64,000 nucleotides of DNA from Cristatella mucedo (lineage: Eukaryota > Bryozoa > Phylactolaemata > Cristatellidae), in NCBI GenBank assembly GCA_009760855.2, contig WPIO01000062.1, forward strand, positions 1,088,001 to 1,152,000, read 5' to 3'. This document shows positions 1 through 64,000 of this stretch, piece by piece. The first letter of the stretch is position 1; every line of letters starts with the position of its first letter. The notes under the pieces are model-generated. The model was not told the origin of the DNA. It ran no database searches and worked only from the letters and a program-made list of their open reading frames with translations. Both the position numbers and the translations under genes were made by a program.

Positions 1-2709
1 ACCTCAGATTTCTCAGATCTCATTTCGATTCTATGTGCAATAAATCGATCCTTCCTCGTTATGGATGACTTCAACATTCACTTTGATAACTTATCTGAGG
101 CCTTCAGCACTGCATTTTGTGCATTGAATTACTCTTGGTCTCTTGTGGCACATGTGCATGGCCCTACTCACATCAAGGGTCACACACTCGATCAAATTTT
201 CTCATACAACCACTTTTTTATCACCAATTATTACCAGATCCTGCTTATATGACACCTGTAGATCGCATTCGGTCTACAATGTGTGCCCTCCTCCACCTCA
301 TCTAAAATCACTAGTGAATCGCGAAATCTCAAGACCCTTGATATCGATGCTGTCCGTTCGAGAATATCTGCTTCGCCTCCCCTTTCTGACCCTACATCAT
401 TGGTAAATTACTACAACACAACACTAGCTGACATGCTCGACGAGCTTGCACCCCTGACTAAGCGCACTGTGCGCCATCACCCTGACGGCCTAAGGTTTAC
501 CACAGACATTAAATGAGCTAGGTCTACTACCCGAAAGTTTGAAAAAGCATACACAAGATCAGGACTGACTGTCTATCGATATGCGGACTACTGTAGATCG
601 TACCAATTGATCCATAGCAAAGGCCAAGTCTAGCTTCTATAATAGTATTGTCGAATCACAGATGAACAATCCAACAATTCTGATGTCGACGATCAACCTT
701 CTCCTCAACCGCTCTCAGGTTAGCTCCTTACCTGACAATCCCTGTGACGATCGCTTCTCTAGCTTCGTGATCTTCGCTGATCGCTTCTCTAGCTTCTTTG
801 TTAGCAAGATAGACAAGATCAGGGAGTCCATCCCTAAAATATCAGCACCCCCCTAGAATTCTGTCCCTCGATTCCTTGCAGCACCTCGATGTCTACATTC
901 AAGCAGTTCAGTAGTGACCTCGTCCTGAAGTTCATATCCAAGTCAAAGAATACAACTAATTCTTTGGACACTATTCCAACTGCCCTGCTTCTACGATGCA
1001 TTGATGTGCTGCTACCATGCATAACTTAAATCATTAATATGCCATTAGCCTCAGGTCACGTCTCAGCACCATTCAAAAACGCTGTAGTCAGGCCACTAGT
1101 GAAGAAAGCAACACTAGACCAAGAGAACTCGGGCAACTTGCCCCCAGTCGTCCTTCTACCATTCCTATCAAAGACTGTGGAGCGAGTCGTGGCGGACCAG
1201 CTTAACTGGTATATTGAAACTTCAAACCTTGCTAGTAAGTTCCAGTCTGGTTTTAGAGCTAATCAATAAACAGAGTCAGCATTACTTCGGGTGTACAGTG
1301 AGCTACATGGAAAAGCATACTTGTAGAGAGAAAGAGAGAGTATCTCTGCTTGTTTTGCTCGATCTTTTGGCAGCTTTTGATACTATCGACCATCATCATC
1401 CTTCATGAGCACTTTTCATTTCGCCTGGGCATCTCTGCTCTGCAGTGGCTCAGGTCCTATTTCTGTGGACTCCGGCGTATCGATGTGAATGGAAAAAAGA
1501 TCATCCGACGAACCTCTGAAATATGGGGTAACTCTGGGCTCCGTGCATATTCCCATTATTTTCACGGTGTATCCTCTCCCTCTTGCCGATGTGATTGCCA
1601 AGCACAATCTAGGCTTTCAATTCTATGCTGATGGCACTCAGTTGTATTTTTGCTTTGATTCCTCCTAGCCCTCCCGCACGTCAAACTCTCTCAACTCCCT
1701 TGCTGCTTGTATTGATGCCATCCACACATGGATGGTAGCAAATTTTCTTTAATTGAATGCTGATAAAACAACTTACTAGTTATGGGAAAACCAAGTGTGA
1801 TTCAGAAATTGTAAAGGCTAATTCTCAAAATTGGCTCTGCCAACACATCTCCTGTTGAATCTGCACGAAATCTAGGTATCATGTTCTAAAGTGACCTTTC
1901 GTTAGACGACCGCATCTACTCCACAATCAAGTCTGCCTACTTCCAGAAACAAAACATTGCTGAAATTCGGGCTTGTTTAGATAGGGATACCATATGTAAG
2001 TTGGTCCATGTATTTGTGACATTCCATCTTGACTTCTGTAACTCACTACTTGCTGGTGTACCAGCCTGTGCAATCAGGATCTTACAGCTAGTGCAGAAAT
2101 CCGCAGCTAGGTGTGTCTGTCGTGAGCGTCGCAGTTGCCACATCACACCACTTCTCGCCGACCGTCACTGGCTACCAGTCAAGCAACGAATCGACTTCAA
2201 AGTTCTGTCACTCACTTTTAGGTCCCTTCATTCTTTGGCTCCAGTCTACCTATTAGATCTACTGATCCACTAGGTTAAGCATCGTACCACCCGCTTTTCG
2301 GAATCTAATTGTTTACTTATACCTCGCACAAACCCCAAATCCCTTCGAGACCGTGCATTTAGTTCGTATGCTCCCAAAGCCTGGAACTCACTCCCGACTT
2401 GCGTCACGACGTCTCTTGACTTGACAACATTTAAAAAGAGACTAAAAACGCATCTATTTATCACAGCAATTAGTGGTTCCCTGCGATTTATCCTCTATGT
2501 GCTTATGCCTGCTGACACTGTGCATGCTCCCAATAACGATAATTGCACGGTGAGCTTGTGTATGTCACCCCTAACCACGTTATTCGTGTTGTTTATTGAG
2601 CATGCTACCACTAAACATTCGATCGTGCTTTCTTTGCAGCAAATGTAAATTGTCTAGAAAGAGATTGAGTTCTCTGAGGGCACTTTATCTAATGTATTAT
2701 TGTTATTAA
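1..2709 (+). mobile_element. L2/CR1-like LINE, decayed ORF2 (copy 1)
   Basis: This is a relic of the second ORF of a non-LTR retrotransposon, cut by the window start. Bases 61-252 match the C-terminal part of an APE-type endonuclease: DFNIHFDN, then PTHIKGHTLDQIFSYN. Bases 1,040-1,270 hold the region before the reverse transcriptase, with LPFLSKTVERVVADQL and FQSGFRANQ. The palm (1,350-1,650) is broken by frameshifts, although LLVLLDLLAAFDTIDH is still readable. The thumb and C-terminal part (1,940-2,470) reads LADRHWLPVKQRIDFKVLSL. The 3' end (2,640-2,709) has the family tail, a GAAAGAGATTGAGTTCTCTG hairpin arm followed by a TTATTGTTATTA tail. The copy at 44,870-48,520 is its duplicate. It cannot encode an active enzyme. 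Confidence 0.85.
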
Positions 2710-3294
2710 TATACCACACAGAGCTGAGAGATCGATTGACTTTGTGCTACTTGACCGATCTTTCGCTTTGGAACCAATCGAGCAGTCGCCAACACAGTGT
2801 CGGCAACAGTGACATGCATTCTTGGTCAGATGGCTCTGACGTTCTTCGACTTCTTTCAGTCGATCTACTAAGTAGGTCTGAACCTGCCACCCGGGCAGTT
2901 TAATGGTTCTATCGCGATGCATTTCAAGATAGGATGCATGCTGTTGCATTCTTTTTTATAATAGCCTTTGCATAAAAGGTCGCAAGGTCGTGGTGTTCAA
3001 TGATGACTAATCCGCTTTTGTCAGCGAGGTGCTTGTAGATTATGGTATCGTATTATTCTCGGCTATGTGTTCTTTAGTTTGTTGTTTTATAGCTACGAAA
3101 TCCTACTGAAGTAAAATTCTTTCCTGGCACAAAATCTACGCTCCCGGACTTGACTGCTTCTTCCCTTTAGTATTCATTTCACGCTTTTGATCAAGTTCAA
3201 TTATTCATCTTCTCAAATATTTCTTCTTACCTCCAAGTTTTAATGCGAACTCTCTCTATTTTGCTCTTTCAAATGGAAAAATTCAAACTATGCG
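2710..3294. other. Unannotated duplicated sequence
   Basis: No gene or recognisable domain is seen. The stretch is duplicated at about 48,525-49,140 with only scattered differences. Short open frames on both strands are not conserved between the copies. Confidence 0.6.
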
Positions 3295-3990
3295 TATGCC
3301 GCGAATGACACAACTGCAATAATACACTAGTTCGTACCTTCACTGGCTCCCCATCTCCCCGTGCGTCGGCTTCAAGATTCTGACATTCACGTGTAGTTAC
3401 TTATATTCCCTTACTCCGCCCTCTCAATTTGGAATAACTAACTCCCCATGCCTTCCCATGACACCTTAATGGCACACTAGGTAAAGCGGTTGCTTTCACG
3501 ACCTCGGTTCCGAGGTCGTGGGTTCGATTCATCGTGGTGGACGATTCTTTATCGCCACTGCAAGCGGTGGTGATAGCCGTAAAGGCTCTTCTGTCGCTAT
3601 ACAAAAAGAGGCTGTTTAATCAGCTAGGATTTTTTTAGTCGTTTGGCTGTACATCGAATGGATCTCAAATCTTTTGGAGACTGGGCCTTCAATTCTCGAA
3701 ATCCGAAAGATTTTAATTAACTACCGACAGACATCAAGACGTATTGTAACCCGATGACACTGAAAGCTAAATTAAAAGCACATGTCCTCACAGAGAGAGC
3801 TACTTTATCACGCGATGCGTCCTTCCTCCGAGTGCTCACACTTTCGGTGATTAATGAAGCGTTTAAATGTCTCTAATCGGCTCAAATGTTTTTGTTTCAA
3901 GCCTCAGCAAACTGTCTTAAAAGATATTTGTTTTTCTTAGAGTGCTATGCAAATAGTTTATCAACGTCATTTTTTTAACAGCTAAAGCTA
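3295..3990 (+). mobile_element. 3' fragment of a second LINE family, split by a SINE
   Basis: Conceptual reading gives the C-terminal signature of LINE ORF2: a block like LxWLPIS...FKILTF, and, after the SINE, RMDLKSFGDWAFNSRNP and LKAKLKAHVLTERA. It ends in a degenerate tail (TTCTTAGAGTGCTATGCAAA) equivalent to the tail of the neighbouring LINEs. The duplicate at 49,140-49,650 lacks the SINE. Several stops and frameshifts make it a relic. Confidence 0.65.
3467..3639 (+). mobile_element. tRNA-derived SINE, family 1
   Basis: The 5' part has RNA polymerase III promoter boxes: box A as TGGCACACTAGGTAAAGCGG and box B as GGTCGTGGGTTCGATTC. The body follows with GCAAGCGGTGGTGATAGCCG and TCTGTCGCTATACAAAAAGA, then a T-rich end. 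Five other copies are in this window (8,022, 27,057, 40,440, 54,839 and 60,004). It is absent from the duplicated block at 49,280, so it inserted after the duplication or was lost there. Confidence 0.85.
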
Positions 3991-4283
3991 GGCGGCCAGA
4001 AAATCAAGCAACGCTCGCATATCGTGTGTTAATGAAGTCTACGCACGAAGATGTCTCTCGTCTCACAAAAAGGAGTTTGCCATGCAATAAGAACCGAATA
4101 CTATCAAGCTGCCGCTTTCTATTCAGTGACATCATGTGTAGTCACATCGTACTAGCTCACCGTCCAGTCAGCGTCTGCTTACCTCCAATGTTGAATGTGG
4201 CTTGAGCTAGATGTGAGATGAGCCAGAAAACCAGTCGTGCTATACACACTATATACACACGTGTTATACACACTATATACACA
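3991..4283. other. Duplicated spacer with a short tandem repeat
   Basis: No gene is seen. It matches 49,650-49,912. Positions 4,240-4,284 hold two copies of a unit containing ACACTATATACACAC that is absent from the other block copy. Confidence 0.6.
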
Positions 4284-4440
4284 CTGCCGCCTTGGTTTGG
4301 CTCTGGGGTAAGGAGCTCGCCTCTACCGACCAAGTTTTTAGGCTCATGCCGTGCTGCACCTGTAAAGCGCCTGGATAGAGGTTAAGTTCTTCTCTTATGG
4401 CGCTATACAAATAACACAGATTTTACTTATATTTACGAAA
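4284..4440 (+). mobile_element. SINE family 2, diverged variant
   Basis: The head is tRNA-like (TTTGGCTCTGGGGTAAGGAG, then CTCGCCTCTACCGACCAAG). It is followed by a tail like that of the local LINEs: AAGCGCCTGGATAGAGGTTA, AAGTTCTTCTCTTATGGCGC and TATACAAATAAC. The same copy is at 49,912-50,060, so the insertion predates the block duplication. Confidence 0.75.
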
Positions 4441-5206
4441 AATGATCGATGGTGAGGTCTTCGCGGGTCGATGGCGAGCTTCACCCAGAGCACCAGCTGC
4501 AGCTCTCGCTCCAGTAAAGCTGCGCTGTCAAACCTTAACAAGTTGAATGTCGGTCAATAGCACTAAGCAGACTAGAAGAAACTCCTTTTGGTGTTTTACT
4601 TCGATCGTTGGCAGGTCGGTCGTATTCAGGGCCACGTTGTAGTTTGCAATCGATGCAGATTTACCGATGCCCACTCAAGCACCGAGCGGAGCTATAAGAG
4701 CAATGAAGAGAATTCGTCGCAGAAGTGCGCAAGCGGACATATTGAACGCTGCAAGCAACAGGAGAGCTTCGTTAAGCGTCACGCAGGTGGCGACACGAAG
4801 CTGCGTTGGTGGGTAACTAAGCCTTGCCTTTAGGCTAGTCATCAACAAACCCTAGCCGAGCGGCTAGGTGGAAAGCTGCATCTTGTGGTCTTCATGCACC
4901 GAACTAATGGAAAAGGGCGATGGATGACATCGTACACGATTAAACGAGAGCAGAATGTCCATAGTCGAGGAAGAAGGGGATGCCAATTTTCTTCGATTAG
5001 CAATCAAAGATCATACGAGTCACGCCTTCGGATTATCGCTAAAGGTATTGGACAAGAAATAATGTTTTGAAATAAAGCGTTTCTACTCCGGCGGGGCAGA
5101 AGAAAAAACTGATTTTTAAGAAGATATACACCGGCAGCGCTATTTATAGAATAGTGTATACATTTGCCAAACTCGTATTTCGGCAGTTCGGTGCTCCTGG
5201 GTCTCG
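4441..5206. other. Duplicated spacer holding a zinc-finger-like relic
   Basis: This segment matches 50,060-50,821. Apart from the relic at 4,588-4,770 no coding region is supported. The short ORF at 4,885-5,070 is not preserved in the other copy. Confidence 0.5.
4588..4833 (+). pseudogene. Relic of a Cys-rich (zinc-finger-like) exon
   Basis: The frame reads RIQGHVVVCNRCRFTDAHSS followed by TERSYKSNEENSSQKC. The copy at 50,240-50,370 reads VVVCNRCGFTDAHSSTERC, a stop, then KCNEENSSQK. Together they imply an ancestral C-x2-C...C-x2-C motif. In this copy the second cysteine pair is Ser-x2-Ser (TGC to AGC twice). In the other copy the cysteines remain but the codon between them is a stop. The 50 kb copy is preceded by a possible splice acceptor (TATTTTACAG). 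I do not recognise the parent gene. Independent disabling changes in the two copies suggest an exon already dead or dying at the time of duplication. Confidence 0.4.
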
Positions 5207-5375
5207 GGTCAGTGGTAATTCGGTCGCCCTTCGTGATCCAGGTCGTTGGTTCTAGTCCTCCAGCAGGTATTTTTTATGTAGCCCTGCCAGCCACGGTAGT
5301 AGCCGCCATGGCTCTTCTGCCGCTGCATACGTGAGACTGTTGAATTATATAGCCTCAATCGTTTAGTGTACCAGC
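5207..5375 (+). mobile_element. Putative tRNA-like SINE, family 3
   Basis: It is tRNA-like in layout: TCAGTGGTAATTCGGTCGCC as a box A-like part and GGTCGTTGGTTCTAGTCC as a box B-like part. It continues with AGCCCTGCCAGCCACGG and GCCATGGCTCTTCTGCCGCT. The same copy stands at 50,822-50,990. No third copy was seen in the window, so the SINE assignment rests on the promoter-like boxes alone. Confidence 0.45.
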
Positions 5376-6767
5376 GACGCCGGCATACCCTTTAGCGAGT
5401 GGCTCCAGTCAACTGAGGTCAAATTCGTAACACCATGGATCCACTTTGCTTCCGGTGAGCGTGGCCGTCGAGGAAGTCACTTTAATAAATCCAACGTAAC
5501 CCCTTTTGCAGTGCCATCATACGAACCGATATGGCTTTCGCTGTCCTGCCGCAGCTAGTTTCTTTCATTTGTCATCGGATTGACAGCCATAGTCATGTCC
5601 TAGTTTGAACCTGCCAGATGCTAACCGCCACAATTTGGCCGGCGAAGAGTTTCCGCCGGAGTAAGAGATGGATAGAAATGAATTCATAATCGCCTGGTGC
5701 TACTATCTGGGTAAACTGCGTTGCGAAAAAGTTAGCAGACGATGCAAATGTGCACAGCCCAGGCTCGTAGCCTCGAGCAAACAAAATAGCTCAGCGTGAG
5801 AAGTACCGTGCGATTTCGATCGACAGGAAAGCCTACGGAGTGAGACGTGGTAATGAGGCACTGAGTAAGCGACGGCGAGCGTTCGAAGCCACTACTCTGC
5901 AGCTACAGCTGAGTGAAACCTAGGTGAAATCTTAACGACTTGCGAACGACTTCCGCTGCCTGCAGCCGGCTACGTCTGCTTTGGAGTGCTCTGGCCGGCG
6001 GGATTAGCACCGCGGCTGACTAACCAGTTGTCGCGGAACAGAGTTGGCCGGTTGACAGAGGGCTGCAGCGTAGCTCCGGCTTCAACTCACAGGACGAACG
6101 TAGCAATGCATCCTTTCTTTGTCGAAGAAAAGCGCGTTGGGAGCTCGCTCGCACAGCACCGGCTGGTCTTTTGGTCTAGGCCTGATTACCACGCTTTCTT
6201 ACCGTGTGGTGTGAACAACCGAATGAGAAAACCGATCCCGCTAGCGCAAGCAAAATAAAAACAACTAAGCGAACAAAAACGCTCCGACGACGTGCAGCGT
6301 GCAGAGGCAAACGGCGAGGAGCGCAGTCGCAATTGGCTTTCGCCGCTACGAGCAGCTACGAGCGCGATTGCTCTAGCCCAGTTACCTGTTCCTACACGAC
6401 CTCACGGCCACTCTGAGGTCGCGCTACTAATTGCGGTCAAAGAGCGCCCGCTGGGGGACTGGCATTTGGCTGCTCCAGTGCATTTACTAGGGCACCCTAT
6501 TAATCTTAGGCAGCGGGGAAAACCGCTGCGAACGTGCACGAAGGTAACAATGCAGCCAGCACGTGCACGAACCAATGCAGCTCGTGCACGCGCCAACGAA
6601 GCAGTTGCACGTGCCACGTCCTACAGCCTAGCCGGCTGACTGGTAGCGAAGCGTCTCTCTTCCATTGTCAAAACTTCACATACTGTCGCAGTCTCATGCT
6701 CGCCTCACCGGTGACGCTTAGCGGAGCTAGTGATATCGTCGCTTTATCTGACCGACCTCCCCCTCGA
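5376..6767. other. Duplicated spacer, no gene recognised
   Basis: This corresponds to 50,990-53,302 in the other block copy, which has gained a LINE tail and a GA-rich tract. The shared parts (5,700-6,130 and 6,280-6,760) are moderately GC-rich and hold short ORFs on both strands, none with a recognisable domain and none conserved in length between copies. Confidence 0.5.
6530..6625. repeat. Degenerate minisatellite with GTGCACG core
   Basis: Four to five imperfect repeats of about 20 bp share a GCACGTGCACGAACCAATGC-like unit. A related array at 53,085-53,165 in the other block copy has drifted in unit number and sequence. Confidence 0.5.
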
Positions 6768-6769
6768 GA

Positions 6770-7028
6770 ATAATAATAATAATAACGCACTTGATAAAGC
6801 GCCCTCAGAGAACTCGATATCTTTCTAGGCGCTTTACATTTGCTGCAAACGAAGCGAGAACGAATGGTTAGTAATAGCATGCTCAATTAACAACAAGAAG
6901 GATAACGTGGTTAGGGGTGACATGCACAGGGTCAGCATGCAAGTGTGGTTAGTGGCAGCATGCTCAGTGTCAGCACGCATAAGCGCATTAAGGGCGAATC
7001 ACAGGGACCCACTAAATGCTGTGCTAAA
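6770..7028 (-). mobile_element. 5'-truncated LINE tail
   Basis: Read on the minus strand it ends with AAAGCGCCTAGAAAGATATC, GAGTTCTCTGAGGGCGCTTT and then ATCAAGTGCG plus (ATT)n. This is the 3' end of the local L2/CR1-like family. The other end stops within LINE sequence at CTAAATAG. The flanks (CCCCCTCGAG on the left, GATGATGGCATGC on the right) differ by about 20 bp from those of the related insertion at 53,303-54,640. Confidence 0.85.
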
Positions 7029-7985
7029 TAGGATGATGGCATGCTCTACAATCGAGAAAACTCACACATCTCTCTAGCTTGGTTGCCACGGTACACTGCA
7101 AGTATCGATCTCTTTAGTACTCATATAGAATGCCATAGAGTAAAGAGATTTATGTATCTATACAGGTGAGTATAGATCGTTAAAGTTAAAGTTATAGAAA
7201 GTTAAAGTCTCTCTAGTATCCACGCTTGGTGCGATCCAAATTTAAAGCTTCACTTACTCGAGATCGCATCGCTTCGAACGACGCTGGTGCAAAATGATTT
7301 GTCAGTAGATGCACAGTCTGAGTGTCAAAACTTCATTTCATAGCTCTGTTAGCTTCTGTGCTCTGTTAGCACCCTCACTAACTCTCATACGAATCTTCTT
7401 GTCTGGTTTTCTTGGCTTGCTCATTTATCTAAGGTGCAATTGTGACGGGCTTCTCTAGGCACCATTTTCTAAGGTTTGCCACGTGCGCGATGTTACCAGG
7501 AGAGTAATGGAAGTCTTACGGAAAGGATTCTGCTTTGGCGACATACTTCGCAGAGGAAATTTTGGGCTGCGATACAAATAATTTGGTGCAGCATCGATTT
7601 TTGTCGGTGCAGCACTGACAGATGCCGATAAAAGTGACTGGTGCGCAGCGACCGGCGAAGCCGGAAGCGCAGGAGTGTACACTAGCGGCTCGGTGCACTG
7701 GTCTAAGCCTATGTGGGCTATGCCCACTGTCTTTCAAGAATGAGCCTCAGCGGCAACGCGACGGACAGCAACAGACGGTTGACGATGATGGCGGCGCGGG
7801 TGGAGGGTGGATGGATGGGTGCCGAGAGAAAGCAGCGAGTTAGATCGATGGGTAGCTAGCCTTTTGTATTTTGAAGACTGCCTAAACATGCAAGGCTACG
7901 GTTTGTTTGACAGATGCGCAGCTACTAATATCCTTCGTCAACAGCTGCCCCTTTAGTGCTGCAAACATAAGGAACAGCAGTAGTA
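7029..7985. other. Duplicated spacer, no gene recognised
   Basis: It matches 54,655-54,838, 55,010-55,227 and 56,000-56,275. The conserved piece includes TACGGAAAGG, a TTTGGCGACATACTT block and TTTTGAAGACTGCCTAAACA. ORFs of 70-90 codons here are interrupted in the other copy. Confidence 0.5.
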
Positions 7986-8517
7986 CAAATGTAATGTGTA
8001 ATGTAATGTATCTCCGTCTGTAAATAAATAAATAAATAAATCCTAGCTGATTAAACAGCATCTTTTCGTATAGCGACAGAAGAGCCTTTACGGCTATCAC
8101 CACCGCTTGCAGTGGCGATAAAGAATCGCCCACCGCAGGAATCGAACCCACGACCTCGGGACCGAGGTTGTGAAAGCAACCGCCTTACCTAGTGTGCCAT
8201 CACGGCTCGTAACTCCACAAAGTCATAAAGACCATGTGGGTGTTACGCAGGAGAGTTTTGTATAGCGCACTCACAGCCTAAGCGGCTTTCGGTACGCATT
8301 CGGTAGCCAACAGACTTCGTCTCACGCAACAAAGAAAAAGTGGGAAGCATAGCAGAGTCAGGAGAGCAGTTGAGGTAGTGAGTAGCATAGAAGTAGCAGC
8401 TCTGGACCACTGAAAAGGATGTGCCATAGTCGGCAGTAGGAGAGTAGTTGTCGCTGCGTAAGAATCGTGGAAGCGAGTTCCACAGTCTAGGATCTGCAGA
8501 GCTAAGGTACAAAATAT
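7986..8517 (-). mobile_element. LINE family D 3' end, split by a SINE
   Basis: The minus strand encodes the LINE C-terminus SADPRLWNSLPRFLRSDNY (8,243-8,512). Its 3' UTR holds TAACACCCACATGGTCTTTA, then ACGGAGATACATTACATTAC. Related copies occur at 10,585, 18,010, 58,985, 60,388 and 63,843. The SINE at 8,022-8,208 interrupts the tail. This insertion is absent from the other block copy (between 56,270 and 56,305). Confidence 0.75.
8022..8208 (-). mobile_element. tRNA-derived SINE, family 1
   Basis: On the minus strand it starts GAGCCGTGATGGCACACTAG and ends in (TTTA)n. Box B reads GTGGGTTCGATTCC. It sits inside the LINE D tail, where the unbroken sequence is GTCTGTAACTCC. GTAA is present on both sides (8,020-8,023 and 8,209-8,212), consistent with a 4-bp target duplication. 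Confidence 0.88.
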
Positions 8518-8993
8518 TCCACGTCGAATGTCAGTGAACGAACACTTATAGCTCGAGATGCAGCTTGTACTCGAAGGACTTAGTAAGCCGCCAATCTCGG
8601 TGTGCGAAGACTCGCCGGTCGTAGGTAGTAGCTGTTGGCAGGTCGCGAGCGTGCGAAGTGAAGCCCCATCTCAGCCCGATTGGCGCCCGTCGGGCGGCGC
8701 CGCTCATGGTGCTGCCGACGAGCTCGAGAAAGCGGAGCCGAGCTCCGCGAGCCGGCTCGAGCGTCCACGCCCACTCCCCATTTGAGCCCTCTCCACTGAG
8801 CTCTAGCTTAATAAGCGCTCCGGCTTCGTGACTCACCGCCTCATTAAATCGAAAGGACAGCTTATTTACACCATCTAGAGTTCAAGGTTTGGCTCAAAAG
8901 CCGCAAACCCAAGCATTCAAATGGCAAATGTCGTCCTGAGTCATTTCGCAGGCAGAGAGCGCTCGGAAGGTCAGTGTTCTGATGGCCACCGCT
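8518..8993. other. GC-rich duplicated spacer
   Basis: It matches 56,305-56,945. The core 8,640-8,790 is CpG-rich (GGGCGGCGCCGCTCA) and conserved in the other copy. Overlapping ORFs on both strands (for example a 96-codon one on the minus strand, 8,546-8,836) are not preserved at full length in the duplicate, so no gene is called. Confidence 0.5.
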
Positions 8994-9235
8994 CCAATAA
9001 TAATTAGTAATAATAATGTCATTTGTACAGTGACCTCGGAGAACTTAATTTCTTTCTAGGCAATTTACAATTTCTGCAAACCAGGCATGATCGAATGGTT
9101 AATCGTAGCATGCTCAATGACAAAAACAAGCATAACATGGTTAGAGGTGACAAGCATAGGGTCAGCATGTACATATGGTTAGTGGCAGCATCCAGAGTAT
9201 CATAGAGCCATTCAAGCTGTCGTTACTGCCACGGA
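8994..9235 (-). mobile_element. 5'-truncated LINE tail
   Basis: A minus-strand tail of the (ATT)n type: CCTAGAAAGAAATTAAGTTC, CGAGGTCACTGTACAAATG, then ATT repeats. The 5' side includes the family block with GTTAGAGGTGACAAGCATAG on the plus strand. The counterpart in the other block copy is 56,946-57,190. Confidence 0.75.
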
Positions 9236-12200
9236 ATTGGTGGCTATTAGTAATAATATTAAGACATTCACACAGCGTCCGTCAGAGAACTAAACTTCTC
9301 TCCAGGCACTTGACACGTGTCGTACAGGAACCCACAATATGCTCAGCGATAACATGCACCGTTTCGACAAGCATGAGCATACTTGGGGCAATTCACGTGG
9401 ACCCAGAAAAGACTGAGAGGAGCCGGTGCGAGTTTAGTTTCTTTTTAAATGTCGCCAAATCAGGCATGAATAAAATCAAATCCGTCAATGCCTCGACATC
9501 CTTAAGAAGTGAGATAGAATCTTCGGAAGTGTACGAGCTAAAGGTACGGTCTCCAAAGGATTTGAGCTTGACTCGAGGCATAGCTATTCGACTTGAGTCA
9601 GACGAGCGGGTGGTACGACGACTGGAAGGATTGAGAAGCAGTACGGATAGATGGACCTGATCAAAAGAATGAAGAGACTTAAATGAGAGTGACAGAATCT
9701 TGACGTCGATATGCTGCATGATGAATAGCCAATACAAGTCTTTGAGAAAAAGTTTAATGTGGCATTTGCTCAAAACAGACAAGACTGGCTGCACGATTGT
9801 GCTCCAACTGTGAGCACCGTACTGGATATGCCGGAAGACCTCCAAGTGATGAATTACAGAAGTCAAGACGAGATGTCGCAAACGCATGGAACAAATTGAA
9901 TTTAGTATCCCTGTCTAAGCAGCTCAAAATGCTCGCAATTTTACGAAGCTAAAAGTAGGCAGGCTTTGCAATGGAGACGATGTGATGATCGTCTAGTGGA
10001 AGCTTTGGTAAGAGATTCGCGAGGAGATATGCTGCAGGAGATATGCTGGCCGAGCACATGTTGAAGGATCGGTTTTCACATTTCTGAGTAACACTAGTTT
10101 TACCCCTAGCCAGAAATATGGATTCAATTTGCATATGTTGGTTGCCATCCGAGTGCGAAAGTCAACAATACATGTAGCAGGAGAATTTGAGGAATCGAGG
10201 GCAGATAGGGATTAAAGCACAGGTGCACCCGTTTGTCGTCCAAAAAGAAAGCCTGGGTTGCGCTTACCGATTCCATCGGCAAGAGGGAGAGTATAAATTT
10301 TAAAACGCAGTCAACCAAGAACAGATCCCTGGCGTATATATTATTTTAGAAGCTCCTCGGATGACTATTGCTCACTGACATCAGTGCTCTGGATTCTCCC
10401 AGCGCGGTGAGATGAAAAATTAATTTCAGGATGAAGTCACTCTAGGCAGGCTTGAACGTACAATGAGGTACTGCAAGGAATTTAAGGAGAGGTGTCCAAT
10501 AGAAGTGTTACGTATGGGGAGTAGTCCTGCATGCATGTTAGTGTGGGGGTGGACTATCTGGTTTTATCTGAATTGCTGTCACATGAGCCAGTGAATGTAA
10601 TGTATCTCCGTCGGTAACTCCAAAAAGCCACAAAGACTATGTGGCCGTTATGCAGGAGAGTTTTTCTTATAGCGCACTCATAGCCTAAGAGGCTTTCGGT
10701 ACGCATTCGGTAGCCACCGGACTTCATCTCAAGAAACCAAGAGAAAGTGAGAAGCATTGCTGAGTCATGAGAGCACTTGAGGTAGCGTTTGACAAGGAAG
10801 TGGCAGCTCCGAAACGCTGGAAAGGATGTGCCATAGTCGGCAGTAAGAGATTAGTTGTAGCTGCGTAAGAATCGCGGAAGTGAGCTCCACAGGTCGAGGA
10901 CCTGCAGAGCAAAAGCCTCTGTCACCAGCGGTCTTTAAGGGAGGAATGGAAAAGCTAATTTTATTTTTCACACAGGACCCGAGGGCACGAGGAGGCTGAA
11001 ACTGATGCAGCAGTTCAGCTAGGCATGGGAGGAGCCGAGCAGCGGCCTTGGCCTTGTGGTTCAGCGTAAGAACTGTAGAGAAGCGATATGCTTTATCGCC
11101 ACAAGGATCACTAGGTAATGTGGGGATCTGACAGCGGTTAATAAGATGGCTGATGGTCTATGTCGTCAATTTTTGGATGGTGCATCTGCGATTAGAGCAA
11201 TGCTTCTGTAGAAGCTGGACTTGGCCTTGAGGTAAGATAGTTTGGTACGGTCTACAAGAGCCCTTGTGTGCCATTCGATAGGCAATCAGTCCTGACCTTT
11301 TTGTATGCATTCACAAGGTTTCGCATAGTAATCGTAGCTATTTTAATGTCTGCAGTACACCATAGGCCATCTGGACGAGCGCTTACAGTGTGCTTCCTCA
11401 GAGGACAAACTGTTCCAGAATGTCAGCGAATGTCGTGTTGTGGCTTTTCACGAGAGAAGACAGGTTCGATGGAAAATTGTGTAGCTTTCGAGTGATGAAG
11501 CTATTTTTGTTTGGAAAGTATTTCGGGTGATGAAGCTATTTTTTTTTGAAAAGTAAACATGTCTAGGGGGTCGAGATTTTGAAATTCGCTGATAAAACTG
11601 ACGAGGAAGAACCGAATTCGGAACCGGATTCGCAAATGAACCGAAAAGGACACTAGCTGCAGAGTGAGTGAGATCCACACGCTGTCAGATGTGCCGACTT
11701 TGGACATATTAAGTGTTTACAGCATATATTTTTTGGAGAATGTCTGATTGGTTGTGTGATATTTGTTGTAAATAGGGCCAGTAATGTGAGTCAAAAGGAA
11801 AATGAATCAGTCAGTGCATACAATTTGGCATTTAAGGGGTCAGTTGCATCGTTGAAACGAATGTTAAAATCACTCAGGACTAGGAAAGGGTGATTTCTAG
11901 CACACAAAGTCGAAATGAGATCAGAAAAATCAAATGAAGATTTCGCGCCTTGGCACGATAGGCTACTGCCACGATTTGCAACTTGCTGTAGGGGGGACTA
12001 AAAACAAGATATTTGAAAGACTATTTCGAGCGGGACCGCGGATGGCTTGAAGTTGAGGGACTAATGAGCGACACGGGTATTGGTATCCTCCACGTTGGTA
12101 CACTGGGTCCTCATCGGTACACGCGATCCTTTTCCACATTGGTACACTGGTATCCTACGCCAGATTTGATTGATCGCGATCGGGGGCGTGAAAAAAAGAA

Positions 12201-12350
12201 AAGCCTGTCAGGGCGGCGTCGATTATGGTCTGGCAGTTCGCAGATATCAGCGAGGTTTCTTTCAAAGCAAACAGGTCAATGGCGTCATCAAAGTTCATGT
12301 CGTGTACTACTACGGGTTTTTCCAATGTGAACCCGCCTTCAATTGGCTCG
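9236..12350 (-). mobile_element. Near full-length decayed LINE, family C
   Basis: On the minus strand the order is endonuclease, linker, RT remnant, C-terminus and 3' tail. Endonuclease: near 11,880-11,960 the reading is RNHPFLVLSDFN, then ALTDSFSF. Linker: around 11,220-11,290 a WHTRALVDRTKLSYLKAKSSF-like block is seen. C-terminus: at 9,393-9,887, DVKILSLSFKSLHSF and KLKSFGDRTFSSYTSE. A LINE D fragment is nested at 10,585-11,170. Frames are broken many times. The counterpart is 57,190-60,260. A second copy of the family is at 18,340-21,080. Confidence 0.7.
10585..11170 (-). mobile_element. LINE family D fragment nested in LINE C
   Basis: Minus strand: the C-terminal coding part resembles LRSYNYSPTADYGTSF, then YRMRTESLLGYECA, and the UTR ends in GGAGATACATTACATTC. 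It matches 8,215-8,517 and continues further 5'. It is present at the same place in the other block copy (58,985-59,500), so nesting predates the duplication. Confidence 0.65.
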
Positions 12351-13125
12351 CTTGAAGATAGGCCAACTGGGTTGTAATAGGTCTGATAGCCTCTAAGTTA
12401 GAGGTATTCACAGCGGTGCTTGAGTGAGAGCTCGCCGGAGACAATGTCCGAAATATTTAACAAGCAGCCCCTACCCTTCTCTTGCTACAACGAGGCGTCC
12501 GGCGGCAGATTCCCAATTCGCAAACTCTGACAGAAGTAGAAGCAACCTGGAACGCGTTCAAAAGGCCTAAGCGAAACGATAATAGGCACGCACGATCTTA
12601 CCGAATAGTGAGGCCAGTATTATCCAGTGAAACTATAGTCAGTCAGAGCCAGCTCCGGTTTGGAGGTGAAGGCCGACCGAGCACCGGGCACGGGGCGGAG
12701 GGAAGCTGACCGACTGAGCGGCGGCGGGCCGAAGGGGGTCGCATTTAGATGTTTATAGGCACGTATTTATTTACTCACTTCGGTCAGATAGCGAACTGAT
12801 ATCAATTAAAAAGATCTTAGCTGCATCAGTTTCCGCATTTAATTCTCGTAAGAACTCCAATTTTCGGACAACTCTGCTTCGGACACGAAACGCTAGTAGT
12901 GTTTGGTGACCTCAAGCAGAAGGGTCGCCACGCAGTTGGCCAAACTGCTGCCAGCGTTTAGGACGTCACGAGACGGCTTTAGGCAGGCCTCTGCTGTACA
13001 AGACTCACGAGGCTAGCGCACGTTGCAACGCTCCTAGCGGGACAACTAGAGCTCGGCTATCTAGCTAACTCAACTACAATCCTTCATTATTACCTCCGCG
13101 ACTAATGCTTATCAGCCGAGAACGG
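12351..13125. other. Copy-1-specific spacer
   Basis: No counterpart is seen in the second block copy, which jumps from the LINE C end to the LINE at 60,275. It includes a GC-rich patch at 12,640-12,740. No gene is recognised. Confidence 0.5.
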
Positions 13126-13735
13126 TGCAGTTTCCTCGTTACACCGCTTCTTGTCTCACTAGCTTCCCATCAAGCAGAGTATCGACTTCAAGGTCGTATC
13201 ACTCACTCTTAGGCTCCTTCGTTCTCTTGCTTCAGTGCACCTATTCGAGCTACTTTTCAATCAGGCCGAGCATTGTACCCCCTTTCTGTTGACTCAAGCC
13301 AGCTGTGCCCCCGAACCAACCTCAAATCCTTCGGAGACGACGGCTTTAGTTTCTACACTCTCAAAGCCTGGAACTCATCTCACGACTGACTTCCCCACAT
13401 CCCCTGAGTTAAAAAATAAAATAAAAATGAAGCTACAAACGCACCTGACCCTCACAGTATTTTCTGGGTGCGTGATAATTGTTCTCTGCGTGCTTTCTTT
13501 CGCATTCTTACACTGAGGACTCGTCAATAACCAATAACCAAGCGTCTCTTGACGTAAAGAATATAGAAGAAGAATATATAGTAAAGAACATAGAAAAATA
13601 TTTAGTTTTCCTCTGGTACTATGCAATCGTCTTGTTACTAATGCTATTATTTTTAGGCCGTTTAAGTAAAGACAATCCTCTGTCAAACGGCGGTTTTAAC
13701 AGATTGAGTACGGTAAAGTGCTAAACGATACAATC
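13126..13735 (+). mobile_element. LINE C-terminal fragment
   Basis: The reading is broken: HQAEYRLQGR, SLRSLASVHLFELLFNQAEH, then RTNLKSFGDDGFSFYTLKAW and a 3' UTR-like part ending near CGTTTAAGTAAAGACAATCC. The counterpart is split at 60,275-60,387 and 60,500-60,800. Multiple stops make it a relic. Confidence 0.6.
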
Positions 13736-14395
13736 GAGTCTTTGCCCGACGATCATTCCTTTCTCACGATGACCCTAGATGCTGAAATGCTGGCCGCCGC
13801 TAATCAATGTATATTAAGGAAGTCATAAAATACAAGAGGCAAAAGGCTGTTATTTGAATATGACTATTATAAAGCAGATACTTCATAATCTAATGCTGAA
13901 GTCGTATTTATGCATCAATAATGTGCCGCCACTTCCCGGTCGCTCCCACACTGCTGCAGCCGCCGGTCCCGTCAGGTCTGCCCTGCAGCGGGTAGGGGGG
14001 GGGATTGATTAGCCGGCGGCCCTTTAGCCGGCGGCCATTAGCTGGCGCTCAGGATCGATCGGCCGTCGCCGGAAGCAATGCTCGGGGTCCGGGGGGGGGG
14101 TGCCCACGGTCCCCTGGGACAACTCGCTATCGCTCCAGCTAGTGCGAACCTGTGCCCTCGGCGAAATAATAATAAATAACAAAGGCTTTGCTTCGGCATC
14201 CCATGAGAACTAAATCTCTCTCCAAAGGAGGCTTTATTTTTGACCTAGGAAAACGAAATGGCACGAATCAGTCGCAGCTGCTTTCAGCGCGAAGGTCAAT
14301 ACGTCCTGAGCCAGTGCGCAAGCGCTGCACGCAAGCGAGCTACACGTCGGCAGCCGTATGCCTACTTGCCTACTGAGGCGAATGCCCATTTAGCC
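13736..14395. other. Duplicated spacer with a G-rich tract
   Basis: It matches 60,990-61,362 and 61,556-61,772. It includes G-runs at 13,993-14,003 and 14,089-14,100. No gene is recognised. Confidence 0.5.
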
Positions 14396-14402
14396 TTCAC
14401 TG

Positions 14403-14554
14403 CCAAGCTGGTTTAGCCATGCGGTTAAGGTGCTCGCCCCGACCAAGGTTTGACTGAGGTCGTGGGCTCGAGCCCCGAGGCATATGTGAAGCGCCTGAAT
14501 AGTGATTAGGTTCTCTTGGGGCGCTATACAAATGAATTTTATTTATTTATTTAT
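14403..14554 (+). mobile_element. SINE family 2 with target-site duplication
   Basis: The head is tRNA-like (GGTTTAGCCATGCGGTTAAG; box B region GGTCGTGGGCTCGAGCCCC). The tail is AAGCGCCTGAATAGTGATTA, GGTTCTCTTGGGGCGCTATA, then (TTTA)n. TTCACTG is present on both sides (14,396-14,402 and 14,555-14,561). The other block copy has the unoccupied site as TTCACAG at 61,773-61,779. Confidence 0.92.
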
Positions 14555-14793
14555 TTCACTGATTTAAGTGTGCACGCTAAGTTTGCAGCGCAGCTACTTG
14601 CCTCTAAGCAGGCAGAAGCCGGAGCTACTCAGTCTCGCTTCCCGGAGGTCGGGGGTCAGGGGGGCAGAGCTGCTTGAAAAGCCACTTTTCTGGTAGCGAC
14701 TACAAATCAGGCTCCATTGACCTTCGAGCTATGCAAAACGCTCTGATGGGCCGAAATACGTGGGCTAGAGACGCCAGCACCTGGGAACTTGGG

Positions 14794-16160
<1,367 letters not shown>

Positions 16161-16164
16161 AACG

Positions 16165-16470
16165 AGTAATAATAATAATAGGCCGTTTATGTAACTCTCT
16201 AAGATAATTTGTAATGCCCTAAAAGAATTTTAATTCTATTCAAGAGTTTTATAACTCACTGCAAGACAATCGGTATCGTAAGTTTAGTGACATGTACTTT
16301 ATCAAGCATTCAAGAGCATGCAAGTATCACACTCAGGCCGGCATGCTAAAGTAAACAGGAATGCACCCATGGCCACCGGTTAGTGAGACTAGTGGCTAGT
16401 AACATGCACTGAATCATTCATGAGCACGCACGCAAAGCGCATCAGATCGAATAAAAAACAATGTCACTAG
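16165..16470 (-). mobile_element. Old LINE/SINE tail with 3' UTR
   Basis: It starts on the plus strand with (AAT)n, then GGCCGTTTATGTAACTCTCT and AATTTTAATTCTATTCAAG, which is the minus-strand tail pattern seen elsewhere. It is followed by CATGC-rich UTR-like sequence. The same element is in the other copy at 62,236-62,520. Confidence 0.5.
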
Positions 16471-16559
16471 GGCAAAGGGAAAGCTGACTGGAAAAGATGC
16501 GTCCTGAATGATTAGTAATGTAGACGATATTTCTACGTAGCATTGCCGGCTTTACGACT

Positions 16560-17790
16560 TAAGCGCGAGGCGAGCACATTTTGTCCAGCAGCTTTGTTTT
16601 CTTTGTTGATCAGTGCAAGCGCGAGTCAAAGCGGCCAATGCTTCTCTGCTGCTATATAGAAATGAAGCTGCTAAACCACGCGACATTTAATTCACCTTTC
16701 GATTGCCACCGGGCGCCCACCGCGAGCGTATTCCTTCCTAGGCACGCTGGTAATAATAGCCCTGCCACATGACGGCCCCCGGCAGAATAATTTCGCGCAC
16801 GAGCGCGCTCGCAGAGAGCGTGCCGGGAGTATCGCGCTTCGTCGAGCGGGTTGCCCGCTAGCCTGGGACGTTGGCAGCGCCTGCATCGGCAGCGCGCGCG
16901 CGTCGTCGTCGTCGCTCGGGCTGTTTCCAATATTTTCTCCTGCGGCCGCCTTGTCGCAGCCTGCTCGCACAGAAAGTAGGTCGATGACGACGACGACGAA
17001 GAAGAAGAAGAACCTCGCGAGGTCCGCGGCCGCGGAGCGAGCGATAATTGGCCGACGAGTAGCCGGGTGAGTAGTCCAGCCGGCGGCGGCGTCCAGTGTC
17101 CAGCAAAGTCGAGCCCGTTTGCGAGGAGGGCGCCAAGTGGCACTAGCGAGAAGAGCGAGATCGTCGCACTTCTTCTACAGCAGCAGCCGCAATGGCGGCC
17201 GCGGCTGCGGCTGCGCAAGCAGACGGCGTCCTCGACGACTCAACTGCGCCAAGAGCGTCCGCTGGGAGCGAAGCGGCCAGCGGAGGAACGAGGCTACTGG
17301 CTGACATAGTAGTTGGAAAAGTTCTAGTTCCCGGTGGAGAGCGGCAGGTCGGTCGGGCAGCACGCGGTCGTCCAGATGGCGGCCGGAATGCACGGTATGC
17401 ACGAAATGCCGGTAGCACTGTTGGGACAGGGGGGGTGGTGATGACCGGCCGGTGCAGGTAGCGATTGGCTAATGTTCGGAGCACGCGGCGGTGCAAGCAG
17501 CGCTCGGCCTACTTTTCGGAGTCCCGAGTCTTGGCGCCCTTTCGCGTGAGCGCGGCGCGCGCGCTTCCGGGGGAAGGAGCGAGGTGCCAGGTCGGAGAGC
17601 CGCGCGCCGCCGCCGGGCGGGTGAGCGGCTCACCAGACGGGTACAGTTACCTCACCACCGAGGCCTCGCCTCGGCCGCTCGCTCCGCCCGCGGTCAAGGG
17701 ACCGCGAGCGAAGCGGAGCGGCGGCGGCGGAGTGACTAGAGATCCAAGTCGCGCCGCTCACCAGCCGTAGGCTCGTCGTGCTCAATTTAA
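16560..17790 (+). promoter_or_regulatory. CpG-rich first-exon-like island
   Basis: This is a strongly CpG-rich stretch with GC-box-like runs, a (GAC/GAA)n tract at 16,984-17,012 and an ATG in good context at 17,192. It is among the best-preserved parts of the duplicated block (62,600-63,660). Its 3' half (17,250-17,790) was copied again to 22,457-23,004 upstream of the opsin. Preservation and composition suggest a promoter and first exon. No downstream exons could be tied to it. Confidence 0.45.
17192..17461 (+). CDS. Hypothetical N-terminal exon, Ala-rich start
   Basis: The 89-codon frame begins MAAAAAAAQADGVLDDSTAP after a GCCGCA context. The duplicate at 63,241 begins MAAAASQADGVLDDSTAP and stays open for 68 codons. 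The run LLADIVVGK is kept in both and then GERQVGRAARGRPDGG. The start vaguely resembles the opsin first exon (MAAAAAE...DDS), which could be common descent or shared low complexity. No domain is recognised. It may be a first exon of an uncharacterised or dead gene, or non-coding CpG-island sequence that happens to be open. Confidence 0.25.
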   Translation: MAAAAAAAQADGVLDDSTAPRASAGSEAASGGTRLLADIVVGKVLVPGGERQVGRAARGRPDGGRNARYARNAGSTVGTGGVVMTGRCR

Positions 17791-18009
17791 AGCCGACGCA
17801 AGTACCGACTGAACTGCAGAGGGAGCCACTAGGATGAGCGAAGCCGCGACTACTTTACCAGCGAACCGCTGCTGGCCGCCATTACCTACCGAAAGCGACG
17901 ACTTGCAATGCGGTGTAAACGTGCGCTAAATTCGGTCAAGCCACCGCGGGCAGTATCATCTCAACTGACTAGGAAAGTGAATATACCTTATTCCGCCGTC
18001 TCCGAAACG
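17791..18009. other. Duplicated sequence following the CpG island
   Basis: It matches 63,640-63,842 closely, including ACTACTTTACCAGCGAACCG. No gene is recognised. Confidence 0.5.
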
Positions 18010-18150
18010 CCTTTTAGCGGCAGAAGAGCCCTTACCGTAACGAAAGCCGCTTAGGCTTAGAGTGAGCTATTGAAAGCTCTCCTGTGTAACATCCATCTAG
18101 TCTCTGTGGCTTTGTGGCGTGGCAGACGGGAATATAGTACATTACATTCT
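18010..18150 (+). mobile_element. LINE family D tail
   Basis: Plus-strand 3' end: GAAAGCCGCTTAGGCTTAG, TGAAAGCTCTCCTGTGTAAC, then GGGAATATAGTACATTACAT. It matches, in opposite orientation, the tails at 8,215 and 10,585. Confidence 0.65.
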
Positions 18151-18339
18151 CAGCTTCCAGCCCGCTGAGAGCTTATAATAAAGAAGTGACCGCTGCAAAT
18201 CTTAAAACCCTTAAGTTATATCACGAAATAGGAGCGCCTTGCTATTGGGCTAAGGCGCTGGGCCTATACTGTTCCCGATTTCACTGTTTTGAGCGGCGAG
18301 ACCCAACATTGTTCGCCTAGCGGCGAGCACGCACAGACA

Positions 18340-21080
18340 GGAAGCAGTTTTAAAATAATAACGAGACATCTGCGAAGACCCCTAGGACTACTAAATCTCT
18401 TTCTTAGCACTTCACCTTTTCTGTATAAAAAGCGTGTCTGCAGAGTTTGAGATAGCAGCCACAGGGTCAGCAGTAAGCGCACAAAGGAGAATTAATGCAA
18501 ACTCAAGCAAGTGCTGTTAAGAGCAGGTGCGCGTTTAGCTTCTTTTTGAATGTCATCACGTCAATAGGTCAGTCGCGGAGTCAGTCGGGAGAGAACTCGT
18601 GACAGGAAGAATAAGCTCGACTGAATAGAGCGAGAGAGGAGGGACCTAAAAGTGAGGGAAAAGACCTAAAAGTCGAAACGGTGCTTGATCGAAAGGCAGT
18701 GCATGTCGGTGGAAAGTGGTGCAATGCATTGCAATTTCCCAACGTTTATGAGAAGCGACCCCAGCTGCAGAGTTGCTCACCAACGCCTCAGGCGCCTTAC
18801 TGCAGAGACCAGCGAGGCTGTGGGTTGTGAGTTGCACAAATGCACAACCTGTGTGTTTTGCATATGTCCAGAGGGAATGTCAAACATACGTGGACAAACT
18901 TTGATTTGGTGTCACAGTCTAAGCAGGCCTGAATTTTGTAATGTGACTCAGCTGAAAGTAGGCATACTGAACCTTGTAGCAGATATGGTTGTCTATTGAA
19001 AGTTCTCTTTGGAGCAGGACACCCAGTTTCTTGCTGATGCCACAGGAGATGTGCTGTGGCCGAGGCCAATTAGTGCCAAGTGTTTTCCCATGTATGAGAA
19101 GTACTACTTTTGACCGTAGCAAGTGAGTTGGTTTAATTGTCATTTATTTGAGAATTTAAAGTTGTTCGCCATCCAAGTGCGAAAGTTAGCAATGCATGCT
19201 GCAAGGGAGAGAGTTTGAAACGCTGGAAGGCTGGGAGGGATCATAGCACAAGTGCAGCTGCGTGTCGTCTGCATAGAAATGAAAGCCTAGTTCCATGTGA
19301 TACTAACGGCTCACTGGATGCCTGGACATGCACGCGGTCTCTAAGCTCTGAAATCTCTTACTGAGTTATGAAAAACTAATGTAGATTACCGCTAGTGATT
19401 CCCTGACGAGATAACAAGCGCTCAATACTGACTTTATAATCGATGAGAATAAAAGCCGCCAACACATCCAGCAGAAATGGCATGAGATTATACCTAAAAA
19501 TTATATCTTGCATTCGCAGCAGTTCTGATTAGTAGAGTTATAATGTTTAAAACCTTACATAAAGTGACTTGCTAGGTTTAATATTTTATAGAGTAACAGG
19601 TTTTCTGCTATGCAAGTAGTTACTGAATCTTTGATAATAACGGCAGGAGGAAAAGTGTACGGGAATTTTTTATCTTTTCAGATCTACTGTTGACTTCCTA
19701 ATTAGCAGCCTTATGACGATTACTTGTAATGATGCAGGGACAAGTACAGACTTTAAGTATATATTTATTTTATTAACTAAAAAGCAGACAATTAAGACAC
19801 CCAAAAGAAGACAGTAGGCACGGGTCGGGAGGACTCGTAGTCTTTTCCAGCTGGGAGATGAATTTAGGGATGAGGTCAGCTTGGTCAATTCTGAAAGCGC
19901 GTTTTTGGTAAACTAGAATACTGGTGGTCTCTTTAATACTGTTGTTAAAGAGTCCAATAGATCTGTACTCATAGGTCTTAGCGTTGGGTAAGTTGCTCGA
20001 ATTTCACGTATTAGGTAGTAGGTTTGAGTATTGTAGAAGCGAAATTCTTCGTTGCCCGCTTCGAGCGGAGACTCTGAGACTCTGAGGCCAGCTATATGAA
20101 TGAAGCTTTTGAATCGGACAATCTTAACTGTTTAACTTGGGGATGAGACGTCTGTTGATGTAGTGACATCGGCAAAGTTTTAGATTGTGAATCTGCCATT
20201 CAACCAGGATCTTAAAGAAGCTATACTTAACCTCGGTTAGTATGGCTTGTAAATCTTAAATACCCCGTGCATGGCAGTATCTCATTTTCGGTTTCGCTTT
20301 CAAGCTTGCGCTTGGTCACTATGGCTAGTTTAAGGCCTGCAATAATTGACGAAGTATCTATGAGAGAGCGTACATAGATAGTGGCTAGTCAGCAGAGCAA
20401 ACTCATCCGGACAAGTGTCCTGTGGATTCCACAAGTGAGGGCAGGTCGAGTGAATAATCGGACAGAAGGTGTGAAGAGTATATTTTTTAGAGGAAAGCAT
20501 CAACAACAAATGAGACAGATGATTTTTCATTCCAAAGAGGGCGGATTCTGCACAGAGATTAGAGCCGGACGTCAATACTAAGAGTTGAAAGCATACAATT
20601 TAAGGAGAATATTTGATCAAGAGTGTGACCTTTTACTTTGAGCAGGGCCACGTGCATAAGCCACGAGTAGAAATGAATAAGCCAATTTACGAAGTTTAGG
20701 ACATAAATTATCGGTTAGGTCATTAAAATAAACGCCAAAATCATCTAGTCCGGAAGGGATGATTTCTGGAACACATAATATCGAAAGGAGATAAGAAAAT
20801 CAAAGTAAAGGAAGACTTGGTGCCGAGCAAAATATTACAGCTACAATCGACAGCTTACTGTTGAAAGGACGAAATACAAATGATTAAAAAGACTGCTTAC
20901 TGAAGACTGCAAACGGCTTACAATTTGAGGGAAGAGCAAGCAATAACGGCTTACGGCCACTTTTTCTTTAACCTCTGGGTATAAAAGAAGAGCCTGTTGG
21001 TACGGTGTCGGTTATAGTATTACAGTTAGTCGATTTCAGCAACTTGATATTTATTTCGTAAAAACAGCATGGTATCGTCA
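18340..21080 (-). mobile_element. Decayed LINE family C copy
   Basis: A minus-strand relic parallel to 9,236-12,350. The 3' tail region is at 18,350-18,420, the C-terminal coding remnant at 18,540-19,330, and the linker with an endonuclease-like region at 19,670-21,060. The part at 20,590-20,900 matches 11,700-12,000. Every frame is broken. It lies just upstream of the opsin promoter region. Confidence 0.6.
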
Positions 21081-22339
21081 ACTTAAAGGCATATTAGTAC
21101 CGCGAATAGACACGATTTAGCTGCCCCTGATACAGTCCGCATTGAAATCATGGTCACACATGTCTACTTCCGCTTTGAAATACTTTTCTCACTTCAATTC
21201 CCTCTTCGTTCCCCAATGACTCGAGAATGTTGGTGTTCAGTCATATTTGTCAAATGCTCTATCCCTTGAGTTAAAAATAGCCCACTATTAGTTGCATTTA
21301 AAGTAGGTGGAACATAAATTCACCATTCAACATCCTACATATCCAGCTATGAACCAGAATGCACCAGAATACACCAGAAGCGCAAGCTCCTGCTCTGATC
21401 CTGCAGCAGCTGGTTAAAGGTTCGGAGTTTCGCGGCTGTTGCTGCCGAATGCTGCAATCTCTGTGCAGGCGCCGTCGCGCACACATTTCGAGATGCGTTC
21501 GTCCTCTAGCATGGCAGAGGGAACTATCCACACAGCCGCGCCATCGAGGGGCTCCCAATCGGCACGAACGTCCGCCATCACTAAAGCTATCAACGTTAGC
21601 CTAGTCTAGGGGGCAGGGAGCGGTGGTAACATATACTCTTCAATGGACGTAAATCAAAATATTTTCTGGTAAAGCAGCATCGTCAAGTCATCGAACTCAT
21701 TCGCTAATTACTTGCTTCTCCCTCCTAAGTTTCAATAGAGCTGCAATGAATTTCTATTTTTTTTTTAAATTAAATACTTTTAATAATTAGGTAACGTGTA
21801 CATAACTATTTGGGAAATATCTAAGACATTTGTTTTCAAAATTGTTGCATGTAGTGTTTGCCGAGTCTTCGAGTCGTCCTCTCCTCTGGCTCGAGGCTGA
21901 AGGCCAAACGGCGGCAAGGTCGCCTTTACCCAAGACAAATTACCCCGCACCGCCTCGTGCGGCCCACAATCGCATCTCTAATGCACATCTTCCGGAAGAG
22001 CTTCCGATGGCTCCCTCGTATCATTATCAAAGACGTCAGGTCATCCGAATCTTTCAAGTCTGGGTAATTTGAATTTTAACGTAACCATGTTATGGGTTAA
22101 ACTCATTTATTTCTCTGATTTCTATCCAAATGTCTTATTATTATTTTCGAATAATGTCTTATGTTTGGGAGCCCGAGCGCGAACAACCCAAGTGCCTATG
22201 GCGACGGAGACTGCGCTGTCTCTATCATCTATCTTCGGCCAGGACCGCCAAAGACACCTGCACCCGGGGGCAGCAGTTGATTTAAAATCGCCTTTTTCAG
22301 GGCTAGTCGCCAGACCCCGAACGTCGCCGCCATTCGAAA
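21081..22339. other. Spacer upstream of the opsin gene
   Basis: No transposon or gene is recognised. A GC-rich patch with ORFs on both strands (21,298-21,604) shows no known domain. The last ~200 bases are GC-rich and may belong to the opsin promoter region. Confidence 0.45.
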
Positions 22340-22456
22340 GGGCCGCGGCGGTGACTCGTCTCTCGACCGTGGCGTTCTGCGGCTGCACTGACTCGGCTGC
22401 TCACGCTTCTTCGGTCAAAGCTCGCCTGCCTTTGAGTGCTGAGCACCGCCAGGCGC
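22340..22456. repeat. 117-bp direct repeat, left copy
   Basis: It runs from GGGCCGCGGCGGTGACTCG to GAGCACCGCCAGGCGC and recurs at 23,005-23,121 with about five mismatches. The two copies flank the inserted segment 22,457-23,004. Confidence 0.93.
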
Positions 22457-23004
22457 CACTGCGCCAAGAGCGTCCGCTGGGAGCGAAGCGGCCAGCGGAG
22501 GAACGAGGCTACTGGCTGACATAGTAGTTGGAAAAGTTCTAGTTCCCGGCGGAGAGCGGCAGGTCGGTCGGGCAGCACGCGGTCGTCCAGATGGCGGCCG
22601 GAATGCACGGTATGCACGAAATGCCGGTAGCACTGTTGGGACGGGGGGGGGGTGGTGATGACCGGCCGGTGCAGGTAGCGATTGGCTAATGTTCGGAGCA
22701 CGCGGCGGTGCAAGCAGCGCTCGGCCTACTTTTCGGAGTCCCGAGTCTTGGCGCCCTTTCGCGTGAGCGCGGCGCGCGCGCTTCCGGGGGAAGGAGCGAG
22801 GTGCCAGGTCGGAGAGCCGCGCGCCGCCGCCGGGCGGGTGAGCGGCTCACCAGACGGGTACAGTTACCTCACCACCGAGGCCTCGCCTCGGCCGCTCGCT
22901 CCGCCCGCGGTCAAGGAACCGCGGGCTGAGCGGAGCAGTGGCGGAGTGACTAGAGATCCAAGTCGCACAGCTCACCAGCCGTAGGCTCGTCTTGCTCTAA
23001 TTAA
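22457..23004 (+). repeat. Duplicated CpG-island segment inserted at the opsin promoter
   Basis: This is nearly identical to about 17,245-17,790, including the GGAGGAACGAGGCTACTGG block and the CCAGCCGTAGGCTCGTC end. It resembles 17 kb more than the counterpart at 63.3 kb, which has an internal deletion. It interrupts the sequence just before the opsin first exon. Confidence 0.92.
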
Positions 23005-23121
23005 GGGCCGCGGCGGTGACTCGTCTCTCGACCGTGGCGTTCTGCGGCTGCACTGACTCGGCTGCTCCAGCTTCTTCGGTCAGAGCTCGCCTGCCTTTGA
23101 GCGCTGAGCACCGCCAGGCGC
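23005..23121. repeat. 117-bp direct repeat, right copy
   Basis: This is the second copy of 22,340-22,456. It ends seven bases before the first ATG of the opsin, so it probably lies in the 5' UTR or core promoter. Confidence 0.93.
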
Positions 23122-23128
23122 GAAGACG

Positions 23129-23336
23129 ATGAAGATGGCGGCCGCCGCCGCCGAAGCCTCGGTGGAGCTTCCGGACGACTCGGCGAACGATGCAGTCGTC
23201 GCGGTTGCAGCGAATCTCACAGTCCCTTTTCTCCCAGCCGCTCAGTGGCCGAGCGAGCGGAGCGATGCAGTGAGGTTCTCGTCCCGACTCAGTCCCGCCG
23301 TCAGCACCATTCTCGGATCGTACCTAACAGCCATAG
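23129..23336 (+). CDS. Opsin exon 1 (N-terminus and start of TM1)
   Basis: It has 69 codons plus one base and ends ...GSYLTAI|G with donor ATAG/GTGAGC. The first ATG (23,129) and the second (23,135, AAGATGGCGG, a stronger context) are both usable and differ by two residues. The Ala-rich start and the N29-L-T glycosylation sequon form the extracellular N-terminus. TM1 starts near residue 57. Confidence 0.85.
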
Positions 23337-26300
23337 GTGAGCTTCCGGCGCGCCGATGAGATTCGTTCGTCCGCTCCTTCGATTCGCCGTCTCTCGTGAC
23401 AGCTCTTGCGAAACAGCTCCCTCCAAGAGGTGCAGCAACCGGCGCGGCGCTTCCGGCTTTTTCCGAGATTAAGTTTTCTTTGGGCGCTATAGAAATTGAT
23501 TATATAAGAATTATATAACCCGTGACCAGACCGGTGCCTTACACCAGGCGTTCACCACGAGCTTCTTGGCAGCTTTCCGAGCAGCCCCTAGCAGTTGGTG
23601 ATGCATTGGGATGCATGCACGCAGGAGTCGACGGGCTGCCAACAGGCTGCAAAGACTGCGATGGCGGCGGCAGATGGCGGCTTAATTTGCGACCGCACGG
23701 GTGTAGCCTGAGAATGTGTTCCATGGGTACTGGGCCATTTGGAGGCGATAGCCATACCTCGACCTTGCCTATTCTATACGAGCCGCCGTGCGGCCGCAGT
23801 GCGTCTCTTGCACCTAGGGCGACAGGTGGTTGACTTCGGCCCGAAGACGCTCACGCTAGTTGACGCTACGAAACCTGACGAGTCAGAGTAGATGAGTCGC
23901 AGGCGCCATTCGAGCCCCCGAAGCGGCCACTCCGGATCTTCGCTTCCGGTTTTGCGACCGCTCCTCTTTCTAGGAGTTTGCAGCTTGGCAATCAACTCGC
24001 TGAGCACCTCCTCGGCGCTCGGTCGACGGCGACTCCAGCTCAAGCCCGCCGAGCACTTCGTGCTGTGGCTCAACGTCACCGACATTGGCATGGTCGTGTT
24101 CACGTTTCCGTTCGCCATCGCTTCGTTTTTCGCTCGACGGTGGCTGTTTGACGGATCCGGTTCCTCGTCGTCGCAGATCTGCTAAGCGCTGGATTGGATG
24201 CTATGGAGCTTTTGTCTCGGTAGTTTAATACCGAGAGCCCTGGACGGCTAACCTAGAGGTTATTCGATCGTTTTTTCCCACTCAAACTAAACATTTTTGG
24301 CACCCAGTTCCCAGAGCAGATGCCCTCAGATTATTCTGTCTTAAAATTAGAAACGCCTCGCTTTACCAATATCTAGTAGTTCCTTGCGGATAAAAATGAC
24401 CGCAGTATTTGGCCATAAATTCTGTGTCAAGCCAAGCTTCGTATTATTATTACGGGCTTAAAATTCGTACATTGTGGCCGGAGAGCTTTTTAAATTAAAA
24501 GCAAACCGCGACAACCGAAGACCTGGCGCATCATCCAGAAGCAGCAGGCCGTGCGTGTCCCAGCAGGCCAAGTGAGTCCCCTCAGCAGCAGGCCGCTGCG
24601 TTCCCCAGCAGGCCGCCGCCGCCGGCTTGTCCCGCGAACCGCGAGCGGCTGTGGCTACGAGGTAGTTAAGTCGTCGCAACATCTCGCTGCGTCTGCTCTA
24701 CCGTCAGTCGCCGTTAGCGACGAGCTTCACTCGTTCGCAAACTGAGCGGCTTCCCGTGGGGGAGGGAGAATTCTAGGCTTTTGGAGCATATGCACTGAAG
24801 GCACGGTTGTAAAGGATTTGAGCTTAGTTGCATGCAAAGTTAAACGACTCTTGTCAGAAGAGGTGGTAGCAGGATGTGAAACCTGGTTTAGAAGTATCTC
24901 AGATAGGTACGCCGGCACCATAGAAAGGCCTAAAAGTGACAGACAGAATCAATGCGAATAAGCCACTTGATGTTAGCCAGTGCTAGTCGGCGAGAAGAGA
25001 TGTGACGTGGCAGCTCCGACATGTACGACAACCAGCCCTAGCTGAAGAGTTTCGCACCAACTGCGTAAGCGTCTTAGTGCACAGCCGGGGGACCTGCACG
25101 GAGAATTGCCGAAGTTGAAATGCCGGTTTGTCCCAAATGCACGGACTAACTTCGCTGCGGTAATCTCATCTAAGCAGGCCGGAAGTCATTCAGTATTGCG
25201 TAGCTGAAAATGGGTACGTTCAATTGTGAAGCTGACACTGCCATCCAGCGATCACTCATTTTGCTAGCCGAATGCCCATTCCTTGCAGAGGCTACAGGGG
25301 GTGTTCTGGCCGGCCCATTTTGAGGCACAGGCATTCGACTTTCTGGGTTACTAGGATAGCATGTAATTTTATGTAATGTTGAGGCGCCGACATTTGGCTT
25401 AGGCAGCGACATCTGGCTTAGGAGCAATAAAAGTCTCGCGGTTTAAAGATGCGATCCAGAATCGAAAGTGAGGCTGGACGGGTGGGCTGGTTGGGGAGCT
25501 CATTATGCAACGCAAAGGGAATGGCACCTGGTCTGCTGCTACCGCTTACCGCTGGTTCCCATGCCGAACGATCTTCAGCCAGTGGCGTAGCCAGAACTTT
25601 CAGATAGAAGGAAAGCCCTGCCGCCAGTTATAAATACATCGAAAGTCGCTGTCTTTTATTCGACACGTGAGCCTGTGGCTACGCGTAGATTGAAACCATG
25701 CGACGACGATCTCATTGCTCGTTGCATGCTTTCTTCCTTAAACGTACAGCAGCAGACGTCGTCGAGGTAGTGCACCGCCGTCGTCGTTCCAAGGCATGTC
25801 TTGCTTGATAAGTTGTAGCGCGCTGAGCGAGCAGCTCACGTTCGACGCCATTACGCTTCCCGGAGTCACTTATCCTGCCTGGCGGTCGGCGCGCGGGTAG
25901 TCGGTGCTCAGGGGTTTGAGCGAGCAGATGCTGCCTGCACACTATCTCTCTCGCTCGCCACTTCGCCCGTCTAGCCAAAATGGCCGACGCCGAGCCTGCG
26001 GGCGCGGCGCGCGCGTGTGTGGCTCGAGCGACAGCGGCAGTCGCGCCGGTGACGGCTCGAGGCGAGGCGACGGTGCGGCCAGCCAGCGACCGCGGCTCTG
26101 CGCCTAGCGCGTCGACAGCGACGAACGACGAAAATTCAAGAGACGCGCCGCCGCCGCCGCGTCAGGTCGCCAATAGCGAGGCGGTCGATGAGTGAGCGCT
26201 TTGAGCCCGGGCCGCGAGACTGCGACCTGAAGGCGGCGAAGTGCACGGCGGTTAAATAAAGGAAGAAAGGCGCAGCGGCGGCGGCGGCGGGCGGCGGCGG

Positions 26301-26389
26301 CGGGCGACGTATCGGGCTCGTCGGTCGCTCGCCGAGACCGATTAGCCGCCGCCGCCGCAGCCGCCCCCAGTCCCTCTTTTGCCGGCGCG

Positions 26390-26424
<35 letters not shown>

Positions 26425-28235
26425 TATATGCGCATGCGCGGGTCGCAGTCATTCGACCGGATATGCGGCGTGCGACAATACTAGGTACGCTCTGCGAGCT
26501 GTTGCAATTGAATACACGTTCGTCGCCGCTCCTCGCGGCTGCCACCGCTGCTTGACGACGAGGATGACGTTTTTTGTGTAGGGATTTTCAGCTTGGCAAT
26601 CAATTCACTGAGCATCTATTCGGCGCTCGGTCGGCAAAGAATCAAGCTCAAGCCCGTCGAGCACTTCATGCTGGCACTCAACATCGCCGACATGGGCATG
26701 GTCGTGTTCACGTTCCCGTTCGCTATTTCGTCATTTTTCGCTCGACGGTGGCTGTTCGGCGAAGCTAGTACGGTGCGGCAGCGAAGCGAAGCGCTGCGCC
26801 GCGACGCGTCGCTTCGCCTTTTTTATCGCTGCCCAACGAGCGTGAAGCGCTCCGGACAGCCGAGGTTTAAACAACAGTAGAAACCTTAACCTCGGGTTCG
26901 CGGCCGGATGGGGGTCATGGGGGTCAACTTCCCGCGTTCACCGCCTGCCGGAGTGCGGCAGCCCGCTGCGGCGGCGGCAGCCAGTTTAGCAGCGATGGGG
27001 GAGGAAGGGGAGAGAGAAAGAAGGCCGCTCTTCTCAGCGCCCCCGGCGCCTCTCCTAAATAAATAAATAAGTGCTAGCTGATTTAACAGCCTCTTTTGTA
27101 TAGCGACAGAAGAGCTTTTACGGCTATCACCACATCTTGCAGTGCCGATACAGGGTCGCCCACTGCAGGATTCGAGCCCACGACCTCGGGGCCGAGGTCG
27201 TGAAAAGCAACCGCCTTACCTAGTGAGCCATTACGGCTCACCGCCTCGAGCTGCGTATCCCCCGGCGTAGTGTAGTTAGTTATGACTCACGCAGCATTGC
27301 TACCGCGGCTAGTTTGCAAGCCTGCGGAGAGAGATCATTTACTGCTTGCTCATCGTCTTATTCTTGTTCCACTGCAGTGAGCAGCCGTCTCATTCCGTTG
27401 CGCTATAAAAATATGAACGCTTTTCCGATCGAGGCACGCACCAACTAGCGCACTGGCTGACTACGCCGTATGCACACCAGCGACGCCGGCCGCTCCTGTC
27501 TTAAGCCTGATTTAGACGGTGAGTCTTGCTTCCTACCAACTAGAGTCTAACTACAGTCTTCTAGTTTGTAGGAGTTTTAGACAGTAGTCTTGCTCTAAGT
27601 CTGGCTTTCTACTCGCTCCGCCCACGGAGCGTTCTTGGGATGGCAATAGCGTTTCTCTACGGCCAGGCTTTTCTAACGGAATTACCGGTAGAATGAAACC
27701 TGTCCGCTATAGTCTTTATCGCTCGCCGCCTCAAAATCTGATTCATATACCCCGAACTCAGTGTGTCCCATAAACAGGGACTCGCTAGGAACGCACCGAC
27801 GATTTCGCTGGTAAAGTCGTCCGCCATTTCTTGCTAAGCAACGCAGTAGGCGTGGTTACCTGCTGAGTCTTGGCTGAAAAAGTAGAACCGAGTGTGGCTA
27901 CTGAGTCTTCGTCGAGTCTCCCCTTAAGTCTGAACCACCTCCCGCGCTATTGGCGACGTTTACACCGAACACTCGAGTTGGTAGAAAGCAAGACTCACCG
28001 TCTAAACCAGGCTTTAGTTAAGTGCTCGCCTCTCGCGATATCCACCCAACCTTGTACCGTAGCTACGTCTGCCACGGCATGCCGAGCTAGAGTCAAGCTA
28101 GTGCCCGAAGTTTCCCGGCGCGACGCCATGCCAAACTCGGAACCATTAGCTGCAATATACCTCGCCTGAGGTCTGGGGGCAGGGAGTGGCTCGAGACGCT
28201 GTAACTCGGTGAGTCCGACCGCAGTTCAACCTTGC

Positions 28236-28310
<75 letters not shown>

Positions 28311-31300
28311 CCTATCTCTTTCCCAGTGGTCGAAGTAACGCTGCGAAGCAACATTCGGATAAAAAATATGCATAGCTAGCAAAAGCCTTCTACGGAGCTT
28401 GCCGGGCTCGTGCTGCTGTAACGTGGGGACTCAGGTGCGGTTGACTCAGCGGCTTATGTCGATGCACATTTACACCGCGTTTACTGAGTGGAGCGCCGAG
28501 AACTGTCAAAAGATCAAGGTACCTACCGGGAAGCACTCGGTAGCTCTTGAGGGGGAAATTCAAGAAAATATCTATAACATTTATCCTACAATCGAATATG
28601 TCTTTATAGTACCTTTCGAAAGACAAATATGTTAGAACTGGGATCGGAAGTTCTGACGACTTCCGCATGAAAGAAAAATTCGTTATGCAAACCACGCCTA
28701 ACCCGGATGTAAAACGAAAGCAAAAAATCTACAAATAGAAGATTTGCCGATCTCTGCATCATATGCGACTTGTATCCCAACTTGTCGAACCTTGGTAGAT
28801 CGCTATAGATGCTTAAAGCTTGTTGAGGTGCATACTTGTGACTTTTATACAGCTTCATTTCCAAGGTTGGTAGGTGCCTTGTAAATTAAATAACAGCTAA
28901 TCTTTCACCTTTCGGAGTAAAACTTTGTATGTGAGTTCATCTCCGCTTTTTTTACCCTATTCTTTAATATTTTTGATTTCGGTTTGATACAAATGGGTCT
29001 ATGTGCCCACAATTACGGAACATAAAGCTCCAGGACGTTTGATGACGTTTGATGACGCATTTCAAATTTAATTCCGATACGTGAAATATCAGTTAAGCCC
29101 GGCTGCCGTTGTCTGGTGACTCGATAACATCACTAAAGGAAGTGTCGCGTTACCCCGAGTTCACTCCACTAGCTTTCTGCAGCTAAGCTCAAAAGTTTCC
29201 ACATCTTATTACTTGCTCTATACTGATATTCTTTGTCATCTAGTGTTTTTTTTGCAAGGCTACAGAATAACTTGCCCTGCCCCGCAAAATCATAGCCGTG
29301 GGCTGTTTCCATGAACGCCGGCACTTCTCCAGGGCGCAACCGACACCTTCTGTACAGTAGCAGATGTTTGTGCATTACGAAGTACACAGAGGGTATATGT
29401 TTGTTGTTCATTCACAGACTGGCATTTTTTTAATGGCGAGACTTTTTAGGACAGCTGCAAAACAGCCCGCTCCAGCTCTCCTCCGACATGAGCTAACTAA
29501 AGGGATGCTAAAAGCCGAGCCGAGCCAACCCAGACCACGTGTGCTTGAGCTACCGTACGCAGTTAGGATCGGCATTCCGTATTTCCTGAACTGAACTTCA
29601 TCTCGATGTAGTGGCCATCTCGGACAGTTCTGTTGGGTACCGTCCGGGCAGTATTTTGCCGTATCACCTCAATGTTTGCTTAACAAAAACTGGCGTAAAA
29701 ATTAGCGGTGTTTTTCCGAAAACTGTATGGTGTTGATGAGGAGGGATGTGCATTATTTAGTTATTTGTTTTTTGCGATTAGTGAGCTTCCATAGCACCGG
29801 CATAGCGGTATTTTTAAGTGTAGCAATCGTGATGCTACTAACTTATCAGAGGTAGTGCAGGCAAGCAGCCTGGTATAATTTCTAAGGAAATAACAGTTAC
29901 ATTTATGACCCAGTGAGTCAGAATAGCGAGCGGCAGTGGCTGCGGCGTCGGGAGCGGGCCGCCTGATTCGGAAGCCATTCAGACAGCTTGGACGGAGCAA
30001 GAGAGTGAAGCGTGCCGCGAGCGAGTGACGGGTCCTCGAAGTCGAAGCCCCCTTGCTCGCGGGGCAGCCGGTGTAAGCTACAGATTGGCAAGAAGTGGTG
30101 CAAGTCTGTGGCATCCGTGACGTTCACAGCAGACCAAACTAGCGGCCAAGTGCTGCACCAACTGTGGGGCGTCTTACTGCTGCAAAAGTGGCTGTGGGCG
30201 GCTAGGCGATAATTAAATTTTAGCGTTCTTCAAGTCAGTGACTGCTGTCACTGCAAAGAATGGTTCTGCCAGAGCAGACCTTTCTTTCGCTGACACCCGT
30301 ACCGTTGGCTTGCCATACAGCTTAGGCGATTACGTTGCGTACGCGACAGTCACATTATCGCGTCCGCGAAAGCAGCGCCGCTTGCGAACAGCCGTCACTT
30401 CTCTGTGCGCCTTTATTCAGCATCTTCTGCTGGGCCTTGAGGCCGTCGCCAGGTCTAGCGGCACCACGGCGCAGCACCACGGCGGCCTGGTAGTAATCGA
30501 GTAGCCAATCGCACGTGACGCAGCTCTGTACAGCTAAGCGTAGTTCGGAACGTGGATGATTTTTTGTCATGTCGCTCCGATACCGTCGCCGCTCATTTTG
30601 CATTTTCAAGCACGCTTCCGGCTGAGAATATCCGGGAGTCTCAACACTTGTGTGTAATTTAATACTCGACTGAGGGGGGAAGAAATGAGTTCCCAGCCCT
30701 GAGAAAGAAAGAGAGGTGCAGAGAGCTGGTGGCTGGAGGCGCGGAGATCGTGGCATCCCTCTACAGTCTGTGGAGACAACATGTCCATCACGAGGCCAGA
30801 GCGGTCAGCATGACCAGAGCTAATACCATACTTCGCTCATACCGCAGGACGGCGGCGGTGATATGTGACTTTTCGGCAGTGTTTTCCAGACCGAAACAAC
30901 GTATCAACAAATAGATAGACAGCGCCCTGTAACATTTTTTATTGTACCTGTTTCTCTCAGCCGTGACACAAGCGTCATTACTCGATAGCTTGTCCCCCCA
31001 AAAGAATTGAAAATGGCCATTACTTTACGCAAAAATTACTCTCGTGAGCAGGTCAAAGGTAAATTTGAAATTTTCCTATTGTCCAGAACTTTGCACATAT
31101 AGCTATAGCTACAAGTCTGGTGGTCAGTGGAAAAATTCCTAAATTGTAAATACATTTTTATTAGGTAATAAAAATAATAAATTATACAGTAATCAAATTC
31201 AGATGAAATAAATATAAAATGCAAAAGGGTTCTGTATTCGATGCATATGGATTCAGTATTGATCGCGAGATGAATTCATTGAGGCACGGTATACGTATAC

Positions 31301-34300
31301 AGGACCAATTATTCCATGCATGAATAATACATTACAGATATTAGCATCTTTTTAATAATACATTGCGGTAATATAGTGGCATAAATACAGGAGCCTTAAG
31401 CCAATCAGTTTAGTTTAGTTCTTGTTTAAACCGTACTTGTTTGATCTTGTTCAGTCCGTGTAGTGTGGGGGTCAGGTCTCATCCACCAGACCAGTCACCG
31501 ATGGAGTCCCTCAAGGGTCCATCCTTGGTCCGTTGCTGTTCTCCATTTATACTCAACCTCTGCGAAAAGTGATTAAGGCCCATGAAATAGGATATCGCTG
31601 TAATAGGATATCACAATGTCCAGTTGTGTCTTAAGGTTCTTTTAAAATGTCGTCAAGTAGGGATGTCATTGTGACACCAGTCGGAAGCGAGTTCCAAGGT
31701 TTGGGAGCAAACGACCCTAAAGCGAGGTCTCCAAAGGATTTGAGGTTCGAAAAAGGTATAGCTAAACGATTTGAGGCAGAAAAGCGAGTGGCACACTGCT
31801 TGGCCTGGCATGGAGTAGTTCTGAAAGAGAAGCTAGAGCCAGAGAATGAAGGGACCTAAAAATAAGCACCAAAACCTTGAAGTCGATCATCTGCTTGATT
31901 GGAGGTTAGCGAAGGTCGGAGAGAAGTGATGCTATTGACAACTGCGACGCTCACGACAGTAAGCGCCTGATTGCACAGGCCGTTCGACCATTACGCTCTG
32001 AGTTACAGAAGTCGAGATGAGCTATAAAAAAATGCGTGGACCAATTTTGATGTAGCATCTCTGTCAAAGCAAGCCAGGATTTTAGCAATGCTACGACGCC
32101 GAAAAAAGGCAGAATTGACTGTGGAGCCGACGTGGTCAACCACTTTGGAACAGGCAGCTGGAATTCGTCCAGATGGAATAAGAAATATGCTCATGACGCC
32201 GATTTTAAGCGATCTTCCCCGTTTCAGAGTCACTTGATTTGTTCTTAACAAGTGTGTTGGCTATTGGCATTTAATTTTAGACAGTTTGCTGGCATCCATT
32301 TGCAAATGTCAGTAATTTATGCAGCAAGGGAGTTTAGAGAATTCGTAGGAGAATTTGCTGGAAGGAGAGGAGGGAGCCAAGAAAAGGTACAAATGAGTGT
32401 CATCTGCATAGAAGTGAAAGCCTAGGTTGTGTTTGGCAATCAAATCGGCAAGAGGGAGAGTATAAACTGTAAAAAAACGGACCGAGCTCAGAGTCCTGAG
32501 GTACCTGGTACTTCAGTCGTTCATAGGATGACCTTTGCTCGTTCACATCAATACTCTGGAGTCCCCCACTTAGATAGCACCTGATTCATTGCAGTGCAGT
32601 GCCAGTGATGCCCAGACGAGATGAGAGGTGCTCGAGAAGGACTTGGTGATTAGTTGTATAAAACGCTGCAAAAAAGATCAAGCAAAACAGAGAGACTTGA
32701 CCCAAGACTGAATTCCTGAGAAGGTCGTTGTACACCCAAAGCGATGTTGACTCTGTGGAGTGATTAGCTCTAAACCCAGACTGGAACTTTAATGCTAAGT
32801 TTGAGAGGTCAATTTAAGAGTTCAGCTTATCCGTCACAACTCATTCAAGTTGTTTTGATAGAAGCGTTAGAAGCGAGACGGGAGGAAGCTGGTCAAGATC
32901 TCTTGGCCTAGTTTTGCTTTCTTAATTAGTGGTCTAACAGTGTCAAATCAAATCGCTTCGCTGACACGAGAGAGCTGCTCGGATAGATGTGCGTGGAAAT
33001 ACCGCTCGCTTGTCCCGTGCGGCTCGGAATCGAGTTTGTATGTGATTTCGGCTTACACGCCAGCTCATCCACGAGTCTCAAAGTCGTGCCGGTCCATATA
33101 AGGGAACGCGTTTTATTTCTTCCTCGGGCTCACTTGACGCACCTCAGTGAGTATAGAAATAAGTGACGAGACCTGACTGGGTGCCTTGTGGTATGATGCA
33201 CTCGGCTCTGCGAGGTCATTGGAGACGTCGAAACGATGACAGTGGCGGATCTTCCACCAGGTGGTTGTACCAACTTCCTCGGCGATCCCTACCTTTAGAA
33301 TAATGAGCACCTCCATGCACACGTTCACAGGCGGGACTGGCCGAAGCAGACCGACTTCGCTGTTGGGAGCCGATATTTTAATTCGAAGCTGCTGTTGGAC
33401 TCTCCGTGGATGGTGCTAATGCCAACACTGCACAGTGCAACGAATTCCCCAGGAATCTTACTGCGGAGAAAGCGTCTTCCAGTAGCTTCATCGTAGTCGA
33501 TCGCGGCTTTCTGGTTTATCAAAAGGCGGAAAAACTATATAAAGCAGATGGAAATTCCAGTGAAAAACTAGGGAATAACGGTATATTAGGTCCTTCTGAG
33601 CTCATATCCTTCATGCTGGTCTTGACAAACTTAGGGAAAAAGCGAGACTTATGCAGAAGGGCAAGGCGACAGTTGAACTATAAATCTCGAAGTATACTTC
33701 TAAATCTTGCATTATCATTTTTCTCTAATCGTATAAAGTATAGAATATACATTACTTGGTAATTATATGATGTTTTACCCGACTAAATGTGAACCAGCAA
33801 TTGTGAGTGTGTCCTTTTTTCTTTGAAAATGGGTAAATATCAAATGTATTGGTGTCCGAGCACACGACATTTGTAGTGAATGATAAAAAAAATAAATGAA
33901 ATAGTTTATTTGTATAACACTCCAAGAGAAATTAATCTCTACTCATGCGCTTCACATATGCCACAGGGCTTGAGCTCAAGACCTCGGCCAGACCTTGGTC
34001 AGGGCGAGCACCTTAACCACTGGGCCAAAACAGCTCTGCCATTTTCAATCATTCTGAGGCACAAGCTGTTGGTAGATAGTACTTTCAACTCAGAAACATT
34101 GGTGTCGATGCATAGTGTAAGGAATTTTTAGGCTATGTTTGCTTTTCAGGGGGAACATACATGCATGCTTTATAAAATAAAATGATCGACTACCAGCCGG
34201 ATTCTACCTTTTTCCCAGCCTGCGGGAGCAGTGGAAGACTCGTCATTGGTTTCGTACAGTGGCAGCCATATGAACCGCTGCAATCATCCATAAACGTGGC

Positions 34301-37300
34301 GTATACGTGCCAGCCTTTATCTAGTGTTTTTGAGACGACGGGTGAGCTGCCGAGACTCCCGTCATACTAGCATTTTAGACAGCGGAGGGAGCGCATGGCT
34401 GCGGTACCTCCCTTAGGGCTTCAGTACTCATTTTTCACGTCACACGAAGCGCCCGAGCGCCCGATGGTGTAGCCCCTTCACCACCCTTTGCAATTTTATG
34501 GCCGGCTTTTCGAGCGAAGTTACTCCTCTTAAATCGATTTAGAGAAGGCTCGAGGAGTCTTCCCAACATTATCGCCTTCTCTTTCAAAGACTGCCGCCGC
34601 TCAACTCGTGCATTCGGAGCTGAGCCACTGATAGCGATGTCCCTGCATTGTCGAGTTCTTATCTGAGCCTGTCTGAGTATGTCAACTTCCCTAGACTCCT
34701 GTTGCTGTCAGGGCGAACTGGAGTGCGGGAAGCTCACTTCCGACGATTCTCGCTCTCTTAAGGCGACTGCTTTTCGGCTGGCGAAACCCGCATTTGCTGA
34801 GACCTTGAGCAGCGAGGCGGGTCCTCCGAGATAAAAATGCAAGGCACTCGCTCCGCATCGTTCGCCCATCGGAAAGACGACCTCGACCTCGGCCGCTTTT
34901 CTTCGGCTCGAGCTTTGCACGGCGTTTGGCCGATGCAACGTGGCGCCGCCAGGTCGAAGACGCGAGCTGACCGGAGCGCCACTCCTCGCGTCCTCTCCTC
35001 TGATCTCGGTCGCGGAGCACGACGTGGCAGGAGCCAGCTTCGCAAGCGTCCACTCGCTCCGCTCTCGAAGACCTCGACGCGGTGGTCGCACGCGCCCTTC
35101 GCACGCCGCCGCCACCGAAACGAGATTACAGCTCGTTTACGGCTTGTTTTCTTTCCCAGGTTGCGCCGCAGTCGGCTTCCTGTCCTTCCTGTGGGGCATC
35201 GAGAATCTTATGATCGTGGTCATACTGGCTGCGACGCGCTTCGTCATCGTCTGCTATCCGCAGCGAGGTAAGAGATTGTCGGCCGCCGGGGCGCACCCAC
35301 CGGAAGACGACCGGCCAGGGAAGTGAGCGTCCGCCGGAGACCCGCGTTTGCCGTCCGCCGCGAGACGGCCGCTCGGCGAGAGCAGCGCCCCTGGCGTCCG
35401 CTGCGTACCCATTGGCCTAGCAGGCTCCGAATACCCAATCATCGGGTGCTCGAGCTTCTTTGAGCCGGGCAATGGCAGAGGCTCGGCAGAGACGCCGTTC
35501 GGCTCACGCGACGGCCCTCAGTGACTTCCTCAGGGTATAGCAGCAGCACTGTGCCTGATTCAAACGGCATTATGTCATATCCAGTCTCGCAGTCACTGCC
35601 TCCAGGTGTCTCCTGCCACTGCCTGCAGCCTCGTTTCTGGCCGACGGCCGTCACTGCTCCGCTGCCGCTGAAGTCGTTAGAGCTGTTGCTGGTCTGCGCC
35701 GTGAATTCTTTTGCTTGGTCATTCTCCTTTCTTCGACGCGCGTGCCCCAGTGCCAATGTAGCGTACAATTTATTCGACGTTTAGCTTCACTTACACGCAA
35801 AGCTTAGATAGCACCTGGCTCAGGCAAAGTGCCGCATCAAGTGCACCGAAGCAGCTGCTGCATCAGATGCATCGACGCAGTGCCACATCACATGCATTGA
35901 TGTGGCCGACCGAGTCCTACGCTGAGGCAGTCAAAGTGCACAGGCCACATTGCTTAGTGATGCCTGTTCATGCATGCTGTTTATCAAGCATGATATTACT
36001 CACCATTCAATCGCATTTCCTTTTGCAGCAAATGTAAATCGCCTAGAAAGATATTGAGTTCTCTGGATGGGCTTTATCAAGTGCATTATTGTTATTATGC
36101 ATACTGTGGTCCTTCGAGGAAAGTCGCTCCTTCTTGTGCAATACCCTCAGCTAACTACCGTTGGATACTTGGCTCTAGTTCGGCCACTAATTAGGAAAGA
36201 TCAACGAAATTTGAGTTACGCGCTAATTTTACAACATTTTACTAGTTTATTTCAGATTTCGGTTAGATCATTGTTGATATACATGTCTATAGTTGCTCTG
36301 AAAACCAAGCTTCTGGACGTTTGATAATATGGGCAGCAGAAAATATCTAACAATAATCTGAGCTAGCGAAATGTGGCTCGAGTAGAGCTGAAAGTGCATT
36401 TCAAATTTTACTATGATCCGTTTATTATTGGCCAGGTTATGGAATTTAAAGGGTACAAGGCTACACAGAAATGAAGTTTTTAAGAGTCACAAGCATGCAC
36501 CTCAACAGCTTCACGCATACACCTCGATTTATCAAGGTTTAGAAATTTGGCACAAGAAACGTTTATACTGCCGAGATCTCTAAATTTTTTATTGTAGATA
36601 TTTTGCTTCCAGTTACATCCGGGTTAGACATAGTTCGTTTAAACCTGTTTTCCTTTTATATGGAAGTCGTTAGAACTTCGGATCCCAAGTTCAACATGTT
36701 TGTCTTTTGAAAGCTACCTTAAACAAGTATTCATTTTTGGACCTATTTTATAAGTATTTATTTTTCTTGACATTCCGCCTTGTTGTGCGTGATTATAGGG
36801 TACTTTTCATCTATTGATAATCATCTTTTTCAGCCTGTATGCAGTGCCTAGAAAGAGATTCAGTTATCTCTTGGTTCGCTAAGTAAATGTATTATTATTA
36901 TTTTTGATCTACTCTCTCAAATCAGGGTTCCTAACAAAAAGCCCAAGGCACAGCAAGCGCCGTTACCACCCTCTACATCCGACAGCCTCTAGCTTCTATG
37001 GGCGGTGTCCTTTGCAACGCGATAGCAATCTCCGGTACGGATGGCCAGCATTACAATGACGAGCGCCAGCGGTGGGCTCGCCGGTTATATTTTGGCAATG
37101 CTGGGTGCGGTGCAGCGTTTGCTCTGCATGCGTCATGTGCTTACTGCCCATCAGGGCTCGAGAATGCAGTCCGCCGGGTTTATTGGCAGCTATGTTATCT
37201 CTGCTCTCCGGACTGCAGGGTGAGCGAGGCCTCTCCTGATTGGTCGCGTTGTTGTGGCTCCGTCTCGGTAGTTCTGCTCTCGAAGCGCCCAGACCGCTGT

Positions 37301-38922
37301 GCTATTGACTCAGTTCTCAGCCCCAAAAAGGAACAACGAGTAAAGCACCGTGCTTCTTTTTAAGATAAAGCCCGTCGGTGCGACGTATCCAGCAACAGGG
37401 CTTGTAGAACGCTTAAGTGGCTGGTGACTTCTGTTCATAGTGCATACGGTGCAGCAACATTTTCGGCGCGGCAATGGCTGCTTTGAAGAGAAAGAGATGA
37501 TAAGCTGGCGTCGCGTCCATTCTAATTTGCAGAGTCCCGCCTGAACTTACGAACGACTGTCGGCGTTACAGTAGCGTCGGTGATCTACAGTATATTATGG
37601 TCCGCCATGCCCCTGGGCATTTGGGGATCGTACGCCCCCGAACCTTACGGGACAAGTTGCACGATCGACTGGGCAAACTCGGACAACTTTTCGTACGTGC
37701 TCTCCTCTTACGTGTTCGTTTTTCTCATTCCCTTTGTCGTCATCATCGGATGCTACGCCAGCATACACCGCGTGACGGTACGATCTTCCAAATCGGCTCA
37801 CACAGCGTCTTCAGGACGGCATTTCACTCCGTCTAAACCCATAGGCGGAGCGGCTAAGGTGACGGCTCGAAAGCGACTTCCTACTGCCAAGGTAACAGTG
37901 TGAATAGCTAAAAGGTGCGCGACCGAAAGACTAGCTTTTCACAATTCCAATAGTGCGACCTAGCAAACAAACCCCCTTCCTAGTGGGTCCCTTCAAATTA
38001 GGGTTGGAGCGAGGAGTGTACCAATTGTCGTTTGATCAATCCGCAGGCTCACAGCATCGTGCGTACAGAGCTTCTGCTTTATTTTATCATCGGCGTTGCC
38101 TTGGCTGCCAGGCATCGTGATTCTTTCAACTGTATTGTTAGTGGCTGTCATAAGGTACGATTACGTCGAGTCATTCTGATACGAATAGGAAGCCAGCAAC
38201 CGAGGGGTGCACTATACATACAGGTGTGCCATAGCGGTTCCCGCTGCATCCGAAGTCTAGCGATACGGCCATTCTGCTGCCACCACAAGTAGCCAGTCCG
38301 GGAAAGGTCAAGGTTAAGCGCGTATCAATTTTGCGTTACGCCTATTCTGTATGTTTATCGTTCGTTTTTTCTTACTTGCGAGCATATTAAGGTTGCTGAC
38401 TGGTCAATGACATTATTTCCTACGGAGGACTTTAGAGCGCTTGGAGGACAGCGAATGACGCATCCCTATTATCTAGCTAAGCGAAAGGGTCGGCTCGCCC
38501 TCACTTAGTGGCACTATCTCAAGTCTCTTTCGCTACAGCTCGGCATACTGCTCAGCGCGTCGTACTTCGTCTGCTGGTTCCCGTATGCGGTCGTCAGTTT
38601 CTGGGCTGCAGTGGCAGACGCGTCGACGCTGCCGCCTATTGCCACCGCTCTGCCGGTGATGCTCGCCAAGACGTCGGTGCTGTTCAATCCCATCCTGTAC
38701 CTACTGACGAACAGACGCTTCCGTCAGAGACTGGTGCAAATCAGTTCACCCCATCGCAGCAGCTCGCTGACGGAGACGAGTCAGAGCTCAAAGTCACGAG
38801 TCAAATCTCATGGCACGGGGCAGCAAGAGCGTTCCCAACCGCTAGGAGGCTACTCCAACAACACGACGCCCCCTGGCGGTTCGTCAGATTTGCCGCCGAT
38901 CGAGCCGCCCATGAGTATCTGA
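23129..38922 (+). CDS. Opsin (retinal-binding GPCR), five coding exons
   Basis: The join is 23,129-23,336; 23,974-24,159 or 26,582-26,767; 35,160-35,267; 37,533-37,891; 38,539-38,922. It gives 414 residues and the phases fit at every junction. A light-sensing G-protein-coupled receptor in membranes is expected. Seen: sequon NLT at 29-31; TM1 with N77; TM2 with D106; C133 and C210 for the disulfide; ECL2 as YAPEPYGTSCTIDW, where E204 aligns with bovine E181; V136 where vertebrate visual opsins have E113; TRF (157-159) in place of E/DRY; CWFPY (299-303); Schiff-base K331 in LAKTS; NPILY (337-341); helix 8 as NRRFRQRL; a Ser/Thr-rich C-tail. The ECL2 pattern and counterion point to a Go/peropsin/neuropsin-type or other non-visual class. 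The exact class needs a tree. Both versions of exon 2 fit, so at least two isoforms are possible. Confidence 0.92.
23337..23973. other. Opsin intron 1
   Basis: A 637-bp intron. A short remnant of a SINE-2-like tail (GAGATTAAGTTTTCTTTGGG, then CGCTATAGAAATTG) is at 23,464-23,500. Small ORFs on both strands have no recognisable content. Confidence 0.7.
23974..24159 (+). CDS. Opsin exon 2a (TM1 end, TM2)
   Basis: The acceptor is CTCTTTCTAG/GA; phase 1 in and phase 1 out; the donor is G/GTTCCT, a weak match. It encodes SLAINSLSTSSALGRRR, then LKPAEHFVLWLNVTDIG and FTFPFAIASFFARRWLFDGS. It is 186 nt, the same as exon 2b. Relative to 2b it has W101 for Ala within TM2 and DGS for GEA at the exit to ECL1. 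It is the less typical of the two versions. Confidence 0.8.
24160..24754. other. Opsin intron between exons 2a and 2b, first part
   Basis: No gene is seen. A short run with four CAGCAGGCC motifs is at 24,540-24,625. Confidence 0.6.
24755..25430 (-). mobile_element. LINE C-terminal relic in opsin intron
   Basis: It matches in antisense the pattern AAGGATTTGAGCTTAGT, GGCCTAAAAGTGACAGACAG and GCCAGTGCTAGTCGGCGAGA. This is the C-terminal coding region of the local LINE families. It is heavily decayed. Confidence 0.6.
25431..26581. other. Intron, CpG-rich with a TA microsatellite
   Basis: Bases 25,960-26,370 are very CpG-rich with (GCC)n. 26,388-26,429 is (TA)n. A 71-codon frame from 25,980 runs up to a donor-like GA/GTGAGC at 26,193, but its phase does not fit exon 2b, so it is not included in the gene. 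Confidence 0.55.
26582..26767 (+). CDS. Opsin exon 2b (alternative to 2a)
   Basis: The acceptor is TTTTTTGTGTAG/GG; phase 1 in and phase 1 out; the donor is A/GTACGG. It encodes FSLAINSLSIYSALGRQ, then KLKPVEHFMLALNIADMG and FTFPFAISSFFARRWLFGEA. LALNIADMG and WLFGE are closer to the general opsin pattern than exon 2a. Of 61 full codons, 44 residues equal those of 2a. Including both exons would keep the frame but duplicate TM2, so exclusive use is expected. Confidence 0.82.
26768..27056. other. Opsin intron, start of the 8.4 kb intron
   Basis: Nothing coding is recognised. The frame continuing from exon 2b stops at 26,880. Confidence 0.6.
27057..27240 (-). mobile_element. tRNA-derived SINE, family 1
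   Basis: The minus strand starts TGAGCCGTAATGGCTCACTA, with box B GTGGGCTCGAATCC, and ends in (TTTA)n. It lies in the opsin intron before exon 3. Confidence 0.9.
27504..28013. mobile_element. MITE with 43-bp terminal inverted repeats
   Basis: The left end AGCCTGATTTAGACGGTGAG (27,504) and the right end, read in reverse complement, AGCCTGGTTTAGACGGTGAG (28,013), agree over 43 bp with three mismatches. TTA stands on both sides (27,501-27,503 and 28,014-28,016). A 3-bp TTA duplication is typical of PIF/Harbinger elements, so a Harbinger-derived non-autonomous element is the likely class. It holds no transposase. Confidence 0.87.
28234..28316. repeat. (CT)n microsatellite
   Basis: About 80 bp of CT in the opsin intron. 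The Glu-Arg-rich minus-strand frame over it is an artefact. Confidence 0.95.
28595..28870 (+). repeat. Dispersed repeat, inverted partner at 36.5 kb
   Basis: Blocks such as CTAACCCGGATGTAA, GACAAATATGTT and TGTTGAGGTGCATACTTGTG match the reverse complement of 36,470-36,725. It is probably an old transposon fragment of unknown family. No coding capacity is seen. Confidence 0.7.
28871..31459. other. Opsin intron, no gene recognised
   Basis: No LINE or SINE is visible. A 133-codon minus-strand frame (30,355-30,756, containing RSDMTKNHPRSELRLAVQ and CDWLLDYYQAAVVLRRGAAR) is the longest non-repetitive ORF here. It has no recognised domain and I could not find splice partners, so it is left unassigned. 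Confidence 0.5.
31460..31610 (+). mobile_element. LINE reverse transcriptase fragment
   Basis: The plus strand reads TDGVPQGSILGPLLFSIYTQ, then PLRKVIKAHEIG, which is the conserved RT motif B region of CR1/L2-type elements. It is only about 50 codons long and abuts an antisense LINE relic. Confidence 0.8.
31620..32770 (-). mobile_element. Antisense LINE relic in opsin intron
   Basis: It matches the antisense pattern of the local LINEs: GAAGCGAGTTCCAAGGTTTG, AGGTCTCCAAAGGATTTGAG, CTGATTGCACAGGCCG, and AATCAAATCGGCAAGAGGGA at the YADD-side end. It covers the RT thumb to the C-terminus, with all frames broken. Confidence 0.75.
32771..33887. other. Opsin intron, no gene recognised
   Basis: The first ~200 bases may be further LINE relic. 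A 118-codon plus-strand frame (33,406-33,762) has no recognisable domain and runs into A/T-rich sequence. Confidence 0.5.
33888..34035 (-). mobile_element. SINE family 2
   Basis: On the minus strand the tRNA-like head (TGGCCCAGTGGTTAAGGTGC, then CTTGAGCTCAAGCCC) is followed by a degenerate LINE-like tail and (TTTA)n. It aligns with 14,403-14,554 and 60,836-60,985. Confidence 0.85.
34036..35159. other. Intron end, CpG-rich before exon 3
   Basis: Bases 34,740-35,150 are GC- and CpG-rich with long overlapping open frames on both strands. One plus-strand frame is open from ATG at 34,940 straight into exon 3. This could be a coincidence of GC content or an internal promoter. No separate gene is supported. 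Confidence 0.5.
35160..35267 (+). CDS. Opsin exon 3 (TM3)
   Basis: The acceptor is TTTCTTTCCCAG/GT and the donor is CGAG/GTAAGA; 108 nt, phase 1/1. It encodes GCAAVGFLSFLWGIEN, then VVILAATRFVIVCYPQR. C133 is the disulfide cysteine of TM3. The helix ends in TRF where most opsins have E/DRY. E146 sits one position after bovine E122. Confidence 0.92.
35268..35929. other. Opsin intron 3, first part
   Basis: The GC-rich part (35,268-35,520) has ORFs on both strands without recognised content. Near 35,840-35,910 a short degenerate tandem of CATCA/GCACTG-like units is visible. Confidence 0.55.
35930..36102 (+). mobile_element. 5'-truncated LINE tail
   Basis: Plus strand: GCATGCTGTTTATCAAGCAT, GCAGCAAATGTAAATCGCCT, AGAAAGATATTGAGTTCTCT, then GCTTTATCAAGTGCATTATT. 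Confidence 0.85.
36190..36730 (-). repeat. Dispersed repeat, inverted partner of 28.6 kb
   Basis: Bases 36,470-36,725 match 28,595-28,870 in reverse complement. A flanking piece (36,190-36,430, including ACGTTTGAT and GCATTTCAAATTT) seems to match 28,920-29,080 in direct orientation, which would mean one part is inverted in one copy. The direct part is weaker. Confidence 0.6.
36780..36906 (+). mobile_element. Short LINE tail
   Basis: Plus-strand pattern GCAGTGCCTAGAAAGAGATT, CAGTTATCTCTTGG, then AAATGTATTATTATTA. Confidence 0.75.
36907..37532. other. Opsin intron 3, last part
   Basis: No gene is recognised. Two overlapping frames (36,998-37,363 and 37,041-37,223) have no domain. Confidence 0.55.
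37533..37891 (+). CDS. Opsin exon 4 (TM4, ECL2, TM5, loop 3)
   Basis: The acceptor is TCTAATTTGCAG/AG and the donor is CCAAG/GTAACA; 359 nt, phase 1 in and 0 out. It encodes TM4 (VGVTVASVIYSILWSAMPLG), ECL2 with E204 and C210, TM5 (YVFVFLIPFVVIIGCY) and a basic Ser/Thr-rich third loop ending RKRLPTAK. The loop is about 45 residues, longer than in bovine rhodopsin. Confidence 0.95.
37892..38538. other. Opsin intron 4
   Basis: 647 bp with no repeat recognised. An acceptor/donor-bounded hydrophobic stretch at 38,069-38,154 is 86 nt long and would break the frame between exons 4 and 5. Confidence 0.65.
38539..38922 (+). CDS. Opsin exon 5 (TM6, TM7, C-tail)
   Basis: The acceptor is TCTCTTTCGCTACAG/CTC. 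It encodes LGILLSASYFVCWFPYAVVS (TM6), then TM7 with PVMLAKTSVLFNPILYLL. K331 is the chromophore-binding lysine. NRRFRQRL is helix 8. The cytoplasmic tail is rich in Ser/Thr (SSPHRSSSLTETSQSSK), typical of receptor-kinase targets. The stop is TGA at 38,920-38,922. Confidence 0.95.
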   Translation, partial: LGILLSASYFVCWFPYAVVSFWAAVADASTLPPIATALPVMLAKTSVLFNPILYLLTNRRFRQRLVQISSPHRSSSLTETSQSSKSRVKSHGTGQQERSQPLGGYSNNTTPPGGSSDLPPIEPPMSI

Positions 38923-39136
38923 GAGGTGTAGCTGCACAAGCAGCCGCTTTTGCTCGACATCGTAACTGGGCGCTCTTGCACGACATCGCTTCCGGGCCGT
39001 GTCGCACGCCACGTAATATGTCGGCATTGCAAAGAAGACACATACCTGACGGATACCAGCGTTCCAGAGGGCTTCGAGAAATCGTACTGTGCCATCTCAC
39101 AGGAAGCTCTAAGTGTGCGATCAGACAAATGCATAA

Positions 39137-39142
39137 AATAAA
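39137..39142 (+). promoter_or_regulatory. Polyadenylation signal AATAAA
   Basis: AATAAA is 215 bases after the opsin stop, with TG/T-rich sequence following (CTTGCTGTGCTTTT). It is consistent with the end of the opsin mRNA. Confidence 0.6.
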
Positions 39143-40439
39143 ACTGCACTTGCTGTGCTTTTACCGCTCTTTAGTTCATGACACACGATGATCATACGGG
39201 GAAACTGGAGAGCGTTACTGAAACGGCTATCGGCTGCAATGCCGACGCGATCCATTCAACGGGGCGAAATTAAACACGAATATTACTTTGCAGGACCTTT
39301 AGGTTTGGATACATTTGCTACAATTACAATAGGCGAAAGCATCCTTATGGAATGAGAGTTGACAGGCAGAGCTCGCAAGCAGATGAGCTTTTTCATTCAT
39401 CCGTAGATATCGCGAATATATGATGGGTAAGGAAACAGAAAATTCGAGATCATTTGAATTATGAACACTATTTACACCATTCATCTGCACATTTATTGCA
39501 GTGATTATATTATTCGCCAACATCTCTTCATTGGTGTACGCTTGCATTTCACAGCTAGATTTTCTCACACGCGAATTTGGATTATTTGCATAGGCAGTGT
39601 ATAATGAATGTCGATGTATAGTAAATCAAGACTAATGCCAACTTCTGCTACCGACTGCATATCTTGCTGAATTAGAGCTGCTTCTACAAGTTATTCTCCA
39701 TGCTCCAAGGCGCTTGCTATAACTGTATGGGCTATCGATTCTGTGAGGTCTGGCGTACACTATTCACGCTGTACTTGTGCTAAATACATTTATTTTAGCC
39801 TCTAAACATGCATTTTCGATAGCCTTGGTTGAGTTTACGAACTGAGGCTAGGAGAAGTACCATCCTAGTGGCCTTTTTCAATAATTTCCCCGGTAAGAAT
39901 TCTCTAAGTGTTGTTTTGGCAATTTTTGACACCTAGACGTACATGGCAAGTGCGGTAAAAAGGTAACCTATATGGCCACAAAAAGGTCGTGGCTAGGCCA
40001 TGGGCGTGACTTTTGGGTTTTCGTCAGTTCGTTAGGTTGTACTCAAATTCGCATAGCCTTATTTCAGGGTATGAGTGCCACTTTACATGCTAAAGCAACA
40101 AATTATGCAAGTTAGTTTCACAGGCAGTCCTCAGAGGAAGCTTAGCTTCTATACGGCTAAGAAGAAATGTTTATCGCCGCGTTAGTCAATTTCTGTGGGT
40201 GGCTATACGGGTTTTTAGATTATGAAGCTATTATGTAATGTCGGATCTTTTAAGGTCACTTCTATAGGCTACTAAATAAGCATTGTCTGCAGTGCTGGAA
40301 GCTCAGGAAGTCCTCACGGTATCCCAGAATTCTCAGAGAATCCAATCCAAACCGAGGTCGTTCAGCCATATCGTAGATACTGCAATAATTGGCGAGCAGC
40401 GCTACTGCTAGGATCAAGCCACGGTCACATTAGGTCAAG
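39143..40439. other. Intergenic, no feature recognised
   Basis: A/T-rich sequence with only short ORFs. No LINE, SINE or inverted repeat was seen. Confidence 0.55.
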
Positions 40440-40622
40440 GTGAGCCGTGATGGCTCACTAGGTAAGGCGGTTGCTTTTTACGACCTCGGTCCCGAGGTCG
40501 TGGGTTCAAAATCTGTAATCGGCGATCCTTAATCGCTGCAGCAAGCGGTGGTGATAGCCGTAAAGGCTCATCTGTCGCTATATAAAAGAGGCTGTGAAAT
40601 CAGCTAGCATGTATTTATTAGG
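40440..40622 (+). mobile_element. tRNA-derived SINE, family 1
   Basis: Plus strand GTGAGCCGTGATGGCTCACT, box B-like GTGGGTTCAAAATC (one change from the family), body with GCAAGCGGTGGTGATAGCCG, end near GTATTTATTA. Confidence 0.88.
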
Positions 40623-40679
40623 AAGCCGCCAGTAACGTTGTGGCAGCAGTCTATTGAAGGCCAATTTACTACACCCAGG

Positions 40680-40852
40680 TGTAGTAATAACAATACAAAT
40701 ACTATTATATGCATATACCTGCTTACGCTAGGTCAGCTGCTTTCGGATGTTACCACCAAACGTTTTGTAATGCTTTATATGCAGCCTCTGTAAATTGTCT
40801 ATAGAGAGATTCAGTTCTCTGATTGCGCTATACATATATATATATATATATA
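40680..40852 (+). mobile_element. LINE tail followed by (TA)n
   Basis: CAGCCTCTGTAAATTGTCTA, TAGAGAGATTCAGTTCTCTG, then ATTGCGCTATACA and a TA microsatellite (40,832-40,852). Confidence 0.7.
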
Positions 40853-40854
40853 AA

Positions 40855-42400
40855 GACACTGGAACGGGTCGTGGCGGACCAGCTGGACTCACATATTGAA
40901 ACCTCACACCTTGCTAATAAGTTCCAGTCTGGCTTTAGAGTTAATCACTCCACAGAGTCAGCATAGCTTAGGGTATACAACGACCTACTTAGGAATGCAG
41001 ACATGGGTAGAGTGTCTCTGCTTGTTTTGCTCGATATTTCGGCTGCTTTTGATACCATCGATCACAAAATTCTTCTAGAGCGCCTCTCATCTCGCCTGGG
41101 CATCACTGGCACTGCTCTGCAGTGGTTCAGGTCCTATCTCAGTGGGAGACTCCAGAGTACTGACATGAATGGACAAAGATCATCTGAGGTACCTCTTAAA
41201 TATGGGGTACCTCAGGGCTCCGTGCCAGGCCCAGTTCTTTTCACGGTTTACACTCTCCCTCTTGCTGATGTGATTGCCAAGCACAATCTAGGCTTTCACT
41301 TCTATGCGGATGACACTCAGTTGTACCTTTGCTTTGATCCCTCCCACCCTTCGAGCACCTCAAATTCTCTCAACTCACTTGCTGCATGTATTGATGACAT
41401 CCGCACATGGATGGCAGAAAATTTTCTAAAACTAAACGATGATAAAGCTAACTTACTAGTTATGTGCAAACCCAGTGTGATTCAGAAATTGGAAAGGCTG
41501 ATGCTCAAGATTGGCTCTGCCAGCATATATCCAGTTGAATCAGCTCGAAATCTAGGTGTCATATTCCAAAGCGACCTCTCGTTAGACGACCATATCAGCT
41601 CCACAGTCAAATCTGCCTATTTTTTGCTTCGTAAAATTGCTAAAATTCGGGCTTGTTCAGATAAGGATACCACGTCTAAGTTGGTCCATGCATTCGTGAC
41701 ATCCCGTCTCGACTTCTGCAACTTACTGCTTACTGGCCTACCAGCATGTGCGATCACGCGATTGCTGCTTGTGCAAAACTCTGCAGGTAGACTTGTCTGT
41801 CGTGAGCGTCGCAGTTGCCACATCACACCACGTCTCGCCGACCTGCACTGGCTACCAGTCAAGCAACGGATTGACTTCAAGGTTTTGTCGCTCACTTTTA
41901 GGTCCCTTCATTCTTTGGCTCCAGCATATCTCTCAGGCGTACTCCCCCACCAGGCCAAGTATCCTACCCCCCCCCCCCCCGCTTTTTGGAATCCAAGACT
42001 CTACCAATGCCTCGTACAAACCTCAAAGCCTTTGGAGACCGTGCATTTAGTTCCTATGCTCCCAAAGCCAGGAACTCCTTCCCGACTTGCGTCAGAACAT
42101 CCCCTGACTTGACCACATTTATACAGAACTTAAAAACACACCTATTTAGGACAGCATTTATGCCCTGTGATTCGTCCTTGATGTGCTTATGCGTGCTGAC
42201 ACTGTGCATGCTCCCAATAACCACACTTGCAGGCTGACCCTGTCCATGTCACCCCTAACCATGTTATTCATGTTGTTTATCAAGAATGATATTACTCACC
42301 ATTCAATTGGGTTTCTTTTTGCAGCAGATGTAAAGCGCCTAGAAAGAGATTGAGTTCTCTGAGGGCGCTTTATCAAGTGCATTGTCATTATTATTATTAT
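40855..42400 (+). mobile_element. L2/CR1-like LINE with well-kept RT
   Basis: 5'-truncated in ORF2. From 40,857 the frame reads LERVVADQL and FQSGFRVNHSTESA, then meets a stop (TAG near 40,963) where sister copies have TTA. The ORF 41,003-42,112 holds RT motif A (LLVLLDISAAFDTIDHK), motif B (GVPQGSVPGPVLF), the catalytic FHFYADDTQLYL, LNDDKANLLVM, the thumb block LADLHWLPVKQRIDFKVL, and a frameshift at a run of about 17 C (41,967-41,983). The rest of the C-terminus (NLKAFGDRAFSSYAPK) continues in another frame. The 3' tail at 42,325-42,400 is canonical. It is the youngest-looking copy of its family here but is disabled. Confidence 0.92.
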
Positions 42401-43054
42401 CCGGCTGCCGAACTGTCGGTACATTGGCCCACCCACCAGAGGCGCTGATGCATTATGTGGTACCGGCATAGACATATAGATGCCGATATTTTTTCTAGAG
42501 ACCGCACCGTCGACGTTTGCTCATCATGCGCGTTGCTACAGGTAACTAGCGGTAAATCCCCACGGCACGGAATCCAGTCGTACAATTAAGGGGCGCGGCT
42601 GCTAGCCAAATACACTTGACCTTGACCGCTAATTGAATCTGAGGGTGAGGCTGTAGTCGTCTATGCGAGAAAAAACGTCGCTCCGTAACCGCTATATGCA
42701 CTATGTGCGTTTGTAACAATAAGCAGTTCAGTTTAGCGTTGCTTAGCGTTTTTTTGCGTAGCCAGAATGATTGCTTTACGGAGGAGCGAACGCGGAAAGC
42801 AACAAACGCGGAAAGCAACAAATCGTACCTATAATGTGAGCTGATGCTACGCGATGGGCCATACTCGTAACAACATTCCATGTAATAGGCTCCATTAATT
42901 ACATAACTAGTCTCTTACCGCGAATCGAATGGGTGCTTTAAGTTTGCATGTTTAAGACCACCATCCATCGTACGAACGTCCGTGTTAGATCGTGAACAGA
43001 AGATACATTTAAGATGAATATCCAGACCATACTAACGCTTGCTCTACACTAGTA
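42401..43054. other. Intergenic, no feature recognised
   Basis: ORFs on the minus strand (to 111 codons) show no known domain. Confidence 0.5.
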
Positions 43055-43145
43055 ATAATAATAATGATAAAAATAATAATAATGCACTTGATAAAGCGCC
43101 CTCAGAGAACTCAGTCTCTTTCTAGGCGCTTTACATTTGCTAGTG
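43055..43145 (-). mobile_element. Very short LINE tail
   Basis: (AAT)n then GCACTTGATAAAGCGCCCTC and TCTTTCTAGGCGCTTTACAT on the plus strand. Only the ~80-base 3' hairpin region is present. Confidence 0.85.
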
Positions 43146-43528
43146 CTGCTTTATATAGATTAGAGCGATACAAAAACATGTCTGCGTATCAATCCTGCTT
43201 TGCAACATAGCTATTCCGGGAGGTCTTTTTTATATATTAGCAGTTGCTTCCTGCAATGGGTGCAAAATGCCTTTGGTCGACTAAATCTTAGCGACTGCTT
43301 TCATTCTCTCATTTGAAAACGATATCTTTAAAAGCGTTGACTTAGTACTACCAAATGAATATACTCTAGGAGCGAATAAGAGTTAGTTTGCTTGACAATA
43401 ATCAACGTGAAATTGTTTATTTTTCTAAGCCGTCGGTGGTTATCGTATTTAATGTAATTTCCAAGTATTCGGCTTCGTCATCAATTTCTTTAATCAATAC
43501 TGAGAGGCTGAGCAGTGCAATCATAGGG
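43146..43528. other. Intergenic, no feature recognised
   Basis: A/T-rich with no supported gene. Confidence 0.5.
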
Positions 43529-43625
43529 TGTAAATAATAATAATAATAATAATAACGTACTTGATAAAGCGCCCTCAGAGAACTCAATCTCTTTAGGCGC
43601 TTTACATCTGCTGCAAAGGAAATAG
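43529..43625 (-). mobile_element. Very short LINE tail
   Basis: (AAT)n then GTACTTGATAAAGCGCCCTC and CAATCTCTTTAGGCGCTTTA on the plus strand, about 0.5 kb from a similar piece. Confidence 0.85.
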
Positions 43626-44869
43626 CCCAGAATAGCCGGTAGTTACTAATAAAGAAAAGTAATGGGAGCTCTTTACAACGCACCGAAGCCCACAGAGCGA
43701 TCTGGACGTTACAAGCGTTGGTTCGACGTGCGCGGGCGTTCTGTGATGCAAGAAAAACTGAATACGCAGGTTGTCCGCGATACATCTGGATTTGTGCAGC
43801 CGTAGAAACGCGCGGGAGTTTGCAGCGACAGAAAGAAAAAAGGCTGCACCGCGTTTCGTTCTGGCGAGTTAATGCCTCGACCTCGGAAACTCTGGGCTCA
43901 TACCAACTCACGCATCCTACCGATGGTGGGATGTTTGGCGGCTCAAAAAAAAAGTGGGTTCAATAAGGATTAGCGCGTATGCCTGCTTGCATTGGAGCTA
44001 CGCAGCGAACGTGCACGCGAATTTCGCTATCGAGGGGTAAGGTGCCGGTACGGTGTGGGGGCACGCGGATGAAGCGACTCAAGGGGGCCTCGGCGAAAGG
44101 AGGAGCGAGTGTCGTCGCCTTACGCTACACGCCGCGTCGAGCACTGGCGACGCGGCGGTCCGCCGGTAGAGGTACGCTACGCCTGTTCACAGCGAGGCCG
44201 CCCACCCGCCGGCATCCTCGCGAAGAAATTCCTGCGAGGCGTGCGCTGCATGCAGATGCGTTGTCGGACTCGCGCAGTGATGGCGTCAGAAGGGCGCCGT
44301 TCTTTGTACGTTGCGTCTGCGGAAATCTCCAAAGCTGCGTTGGAGCAGCGAGCGTGGCGGAAGTCACACTGTCCCACGAGTACCTAACAGCCAGCGGCTG
44401 AACTAGGAAAATTAAAAGCTCGAGCAAATCTCTAAATGTCGGAAGGATAGAGAAAAGCAGGAGAGACAAGTTGGAACAAGCGCTCTTCTGACGCGGAGTT
44501 GTACTAAACGTCTTTTTAGCATCCTTCTTCCAGTCCTGGTGATCCCCTACGTACCGCGAAGCTTTGCGTAAAGCGTACATTGTCGTTAGCCTCTCCAAAG
44601 TAAAAAATTATGTAGCTTCTTTAAAATTAGACGGCAGACTTTTTGCAAGCAACTACACTCACTCCGCTAGCCGAAGAAATGCGAACATACATGGGCTTTT
44701 GATCCCGTCTAAAACCGGATTTGTAACCCGCTTTGGTAAGGTTTGAATTCGTACATACAAAGACCGTCTAGGTACGCCTTTGAAACATTGTCAAATAGAG
44801 ACCGGTATGCGCCTTTGTAAAGCGTAAAGCAGCTCCCGAATGCTATGGAAGAGGCTTACGCAACTGGCA
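43626..44869. other. Intergenic, CpG-rich 43,980-44,400
   Basis: Overlapping ORFs occur on both strands in a CpG-rich stretch. The only notable item is a possible relic of an opsin-type first exon near 44,366-44,400. Confidence 0.45.
44286..44402 (+). pseudogene. Possible decayed opsin exon 1
   Basis: The end of a plus-strand frame reads AEVTLSHEYLTASG and shares the 14-mer GTACCTAACAGCCA with the end of opsin exon 1 (GSYLTAI). The donor position is changed from ATAGGTGAGC to GCGGCTGAAC. It lies in a CpG-rich stretch like the real exon 1. The match is short, so this is tentative. Confidence 0.25.
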
Positions 44870-47800
44870 CACCCTGCTCGCCTTGATTGAAACTTGGCTA
44901 AAATCGGTAAACTGACCGACAATTACGACGCTACCCCGGCTAGTTTCTCCTTCTTTCGCGCCCCTAGATCAATCAAAACTGAAGGTGGAGTTTCTATTAT
45001 CACACGCTCGAAATTTGACTTAGCCGTTTGCAGTAACGTCGAAGCAGTCTTTAGATCTATTATCTTGATTTTACCCGACGTAAAGCTACCGATGGTGGCA
45101 GTAGTCTATCGCCCACCGGGTACCAATTCCCCCTGTACCTCAGATTTCTCTGACGTAATTTCGATTCTGTGCACAAGAAATCGATCCTTCCTCGTTGTGG
45201 ATTATTTCAACTATTCACTTTGATAACATATCTGACGCCTTCAGCACTGAATTTCGTGCATTTAATGAATCATTGTCTCTTGTGGCACATGTGCATAACC
45301 CTACTCACATCAAGAGTCAAACACTCGATCAAATTTTCTCATACAGCCACTTTGTTATTGTATCCGAGTTCCAGGGGTCAGAGGCTAATTCCCGCCAAAC
45401 CCTGCCATACTCCGGCCACGCTGCCGCTCGCCATGCTGCCGAGCTAGGGTAAGACTGCGGCCGTCCGGGTAAACCTCTTTATGATAACGCATGCGCCAAA
45501 AACAACAGGGGAACTAAACAAGTCTACATGGAGGGTCCTATACACAGTGCACTATAGGGGCGCAAGACGACGCAGCAAGCGCGAACAAACGTGTTAGTTG
45601 GGGTCAGTCGGCTTCTGCAGTCCTGTCGTTGTATAGACTTCGAATCCAACAGTACGAGCGTACGCCGTACAAAACCCGGCTGGCTGAGTGACTGCTTGGC
45701 TAGTCCTAGTCGACAACTACCACAGTCGAGAGCTTCCACAGAAAGACGCCAACACACGGGGGGAGGTTACGAACACGCTACACGGGGAACGCGGAATATA
45801 CAAGTCTCAACAACGAGCGAGCTATCCAGCTCCGCTCGGGCCTTGGGTACTCGTTCCCTTGCGTGCGTGGAAGCATCGCCGGAGCACACCTGCAACCATC
45901 CAGGTGAATAATTCTGCGAGACCGGGAGCCTCCAGCACCACGACTTACTCGGCCAACTTCTCCTACCCAAGATCCCCGTGACCTCGCGTCACTGCACACA
46001 TCCGGCCATGCCGTAGGTCCGACCCCGGCCTACGCGGTGACCCTCATTACAGCCGTCTGGTCCCAGCCAACCGAACCTAGCCTAGGTACATTATCACCAA
46101 TTATTACCACAACCTGCTTTTATGACCACTGTGGATCTCATTCGGTCTACATTGTGTGCCCCCTCCTCCTCATCTAAAGTCACCCGAGAATCGTTAAACC
46201 TTAAGAACTTTGATATCAATGCTGTCCGTTCGAAAATATCTGCTTCGCTTCCCTTTTCTGACCCTACATCATTGGTAAATTACTAAAACACGACACTAGC
46301 TGACATGCTCGACGAGCTTGCACCCCTGACTAAGTGCACTGTGCGCGATCGCCCAGACGGCCTAAGGTTTACCACAGACATTAAATTAGCTAGGTCTACT
46401 AAGCGAAAGCTTGAAAAAGCATACACATGATCAGGACTGACTGTCTATCGATATAAGGCCTACTGTAGATCGTACCAATCGATCCAAAGCAAAGGCCAAG
46501 TCTAGCTTCTATAATAGTATTTTCGAATCACAGACGAACAATCCAAAAATTCTTATGTCGACGATCAACCTTCTCCTCAACCGCTCTCAGGTTAGCTCCT
46601 TACCTGACGATCCTTGTGACGATCGCTTCTCTAGCTTCTTTGTTAACAAGATGAACAAGATCAGAGAGTCCATCCCTAAAATATCAGCATCCCTCTAGAA
46701 TGCTGTCCCTCGATTCCTTGCAGCACCTCAATGTCTAAATTCAAGCAGGTCAGTAGTGACCTCGTCCTGAAGTTCATATCGCAGTCAAAGAATACAACGA
46801 ATCCTCTGGACCCTATTCCCACTGCCCTGCTTCTACGATGCATTGATGTGCTGCTGCCATGCATAACTTAAACCATTAATATGTCATTAGCCTCAGGTCA
46901 CGTCTCAGCACCTTTCAAAAACGCTGTGGTCAGGCCACAACTGAAGAAAGCATCACTAGACCAAGAGAACTTGGGCAACTTGCCCCCAGTCGTGCTTGTA
47001 TTGGACCTATCAAAGACTGGAACGAGTCGTGGCAGACCAGCTGTACTCATATATTGAAACTTCAAACCTTGCTTGTAAGATCCAGCCTGGTTTTAGAGCT
47101 AACCAATCAAAAGAGTCAGCGTTACTTCGGGTGTACAATGACTTACTTGGAAAAGCAGACTTAGAGAGAGTATCTCTGCTTGTTTTGCTCAATCTTATGG
47201 CAGCTTTTGATACTATCGATCACCATCATCCTTCATGAGCACTTTTCATTTCGCCTGGGCATCTCTGCTCTGCAATGGCTCAGGTCCTATCTCAGTGGGA
47301 GACTCCGGAGTATCGATGTGAATGGAAAAAGATCATCCGAGGAACCTCTGAAATATGGGGTACCTCAGTTTTCCGTGCATAGTCCCGTTCTTTTCATGGT
47401 TTATACTCTCCCTCTTGCTGATGTGATTGCCAAGCACAGTCTAGCTTTCAATTCTATGCAGATGACACTCAGCTGTATTTTTGCTTTGATCCCTCCTAGC
47501 CCTCCAGCACGTCGAACTCTCTCAATTCTCTTGCTGCATGTATTGATGACATCCGCACATGGTGGTAGCAAATTTTCTTTAATTGACCGCCGTGAAAACA
47601 ACATACTAGTTATGGGCAAACCAAGTGTGAGTCAGAAATTGGAAAGGCTAACGCTCACAATTGGCTCTGCCAACAAATCTCCTGTTGAATCTGCACGAAA
47701 TCTAGGTATCATGTTCCAAGGTGACCTTTCTTTAGACGACCGCATCAACTCCCCAATCAAGTCCGCCTACTTCCAGCTACAAAACATTGCTGAAATTGTT

Positions 47801-48520
47801 TAAATTTGGATGCCATATCTAAGTTTGTGTATTTGTGACATTCCGTCTCGTCTTCTGCAACTCACTGCTTGCAGGTCTACCAGCCTGTGCAATCAGGAGC
47901 TTACAGCTGGTGCGGAAATCCGCAGCTTTCGTGTACGTCGCAGTTGCCACATCACACCACTTCTCGCCGACCTGCACTGGCTACCAGTCAAGCAACGGAT
48001 CGACTTCAAGGTTTTGTCACTCACTTTTAGGTCCCTTCATTCTTTGACTCCAGCCTACCTACTAGATCTACTGCTCCACCAGGCCAAGCATCGTACCACC
48101 CGCTTTTCAGAATCCAACAGTCTACCAATACCTCGTACAAACCTCAAATCCTTTGGAGACCGTGCATTTAGTTCGTATGCTCTCAAAGCCTGGAACTCAC
48201 TCCCGACTGGAGTCACGACGTCTCCTGACTTGACAATATTTAAAAAGAGACTGAAGACGAAACTATTGATCAAAGCAATTAGTGGTTCCCTGTGATTCAT
48301 CCTTATGTGTTTATGCATGCTTACACTGTGCATGCTGCCACTAACCATTATTGCATGGTGATCCTGTGCATGTCTCCCCTAACTGCGTTATTCGTGTTGT
48401 TTATTGAGCGTGCTACCTCTAACCATTCGATTGTGCTTCCTTTGCAGCAAATGTAAATTGTCTAGAGAGAGATTGAGTTCTTTGAGGGCACTTTATCAAA
48501 TGTATTATTATAATTATTAT
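44870..48520 (+). mobile_element. L2/CR1-like LINE, decayed ORF2 (copy 2)
   Basis: Counterpart of 1-2,709 with more of the 5' part. Endonuclease: a LIETWLK-like start near 44,884, KTEGGVSIITRSKFDLAV, PMVAVVYRPPG, RSFLVV and PTHIKSQTLDQIFSYS (44,890-45,355). A probable solo LTR interrupts it at 45,359-46,090. Then come the linker (46,095-46,900), FQSGFRANQ-like KIQPGFRANQ, LLVLLNLMAAFDTIDH (motif A Asp changed to Asn), KYGVPQFSVHSPVLFMVYTL (motif B damaged), and the C-terminus LADLHWLPVKQRIDFKVL with NLKSFGDRAFSSYALKAWN at 47,810-48,295. The tail is at 48,450-48,520. Inactive. Confidence 0.88.
45359..46090. mobile_element. Probable solo LTR, 732 bp
   Basis: It starts TGTATCCGAG and ends CCTAGGTACA, so it has TG...CA termini with TGTA/TACA inverted ends. 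TTAT lies on both sides (45,355-45,358 and 46,091-46,094). The related LINE copy at 220-230 is uninterrupted (TTTTTTATCACCAATTATTA). These are hallmarks of an LTR of a Gypsy/BEL/Copia-type retrotransposon left after LTR-LTR recombination. No gag or pol sequence is in the window, so the superfamily is open. Confidence 0.72.
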
Positions 48521-48524
48521 TATA

Positions 48525-49139
48525 CCACACAAAGCTGAGAGATCGATTACCTCCGTGCTACTTGACCGATCTTTCGCTTTGGAACCAATCGAGCAGTCGC
48601 CAACACAGTGTCGGCAACAGTGACATGCATTCTTGGTCAGATGGCACTGACGTTCTTCGACTTCTTTCAATCGATCTACTAAGTTAGTCTGAACCTGCCA
48701 CCCGGGCAGTTTAACGGTTCTATGTGCAATGTTTTTCAAGATAGGATGCATGCTGTTGCATTCCTATTTGAGAATAGCCTTTGCATAAAAGGTCGCAAGG
48801 TCGTGATGTTCAATTATGACTAATCCGCTTTTGTCAGCGAGATGCTTGAAGATTATGGTATCGTATTATTCTCTGCTATGTGTCCTTCAGCTTGTTGTTT
48901 TATAGCTACGAAATCCTACTGAAATGAAATTCTTTTCTTCGTACAAAATCTACGCTCCGGACTTGACTTCTTCTTCCCTTTATTATTCATTTCGCGCTTT
49001 CTATCGCGTCCATTTATTCAGCTTCTCAAATATTTCTTCTTACCTCACAGTTTTAATGCGAACTCTCTCTATTTTGCACTTTCGAATGGACAAAATTCAA
49101 CCTAAGCGTATGCCGTGAATGACGCAACTGCAATAATAC
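48525..49139. other. Unannotated duplicated sequence (copy 2)
   Basis: Counterpart of 2,710-3,294. No gene is recognised. Confidence 0.6.
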
Positions 49140-49650
49140 ACCAGCTCGTACCTTTACTGGCTCCCCATCTCCCCGTGCGTCGGCTTCAAAATTCTGACAT
49201 TCCTGTGTAGTTACTTCTATTCCCTTACTCCGCCCTCTCTATTTGGAATGACTAACTCCCCATGCCTTCCTATGACACCATCTTCTACTCCGGTACTAGT
49301 CGTTTGGCTGTACATCGAATGAATCTCAAATCTTTCTGAGACAGGGCCTTCAATTCTCGAAATCCAAAAACCTAAAATTAACTACCGACAGAAATCAAGA
49401 CGCAGTGTGACCTGACGACACTGAAAGCTAAATTAAAAACACATGTCATCACAGAGAGAGCTACTTTTTTCACGCGATGCGTCCTTCCTTCGAGTGCTCA
49501 CACTTTTGGCGATTAATGCAGCGATTCAATGTCTCTAATAGGCTCAATTTTTTTCATTTCAAGCCTCAGCAAACTGCCTTAAAAGGTATTTGTTTTTCTT
49601 AGAGTGCTATGCAAATATATTATTAGTGTCATTTATTTCTTAGCTAAAGT
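49140..49650 (+). mobile_element. 3' LINE fragment without the SINE
   Basis: Counterpart of 3,295-3,990. The reading is LYWLPISPCVGFKILTF, then MNLKSFxxRAFNSRNPKT-like sequence across frameshifts. At the position of the family-1 SINE of copy 1 it has TTCTACTCCGGTACTAGTCG instead. Confidence 0.65.
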
Positions 49651-49911
49651 TAGGCGGCCAGGCAAGCACGCAAAGCTCGCGTATCGTGTCTTCATGAAGT
49701 CTACGCAGGTAGATGTCTCTCGTCTCACAAGGCAGTTTGCCATTCAATAAGAACCGAATACTATCAAGCTGCCGCTTTCTGTTCAGTGACGTCGTGTGCA
49801 GTCAAATCGTACTGGTTCACTGTCCAGTCAGCGTCTGCTCACCTCCAATGTTGATAGTGGCTTGACTTAGATGTGAGATGAGCCAGAAAACCAGTCGTGC
49901 TAAGCACGCTG

Positions 49912-50060
49912 CCGCCGGAGGTTTGGCTCTGGGGTAAGGAGCTCGCCTCTACCGACCAAGGCTGTGGGCTCATGCCCTGATGCACCTGTAAGGCGCCTGG
50001 GCAGAGATTAAGTTCTTCTCCTATGGCGATATACAAATGGGATACATTTTACTTATGTTT
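49912..50060 (+). mobile_element. SINE family 2, diverged variant (copy 2)
   Basis: Counterpart of 4,284-4,440: TTTGGCTCTGGGGTAAGGAG, CTCGCCTCTACCGACCAAGG, then GTAAGGCGCCTGGGCAGAGA and a tail near ATACAAATGGGATAC. Confidence 0.75.
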
Positions 50061-50239
50061 TCAAAAAATTACCAATGCTGACGCACTGCCTGCGTGGGTC
50101 GATGGGAGCTTCACCCAGATCACAAGCAGCTATCTCACTCCAGTGAAGCTTCGCTGGCAATCCTGTCTTCGTTGAAGGTCGGTCGGTAGCGCTAAGTAGA
50201 CTAGACAAAACTCATTTTGGTATTTTACAGTCGATCGTG

Positions 50240-50460
50240 TGCAGATCGATCGTATTCAGGGCGAAGTGGTGGTGTGTAATCGATGCGGATTTACTGATGC
50301 CCATTCAAGCACCGAGCGGTGCTAGAAGTGCAATGAAGAAAATTCGTCGCAGAAGTTCACGAGCTAAAAAAATTTACGCTGCAAGCAATAGGTGAGCTGC
50401 ACAAAGCGTCCCGCAGAAAGCGGTACGAAGCTACGTTGGTGGACAACTGAGCCTAGAGTT
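50240..50460 (+). pseudogene. Relic of a Cys-rich exon (copy 2)
   Basis: Reads DRIQGEVVVCNRCGFTDAHS, STERC, stop, KCNEENSSQK. Both cysteine pairs are kept but separated by a TAG where copy 1 has TAT. TATTTTACAG at 50,219-50,228 could be the old splice acceptor. Confidence 0.4.
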
Positions 50461-50821
50461 TAGGCTAATCGCCAACAAACCCTAGCCTAGCGGCTCGGTC
50501 GACCGGTGCATCTTGTGGTCGTCATGCACTGAACTAACGGAAAATGCAATGACATCGTAAGCGATTAAATGAGAGCAGAATAACTACGATCGATTAAGAA
50601 GTGGAAGCCAGTTTTCTTTGATTAGCGACCAAGGGTCAGAGCCACTCCTTCAGATGACCACTAACGATATCGGATGAGAACTAAAGTTTTGAAATAGAGC
50701 GTTTCTACTCTGGCAGGGCGGAAGAAAAAAACTGGTTTTCAAGAAGATATACACCGGCAGTGCTATAGAATACTATATACATTTGGCAAACTCATATTTT
50801 TCTTTCAGCAGTAAGGTGCTT

Positions 50822-50990
50822 CCGGGTCTCAGATCAGCAGTAATGTGCTCGCACTTCATGATCCTGGTCGTAGGATCTAGTCCTGCAGCAGGTCGTTCTT
50901 TATTTAGCCCTGCCAGCCATGCTGGTATCCGCCATGGCTCTTCTTCCGCTGCATAAATGAGGCTCTTGAATTGTATAACCTCAATTGTTT
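50822..50990 (+). mobile_element. Putative tRNA-like SINE, family 3 (copy 2)
   Basis: Counterpart of 5,207-5,375 (CAGCAGTAATGTGCTCGCAC; GTCGTAGGATCTAGTCCTG; CAGCCATGCTGGTATCCGCC). Confidence 0.45.
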
Positions 50991-51284
50991 CGCGTACCAG
51001 CGCCGCTGGCTTACCCTTTAGCGAGTGGCTCCGGTAATCCGAGGTCGAATTCATAGTACCGTGGATCCACTGTGCTTCCGGTGAGCGTGGCGATCGAGAA
51101 GGTCACTTCAGTAAATCCAATGTGACCTCATTTACGATGGCAGCACCGGAGCCGTTATGGCTTTTTCCCGTGGTCGCTAGTTTCCTTCATTTGGCATCGG
51201 ATTGACAACCAGTCATATCCTGGTTTGGACCTGTCAGATGCTAATCACTACTATTTGGCCGGCGAAAATTTTCCGCCAGAGTCA

Positions 51285-51590
51285 TAACCATATATATTTG
51301 TATAGCGGCCTCAGAGAACTTAATCTTTTTCTATGAACTTTACATTTGCTGCAAAGGAAGCATGATCGAATGCTTAGTGGTAGCATTCTCAATGACAGCA
51401 AGCATAACATGGCTAGAGGTAACATGCATAGGTTCAGCATGAATATATGGTTAGTGGCAGCATGCGCAGTGTCATACGGACCCACTAGCTAGCTGCGACA
51501 AATGAGCGCGTTTTTAGATTCTTTTCAAATTTCTTCAAGTCAGGGGACGCCGTGACGCCAGGCGAAAGTGAGTTCCAGCCTTTGAGAAAT
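51285..51590 (-). mobile_element. 5'-truncated LINE, copy 2 only
   Basis: The plus strand shows TTTGTATAGCGGCCTCAGAG, ACTTAATCTTTTTCTATGAA, GGTAACATGCATAGGTTCAG and GACGCCAGGCGAAAGTGAGT. Copy 1 has no insertion at the corresponding place (about 5,680). Confidence 0.75.
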
Positions 51591-52370
51591 GAAGAGAACG
51601 AATTCCGAATCGAAGCGCCGGCGCTGCTATCAGGGTAAATAGACTGCGTTGCGAAAAACGCGAGCAGACGATGCGAGAAGAGCGCGAGGAAGAAGCTTGC
51701 AGCTGGAGAGCGAGAGGAGGTCACTGTCACACATAGGAGAGCGCGCGAGGATTCAACTGACAGTCACACTCTGCAGCAGGTCCTACGAGAAGGCTTCCAT
51801 TGCCCTGGCTCGTAGCCTCGCGTAAATGAAACAGCGTGAACGAAACTACCGAGCGATTTTGATCGACGGGACAGCTTACCGACAGAGACGCGGTAACGGC
51901 AGCAATCGTTAAAAACCGCTACTCTGTCTCGACAGGTGAGTAAAACTTAGGTGAAATGTGGAAGACTTGTTAACGACTTCTACTGCCCACAGCCGGCTGC
52001 TTCTGCTGCAGAGTGCTCGGGGGGGGGGCGAGATTAGCACCGCGGTTGGCCGGCCAGTTGATGCGGGTCAGCTGCAGGCTGACTAGAGTGCGGCAGCGTA
52101 GCTCCGGCTTCAACTCGCAGGACGAACGAGGCGATGCATCCTTTCTTTGTAGAATGAAAGCTCCTGGCTGAAGGCCTCCGTGAAGTCTAGCTCCGCTCGT
52201 CCAGCACGTCCAGCCGGTCTTTTGGTCTTATTCTCTTTCTTGGCTTTGTTACCAGCTTCAGTACCGTGCGGTGCGAACAATCGAACGAGAAAACTGATCC
52301 CGTTATCGCGGACTAAAGCAAAAAGAACGGCAGCGCGATGGCGCTGGGAAAGCAGATCAGCCATAAGAAG

Positions 52371-52371
<1 letters not shown>
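51591..52371. other. Duplicated spacer
   Basis: It matches 5,700-6,270 with differences, including a G-run at 52,019-52,028. No gene is recognised. Confidence 0.5.
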
Positions 52372-52443
<72 letters not shown>

Positions 52444-52586
52444 CAAAGAGGGAGAGAGAGAGGGAGATGGAGAGACAGACAGACAGACAGAGACAGGGAG
52501 ACAGAGACAGAGACAGGGAGAGACAGAGAGGGAGAGACCAAGAGAGAGAGAGAGACCAAGACAGAGAGACAGAGACAGAGAGAGAC

Positions 52587-52621
<35 letters not shown>

Positions 52622-52770
52622 CAGAAACAGAGAGAGACAGAGACAGAGACAGACACAGAGAGAGAGAGACTGAGACAGAGAGAGACAGCTAGAGAGACTG
52701 AGACAGAGAGGCAGAGAGACAGATAGAGAGATTGAGACAGAGAGAGGCTGAGAGAGACAAAGACAGAGAC

Positions 52771-52801
<31 letters not shown>

Positions 52802-52815
52802 AAAGAAAAAGTAGA
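52372..52815. repeat. GA/GACA-rich simple-sequence tract
   Basis: About 440 bp of GAGA, GACAGA and GAAAGA units, present only in this block copy. It yields long open frames on both strands (Arg-Glu, Ser-Leu-Cys) that are artefacts. Confidence 0.96.
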
Positions 52816-53302
52816 ATAAGAAGGCGGCGCTGAGCAGAGAAACAGGCGCTCCGACGACGTGCAGCATGAGAGGCGACCGCGGCGAAGCGCAGTCGCAATT
52901 GGCTCTCGCCGCTGCGAGCAGCTACGAGCGCGATTGCTCTATCCCAGTTACCCTTTCCCACATGACTGCGACTACTCCGAGGTCGCGCTACTAATCGCGA
53001 CCAAAGAGCACGCGCTGGGGGACCGGCATTTAGCTACTTCAGCGCGTTCGCAAGGGTACCCTATTAATCTTTGGCAGCGGGAAAACCTTTGCAACATGTG
53101 CCAATGCAGCACGTACATGTGCCAATGCAGCCAGCACGTGCACGAGCCTATGCAGCACGTCCATACCACGTCCTACCACCTAGCCGTCTGACCGGTAGCA
53201 AAGCGTCTCTCTTCCAGCGTCCGTACCTCATATACTCTCGAAATCTCACGTTCACCTAACGGGTGATGTTTAGAGGAACTAGTGATGTCGTCGCTTAATT
53301 TA
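52816..53302. other. Duplicated spacer with degenerate minisatellite
   Basis: Counterpart of 6,280-6,767. The minisatellite at 53,085-53,165 has units with CCAATGCAGC and CACGTACATGTG. Confidence 0.5.
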
Positions 53303-54640
53303 ATAATAATAATAATAATAATTCACTTGATAAAGCGCCCTCAGAGAACTCAATCTCTCTCTAGGCGCTTTACATTTGCTGTAAAGTGAAATGCAATTGA
53401 ATGGTAAGTAAAATCATGCTTGAAAAACAAACGAGATGAATAATATGATTAGGGGTGACATGCACAGGGTCAGCATGCAAATTTGGTTAGTGGCAGCATG
53501 CACAGTGTCACGCATAAGCACATCAAAGACGAATCACGGGGACCCACTTAATGCTATCCTAAATAGGTTTGTTTTTAGGTTCCTTTTAAATGTGGTCAGG
53601 TCAGGGGATGTTTTGACGCAGGTCGGGAGGGAGTTCCAGGCTTTGGGAGCTTATGAACTAAATGCACGGTCTCCAAAGGATTTAAGGTTTGTATGAGGTA
53701 TTTCTAGACTGTTGGATTCCGAGAAGCGGGTGGTACGATGCTTGGCCTGATGGGGTAGTATATCTGACAGATAGGCTGGAGCCATAGAATGAAGGGACCT
53801 AAAAGTGAGCGACAAAACCTTGAAGTCAATCCGTTGCTTGACTGGTAGCCAGTGCAGGTCGGCGAGAAGTGGAGTAATGTGGCAACTGCGACGCTCACGA
53901 CAGACAAGCCTACCTGCAGAGTTTTGCACAAGCTGCAATCGCCTGATCGCACATGCTAGTAGGCCAGTAAGCAGTGAGTTGCAGAAGTCGAGACGGGATG
54001 TCACGAATGCATTAACTAACTTGGACGTGGTATCCTTATCTAAACAAGCCCGAATTTTAGCAATGTTATGAAGCTGAAAATAGGCGGATTTGACTGTGGA
54101 GCTGATACGGTCGTCTAACGAGAGGTCGCTTTGGAATATGACACCTAGATTCCGAGCTGATTCGACAGGATATATGCTGGCAGAGCCAATTTTGAGCGTC
54201 AGCCTTTCCAATCTCTGGATCACACTGGGTTTTCCCATAACTAGTAAGTTAGTTTTGTCATCGTTTAGTTTTAGAAAATTTGCTGCCATCCATGTGCGGA
54301 TGTCATCAATGCATGCAGCAAGTGAGTTGAGAGAATATGAGGTGCTCGAAGGCTGGGAGGGATCAAAGCAAAGGTACAACTGAGTGTCATCCGCATAGAA
54401 GTGAAAGCCTAGATTGTGCTTGGCAATCACATCAGCAAGAGGGAGAGTTTAAACCGTGAAAAGAACCGGACCTAGCACTGAGCCCTGAGGTACTCCATAT
54501 TTCAGAGGTACTTCAGATGATCTTTGTCCATTCACGTCAACACTCTGGAGTCTCCCACTGAGATAGGACCTGAACTACTGCAGAGCAGTGCCAGTGATGC
54601 CCAGGCGAGATGAGAGGCGCTCTAGAAGAACTTTTAAAAA
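53303..54640 (-). mobile_element. L2/CR1-like LINE with well-kept RT
   Basis: The minus-strand ORF 54,430-53,651 (259 codons) includes NLGFHFYADDTQLYLCF, LNDDKTNLLVMGKPS, ARNLGVIFQSDLSLDD, CNSLLTGLLACAIRRLQL, LADLHWLPVKQRIDFKVL and NLKSFGDRAFSS. Just upstream [15 protein letters not shown] is followed by a stop (TAA for Tyr), then TLPLADV. The 5' end is truncated inside motif A's neighbourhood (54,640). AATTTAA flanks both ends (about 53,297 and 54,639), a probable target duplication. Confidence 0.92.
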
Positions 54641-54654
54641 TTTAACCGACCTCA

Positions 54655-54838
54655 CCCTCGGGTATGATAGCATGCTATACAATCGAGAAAACTCACACAT
54701 CTCTCTCGCTTTGCTGCCACTGTACACCTTCAAGTATCGATCTCTTTAGTACTCATATAGTATGCAATGGAGTAAAGAAATTAGTATATCTATGCAGGTG
54801 AGTATAGATCGTAAAAGTCCCTCTAGTCTCCACGTAAA
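54655..54838. other. Duplicated spacer
   Basis: It matches 7,029-7,215. No gene is recognised. Confidence 0.5.
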
Positions 54839-55009
54839 ACACTAGCTGATTTAACAGCCTCTTTTTGTATAGCGAGGGAAGAGCCTTTACGGCTATCACC
54901 ACCGCTTGCAGCGGCAATCGAGGATCGCCCACCGCAGGATTTGGACCCACGACCTCGGGGCCGAAGTCGTGAAAAGCAACCACTTCATCTAGCGTGCTAT
55001 CACGGCTCA
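54839..55009 (-). mobile_element. tRNA-derived SINE, family 1
   Basis: The minus strand begins GAGCCGTGATAGCACGCTAG, with box B GTGGGTCCAAATCC (diverged). It has almost no A/T tail. It is absent from block copy 1. Confidence 0.85.
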
Positions 55010-55227
55010 CAAGGGTCTGCCGTGCGCGAGGTGTTACGAAGAGCGCAACGGAAGTCTTACGGAAAGGGTGCTGCTTTGGCGACATACTTTGCTTAATGAT
55101 TTGTGGCGGTAAATGTGTAAATGATTTGGTGCATTTGGTGCCGATTTCGTCGGTGCAGCACCGACAGATCCATGCAAAAGTGACTGGTGAGCCGCGACCC
55201 AAAGGAAAGTGCAGAACTGCGCAGAGA

Positions 55228-55998
55228 CAAGTGGATCAGCTGAACTCGTATATTGAAACTTCAAACCTTGCTTGTAAGATCCAGTCTGGTTTTAGAGCTA
55301 ACCAATCAACAGAGTCAGCATTACTTCGGGTGTACAATGACTTACTTGGAAAAGCAGACTTAGAGAGAGTATCTCTGCTTGTTTTGCTCAATCTTATGGC
55401 AGCTTTTGATACTATCGATCACCATCATCCTTCATGAGCACTTTTCATTTCGCCTGGGCATCTCTGCTCTGCAGTGGCTCAGGTCCTATCTCAGTGGGAG
55501 ACTCCGGAGTATCGATGTGAATGGAAAAAAAGATTATCCGAGGAACCTCTGAAATATGGGGTACCTCAGTTTTCCGTGCATAGTCCCGTTCTTTACATGG
55601 CGTATACTCTCCCTCTTGCCGATGCGATTGCCAAGCACAATCTAGCTTTCAATTCTATGCAGATGACACTCAGCTGTATTTTTGCTTTGATCCCTCCTAG
55701 CCCTCCAGCACGTCGAACTCTCTCAACTCCCTTGCTGCATGTATTGATGACATCCGCACATGGATGGTAGCAAATTCTCTTTAATTGAACGCTGACAAAA
55801 CAGCATACTAGTTATGGGCAAACCAAGTGTGAGTCAGAAATTGGAAAGGCTAACGCTCAAAATTGGCTCTGCCAACATATCTCCTGTTGAATCTGCACGA
55901 AATCTAGGTATCATGTTCCAAGGTGACCTTTCTTTAGACGACCGCATCAACTCCACAATCAAGTCTGCCTACTTCCAGCTACAAAACATTGCTGAAGT
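55228..55998 (+). mobile_element. Internal LINE RT fragment without 3' end
   Basis: It begins GTGGATCAGCTGAACTCGTA and ends ACAAAACATTGCTGAAGTGG. It closely follows 47,030-47,800 and shares its odd changes (LLVLLNLMAAFD, GVPQFSVHSPVL). It lacks the family tail, so it was probably copied as DNA from a sister such as 47 kb, not inserted by normal retrotransposition. Block copy 1 has no counterpart. Confidence 0.75.
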
Positions 55999-56945
55999 GG
56001 ATCGGTGCACTGATGCGACGATCAGGCTACGCTCAGTGTCTTGTAGGAATGAACCTCGCGGCAGTGGCGGCGGGCAGCAACAAACGGGTGACGGCGGCGC
56101 CGGCGTTGGTGGTGGGTGATGACGCCGAGAAAACGCTGCGAGTTAGCCAGAAGGACAGCATGCTTTTTGTATTTTGAAGACTGCCTAAACATGCAAGGAT
56201 ACGGTTTGCTTGACGGATGCGCAGCTATTAATATCATTCGTCTACAACTGTCCCTTTAGTGCTAACGAACTAGATTAACGAAGTATGTTAGTACAACAAT
56301 TTCACGTCAAATGCCAGTGAGCGAGCGCTTGCAGTTCGAGATAAAATTGTACTAGAAGGACTCATTAAACCGCTAACCTCGGAGTGCGCAGACTTGCCGG
56401 TCTTGCGTAGCTTTTGGCAAGTCGAAAGCGTGCGAAATGAAGCCCGATTTCAGCCCGATTGACGCCCGTCGGGCGGCGCCGCTCAGGGTGCTGCCGACGA
56501 GCTCGAGAAAGTGGAGCCGACCTGTGCGAGCCGGCTCGAGCGTCCACGCCTACTCCCTATCCTTACGCCTCCTTCACTGAGCTTTGGCTTAACGAGCGCT
56601 CCGGCTTCGATAGTGCTCGTGTAACAAGGTAAAGCACGCTGGACGCGGCAGCGTCGACTAGCTTCGCTCGAAACGCTGAATGAGTACACTAGCGGGTAAC
56701 TAGCCGATCCGTCTACGAGCGAGTACAGAAGAGCAGGGAAACCTTGACCTTGCATGGGAGCAGAGACGAGCGCGGCTCACCGCCTCGTTAAATCGAAAGG
56801 ACACAGCTTATTTACACCATCCAGAGCTCACGGTTTGGCCCAATAGCCACAAACCCGAGCATTCCAATGGCAAATGTCGTCCTGAGTCATTCTCAATAGG
56901 CAGAGAGCGCTAGGGAGGTCAGAGGCGCTCTGAAGGCCACCGTTC
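55999..56945. other. Duplicated spacer, GC-rich core
   Basis: Counterpart of 7,690-7,985 and 8,518-8,993. No gene is recognised. Confidence 0.5.
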
Positions 56946-57190
56946 CAATAATAATAATTAGTAAAAATAATAATAAATTTGTATAGTGACCACAGATAAC
57001 TTATACTCTTTCTAGGGAATTAAAAATTTCTGCAAACCAGGCATGATCGAATGGTTAATCGTAATGGTCGATGACAACAACAAGCATACCATGGTTAGAG
57101 GTGACATGCACAGGGTCAGCATGTAAATATGGTTAGTGGCAGCACCCACGGTGTCGTATAGCCATCCAACCTGTCTCTATTGCCGCTGAA
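56946..57190 (-). mobile_element. 5'-truncated LINE tail (copy 2)
   Basis: Counterpart of 8,994-9,235, with (AAT)n and the TAGAGGTGACATGCACAGGG block. Confidence 0.75.
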
Positions 57191-60100
57191 TTGGTGAATA
57201 TTAGTAATAATATTAAGACATTCGTATAGCGTCCGTCAGAGAACTAAATATTTTCCCTGGCACTTGACATATGTCGTACAGAAACCCACAATGCAGGTTC
57301 ATTGATAACATGCACCGTTTGTGCAAGCAGGAGCACACTTGGGGCAATTCACATGAACCCAGCAAAGGCTTGTATGAGCCGGTGCGAGTTTAGCTTCTTT
57401 TTAAATGTCGTAAAATCGTGGGGAGGGATGCCTTGACATCATTAAGGAGTGAGATACATTCTTCGGGAGTGTACGAGCTAAAGGCACGGTCTCCAAAGGA
57501 TTTGAGTTTGGTTCGAGGTATAGCTAAACGACTTGAGTCAGACGAGCGGGTACGACGACTGGCAGAATTAAGAAACAGTACAGGTAAATGGGCCTGATCA
57601 AACGAATGAAGGGACCTAAGCATGAGTGACAGAATCTTGACGTCGATATGCTGCGTGATGGATGGCCAATACTGGTCTTTGAGCAAAAGTCAGATGTGGC
57701 ATTTGTTCAAGACAGACAAGACTGGCTGGCTGCAGAATTCTGCTCCTACTGTAGCACCGTACTGCATAGGCTGGAAGACCTCCAAGTAGTGAATTACAGA
57801 AGTCGAGACGAGATGTCGCAAATGCGTGGACCAAATTAGATTTAGTATTCCTGTCTAATCAGCGCGACATGTTTGAAATTTTACGAAGCTGAAAGTAGGC
57901 AGACTTTGCTGTGGAGATGATGTGATCGTCTGGTGGAAGTTTTGGTAAGAGATTCGTAAGGAGGTATGCTACTGGAGGTATGCTGGCTGAACACATGTTG
58001 AGGGATCAGTTTTCACATTTCTTAGTAACACTAGTTTTTCCCCTAACTAGTAATGTGGTGCATCATCATTCAAATTTCAAAAGTTGGTTGTCATCAAATG
58101 TTGGCTGTCATTCAAAAGTCATCAATACATGCAGCAGGAGAGTTTGACAGATTGAGGGCAGGAAGGTATCAAAGCAATTAAATCAAAGCAGCCGTTGGTC
58201 GTTAAAAAAGGAAAGCCTACATTGTGCTTAGCTATTAAATCGCCAAGAGGGAGAGTATAAATTGTGAAATGCAGTGAATCATGAGCAAATCCCTGGTGTA
58301 CATCTTATTTTAGAGGCTCCTCGGATGACTATTGCTCATTGACATCAGTGCTCTGGATTCTCCCACTGAGATAGAATGTAAACCATTGTATTGCACAGTA
58401 ATGCATTGCAGTGCCGGTGAGATGCACAGGTGACATATGAGGTACTCGAAAAGAACTCGGTGAGAAATAGTGCCAACCGCTTGCTGGCAGAGACCTAAGA
58501 CCTAAGCATTCATGAGGTCGTTATACACTTGCAGCAATGCTGAAACTGTTGAGTGGTTAGCTTTAAAACCTAACCGGTGCCTACTCTTTAGGTTTGAAGT
58601 TTTGATGTTAGAGTTTAAAGCTGGTCAGTCTTTACTCTTTATAAAAATTGTTGGCTTAACAACAACCTGATCGATAGGTGCAGGGACAAGACCCGAGGCT
58701 GAAGACATATTTATTATAAAATGCATACATGGCAACAGCAGATCTGGACATTGTAGAAGTAGAACAGTGGGACAATGGTCTAGAAAATTAGCTGCGTTCT
58801 TTGACAGCGGAATAAATTTCAGGATGAAGTCACATTCTAGGCAGGCTTGAATACGTACATTGAGGTGCTGCAAGGAATTTAAGGAGATGTCCAATAGAAG
58901 TGCTACTCGTATGTGGAGTAGTCCTGTAGCATGTTACCATGGAGATGGACCATCTGGTTTTATCTATCTTGCTGACACATGAGCCAGAGAATGTAATATA
59001 ATGTGATTCATCACCGTCTGTAACTCCACAAAGCCACAAAGACTCGAGTTTTTGTGTGGCGCACTCACAGCACAAGTGGCTTTTGGTACGCATCCGGTAG
59101 CCACCAGACTTCATCTCACTCAACCAAGAGAAAGCGAGAAGCATTGCTGAATCAGGAAAGCAGTTGAGGTAGTGGGTAGCATGGACGTAACAGCTCCAAA
59201 CGGCTGGAAAACATGTGCCATAGTCGGCAGCAGAAGAGTAGATTTCGTTTCATATGTTTTGGGGAAGTGAGTTCCACAGTCTAGGACCTGCAGACCAAAA
59301 GCTTCTGTCGCCAATGGTCTTTAAGCGGAGTAATGGAAAAGCTAATTTATCATACAGGACCTGAGGGCACGAGGAGGCTGAAACTAATGCTATGTTCAGC
59401 TAGGTATGGAGGAGCCAAGCCATGGCCTTGGCCTTGTGGGTCGACGTAAGAATTGTAGAGAAGCGATATGCTTGATCGCCTAAGAATCACTAGGTAATTA
59501 ATGGATCTGGCAGTAGTTTATAGGATTGTTTATGGTCGATGTCATCATTTTTGATACTGCATCTGCAATTCAAAAATGCCTTTGTAGAAGCTGGAGTTGG
59601 CCTTTGGCTAGGATAGTCTGGTATAGTCTACAGGACTCCCCGTGTGCCATTCGATTAGCGATCAGCCCTGATCTTCTTACATGGATTCACAAGCTTTCGC
59701 ATAGTAGTCGTAGCTATTTTAATGTCTGCAGTACACCATAGGCCACCTGGACAGCGCTTACAGTGTGCTTCGTCAGAGGAGCAAACTGTTCCAAAATGTC
59801 GGCGAATGTCGTGTCGCGGCTTTCCACGAGAGAGGGCAGGTTCGACGGAGAATCGCGGAGCTTTCGGGTAATGGAGCTACTTTTGTTTGGAAAGTAAGCA
59901 TGTCAAGGGGCTCGAAATTTCGCAATTCGCAAGTGAAGTTGACTTCCGAAGAGGACACTAGCTGCAGACTGAGTGAGATCCATACGCGGTCAGACTTTGG
60001 CTTGGTGAGCCGTAATGGCTCGAGGTAAGGCGGTTGCTTTTCACGACCTCGGCCACGAGGTCGTGGGTTCGAATTCTGCGGTGGGCGATCCTTTATCGCC

Positions 60101-60260
60101 ACTGCAAGCGGCGGTGATAGCCGCAAAGGCTCTTCTGTCGCTATACAAAAAGAGGCTGTTGAATCAGCTAGTATTATTATATTATATTAAGAGTTGACAG
60201 CATATAATTGTGGGAGAATGTCTGATCGGTTGTGAGTAGGGCCAGGCATGTGAGTCGAAA
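57191..60260 (-). mobile_element. Decayed LINE family C (copy 2)
   Basis: Counterpart of 9,236-12,350. C-terminal remnant at 57,390-57,834 (VKILSLMLRSLHSFDQ; KLKSFGDRAFSSYTPEE). LINE D is nested at 58,985-59,500. Linker at 59,640-59,990. The SINE at 60,004-60,182 is inserted near its 5' side. Frames are broken. Confidence 0.7.
60004..60182 (+). mobile_element. tRNA-derived SINE, family 1
   Basis: Plus strand TGGTGAGCCGTAATGGCTCG, box B GTGGGTTCGAATTC, body AAGCGGCGGTGATAGCCGCA, tail TATTATTATATTATATTA. Copy 1 has the uninterrupted sequence at 11,695-11,715. Confidence 0.9.
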
Positions 60261-60274
60261 AGAAAATGAAAGGT

Positions 60275-60800
60275 TATATCACCACTCTTAGGTACCTTCG
60301 TTCTCTGGCTTCAGTGTACCTATCTGAGCAACTTTTCAATCAGGCTGAGCATCGTACCCCCTTTCACCTGACTCAAACCGGCCCCCGAATGCAATGTATC
60401 TCCGTCTGTAACTCCACAAATTCATAAAGACCGTGTGGGTGTTGCACAGGAGAGTTTTGTATAGCGCACTCACAGCCTAAGCGGCTTTCAGTACGCATTA
60501 TGGAAAAGAAACTACAAACGCACCTGATCCAAAAATTTTCTGGGTGTGTGAGCATTGTCATCTGTGTGCTTTCTTTCGCATGCTTACACCGAGGACTTAT
60601 CAATAACCAATAGCCAAGCTTTTCTTGCTGCACTAGTAAAGAATCTAGAAAAAGATTCAGTTTTCCTATGGCACTCTACGAGCGTCTTTTTACTAATGTT
60701 ATCATTATTATTAGGCCGTTTAAGTAAACGTAATCCTCTGTCAAACGAAGGTTTTAACAGATTGAGTATCGTACAGTGCTTAATGATACGATTGGGCCAT
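60275..60800 (+). mobile_element. LINE C-terminal fragment, split by a LINE D tail
   Basis: Counterpart of 13,126-13,735. A minus-strand LINE D tail (60,388-60,500; ATGTATCTCCGTCTGTAACT) interrupts it, and part of the sequence seen in copy 1 (13,330-13,425) is missing. Confidence 0.6.
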
Positions 60801-60835
60801 CGCCCGACGATTTTCTCACTATTGCCATATAAATA

Positions 60836-60985
60836 TAAATAAATAAATATAATTCATTTGTATAGCGCCCTAAGAGAACTTTATCTCTATTCATGCGCTT
60901 CACATGTGCCACGGGGCTCGAGCCCACGACCTCGGCCAGACCTTGGTCGGGCGAGCACCTTAACCACTGGGCCAAACCGGCCCCT
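60836..60985 (-). mobile_element. SINE family 2
   Basis: On the minus strand the tRNA-like head is GGTTTGGCCCAGTGGTTAAG, then GGTCGTGGGCTCGAGCCCC, and the tail is AAGTTCTCTTAGGGCGCTAT plus (TTTA)n. It is absent from copy 1 near 13,770. Confidence 0.9.
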
Positions 60986-61362
60986 TATGCTGAAATGCTG
61001 GCCGTTGCTAATTGGTGTACATTAAGGAAGCAATACAATACGAGAAGTTAAAGGCTGTTACTGATATATGATTATTAAGAACCAGACACATTATAACCTT
61101 ACGCTGAGAATGCATTTATGCATCGCTGATGTGCCGCCGCTTCCAGATCGCTCCCACACTGCTGCAGCCGCCGGTCCCGCTAGGTCTGCCCCTCGGGCAG
61201 GGGTATTGATTAGGGCGGCCCTCAGCTGGCCCTCAGGGTCAATCGGCAGCAGTGCTCGGGGTTCAGGGGGAGGCCACGGTCCCCTGGGACACCGCACGTT
61301 CGCTCCAGATAGTGCAAGCACCTGTGCCCTCAGCGAAATAAAAATAAATAACAAGGCATTCG
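60986..61362. other. Duplicated spacer
   Basis: Counterpart of 13,780-14,180. The long G-runs of copy 1 are shorter here. The ORF 61,068-61,475 runs into the following LINE tail and is not a gene. Confidence 0.5.
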
Positions 61363-61555
61363 CTTTAATAATAATAATAATAATAATAATGCACTTGATA
61401 AAGCGCCCTCAGAGAACTCAATCTCTTTCTAGACGCTTTACATCTGCTGCAAAGGGAAACGCAATTGAATGGTAATATCATCCTTGATAAACAACATGAA
61501 TAACACGGTTAGGGGTGACATGCAGAGGGTCAGCATGCAAATGTAGTTAGTGGAT
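61363..61555 (-). mobile_element. 5'-truncated LINE tail, copy 2 only
   Basis: (AAT)n, GCACTTGATAAAGCGCCCTC, TCTTTCTAGACGCTTTACAT and GGGGTGACATGCAGAGGGTC on the plus strand. Copy 1 (about 14,190) has the uninterrupted site. Confidence 0.88.
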
Positions 61556-62235
61556 TGGCATCCCATGAGAACTAAATCGCTGTCCGAAGGGGGCTCTGTT
61601 TGGATGCAGGAGAGCGAAATCGCTGTAATCAGTCGCAGCTGCTTTCAGCAGCTCGCTTCCTGCGCAGGCAGGTCAACACGTCCTAAGCCAGCGGGCAAGC
61701 GCTGTGCGCAAGCGAGCTACACGTCGGCAGCCGTATGCCTACTTGCCGACTGAGGCGAACGCCCTTTGAGCCTTCACAGATGTAAGTGTGCACGTCAGGT
61801 TTACAGTGCACCTACCTAGTGCCTCTGAGCAGGCAGAAGCCGGAGCTCCTCAGTCTCCCTTCCCGAAGATCGGGGATCATAGGGCAGAGCTGCTTGAGAC
61901 GCCACTTTTCTGGTAGCGACTACAAGTCGGGCTCCATTGATCTTCTAGCTAAGCCGAAGTTCCGATGGGCCGAAATACGTGGGCCATTATTGAAGCACAA
62001 GCAAACTCTTAATCACAGCATCTACTAAAATTGGCTCAACAATAGATTGCTTACATGAACTAACTCTTTACAGTCCCGAATATTTAGTTGAATGCAAGCC
62101 AAAATATCGCCAAGCGATTACATAAAAATGCTCGAATCTTAAGAAATTACTCTGATAAGAGCGTGCAGATATGAACTTGGTATTAAATAAATAAACGTTC
62201 ATGCCAAGTCAATGTTCAATCCAGTGTGGCCAACA
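61556..62235. other. Duplicated spacer
   Basis: Counterpart of 14,195-14,790 and 15,925-16,164, without the SINE and (GA)n of copy 1. The 930 bases 14,990-15,920 of copy 1 are missing here. Confidence 0.55.
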
Positions 62236-62520
62236 ATTAATAATAATAATAATATTAGGCCGTTTGTGTAATGCCCTAACAGAATTTTAATTCTATTCAG
62301 GCGCTTTGTAACTCACTGCAAGACAATCGGTATCGTAAGTTTAGTGACATGTACTTTATCAAGCATTCAAGAGCATGCAAGTATCACACTCAGGCCGGCA
62401 TGCTAAAGTAAACAGGAATGCACCCATGGCCACCGGTTAGTGAGACTAGTGGCTAGTAACATGCACTGAATCATTCATGAGCACGCACGCAAAGCGCATC
62501 AGATCGAATAAAAAACAATG
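62236..62520 (-). mobile_element. Old LINE/SINE tail with 3' UTR (copy 2)
   Basis: Counterpart of 16,165-16,470: (AAT)n, GGCCGTTTGTGTAATGCCCT, AATTTTAATTCTATTCAGGC and GCTTTGTAACTCAC. Confidence 0.5.
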
Positions 62521-62599
62521 TCACTAGGGCAAAGGGAAAGCTGACTGGAAAAGATGCGTCCTGAATGATTAGTAATGTAGACGATATTTCTACGTAGCA

Positions 62600-63660
62600 T
62601 TGCCGGCTTTACGACTTAAGCGCGAGGCGAGCACATTTTGTCCAGCAGCTTTGTTTTCTTTGTTGATCAGTGCAAGCGCGAGTCAAAGCGGCCAATGCTT
62701 CTCTGCTGCTATATAGAAATGAAGCTGCTGAACCACGCGACATTTAATTCACCTTTCGATTGCCACCGGGCGCCCACCGCGAGCGTATTTACTTCCTAGG
62801 CACGCTGGCAATAATAGCCCTGCCACGTGACGGCCCCCGGCAGAATAATAGCGAGCACGAGCGCGCTCGCAGCGAGCGTGCCGGGAGTGTCGCGCTTCGT
62901 CGAGCGGCTTGCCCGCTAGCCTGGGACGTTGGCAGCGCCTGCATCGGCAGCGCGCGCGCGTCGTCGTCGTCGCTCGGGCTGTTTCCAATATTTTCTCCTG
63001 CGGCCGCCTCGTCGCAGCCTGCTCGCACAGAAAGTAGGTCGACGACGACGACGACGAAGAAGAACCTCGCGAGGTCCGCGGCCGCGGAGCGAGCGATAAC
63101 TGGCCGACGAGTAGCCGGGTGAGTAGTCCAGCCGGCGTCCAGTGTCCAGCAAAGTCGAGCCCGTTTGCGAGGAGGGCGCCCAGTGGCACTAGCGAGAAGA
63201 GCGAGACCGTTGCACTTCTTTTATAGCAGCAGCAGCCGCAATGGCGGCGGCCGCCTCGCAAGCAGACGGCGTCCTCGATGACTCAACTGCGCCAAGAGCG
63301 CTGTGGTCCGCTGGGAGAGCAGCGGCCACCGGAGGAACGTGGCTACTGGCTGACATTGTAGTTGGAAAATTTCTAGTTCCCGTGGGAGAGCGGCAGGTCG
63401 GTCGGGCAGCACGCGGTCGTCCAGATGGCGGCCGGAATCACCGGTAGCACTGTTGGGACAGGGGGGGGGGTTGATGACCGGCCGGTGCAGGTAGCGATTG
63501 GCAAACGTTCGCCAAGGGACCGCCGGCGGAGCGGCGGCGGCGGAGTGACTAGAGATATAAGTCGCGCCTCTTGCCAGCCGTTCACTGCGCGCGGCGCTGC
63601 CGTAGGCTCGTCTTTCTCTATTTAAGGCCGATGCAAGGACCGACTGGACTTTAGGTAGTC
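62600..63660 (+). promoter_or_regulatory. CpG-rich first-exon-like island (copy 2)
   Basis: Counterpart of 16,560-17,790 with close identity up to about 63,500. About 200 bp present in copy 1 (17,480-17,690) are deleted here. The ATG at 63,241 opens a 68-codon frame starting MAAAASQADGVLDDSTAP. Confidence 0.45.
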
Positions 63661-63842
63661 ACTAGAATGAGCGAAGCCACGACTACTTTACCAGCGAACC
63701 GCTGCTGGCCGCCATTACCTACTATAAGCGACGACTTGCAATGCGGCGTAGAGATGCGGTAAATTCGGTCAAGTCACCGCGGCAGCATCGTCTCAACTGA
63801 CTAGGAAAGTAGCGACAGCTTATTACGCCCTCTCGGAAACGC

Positions 63843-64000
63843 CTTTTAGCGGCAGAAGAGCCCTTACCGTACCGAAAGCCGCTTATGTAATGTATCTCCG
63901 TCAGTAACTCCACAAAGTCAAAAAGACCAAAGGCTTTGAGTGAGCTATTGAAAACTCTCCTGTGAAACACCCAATTAGTCTTTGTGGCTTTGTGGCGTGG
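63843..64000 (+). mobile_element. LINE family D tail with internal inverted piece
   Basis: Counterpart of 18,010-18,150, but a minus-strand piece of the same tail (TGTATCCCGT-like; ATGTAATGTATCTCCGTCAG) interrupts it at 63,893-63,935. It is cut by the window end. Confidence 0.6.

What the first reader, a model, noticed from the sequence alone, without database searches (positions are those of the whole stretch)
23974..26767. Two alternative versions of opsin exon 2
Exon 2a (23,974-24,159) and exon 2b (26,582-26,767) are both 186 nt, both enter and leave in phase 1, and share 44 of 61 encoded residues. They cover the end of TM1, the first cytoplasmic loop and TM2. Both fit exon 1 upstream and exon 3 downstream without breaking the frame. 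Keeping both would add a second TM2, so mutually exclusive splicing is the natural reading. Differences (A versus W in TM2, GEA versus DGS before ECL1, RRRLQ versus RQRIK in loop 1) sit where they could change spectral tuning, folding or G-protein contact. Mutually exclusive exons in an opsin would be unusual.
Basis: partly seen in the sequence, partly recalled or inferred. Interest (0 to 1): 0.88.

Follow-up and report, generated by a model that had tools for sequence, protein, structure and literature searches.

The report
Opsin gene with duplicated second exon
An animal light-sensor (opsin) gene carries two different copies of its second exon that could be swapped to make two versions of the protein, but one copy has such a poor splice signal that it may be rarely used or dying.

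Summary
The window holds a complete animal opsin gene on the + strand (23,129-38,922): five exons, with two versions of exon 2, each 186 nt and phase 1/1, sharing 44 of 61 residues. Either version gives an uninterrupted 414-aa seven-helix opsin with the retinal lysine. The two are homologous far beyond chance (BLAST E 1.7e-50), but only within the exon: the flanking introns are unrelated, although at the exon's dS (0.43) they should still align.

Mutually exclusive splicing is plausible but not shown. For it: dN/dS 0.34, significantly below 1; no stop or indel; an excellent 2a acceptor; double inclusion would repeat the TM2 region. Against it: the 2a donor (CCG|gttcct) scores like a random GT, the 2b donor is also weak, and 2a departs from conserved opsin residues. 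Double inclusion or skipping stays in frame, so nonsense decay would not enforce exclusivity. I found no convincing RNA pairing or second start exon. No animal relatives or transcripts could be searched. I put current use of 2a at about one half, and a decaying 2a at about 0.4.

The parts
23129..23336 (+). exon 1: ATG, N-terminus and first half of TM1 (ends phase 1, donor TAG|gtgagc, 5.6 bits)
   Evidence: ORF and splice sites
23974..24159 (+). exon 2a: end of TM1, ICL1, TM2, ECL1 (acceptor strong, 6.9 bits; donor CCG|gttcct very weak, -5.0 bits)
26582..26767 (+). exon 2b: same region, closer to opsin consensus, probably the original copy (acceptor 3.7 bits; donor CTA|gtacgg weak, -1.3 bits)
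35160..35267 (+). exon 3: TM3, beginning at the conserved cysteine; ends YPQR; carries T-R-F where D/E-R-Y is usual
37533..37891 (+). exon 4: TM4, ECL2 (PEPYGTSCTIDW), TM5, ICL3
38539..38922 (+). exon 5: TM6, TM7 with retinal lysine (MLAKTSVLFNPILY), C-terminus, stop; a poly(A)-like AATAAA follows at 39,137
24160..26581 (+). 2,422-nt intron between the two exons 2: GC 0.55, no Met-bearing alternative exon 1 with a TM1-like half found

Best explanation
A tandem-duplicated internal exon in an animal opsin gene, used as alternative versions of the TM1 end, ICL1 and TM2. Shown: a complete opsin gene with two homologous, frame-compatible exons 2, protein-level constraint on the pair, and similarity limited to the exon. 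Inferred: 2b is the original and default exon; 2a arose by a small, exon-sized copy (or the exons were kept alike by gene conversion while the introns diverged); exon 1 splices to either 2a or 2b and then to exon 3, giving two 414-aa opsins that differ at 18 residues. The very weak 2a donor would make 2a a minor or tissue-conditional choice that needs an activator, with 2b used otherwise. Exclusivity would be a matter of splice-site competition plus non-functionality of a product with a repeated TM2 region; it is not hard-wired by spacing, intron class or nonsense decay.
For: Both 414-aa ORFs intact, single stop. 7tm_1 122.9 and 129.7 bits. Best solved-structure match of the 2b version is Kumopsin1, E 4.3e-33 over residues 40-354, with the retinal lysine aligned. 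dN/dS 0.33 (NG86, bootstrap 95% 0.16-0.70) and 0.34 (codon ML, 2dlnL 7.2 against 1). 12 of the 18 residue differences score 0 or more in BLOSUM62. 2a GC3 0.79, in the range of the other exons (0.61-0.80) and above the whole-sequence GC of the two neighbouring introns (0.58, 0.55). No stop or indel in 2a; on a neutral branch of d = 0.2 this has probability 0.058, 0.009 or 0.0014 for indel/substitution ratios 0.05, 0.10, 0.15; at d = 0.1 it is 0.23, 0.09 or 0.04. 2a acceptor at the 99.8th percentile of 4,677 AGs in the window. No second copy of exon 1, 3, 4 or 5 found in the window by tblastn.
Against: 2a donor -5.0 bits: 0.45% of donors drawn from a recalled, human-like matrix are as weak, and it ranks at the 50th percentile of all 3,526 GTs in the window. 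The 2b donor is weak too (5.0%), and a better-scoring GT 5 nt further on would break the frame. 2a fits opsins less well: Pfam 20.5 against 27.1 bits for the exon alone; against solved structures 2b alone matches 41 sequences at E up to 1, many of them rhodopsins, and 2a only 8, none an opsin; W and T in TM2, S for Y in TM1, D for the G of the WxFG stretch. Six of 18 differences are non-conservative. A drifting 2a with a constrained 2b (dN/dS about 0.55) is not rejected. No transcript or related species could be examined.
Confidence: 0.5

Rival explanations
1. 2a is a decaying or near-silent duplicate (pseudo-exon): once spliced, now without a working donor, so the gene makes essentially only the 2b protein.
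For: 2a donor no better than a random GT; identity drops to 15 of 24 nt across the last 18 exon nt plus 6 intron nt, against 18-22 of 24 in the seven other segments; lower opsin fit and changes at conserved residues; dN/dS 0.55 not rejected.
Against: Intact ORF with no indel at a divergence where drift usually breaks one; excellent acceptor; GC3 0.79; GT still present at exactly the homologous place. A recent loss after long use would be compatible with all of these.
Confidence: 0.4
2. The exons are alternative but not by mutually exclusive splicing: 2b is reached from a second promoter and first exon in the 2a-2b intron, or both exons can be included or skipped as cassettes.
For: The 25.7-26.5 kb stretch is GC-rich (0.63) like the stretch before exon 1 (0.66), with TATA-like repeats; both-included (476 aa) and both-skipped (352 aa) reading frames are open.
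Against: Four phase-1 ORF tails in 22.0-26.6 kb passed my hydrophobicity and donor cuts; exon 1 is the only one with a Met and has the best donor. Two Met-less tails (donors at 24,875 and 25,666, hydropathy 0.62 and 0.66 against 1.32 for exon 1) lie between 2a and 2b and would need a further upstream exon. Both-in repeats the TM1-end/TM2 unit and skipping removes TM2, neither likely to work (inference).
Confidence: 0.08
3. 2a and 2b are leftovers of two tandem opsin genes, one of which lost its other exons, or an assembly artefact.
For: Tandem opsin genes are known (e.g. a thrips LW cluster within a 30-kb region in PMC7570057, passages).
Against: No second copy of any other exon found in the window; flanks unrelated and exons 18% different, so not a duplicated haplotype.
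Confidence: 0.02

Closest known systems
Tandem-duplicated, mutually exclusive exons as defined for WebScipio predictions (PMC3228551, passages)
   Same: Neighbouring internal exons, equal length, same phases, GT/AG sites, strong homology, one protein region.
   Different: Exclusive use in transcripts not shown; the 2a donor is near-random, and the paper names pseudo-exons missing correct splice sites as a source of false positives for an earlier similarity-based method.
Insect ecdysis triggering hormone receptor ETHR-A/ETHR-B, a GPCR with mutually exclusive exons 4A/4B (PMC5572281, passages)
   Same: A GPCR whose transmembrane part is swapped by alternative exons, with isoforms of different ligand sensitivity.
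   Different: There the alternative exons are 3' exons (TM4 to C-terminus); here they are internal (TM1 end to ECL1), in an opsin.
[quoted passage not shown]
   Same: Alternative splicing within an opsin's helix bundle.
   Different: RGR-d lacks most of TM6 and is described as inactive; the passages mention no duplicated exon.
Kumopsin1 (PDB 6i9k)
   Same: Best solved-structure relative; aligned along the helix bundle, including the retinal lysine.
   Different: Kumopsin1 has D-R-Y where this one has T-R-F. That Kumopsin1 is a jumping-spider r-type opsin, and that this gene's motifs recall neuropsin/peropsin-type (group 4) opsins, is from memory.

Membership tests
animal (type II) opsin | seven-helix rhodopsin-family receptor | tested here: met
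   7tm_1 122.9 / 129.7 bits, cut-off 30.5
animal (type II) opsin | retinal-binding lysine in TM7 | tested here: met
   K in MLAKTSVLFNPILY aligns with the TM7 lysine of Kumopsin1
animal (type II) opsin | D/E-R-Y motif at end of TM3 (usual, not the defining feature) | tested here: not met
   T-R-F instead, aligned to D-R-Y of Kumopsin1
neuropsin/peropsin/RGR (group 4) opsin | phylogenetic placement | not tested
   No set of reference opsins was at hand; the resemblance of PEPYGTSCTIDW and PYAVVSFWA to neuropsin/peropsin is recalled
mutually exclusive exon pair | similar length and same reading frame | tested here: met
   186 nt each, phase 1/1
mutually exclusive exon pair | homologous encoded sequence | tested here: met
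   44 of 61 residues; E 1.7e-50
mutually exclusive exon pair | functional compatible splice sites on both exons | tested here: inconclusive
   AG/GT present on both; acceptors good; donors -5.0 (2a) and -1.3 bits (2b)
mutually exclusive exon pair | each transcript holds exactly one of the two | not testable with these tools
   No transcripts available
mutually exclusive exon pair | enforcing mechanism (short spacing, U2/U12 clash, nonsense decay or competing RNA pairing) | tested here: inconclusive
   Spacing 2,422 nt; all introns GT-AG; both-in is 476 aa and open; pairing not convincing against shuffles. Regulation by trans factors cannot be excluded

The most novel reading that the evidence does not exclude
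A single opsin gene makes two photopigments by swapping a duplicated TM1-ICL1-TM2 exon, chosen by tissue or stage through regulated activation of a near-null donor. This would be a splicing route to opsin diversity in place of the usual gene duplication.
Probability: 0.4. Interest if true: 0.8.

Novelty: new variant of a known kind. Interest (0 to 1): 0.5.

Why it matters
Opsins are usually diversified by copying whole genes (general knowledge). One gene yielding two helix-bundle variants by exon swapping would be a different route, and ICL1/TM2 can affect folding and coupling. The listings of my searches of open-access PMC text showed no report of mutually exclusive or duplicated internal exons in an opsin; several listings were capped, most listed papers were not opened, and closed-access papers were not searched. 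If 2a is dying, the locus is a useful snapshot of how duplicated exons are lost.

Tried and rejected
Whole-gene tandem duplication: not supported within the window, as tblastn found a second copy of exon 2 only. Second first exon or promoter for 2b; the stricter first scan had a cut that missed exon 1 itself, so it was repeated with looser cuts. Alternative donors for 2a: GTs at 24,140, 24,167 and 24,170 give the wrong phase, those at 24,220 and 24,259 lie behind the in-frame TAA at 24,183. Competing RNA structures: longest same-strand and complementary words between introns were at shuffle level in three of four tests; the fourth was a GCC-type 14-mer (reached in 1 of 30 shuffles). Of 16 duplex-energy tests, four beat all of their 12 shuffles; rerun with 60 shuffles each, those four were equalled by 8, 4, 4 and 5 of 60, and the other 12 were not rerun. 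Rfam (gathering cut-offs) and tRNA scans of the window: nothing. The promoter/terminator scan is of bacterial type and carried no weight. Inverted repeats around the exons: 53 pairs, 25 shown, mostly GC-rich or AT-repeat, not judged meaningful. Protein relatives (2b version only): none at E <= 0.001 among the 7,997 scored candidates of the large protein set, none in viral contigs (13 pattern matches, none confirmed), none in prokaryote genomes (145 pattern matches, none confirmed). These collections are not built from animals, so the misses say little about animals. Structure prediction was not attempted: the spliced protein is not a contiguous translation of the window. Searches translated the exons in the wrong frame and were superseded; the exon 1, 3 and 4 ends were one or two bases off and corrected.
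Full report
Observation. Exons 2a (23,974-24,159) and 2b (26,582-26,767) are present as described. I rebuilt the gene from the sequence: exon 1 23,129-23,336, exon 3 35,160-35,267, exon 4 37,533-37,891, exon 5 38,539-38,922, all on the + strand with GT-AG introns. A poly(A)-like AATAAA follows at 39,137; it is one of 13 such hexamers between 23.0 and 40.5 kb, so a weak argument. Exon 1 ends in phase 1, both exons 2 are 186 nt and phase 1/1, and exon 3 begins in phase 1 right at the conserved TM3 cysteine. With either exon 2 the product is 414 aa with one terminal stop; with both it is 476 aa and with neither 352 aa, also open.

It is an opsin. Both versions match Pfam 7tm_1 (122.9 and 129.7 bits, cut-off 30.5). 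The 2b version's best solved-structure match is Kumopsin1 (E 4.3e-33, residues 40-354), with the TM7 lysine, the TM3 and ECL2 cysteines and NPxxY aligned. The D/E-R-Y motif is T-R-F here, and C+3 in TM3 (the bovine counterion place, recalled numbering) is valine, while a P-E precedes the ECL2 cysteine. Its ECL2 and TM6-7 motifs remind me of neuropsin/peropsin-type opsins; that is recalled and untested.

The pair is homologous, and only the exon is. BLASTN finds 84% identity over 178 nt, E 1.7e-50, beginning 3 nt before the exon and ending 11 nt before its 3' end. dS is 0.43 and dN 0.15. Introns 200 nt to either side are no more alike than shuffles (87 of 300 and 77 of 300 shuffles reach the observed scores), although at d = 0.43 with simulated indels the test had power 1.00 on both sides. 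So either little more than the exon was copied, or the exons have been kept alike (selection, conversion) while the introns turned over. tblastn found no second copy of any other exon in the window.

Selection. dN/dS is 0.33 (NG86; bootstrap 0.16-0.70) or 0.34 (codon ML, 2dlnL 7.2 against 1). This says the pair as a whole was constrained. It cannot say that both were: 0.55, roughly what one drifting and one constrained copy (dN/dS about 0.1, my assumption) would give, costs only 1.5. The lack of any stop or indel in 2a is the stronger argument: at d = 0.2 on one neutral branch it has probability 0.058, 0.009 or 0.0014 for indel/substitution ratios of 0.05, 0.10 and 0.15; at d = 0.1 it is 0.23, 0.09 or 0.04. 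A 2a that was constrained for most of its life and recently released is compatible with all of this. GC3 of 2a (0.79) is like that of the other exons (0.61-0.80), above the GC of the neighbouring introns (0.58 and 0.55). Of the 18 residue differences 12 score 0 or more in BLOSUM62 and 6 are non-conservative.

Splice sites. With recalled human-like matrices, acceptors score 6.9 bits (2a, 99.8th percentile of 4,677 AGs) and 3.7 (2b, 98.1th). Donors score 5.6 (exon 1), -5.0 (2a), -1.3 (2b), 6.0 (exon 3) and 2.8 (exon 4). The 2a donor stands at the 50th percentile of all 3,526 GTs in the window and the 2b donor at the 83rd; 0.45% and 5.0% of donors drawn from the matrix are as weak. No alternative 2a donor nearby keeps the frame: GTs 24,140, 24,167 and 24,170 are out of frame, and those at 24,220 and 24,259 lie beyond the in-frame TAA at 24,183. 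A better GT 5 nt after the 2b end (1.6 bits) would break the frame; the 2b end used here puts the G-to-C spacing of ECL1 as in Kumopsin1. The species' own donor preferences are unknown; its other three donors here look canonical.

Which copy is original? Probably 2b. As isolated exons, 2b scores 27.1 bits against 7tm_1 and 2a 20.5, both under the cut-off; 2a alone also touches an unrelated transporter family (PF13536) below its cut-off. Against solved structures at E up to 1, 2b alone matches 41 distinct sequences with rhodopsins among them, 2a alone 8, none an opsin. Against Kumopsin1 the BLOSUM sum is 87 for 2b and 70 for 2a, though identities are nearly equal (18 and 17). 2a replaces Y by S in TM1, A by W and by T in TM2, and the G of WxFG by D. 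At some of the 18 positions 2a is nearer to Kumopsin1 (L at position 21 and V at position 30, for example), so the asymmetry is moderate.

Mechanism. Exclusivity is not automatic. The two exons are 2,422 nt apart, so steric blocking between them is unlikely; all introns are GT-AG; double inclusion and skipping do not create a stop. Selector-like shared words and pairing between introns gave nothing convincing: three of four word tests were at shuffle level, the fourth was a GCC-type 14-mer (1 of 30 shuffles); four of 16 duplex tests beat all 12 shuffles, but with 60 shuffles those four were equalled by 8, 4, 4 and 5. Three of these four involve exon 2b flanks and two of them the same tile at about 34,960-35,110 before exon 3, a weak lead at best. 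A second promoter for 2b is not supported: of four phase-1 ORF tails passing the cuts in 22.0-26.6 kb only exon 1 has a Met, although two Met-less, less hydrophobic tails lie between 2a and 2b, and the stretch before 2b is GC-rich with TATA-like repeats. My most likely account is splice-site competition with 2b as default and 2a as a minor or conditional exon (0.5); next, 2a decaying (0.4).

Precedent. Candidate mutually exclusive exons are defined by length, frame, splice pattern and homology, all met here on paper; an earlier similarity-based method is said to give false positives in regions with pseudo-exons missing correct splice sites, and alternative promoters are a false-positive type for the exon-based method (PMC3228551, passages). 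Human duplicated-exon substitutions are described as rare, mostly ancient, with mostly conservative substitutions (PMC9741552, passages). A GPCR precedent exists in ETHR exons 4A/4B (PMC5572281, passages). My ten text searches of open PMC papers were seen as listings, some capped (for example 20 of 79, 20 of 58, 15 of 45); no listed title or abstract start reports a mutually exclusive or duplicated internal exon in an opsin. I opened passages of six papers. In the thrips paper the mutually exclusive exons are those of neuropeptide genes (PMC7570057, passages). RGR-d is an opsin splice variant of another sort (PMC9368030, passages). The Limulus opsin paper reports intron positions of arthropod opsins and nothing of this kind in the passages I saw (PMC4898813).

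Limits. The question is therefore open and would be settled quickly by RNA data.

Noticed in passing
35,160-35,267 (exon 3): The opsin has T-R-F in place of the D/E-R-Y motif at the end of TM3 and valine at the place of the bovine TM3 counterion (recalled numbering), in both isoforms; this hints at altered G-protein coupling or a photoisomerase-like role.
   Followed up: partly
22,338-23,121 and 17,243-17,790, 63,286-63,627: Just upstream of the start codon a 119-nt direct repeat (22,338-22,456 and 23,003-23,121, 96.6%) frames a 547-nt repeat that recurs at 17,243-17,790 (96.7%) and in three pieces near 63.3-63.6 kb (80-93%).
   Followed up: no
27,500-28,017: Element with 47-nt terminal inverted repeats (91%), like a small DNA transposon, in the intron after exon 2b.
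   Followed up: no
27,055-27,242 with copies near 3.5, 8.1, 40.5, 54.9 and 60.1 kb: About 185-nt repeat family (85-89% identical) with a tRNA-promoter-like box, resembling a SINE (resemblance recalled).
   Followed up: no
31,622-32,938, 40,849-42,143 and others: Several copies of a LINE-like element; 40,967-42,112 (+) encodes a 381-aa ORF that looks like a reverse transcriptase (judged by eye).
   Followed up: no
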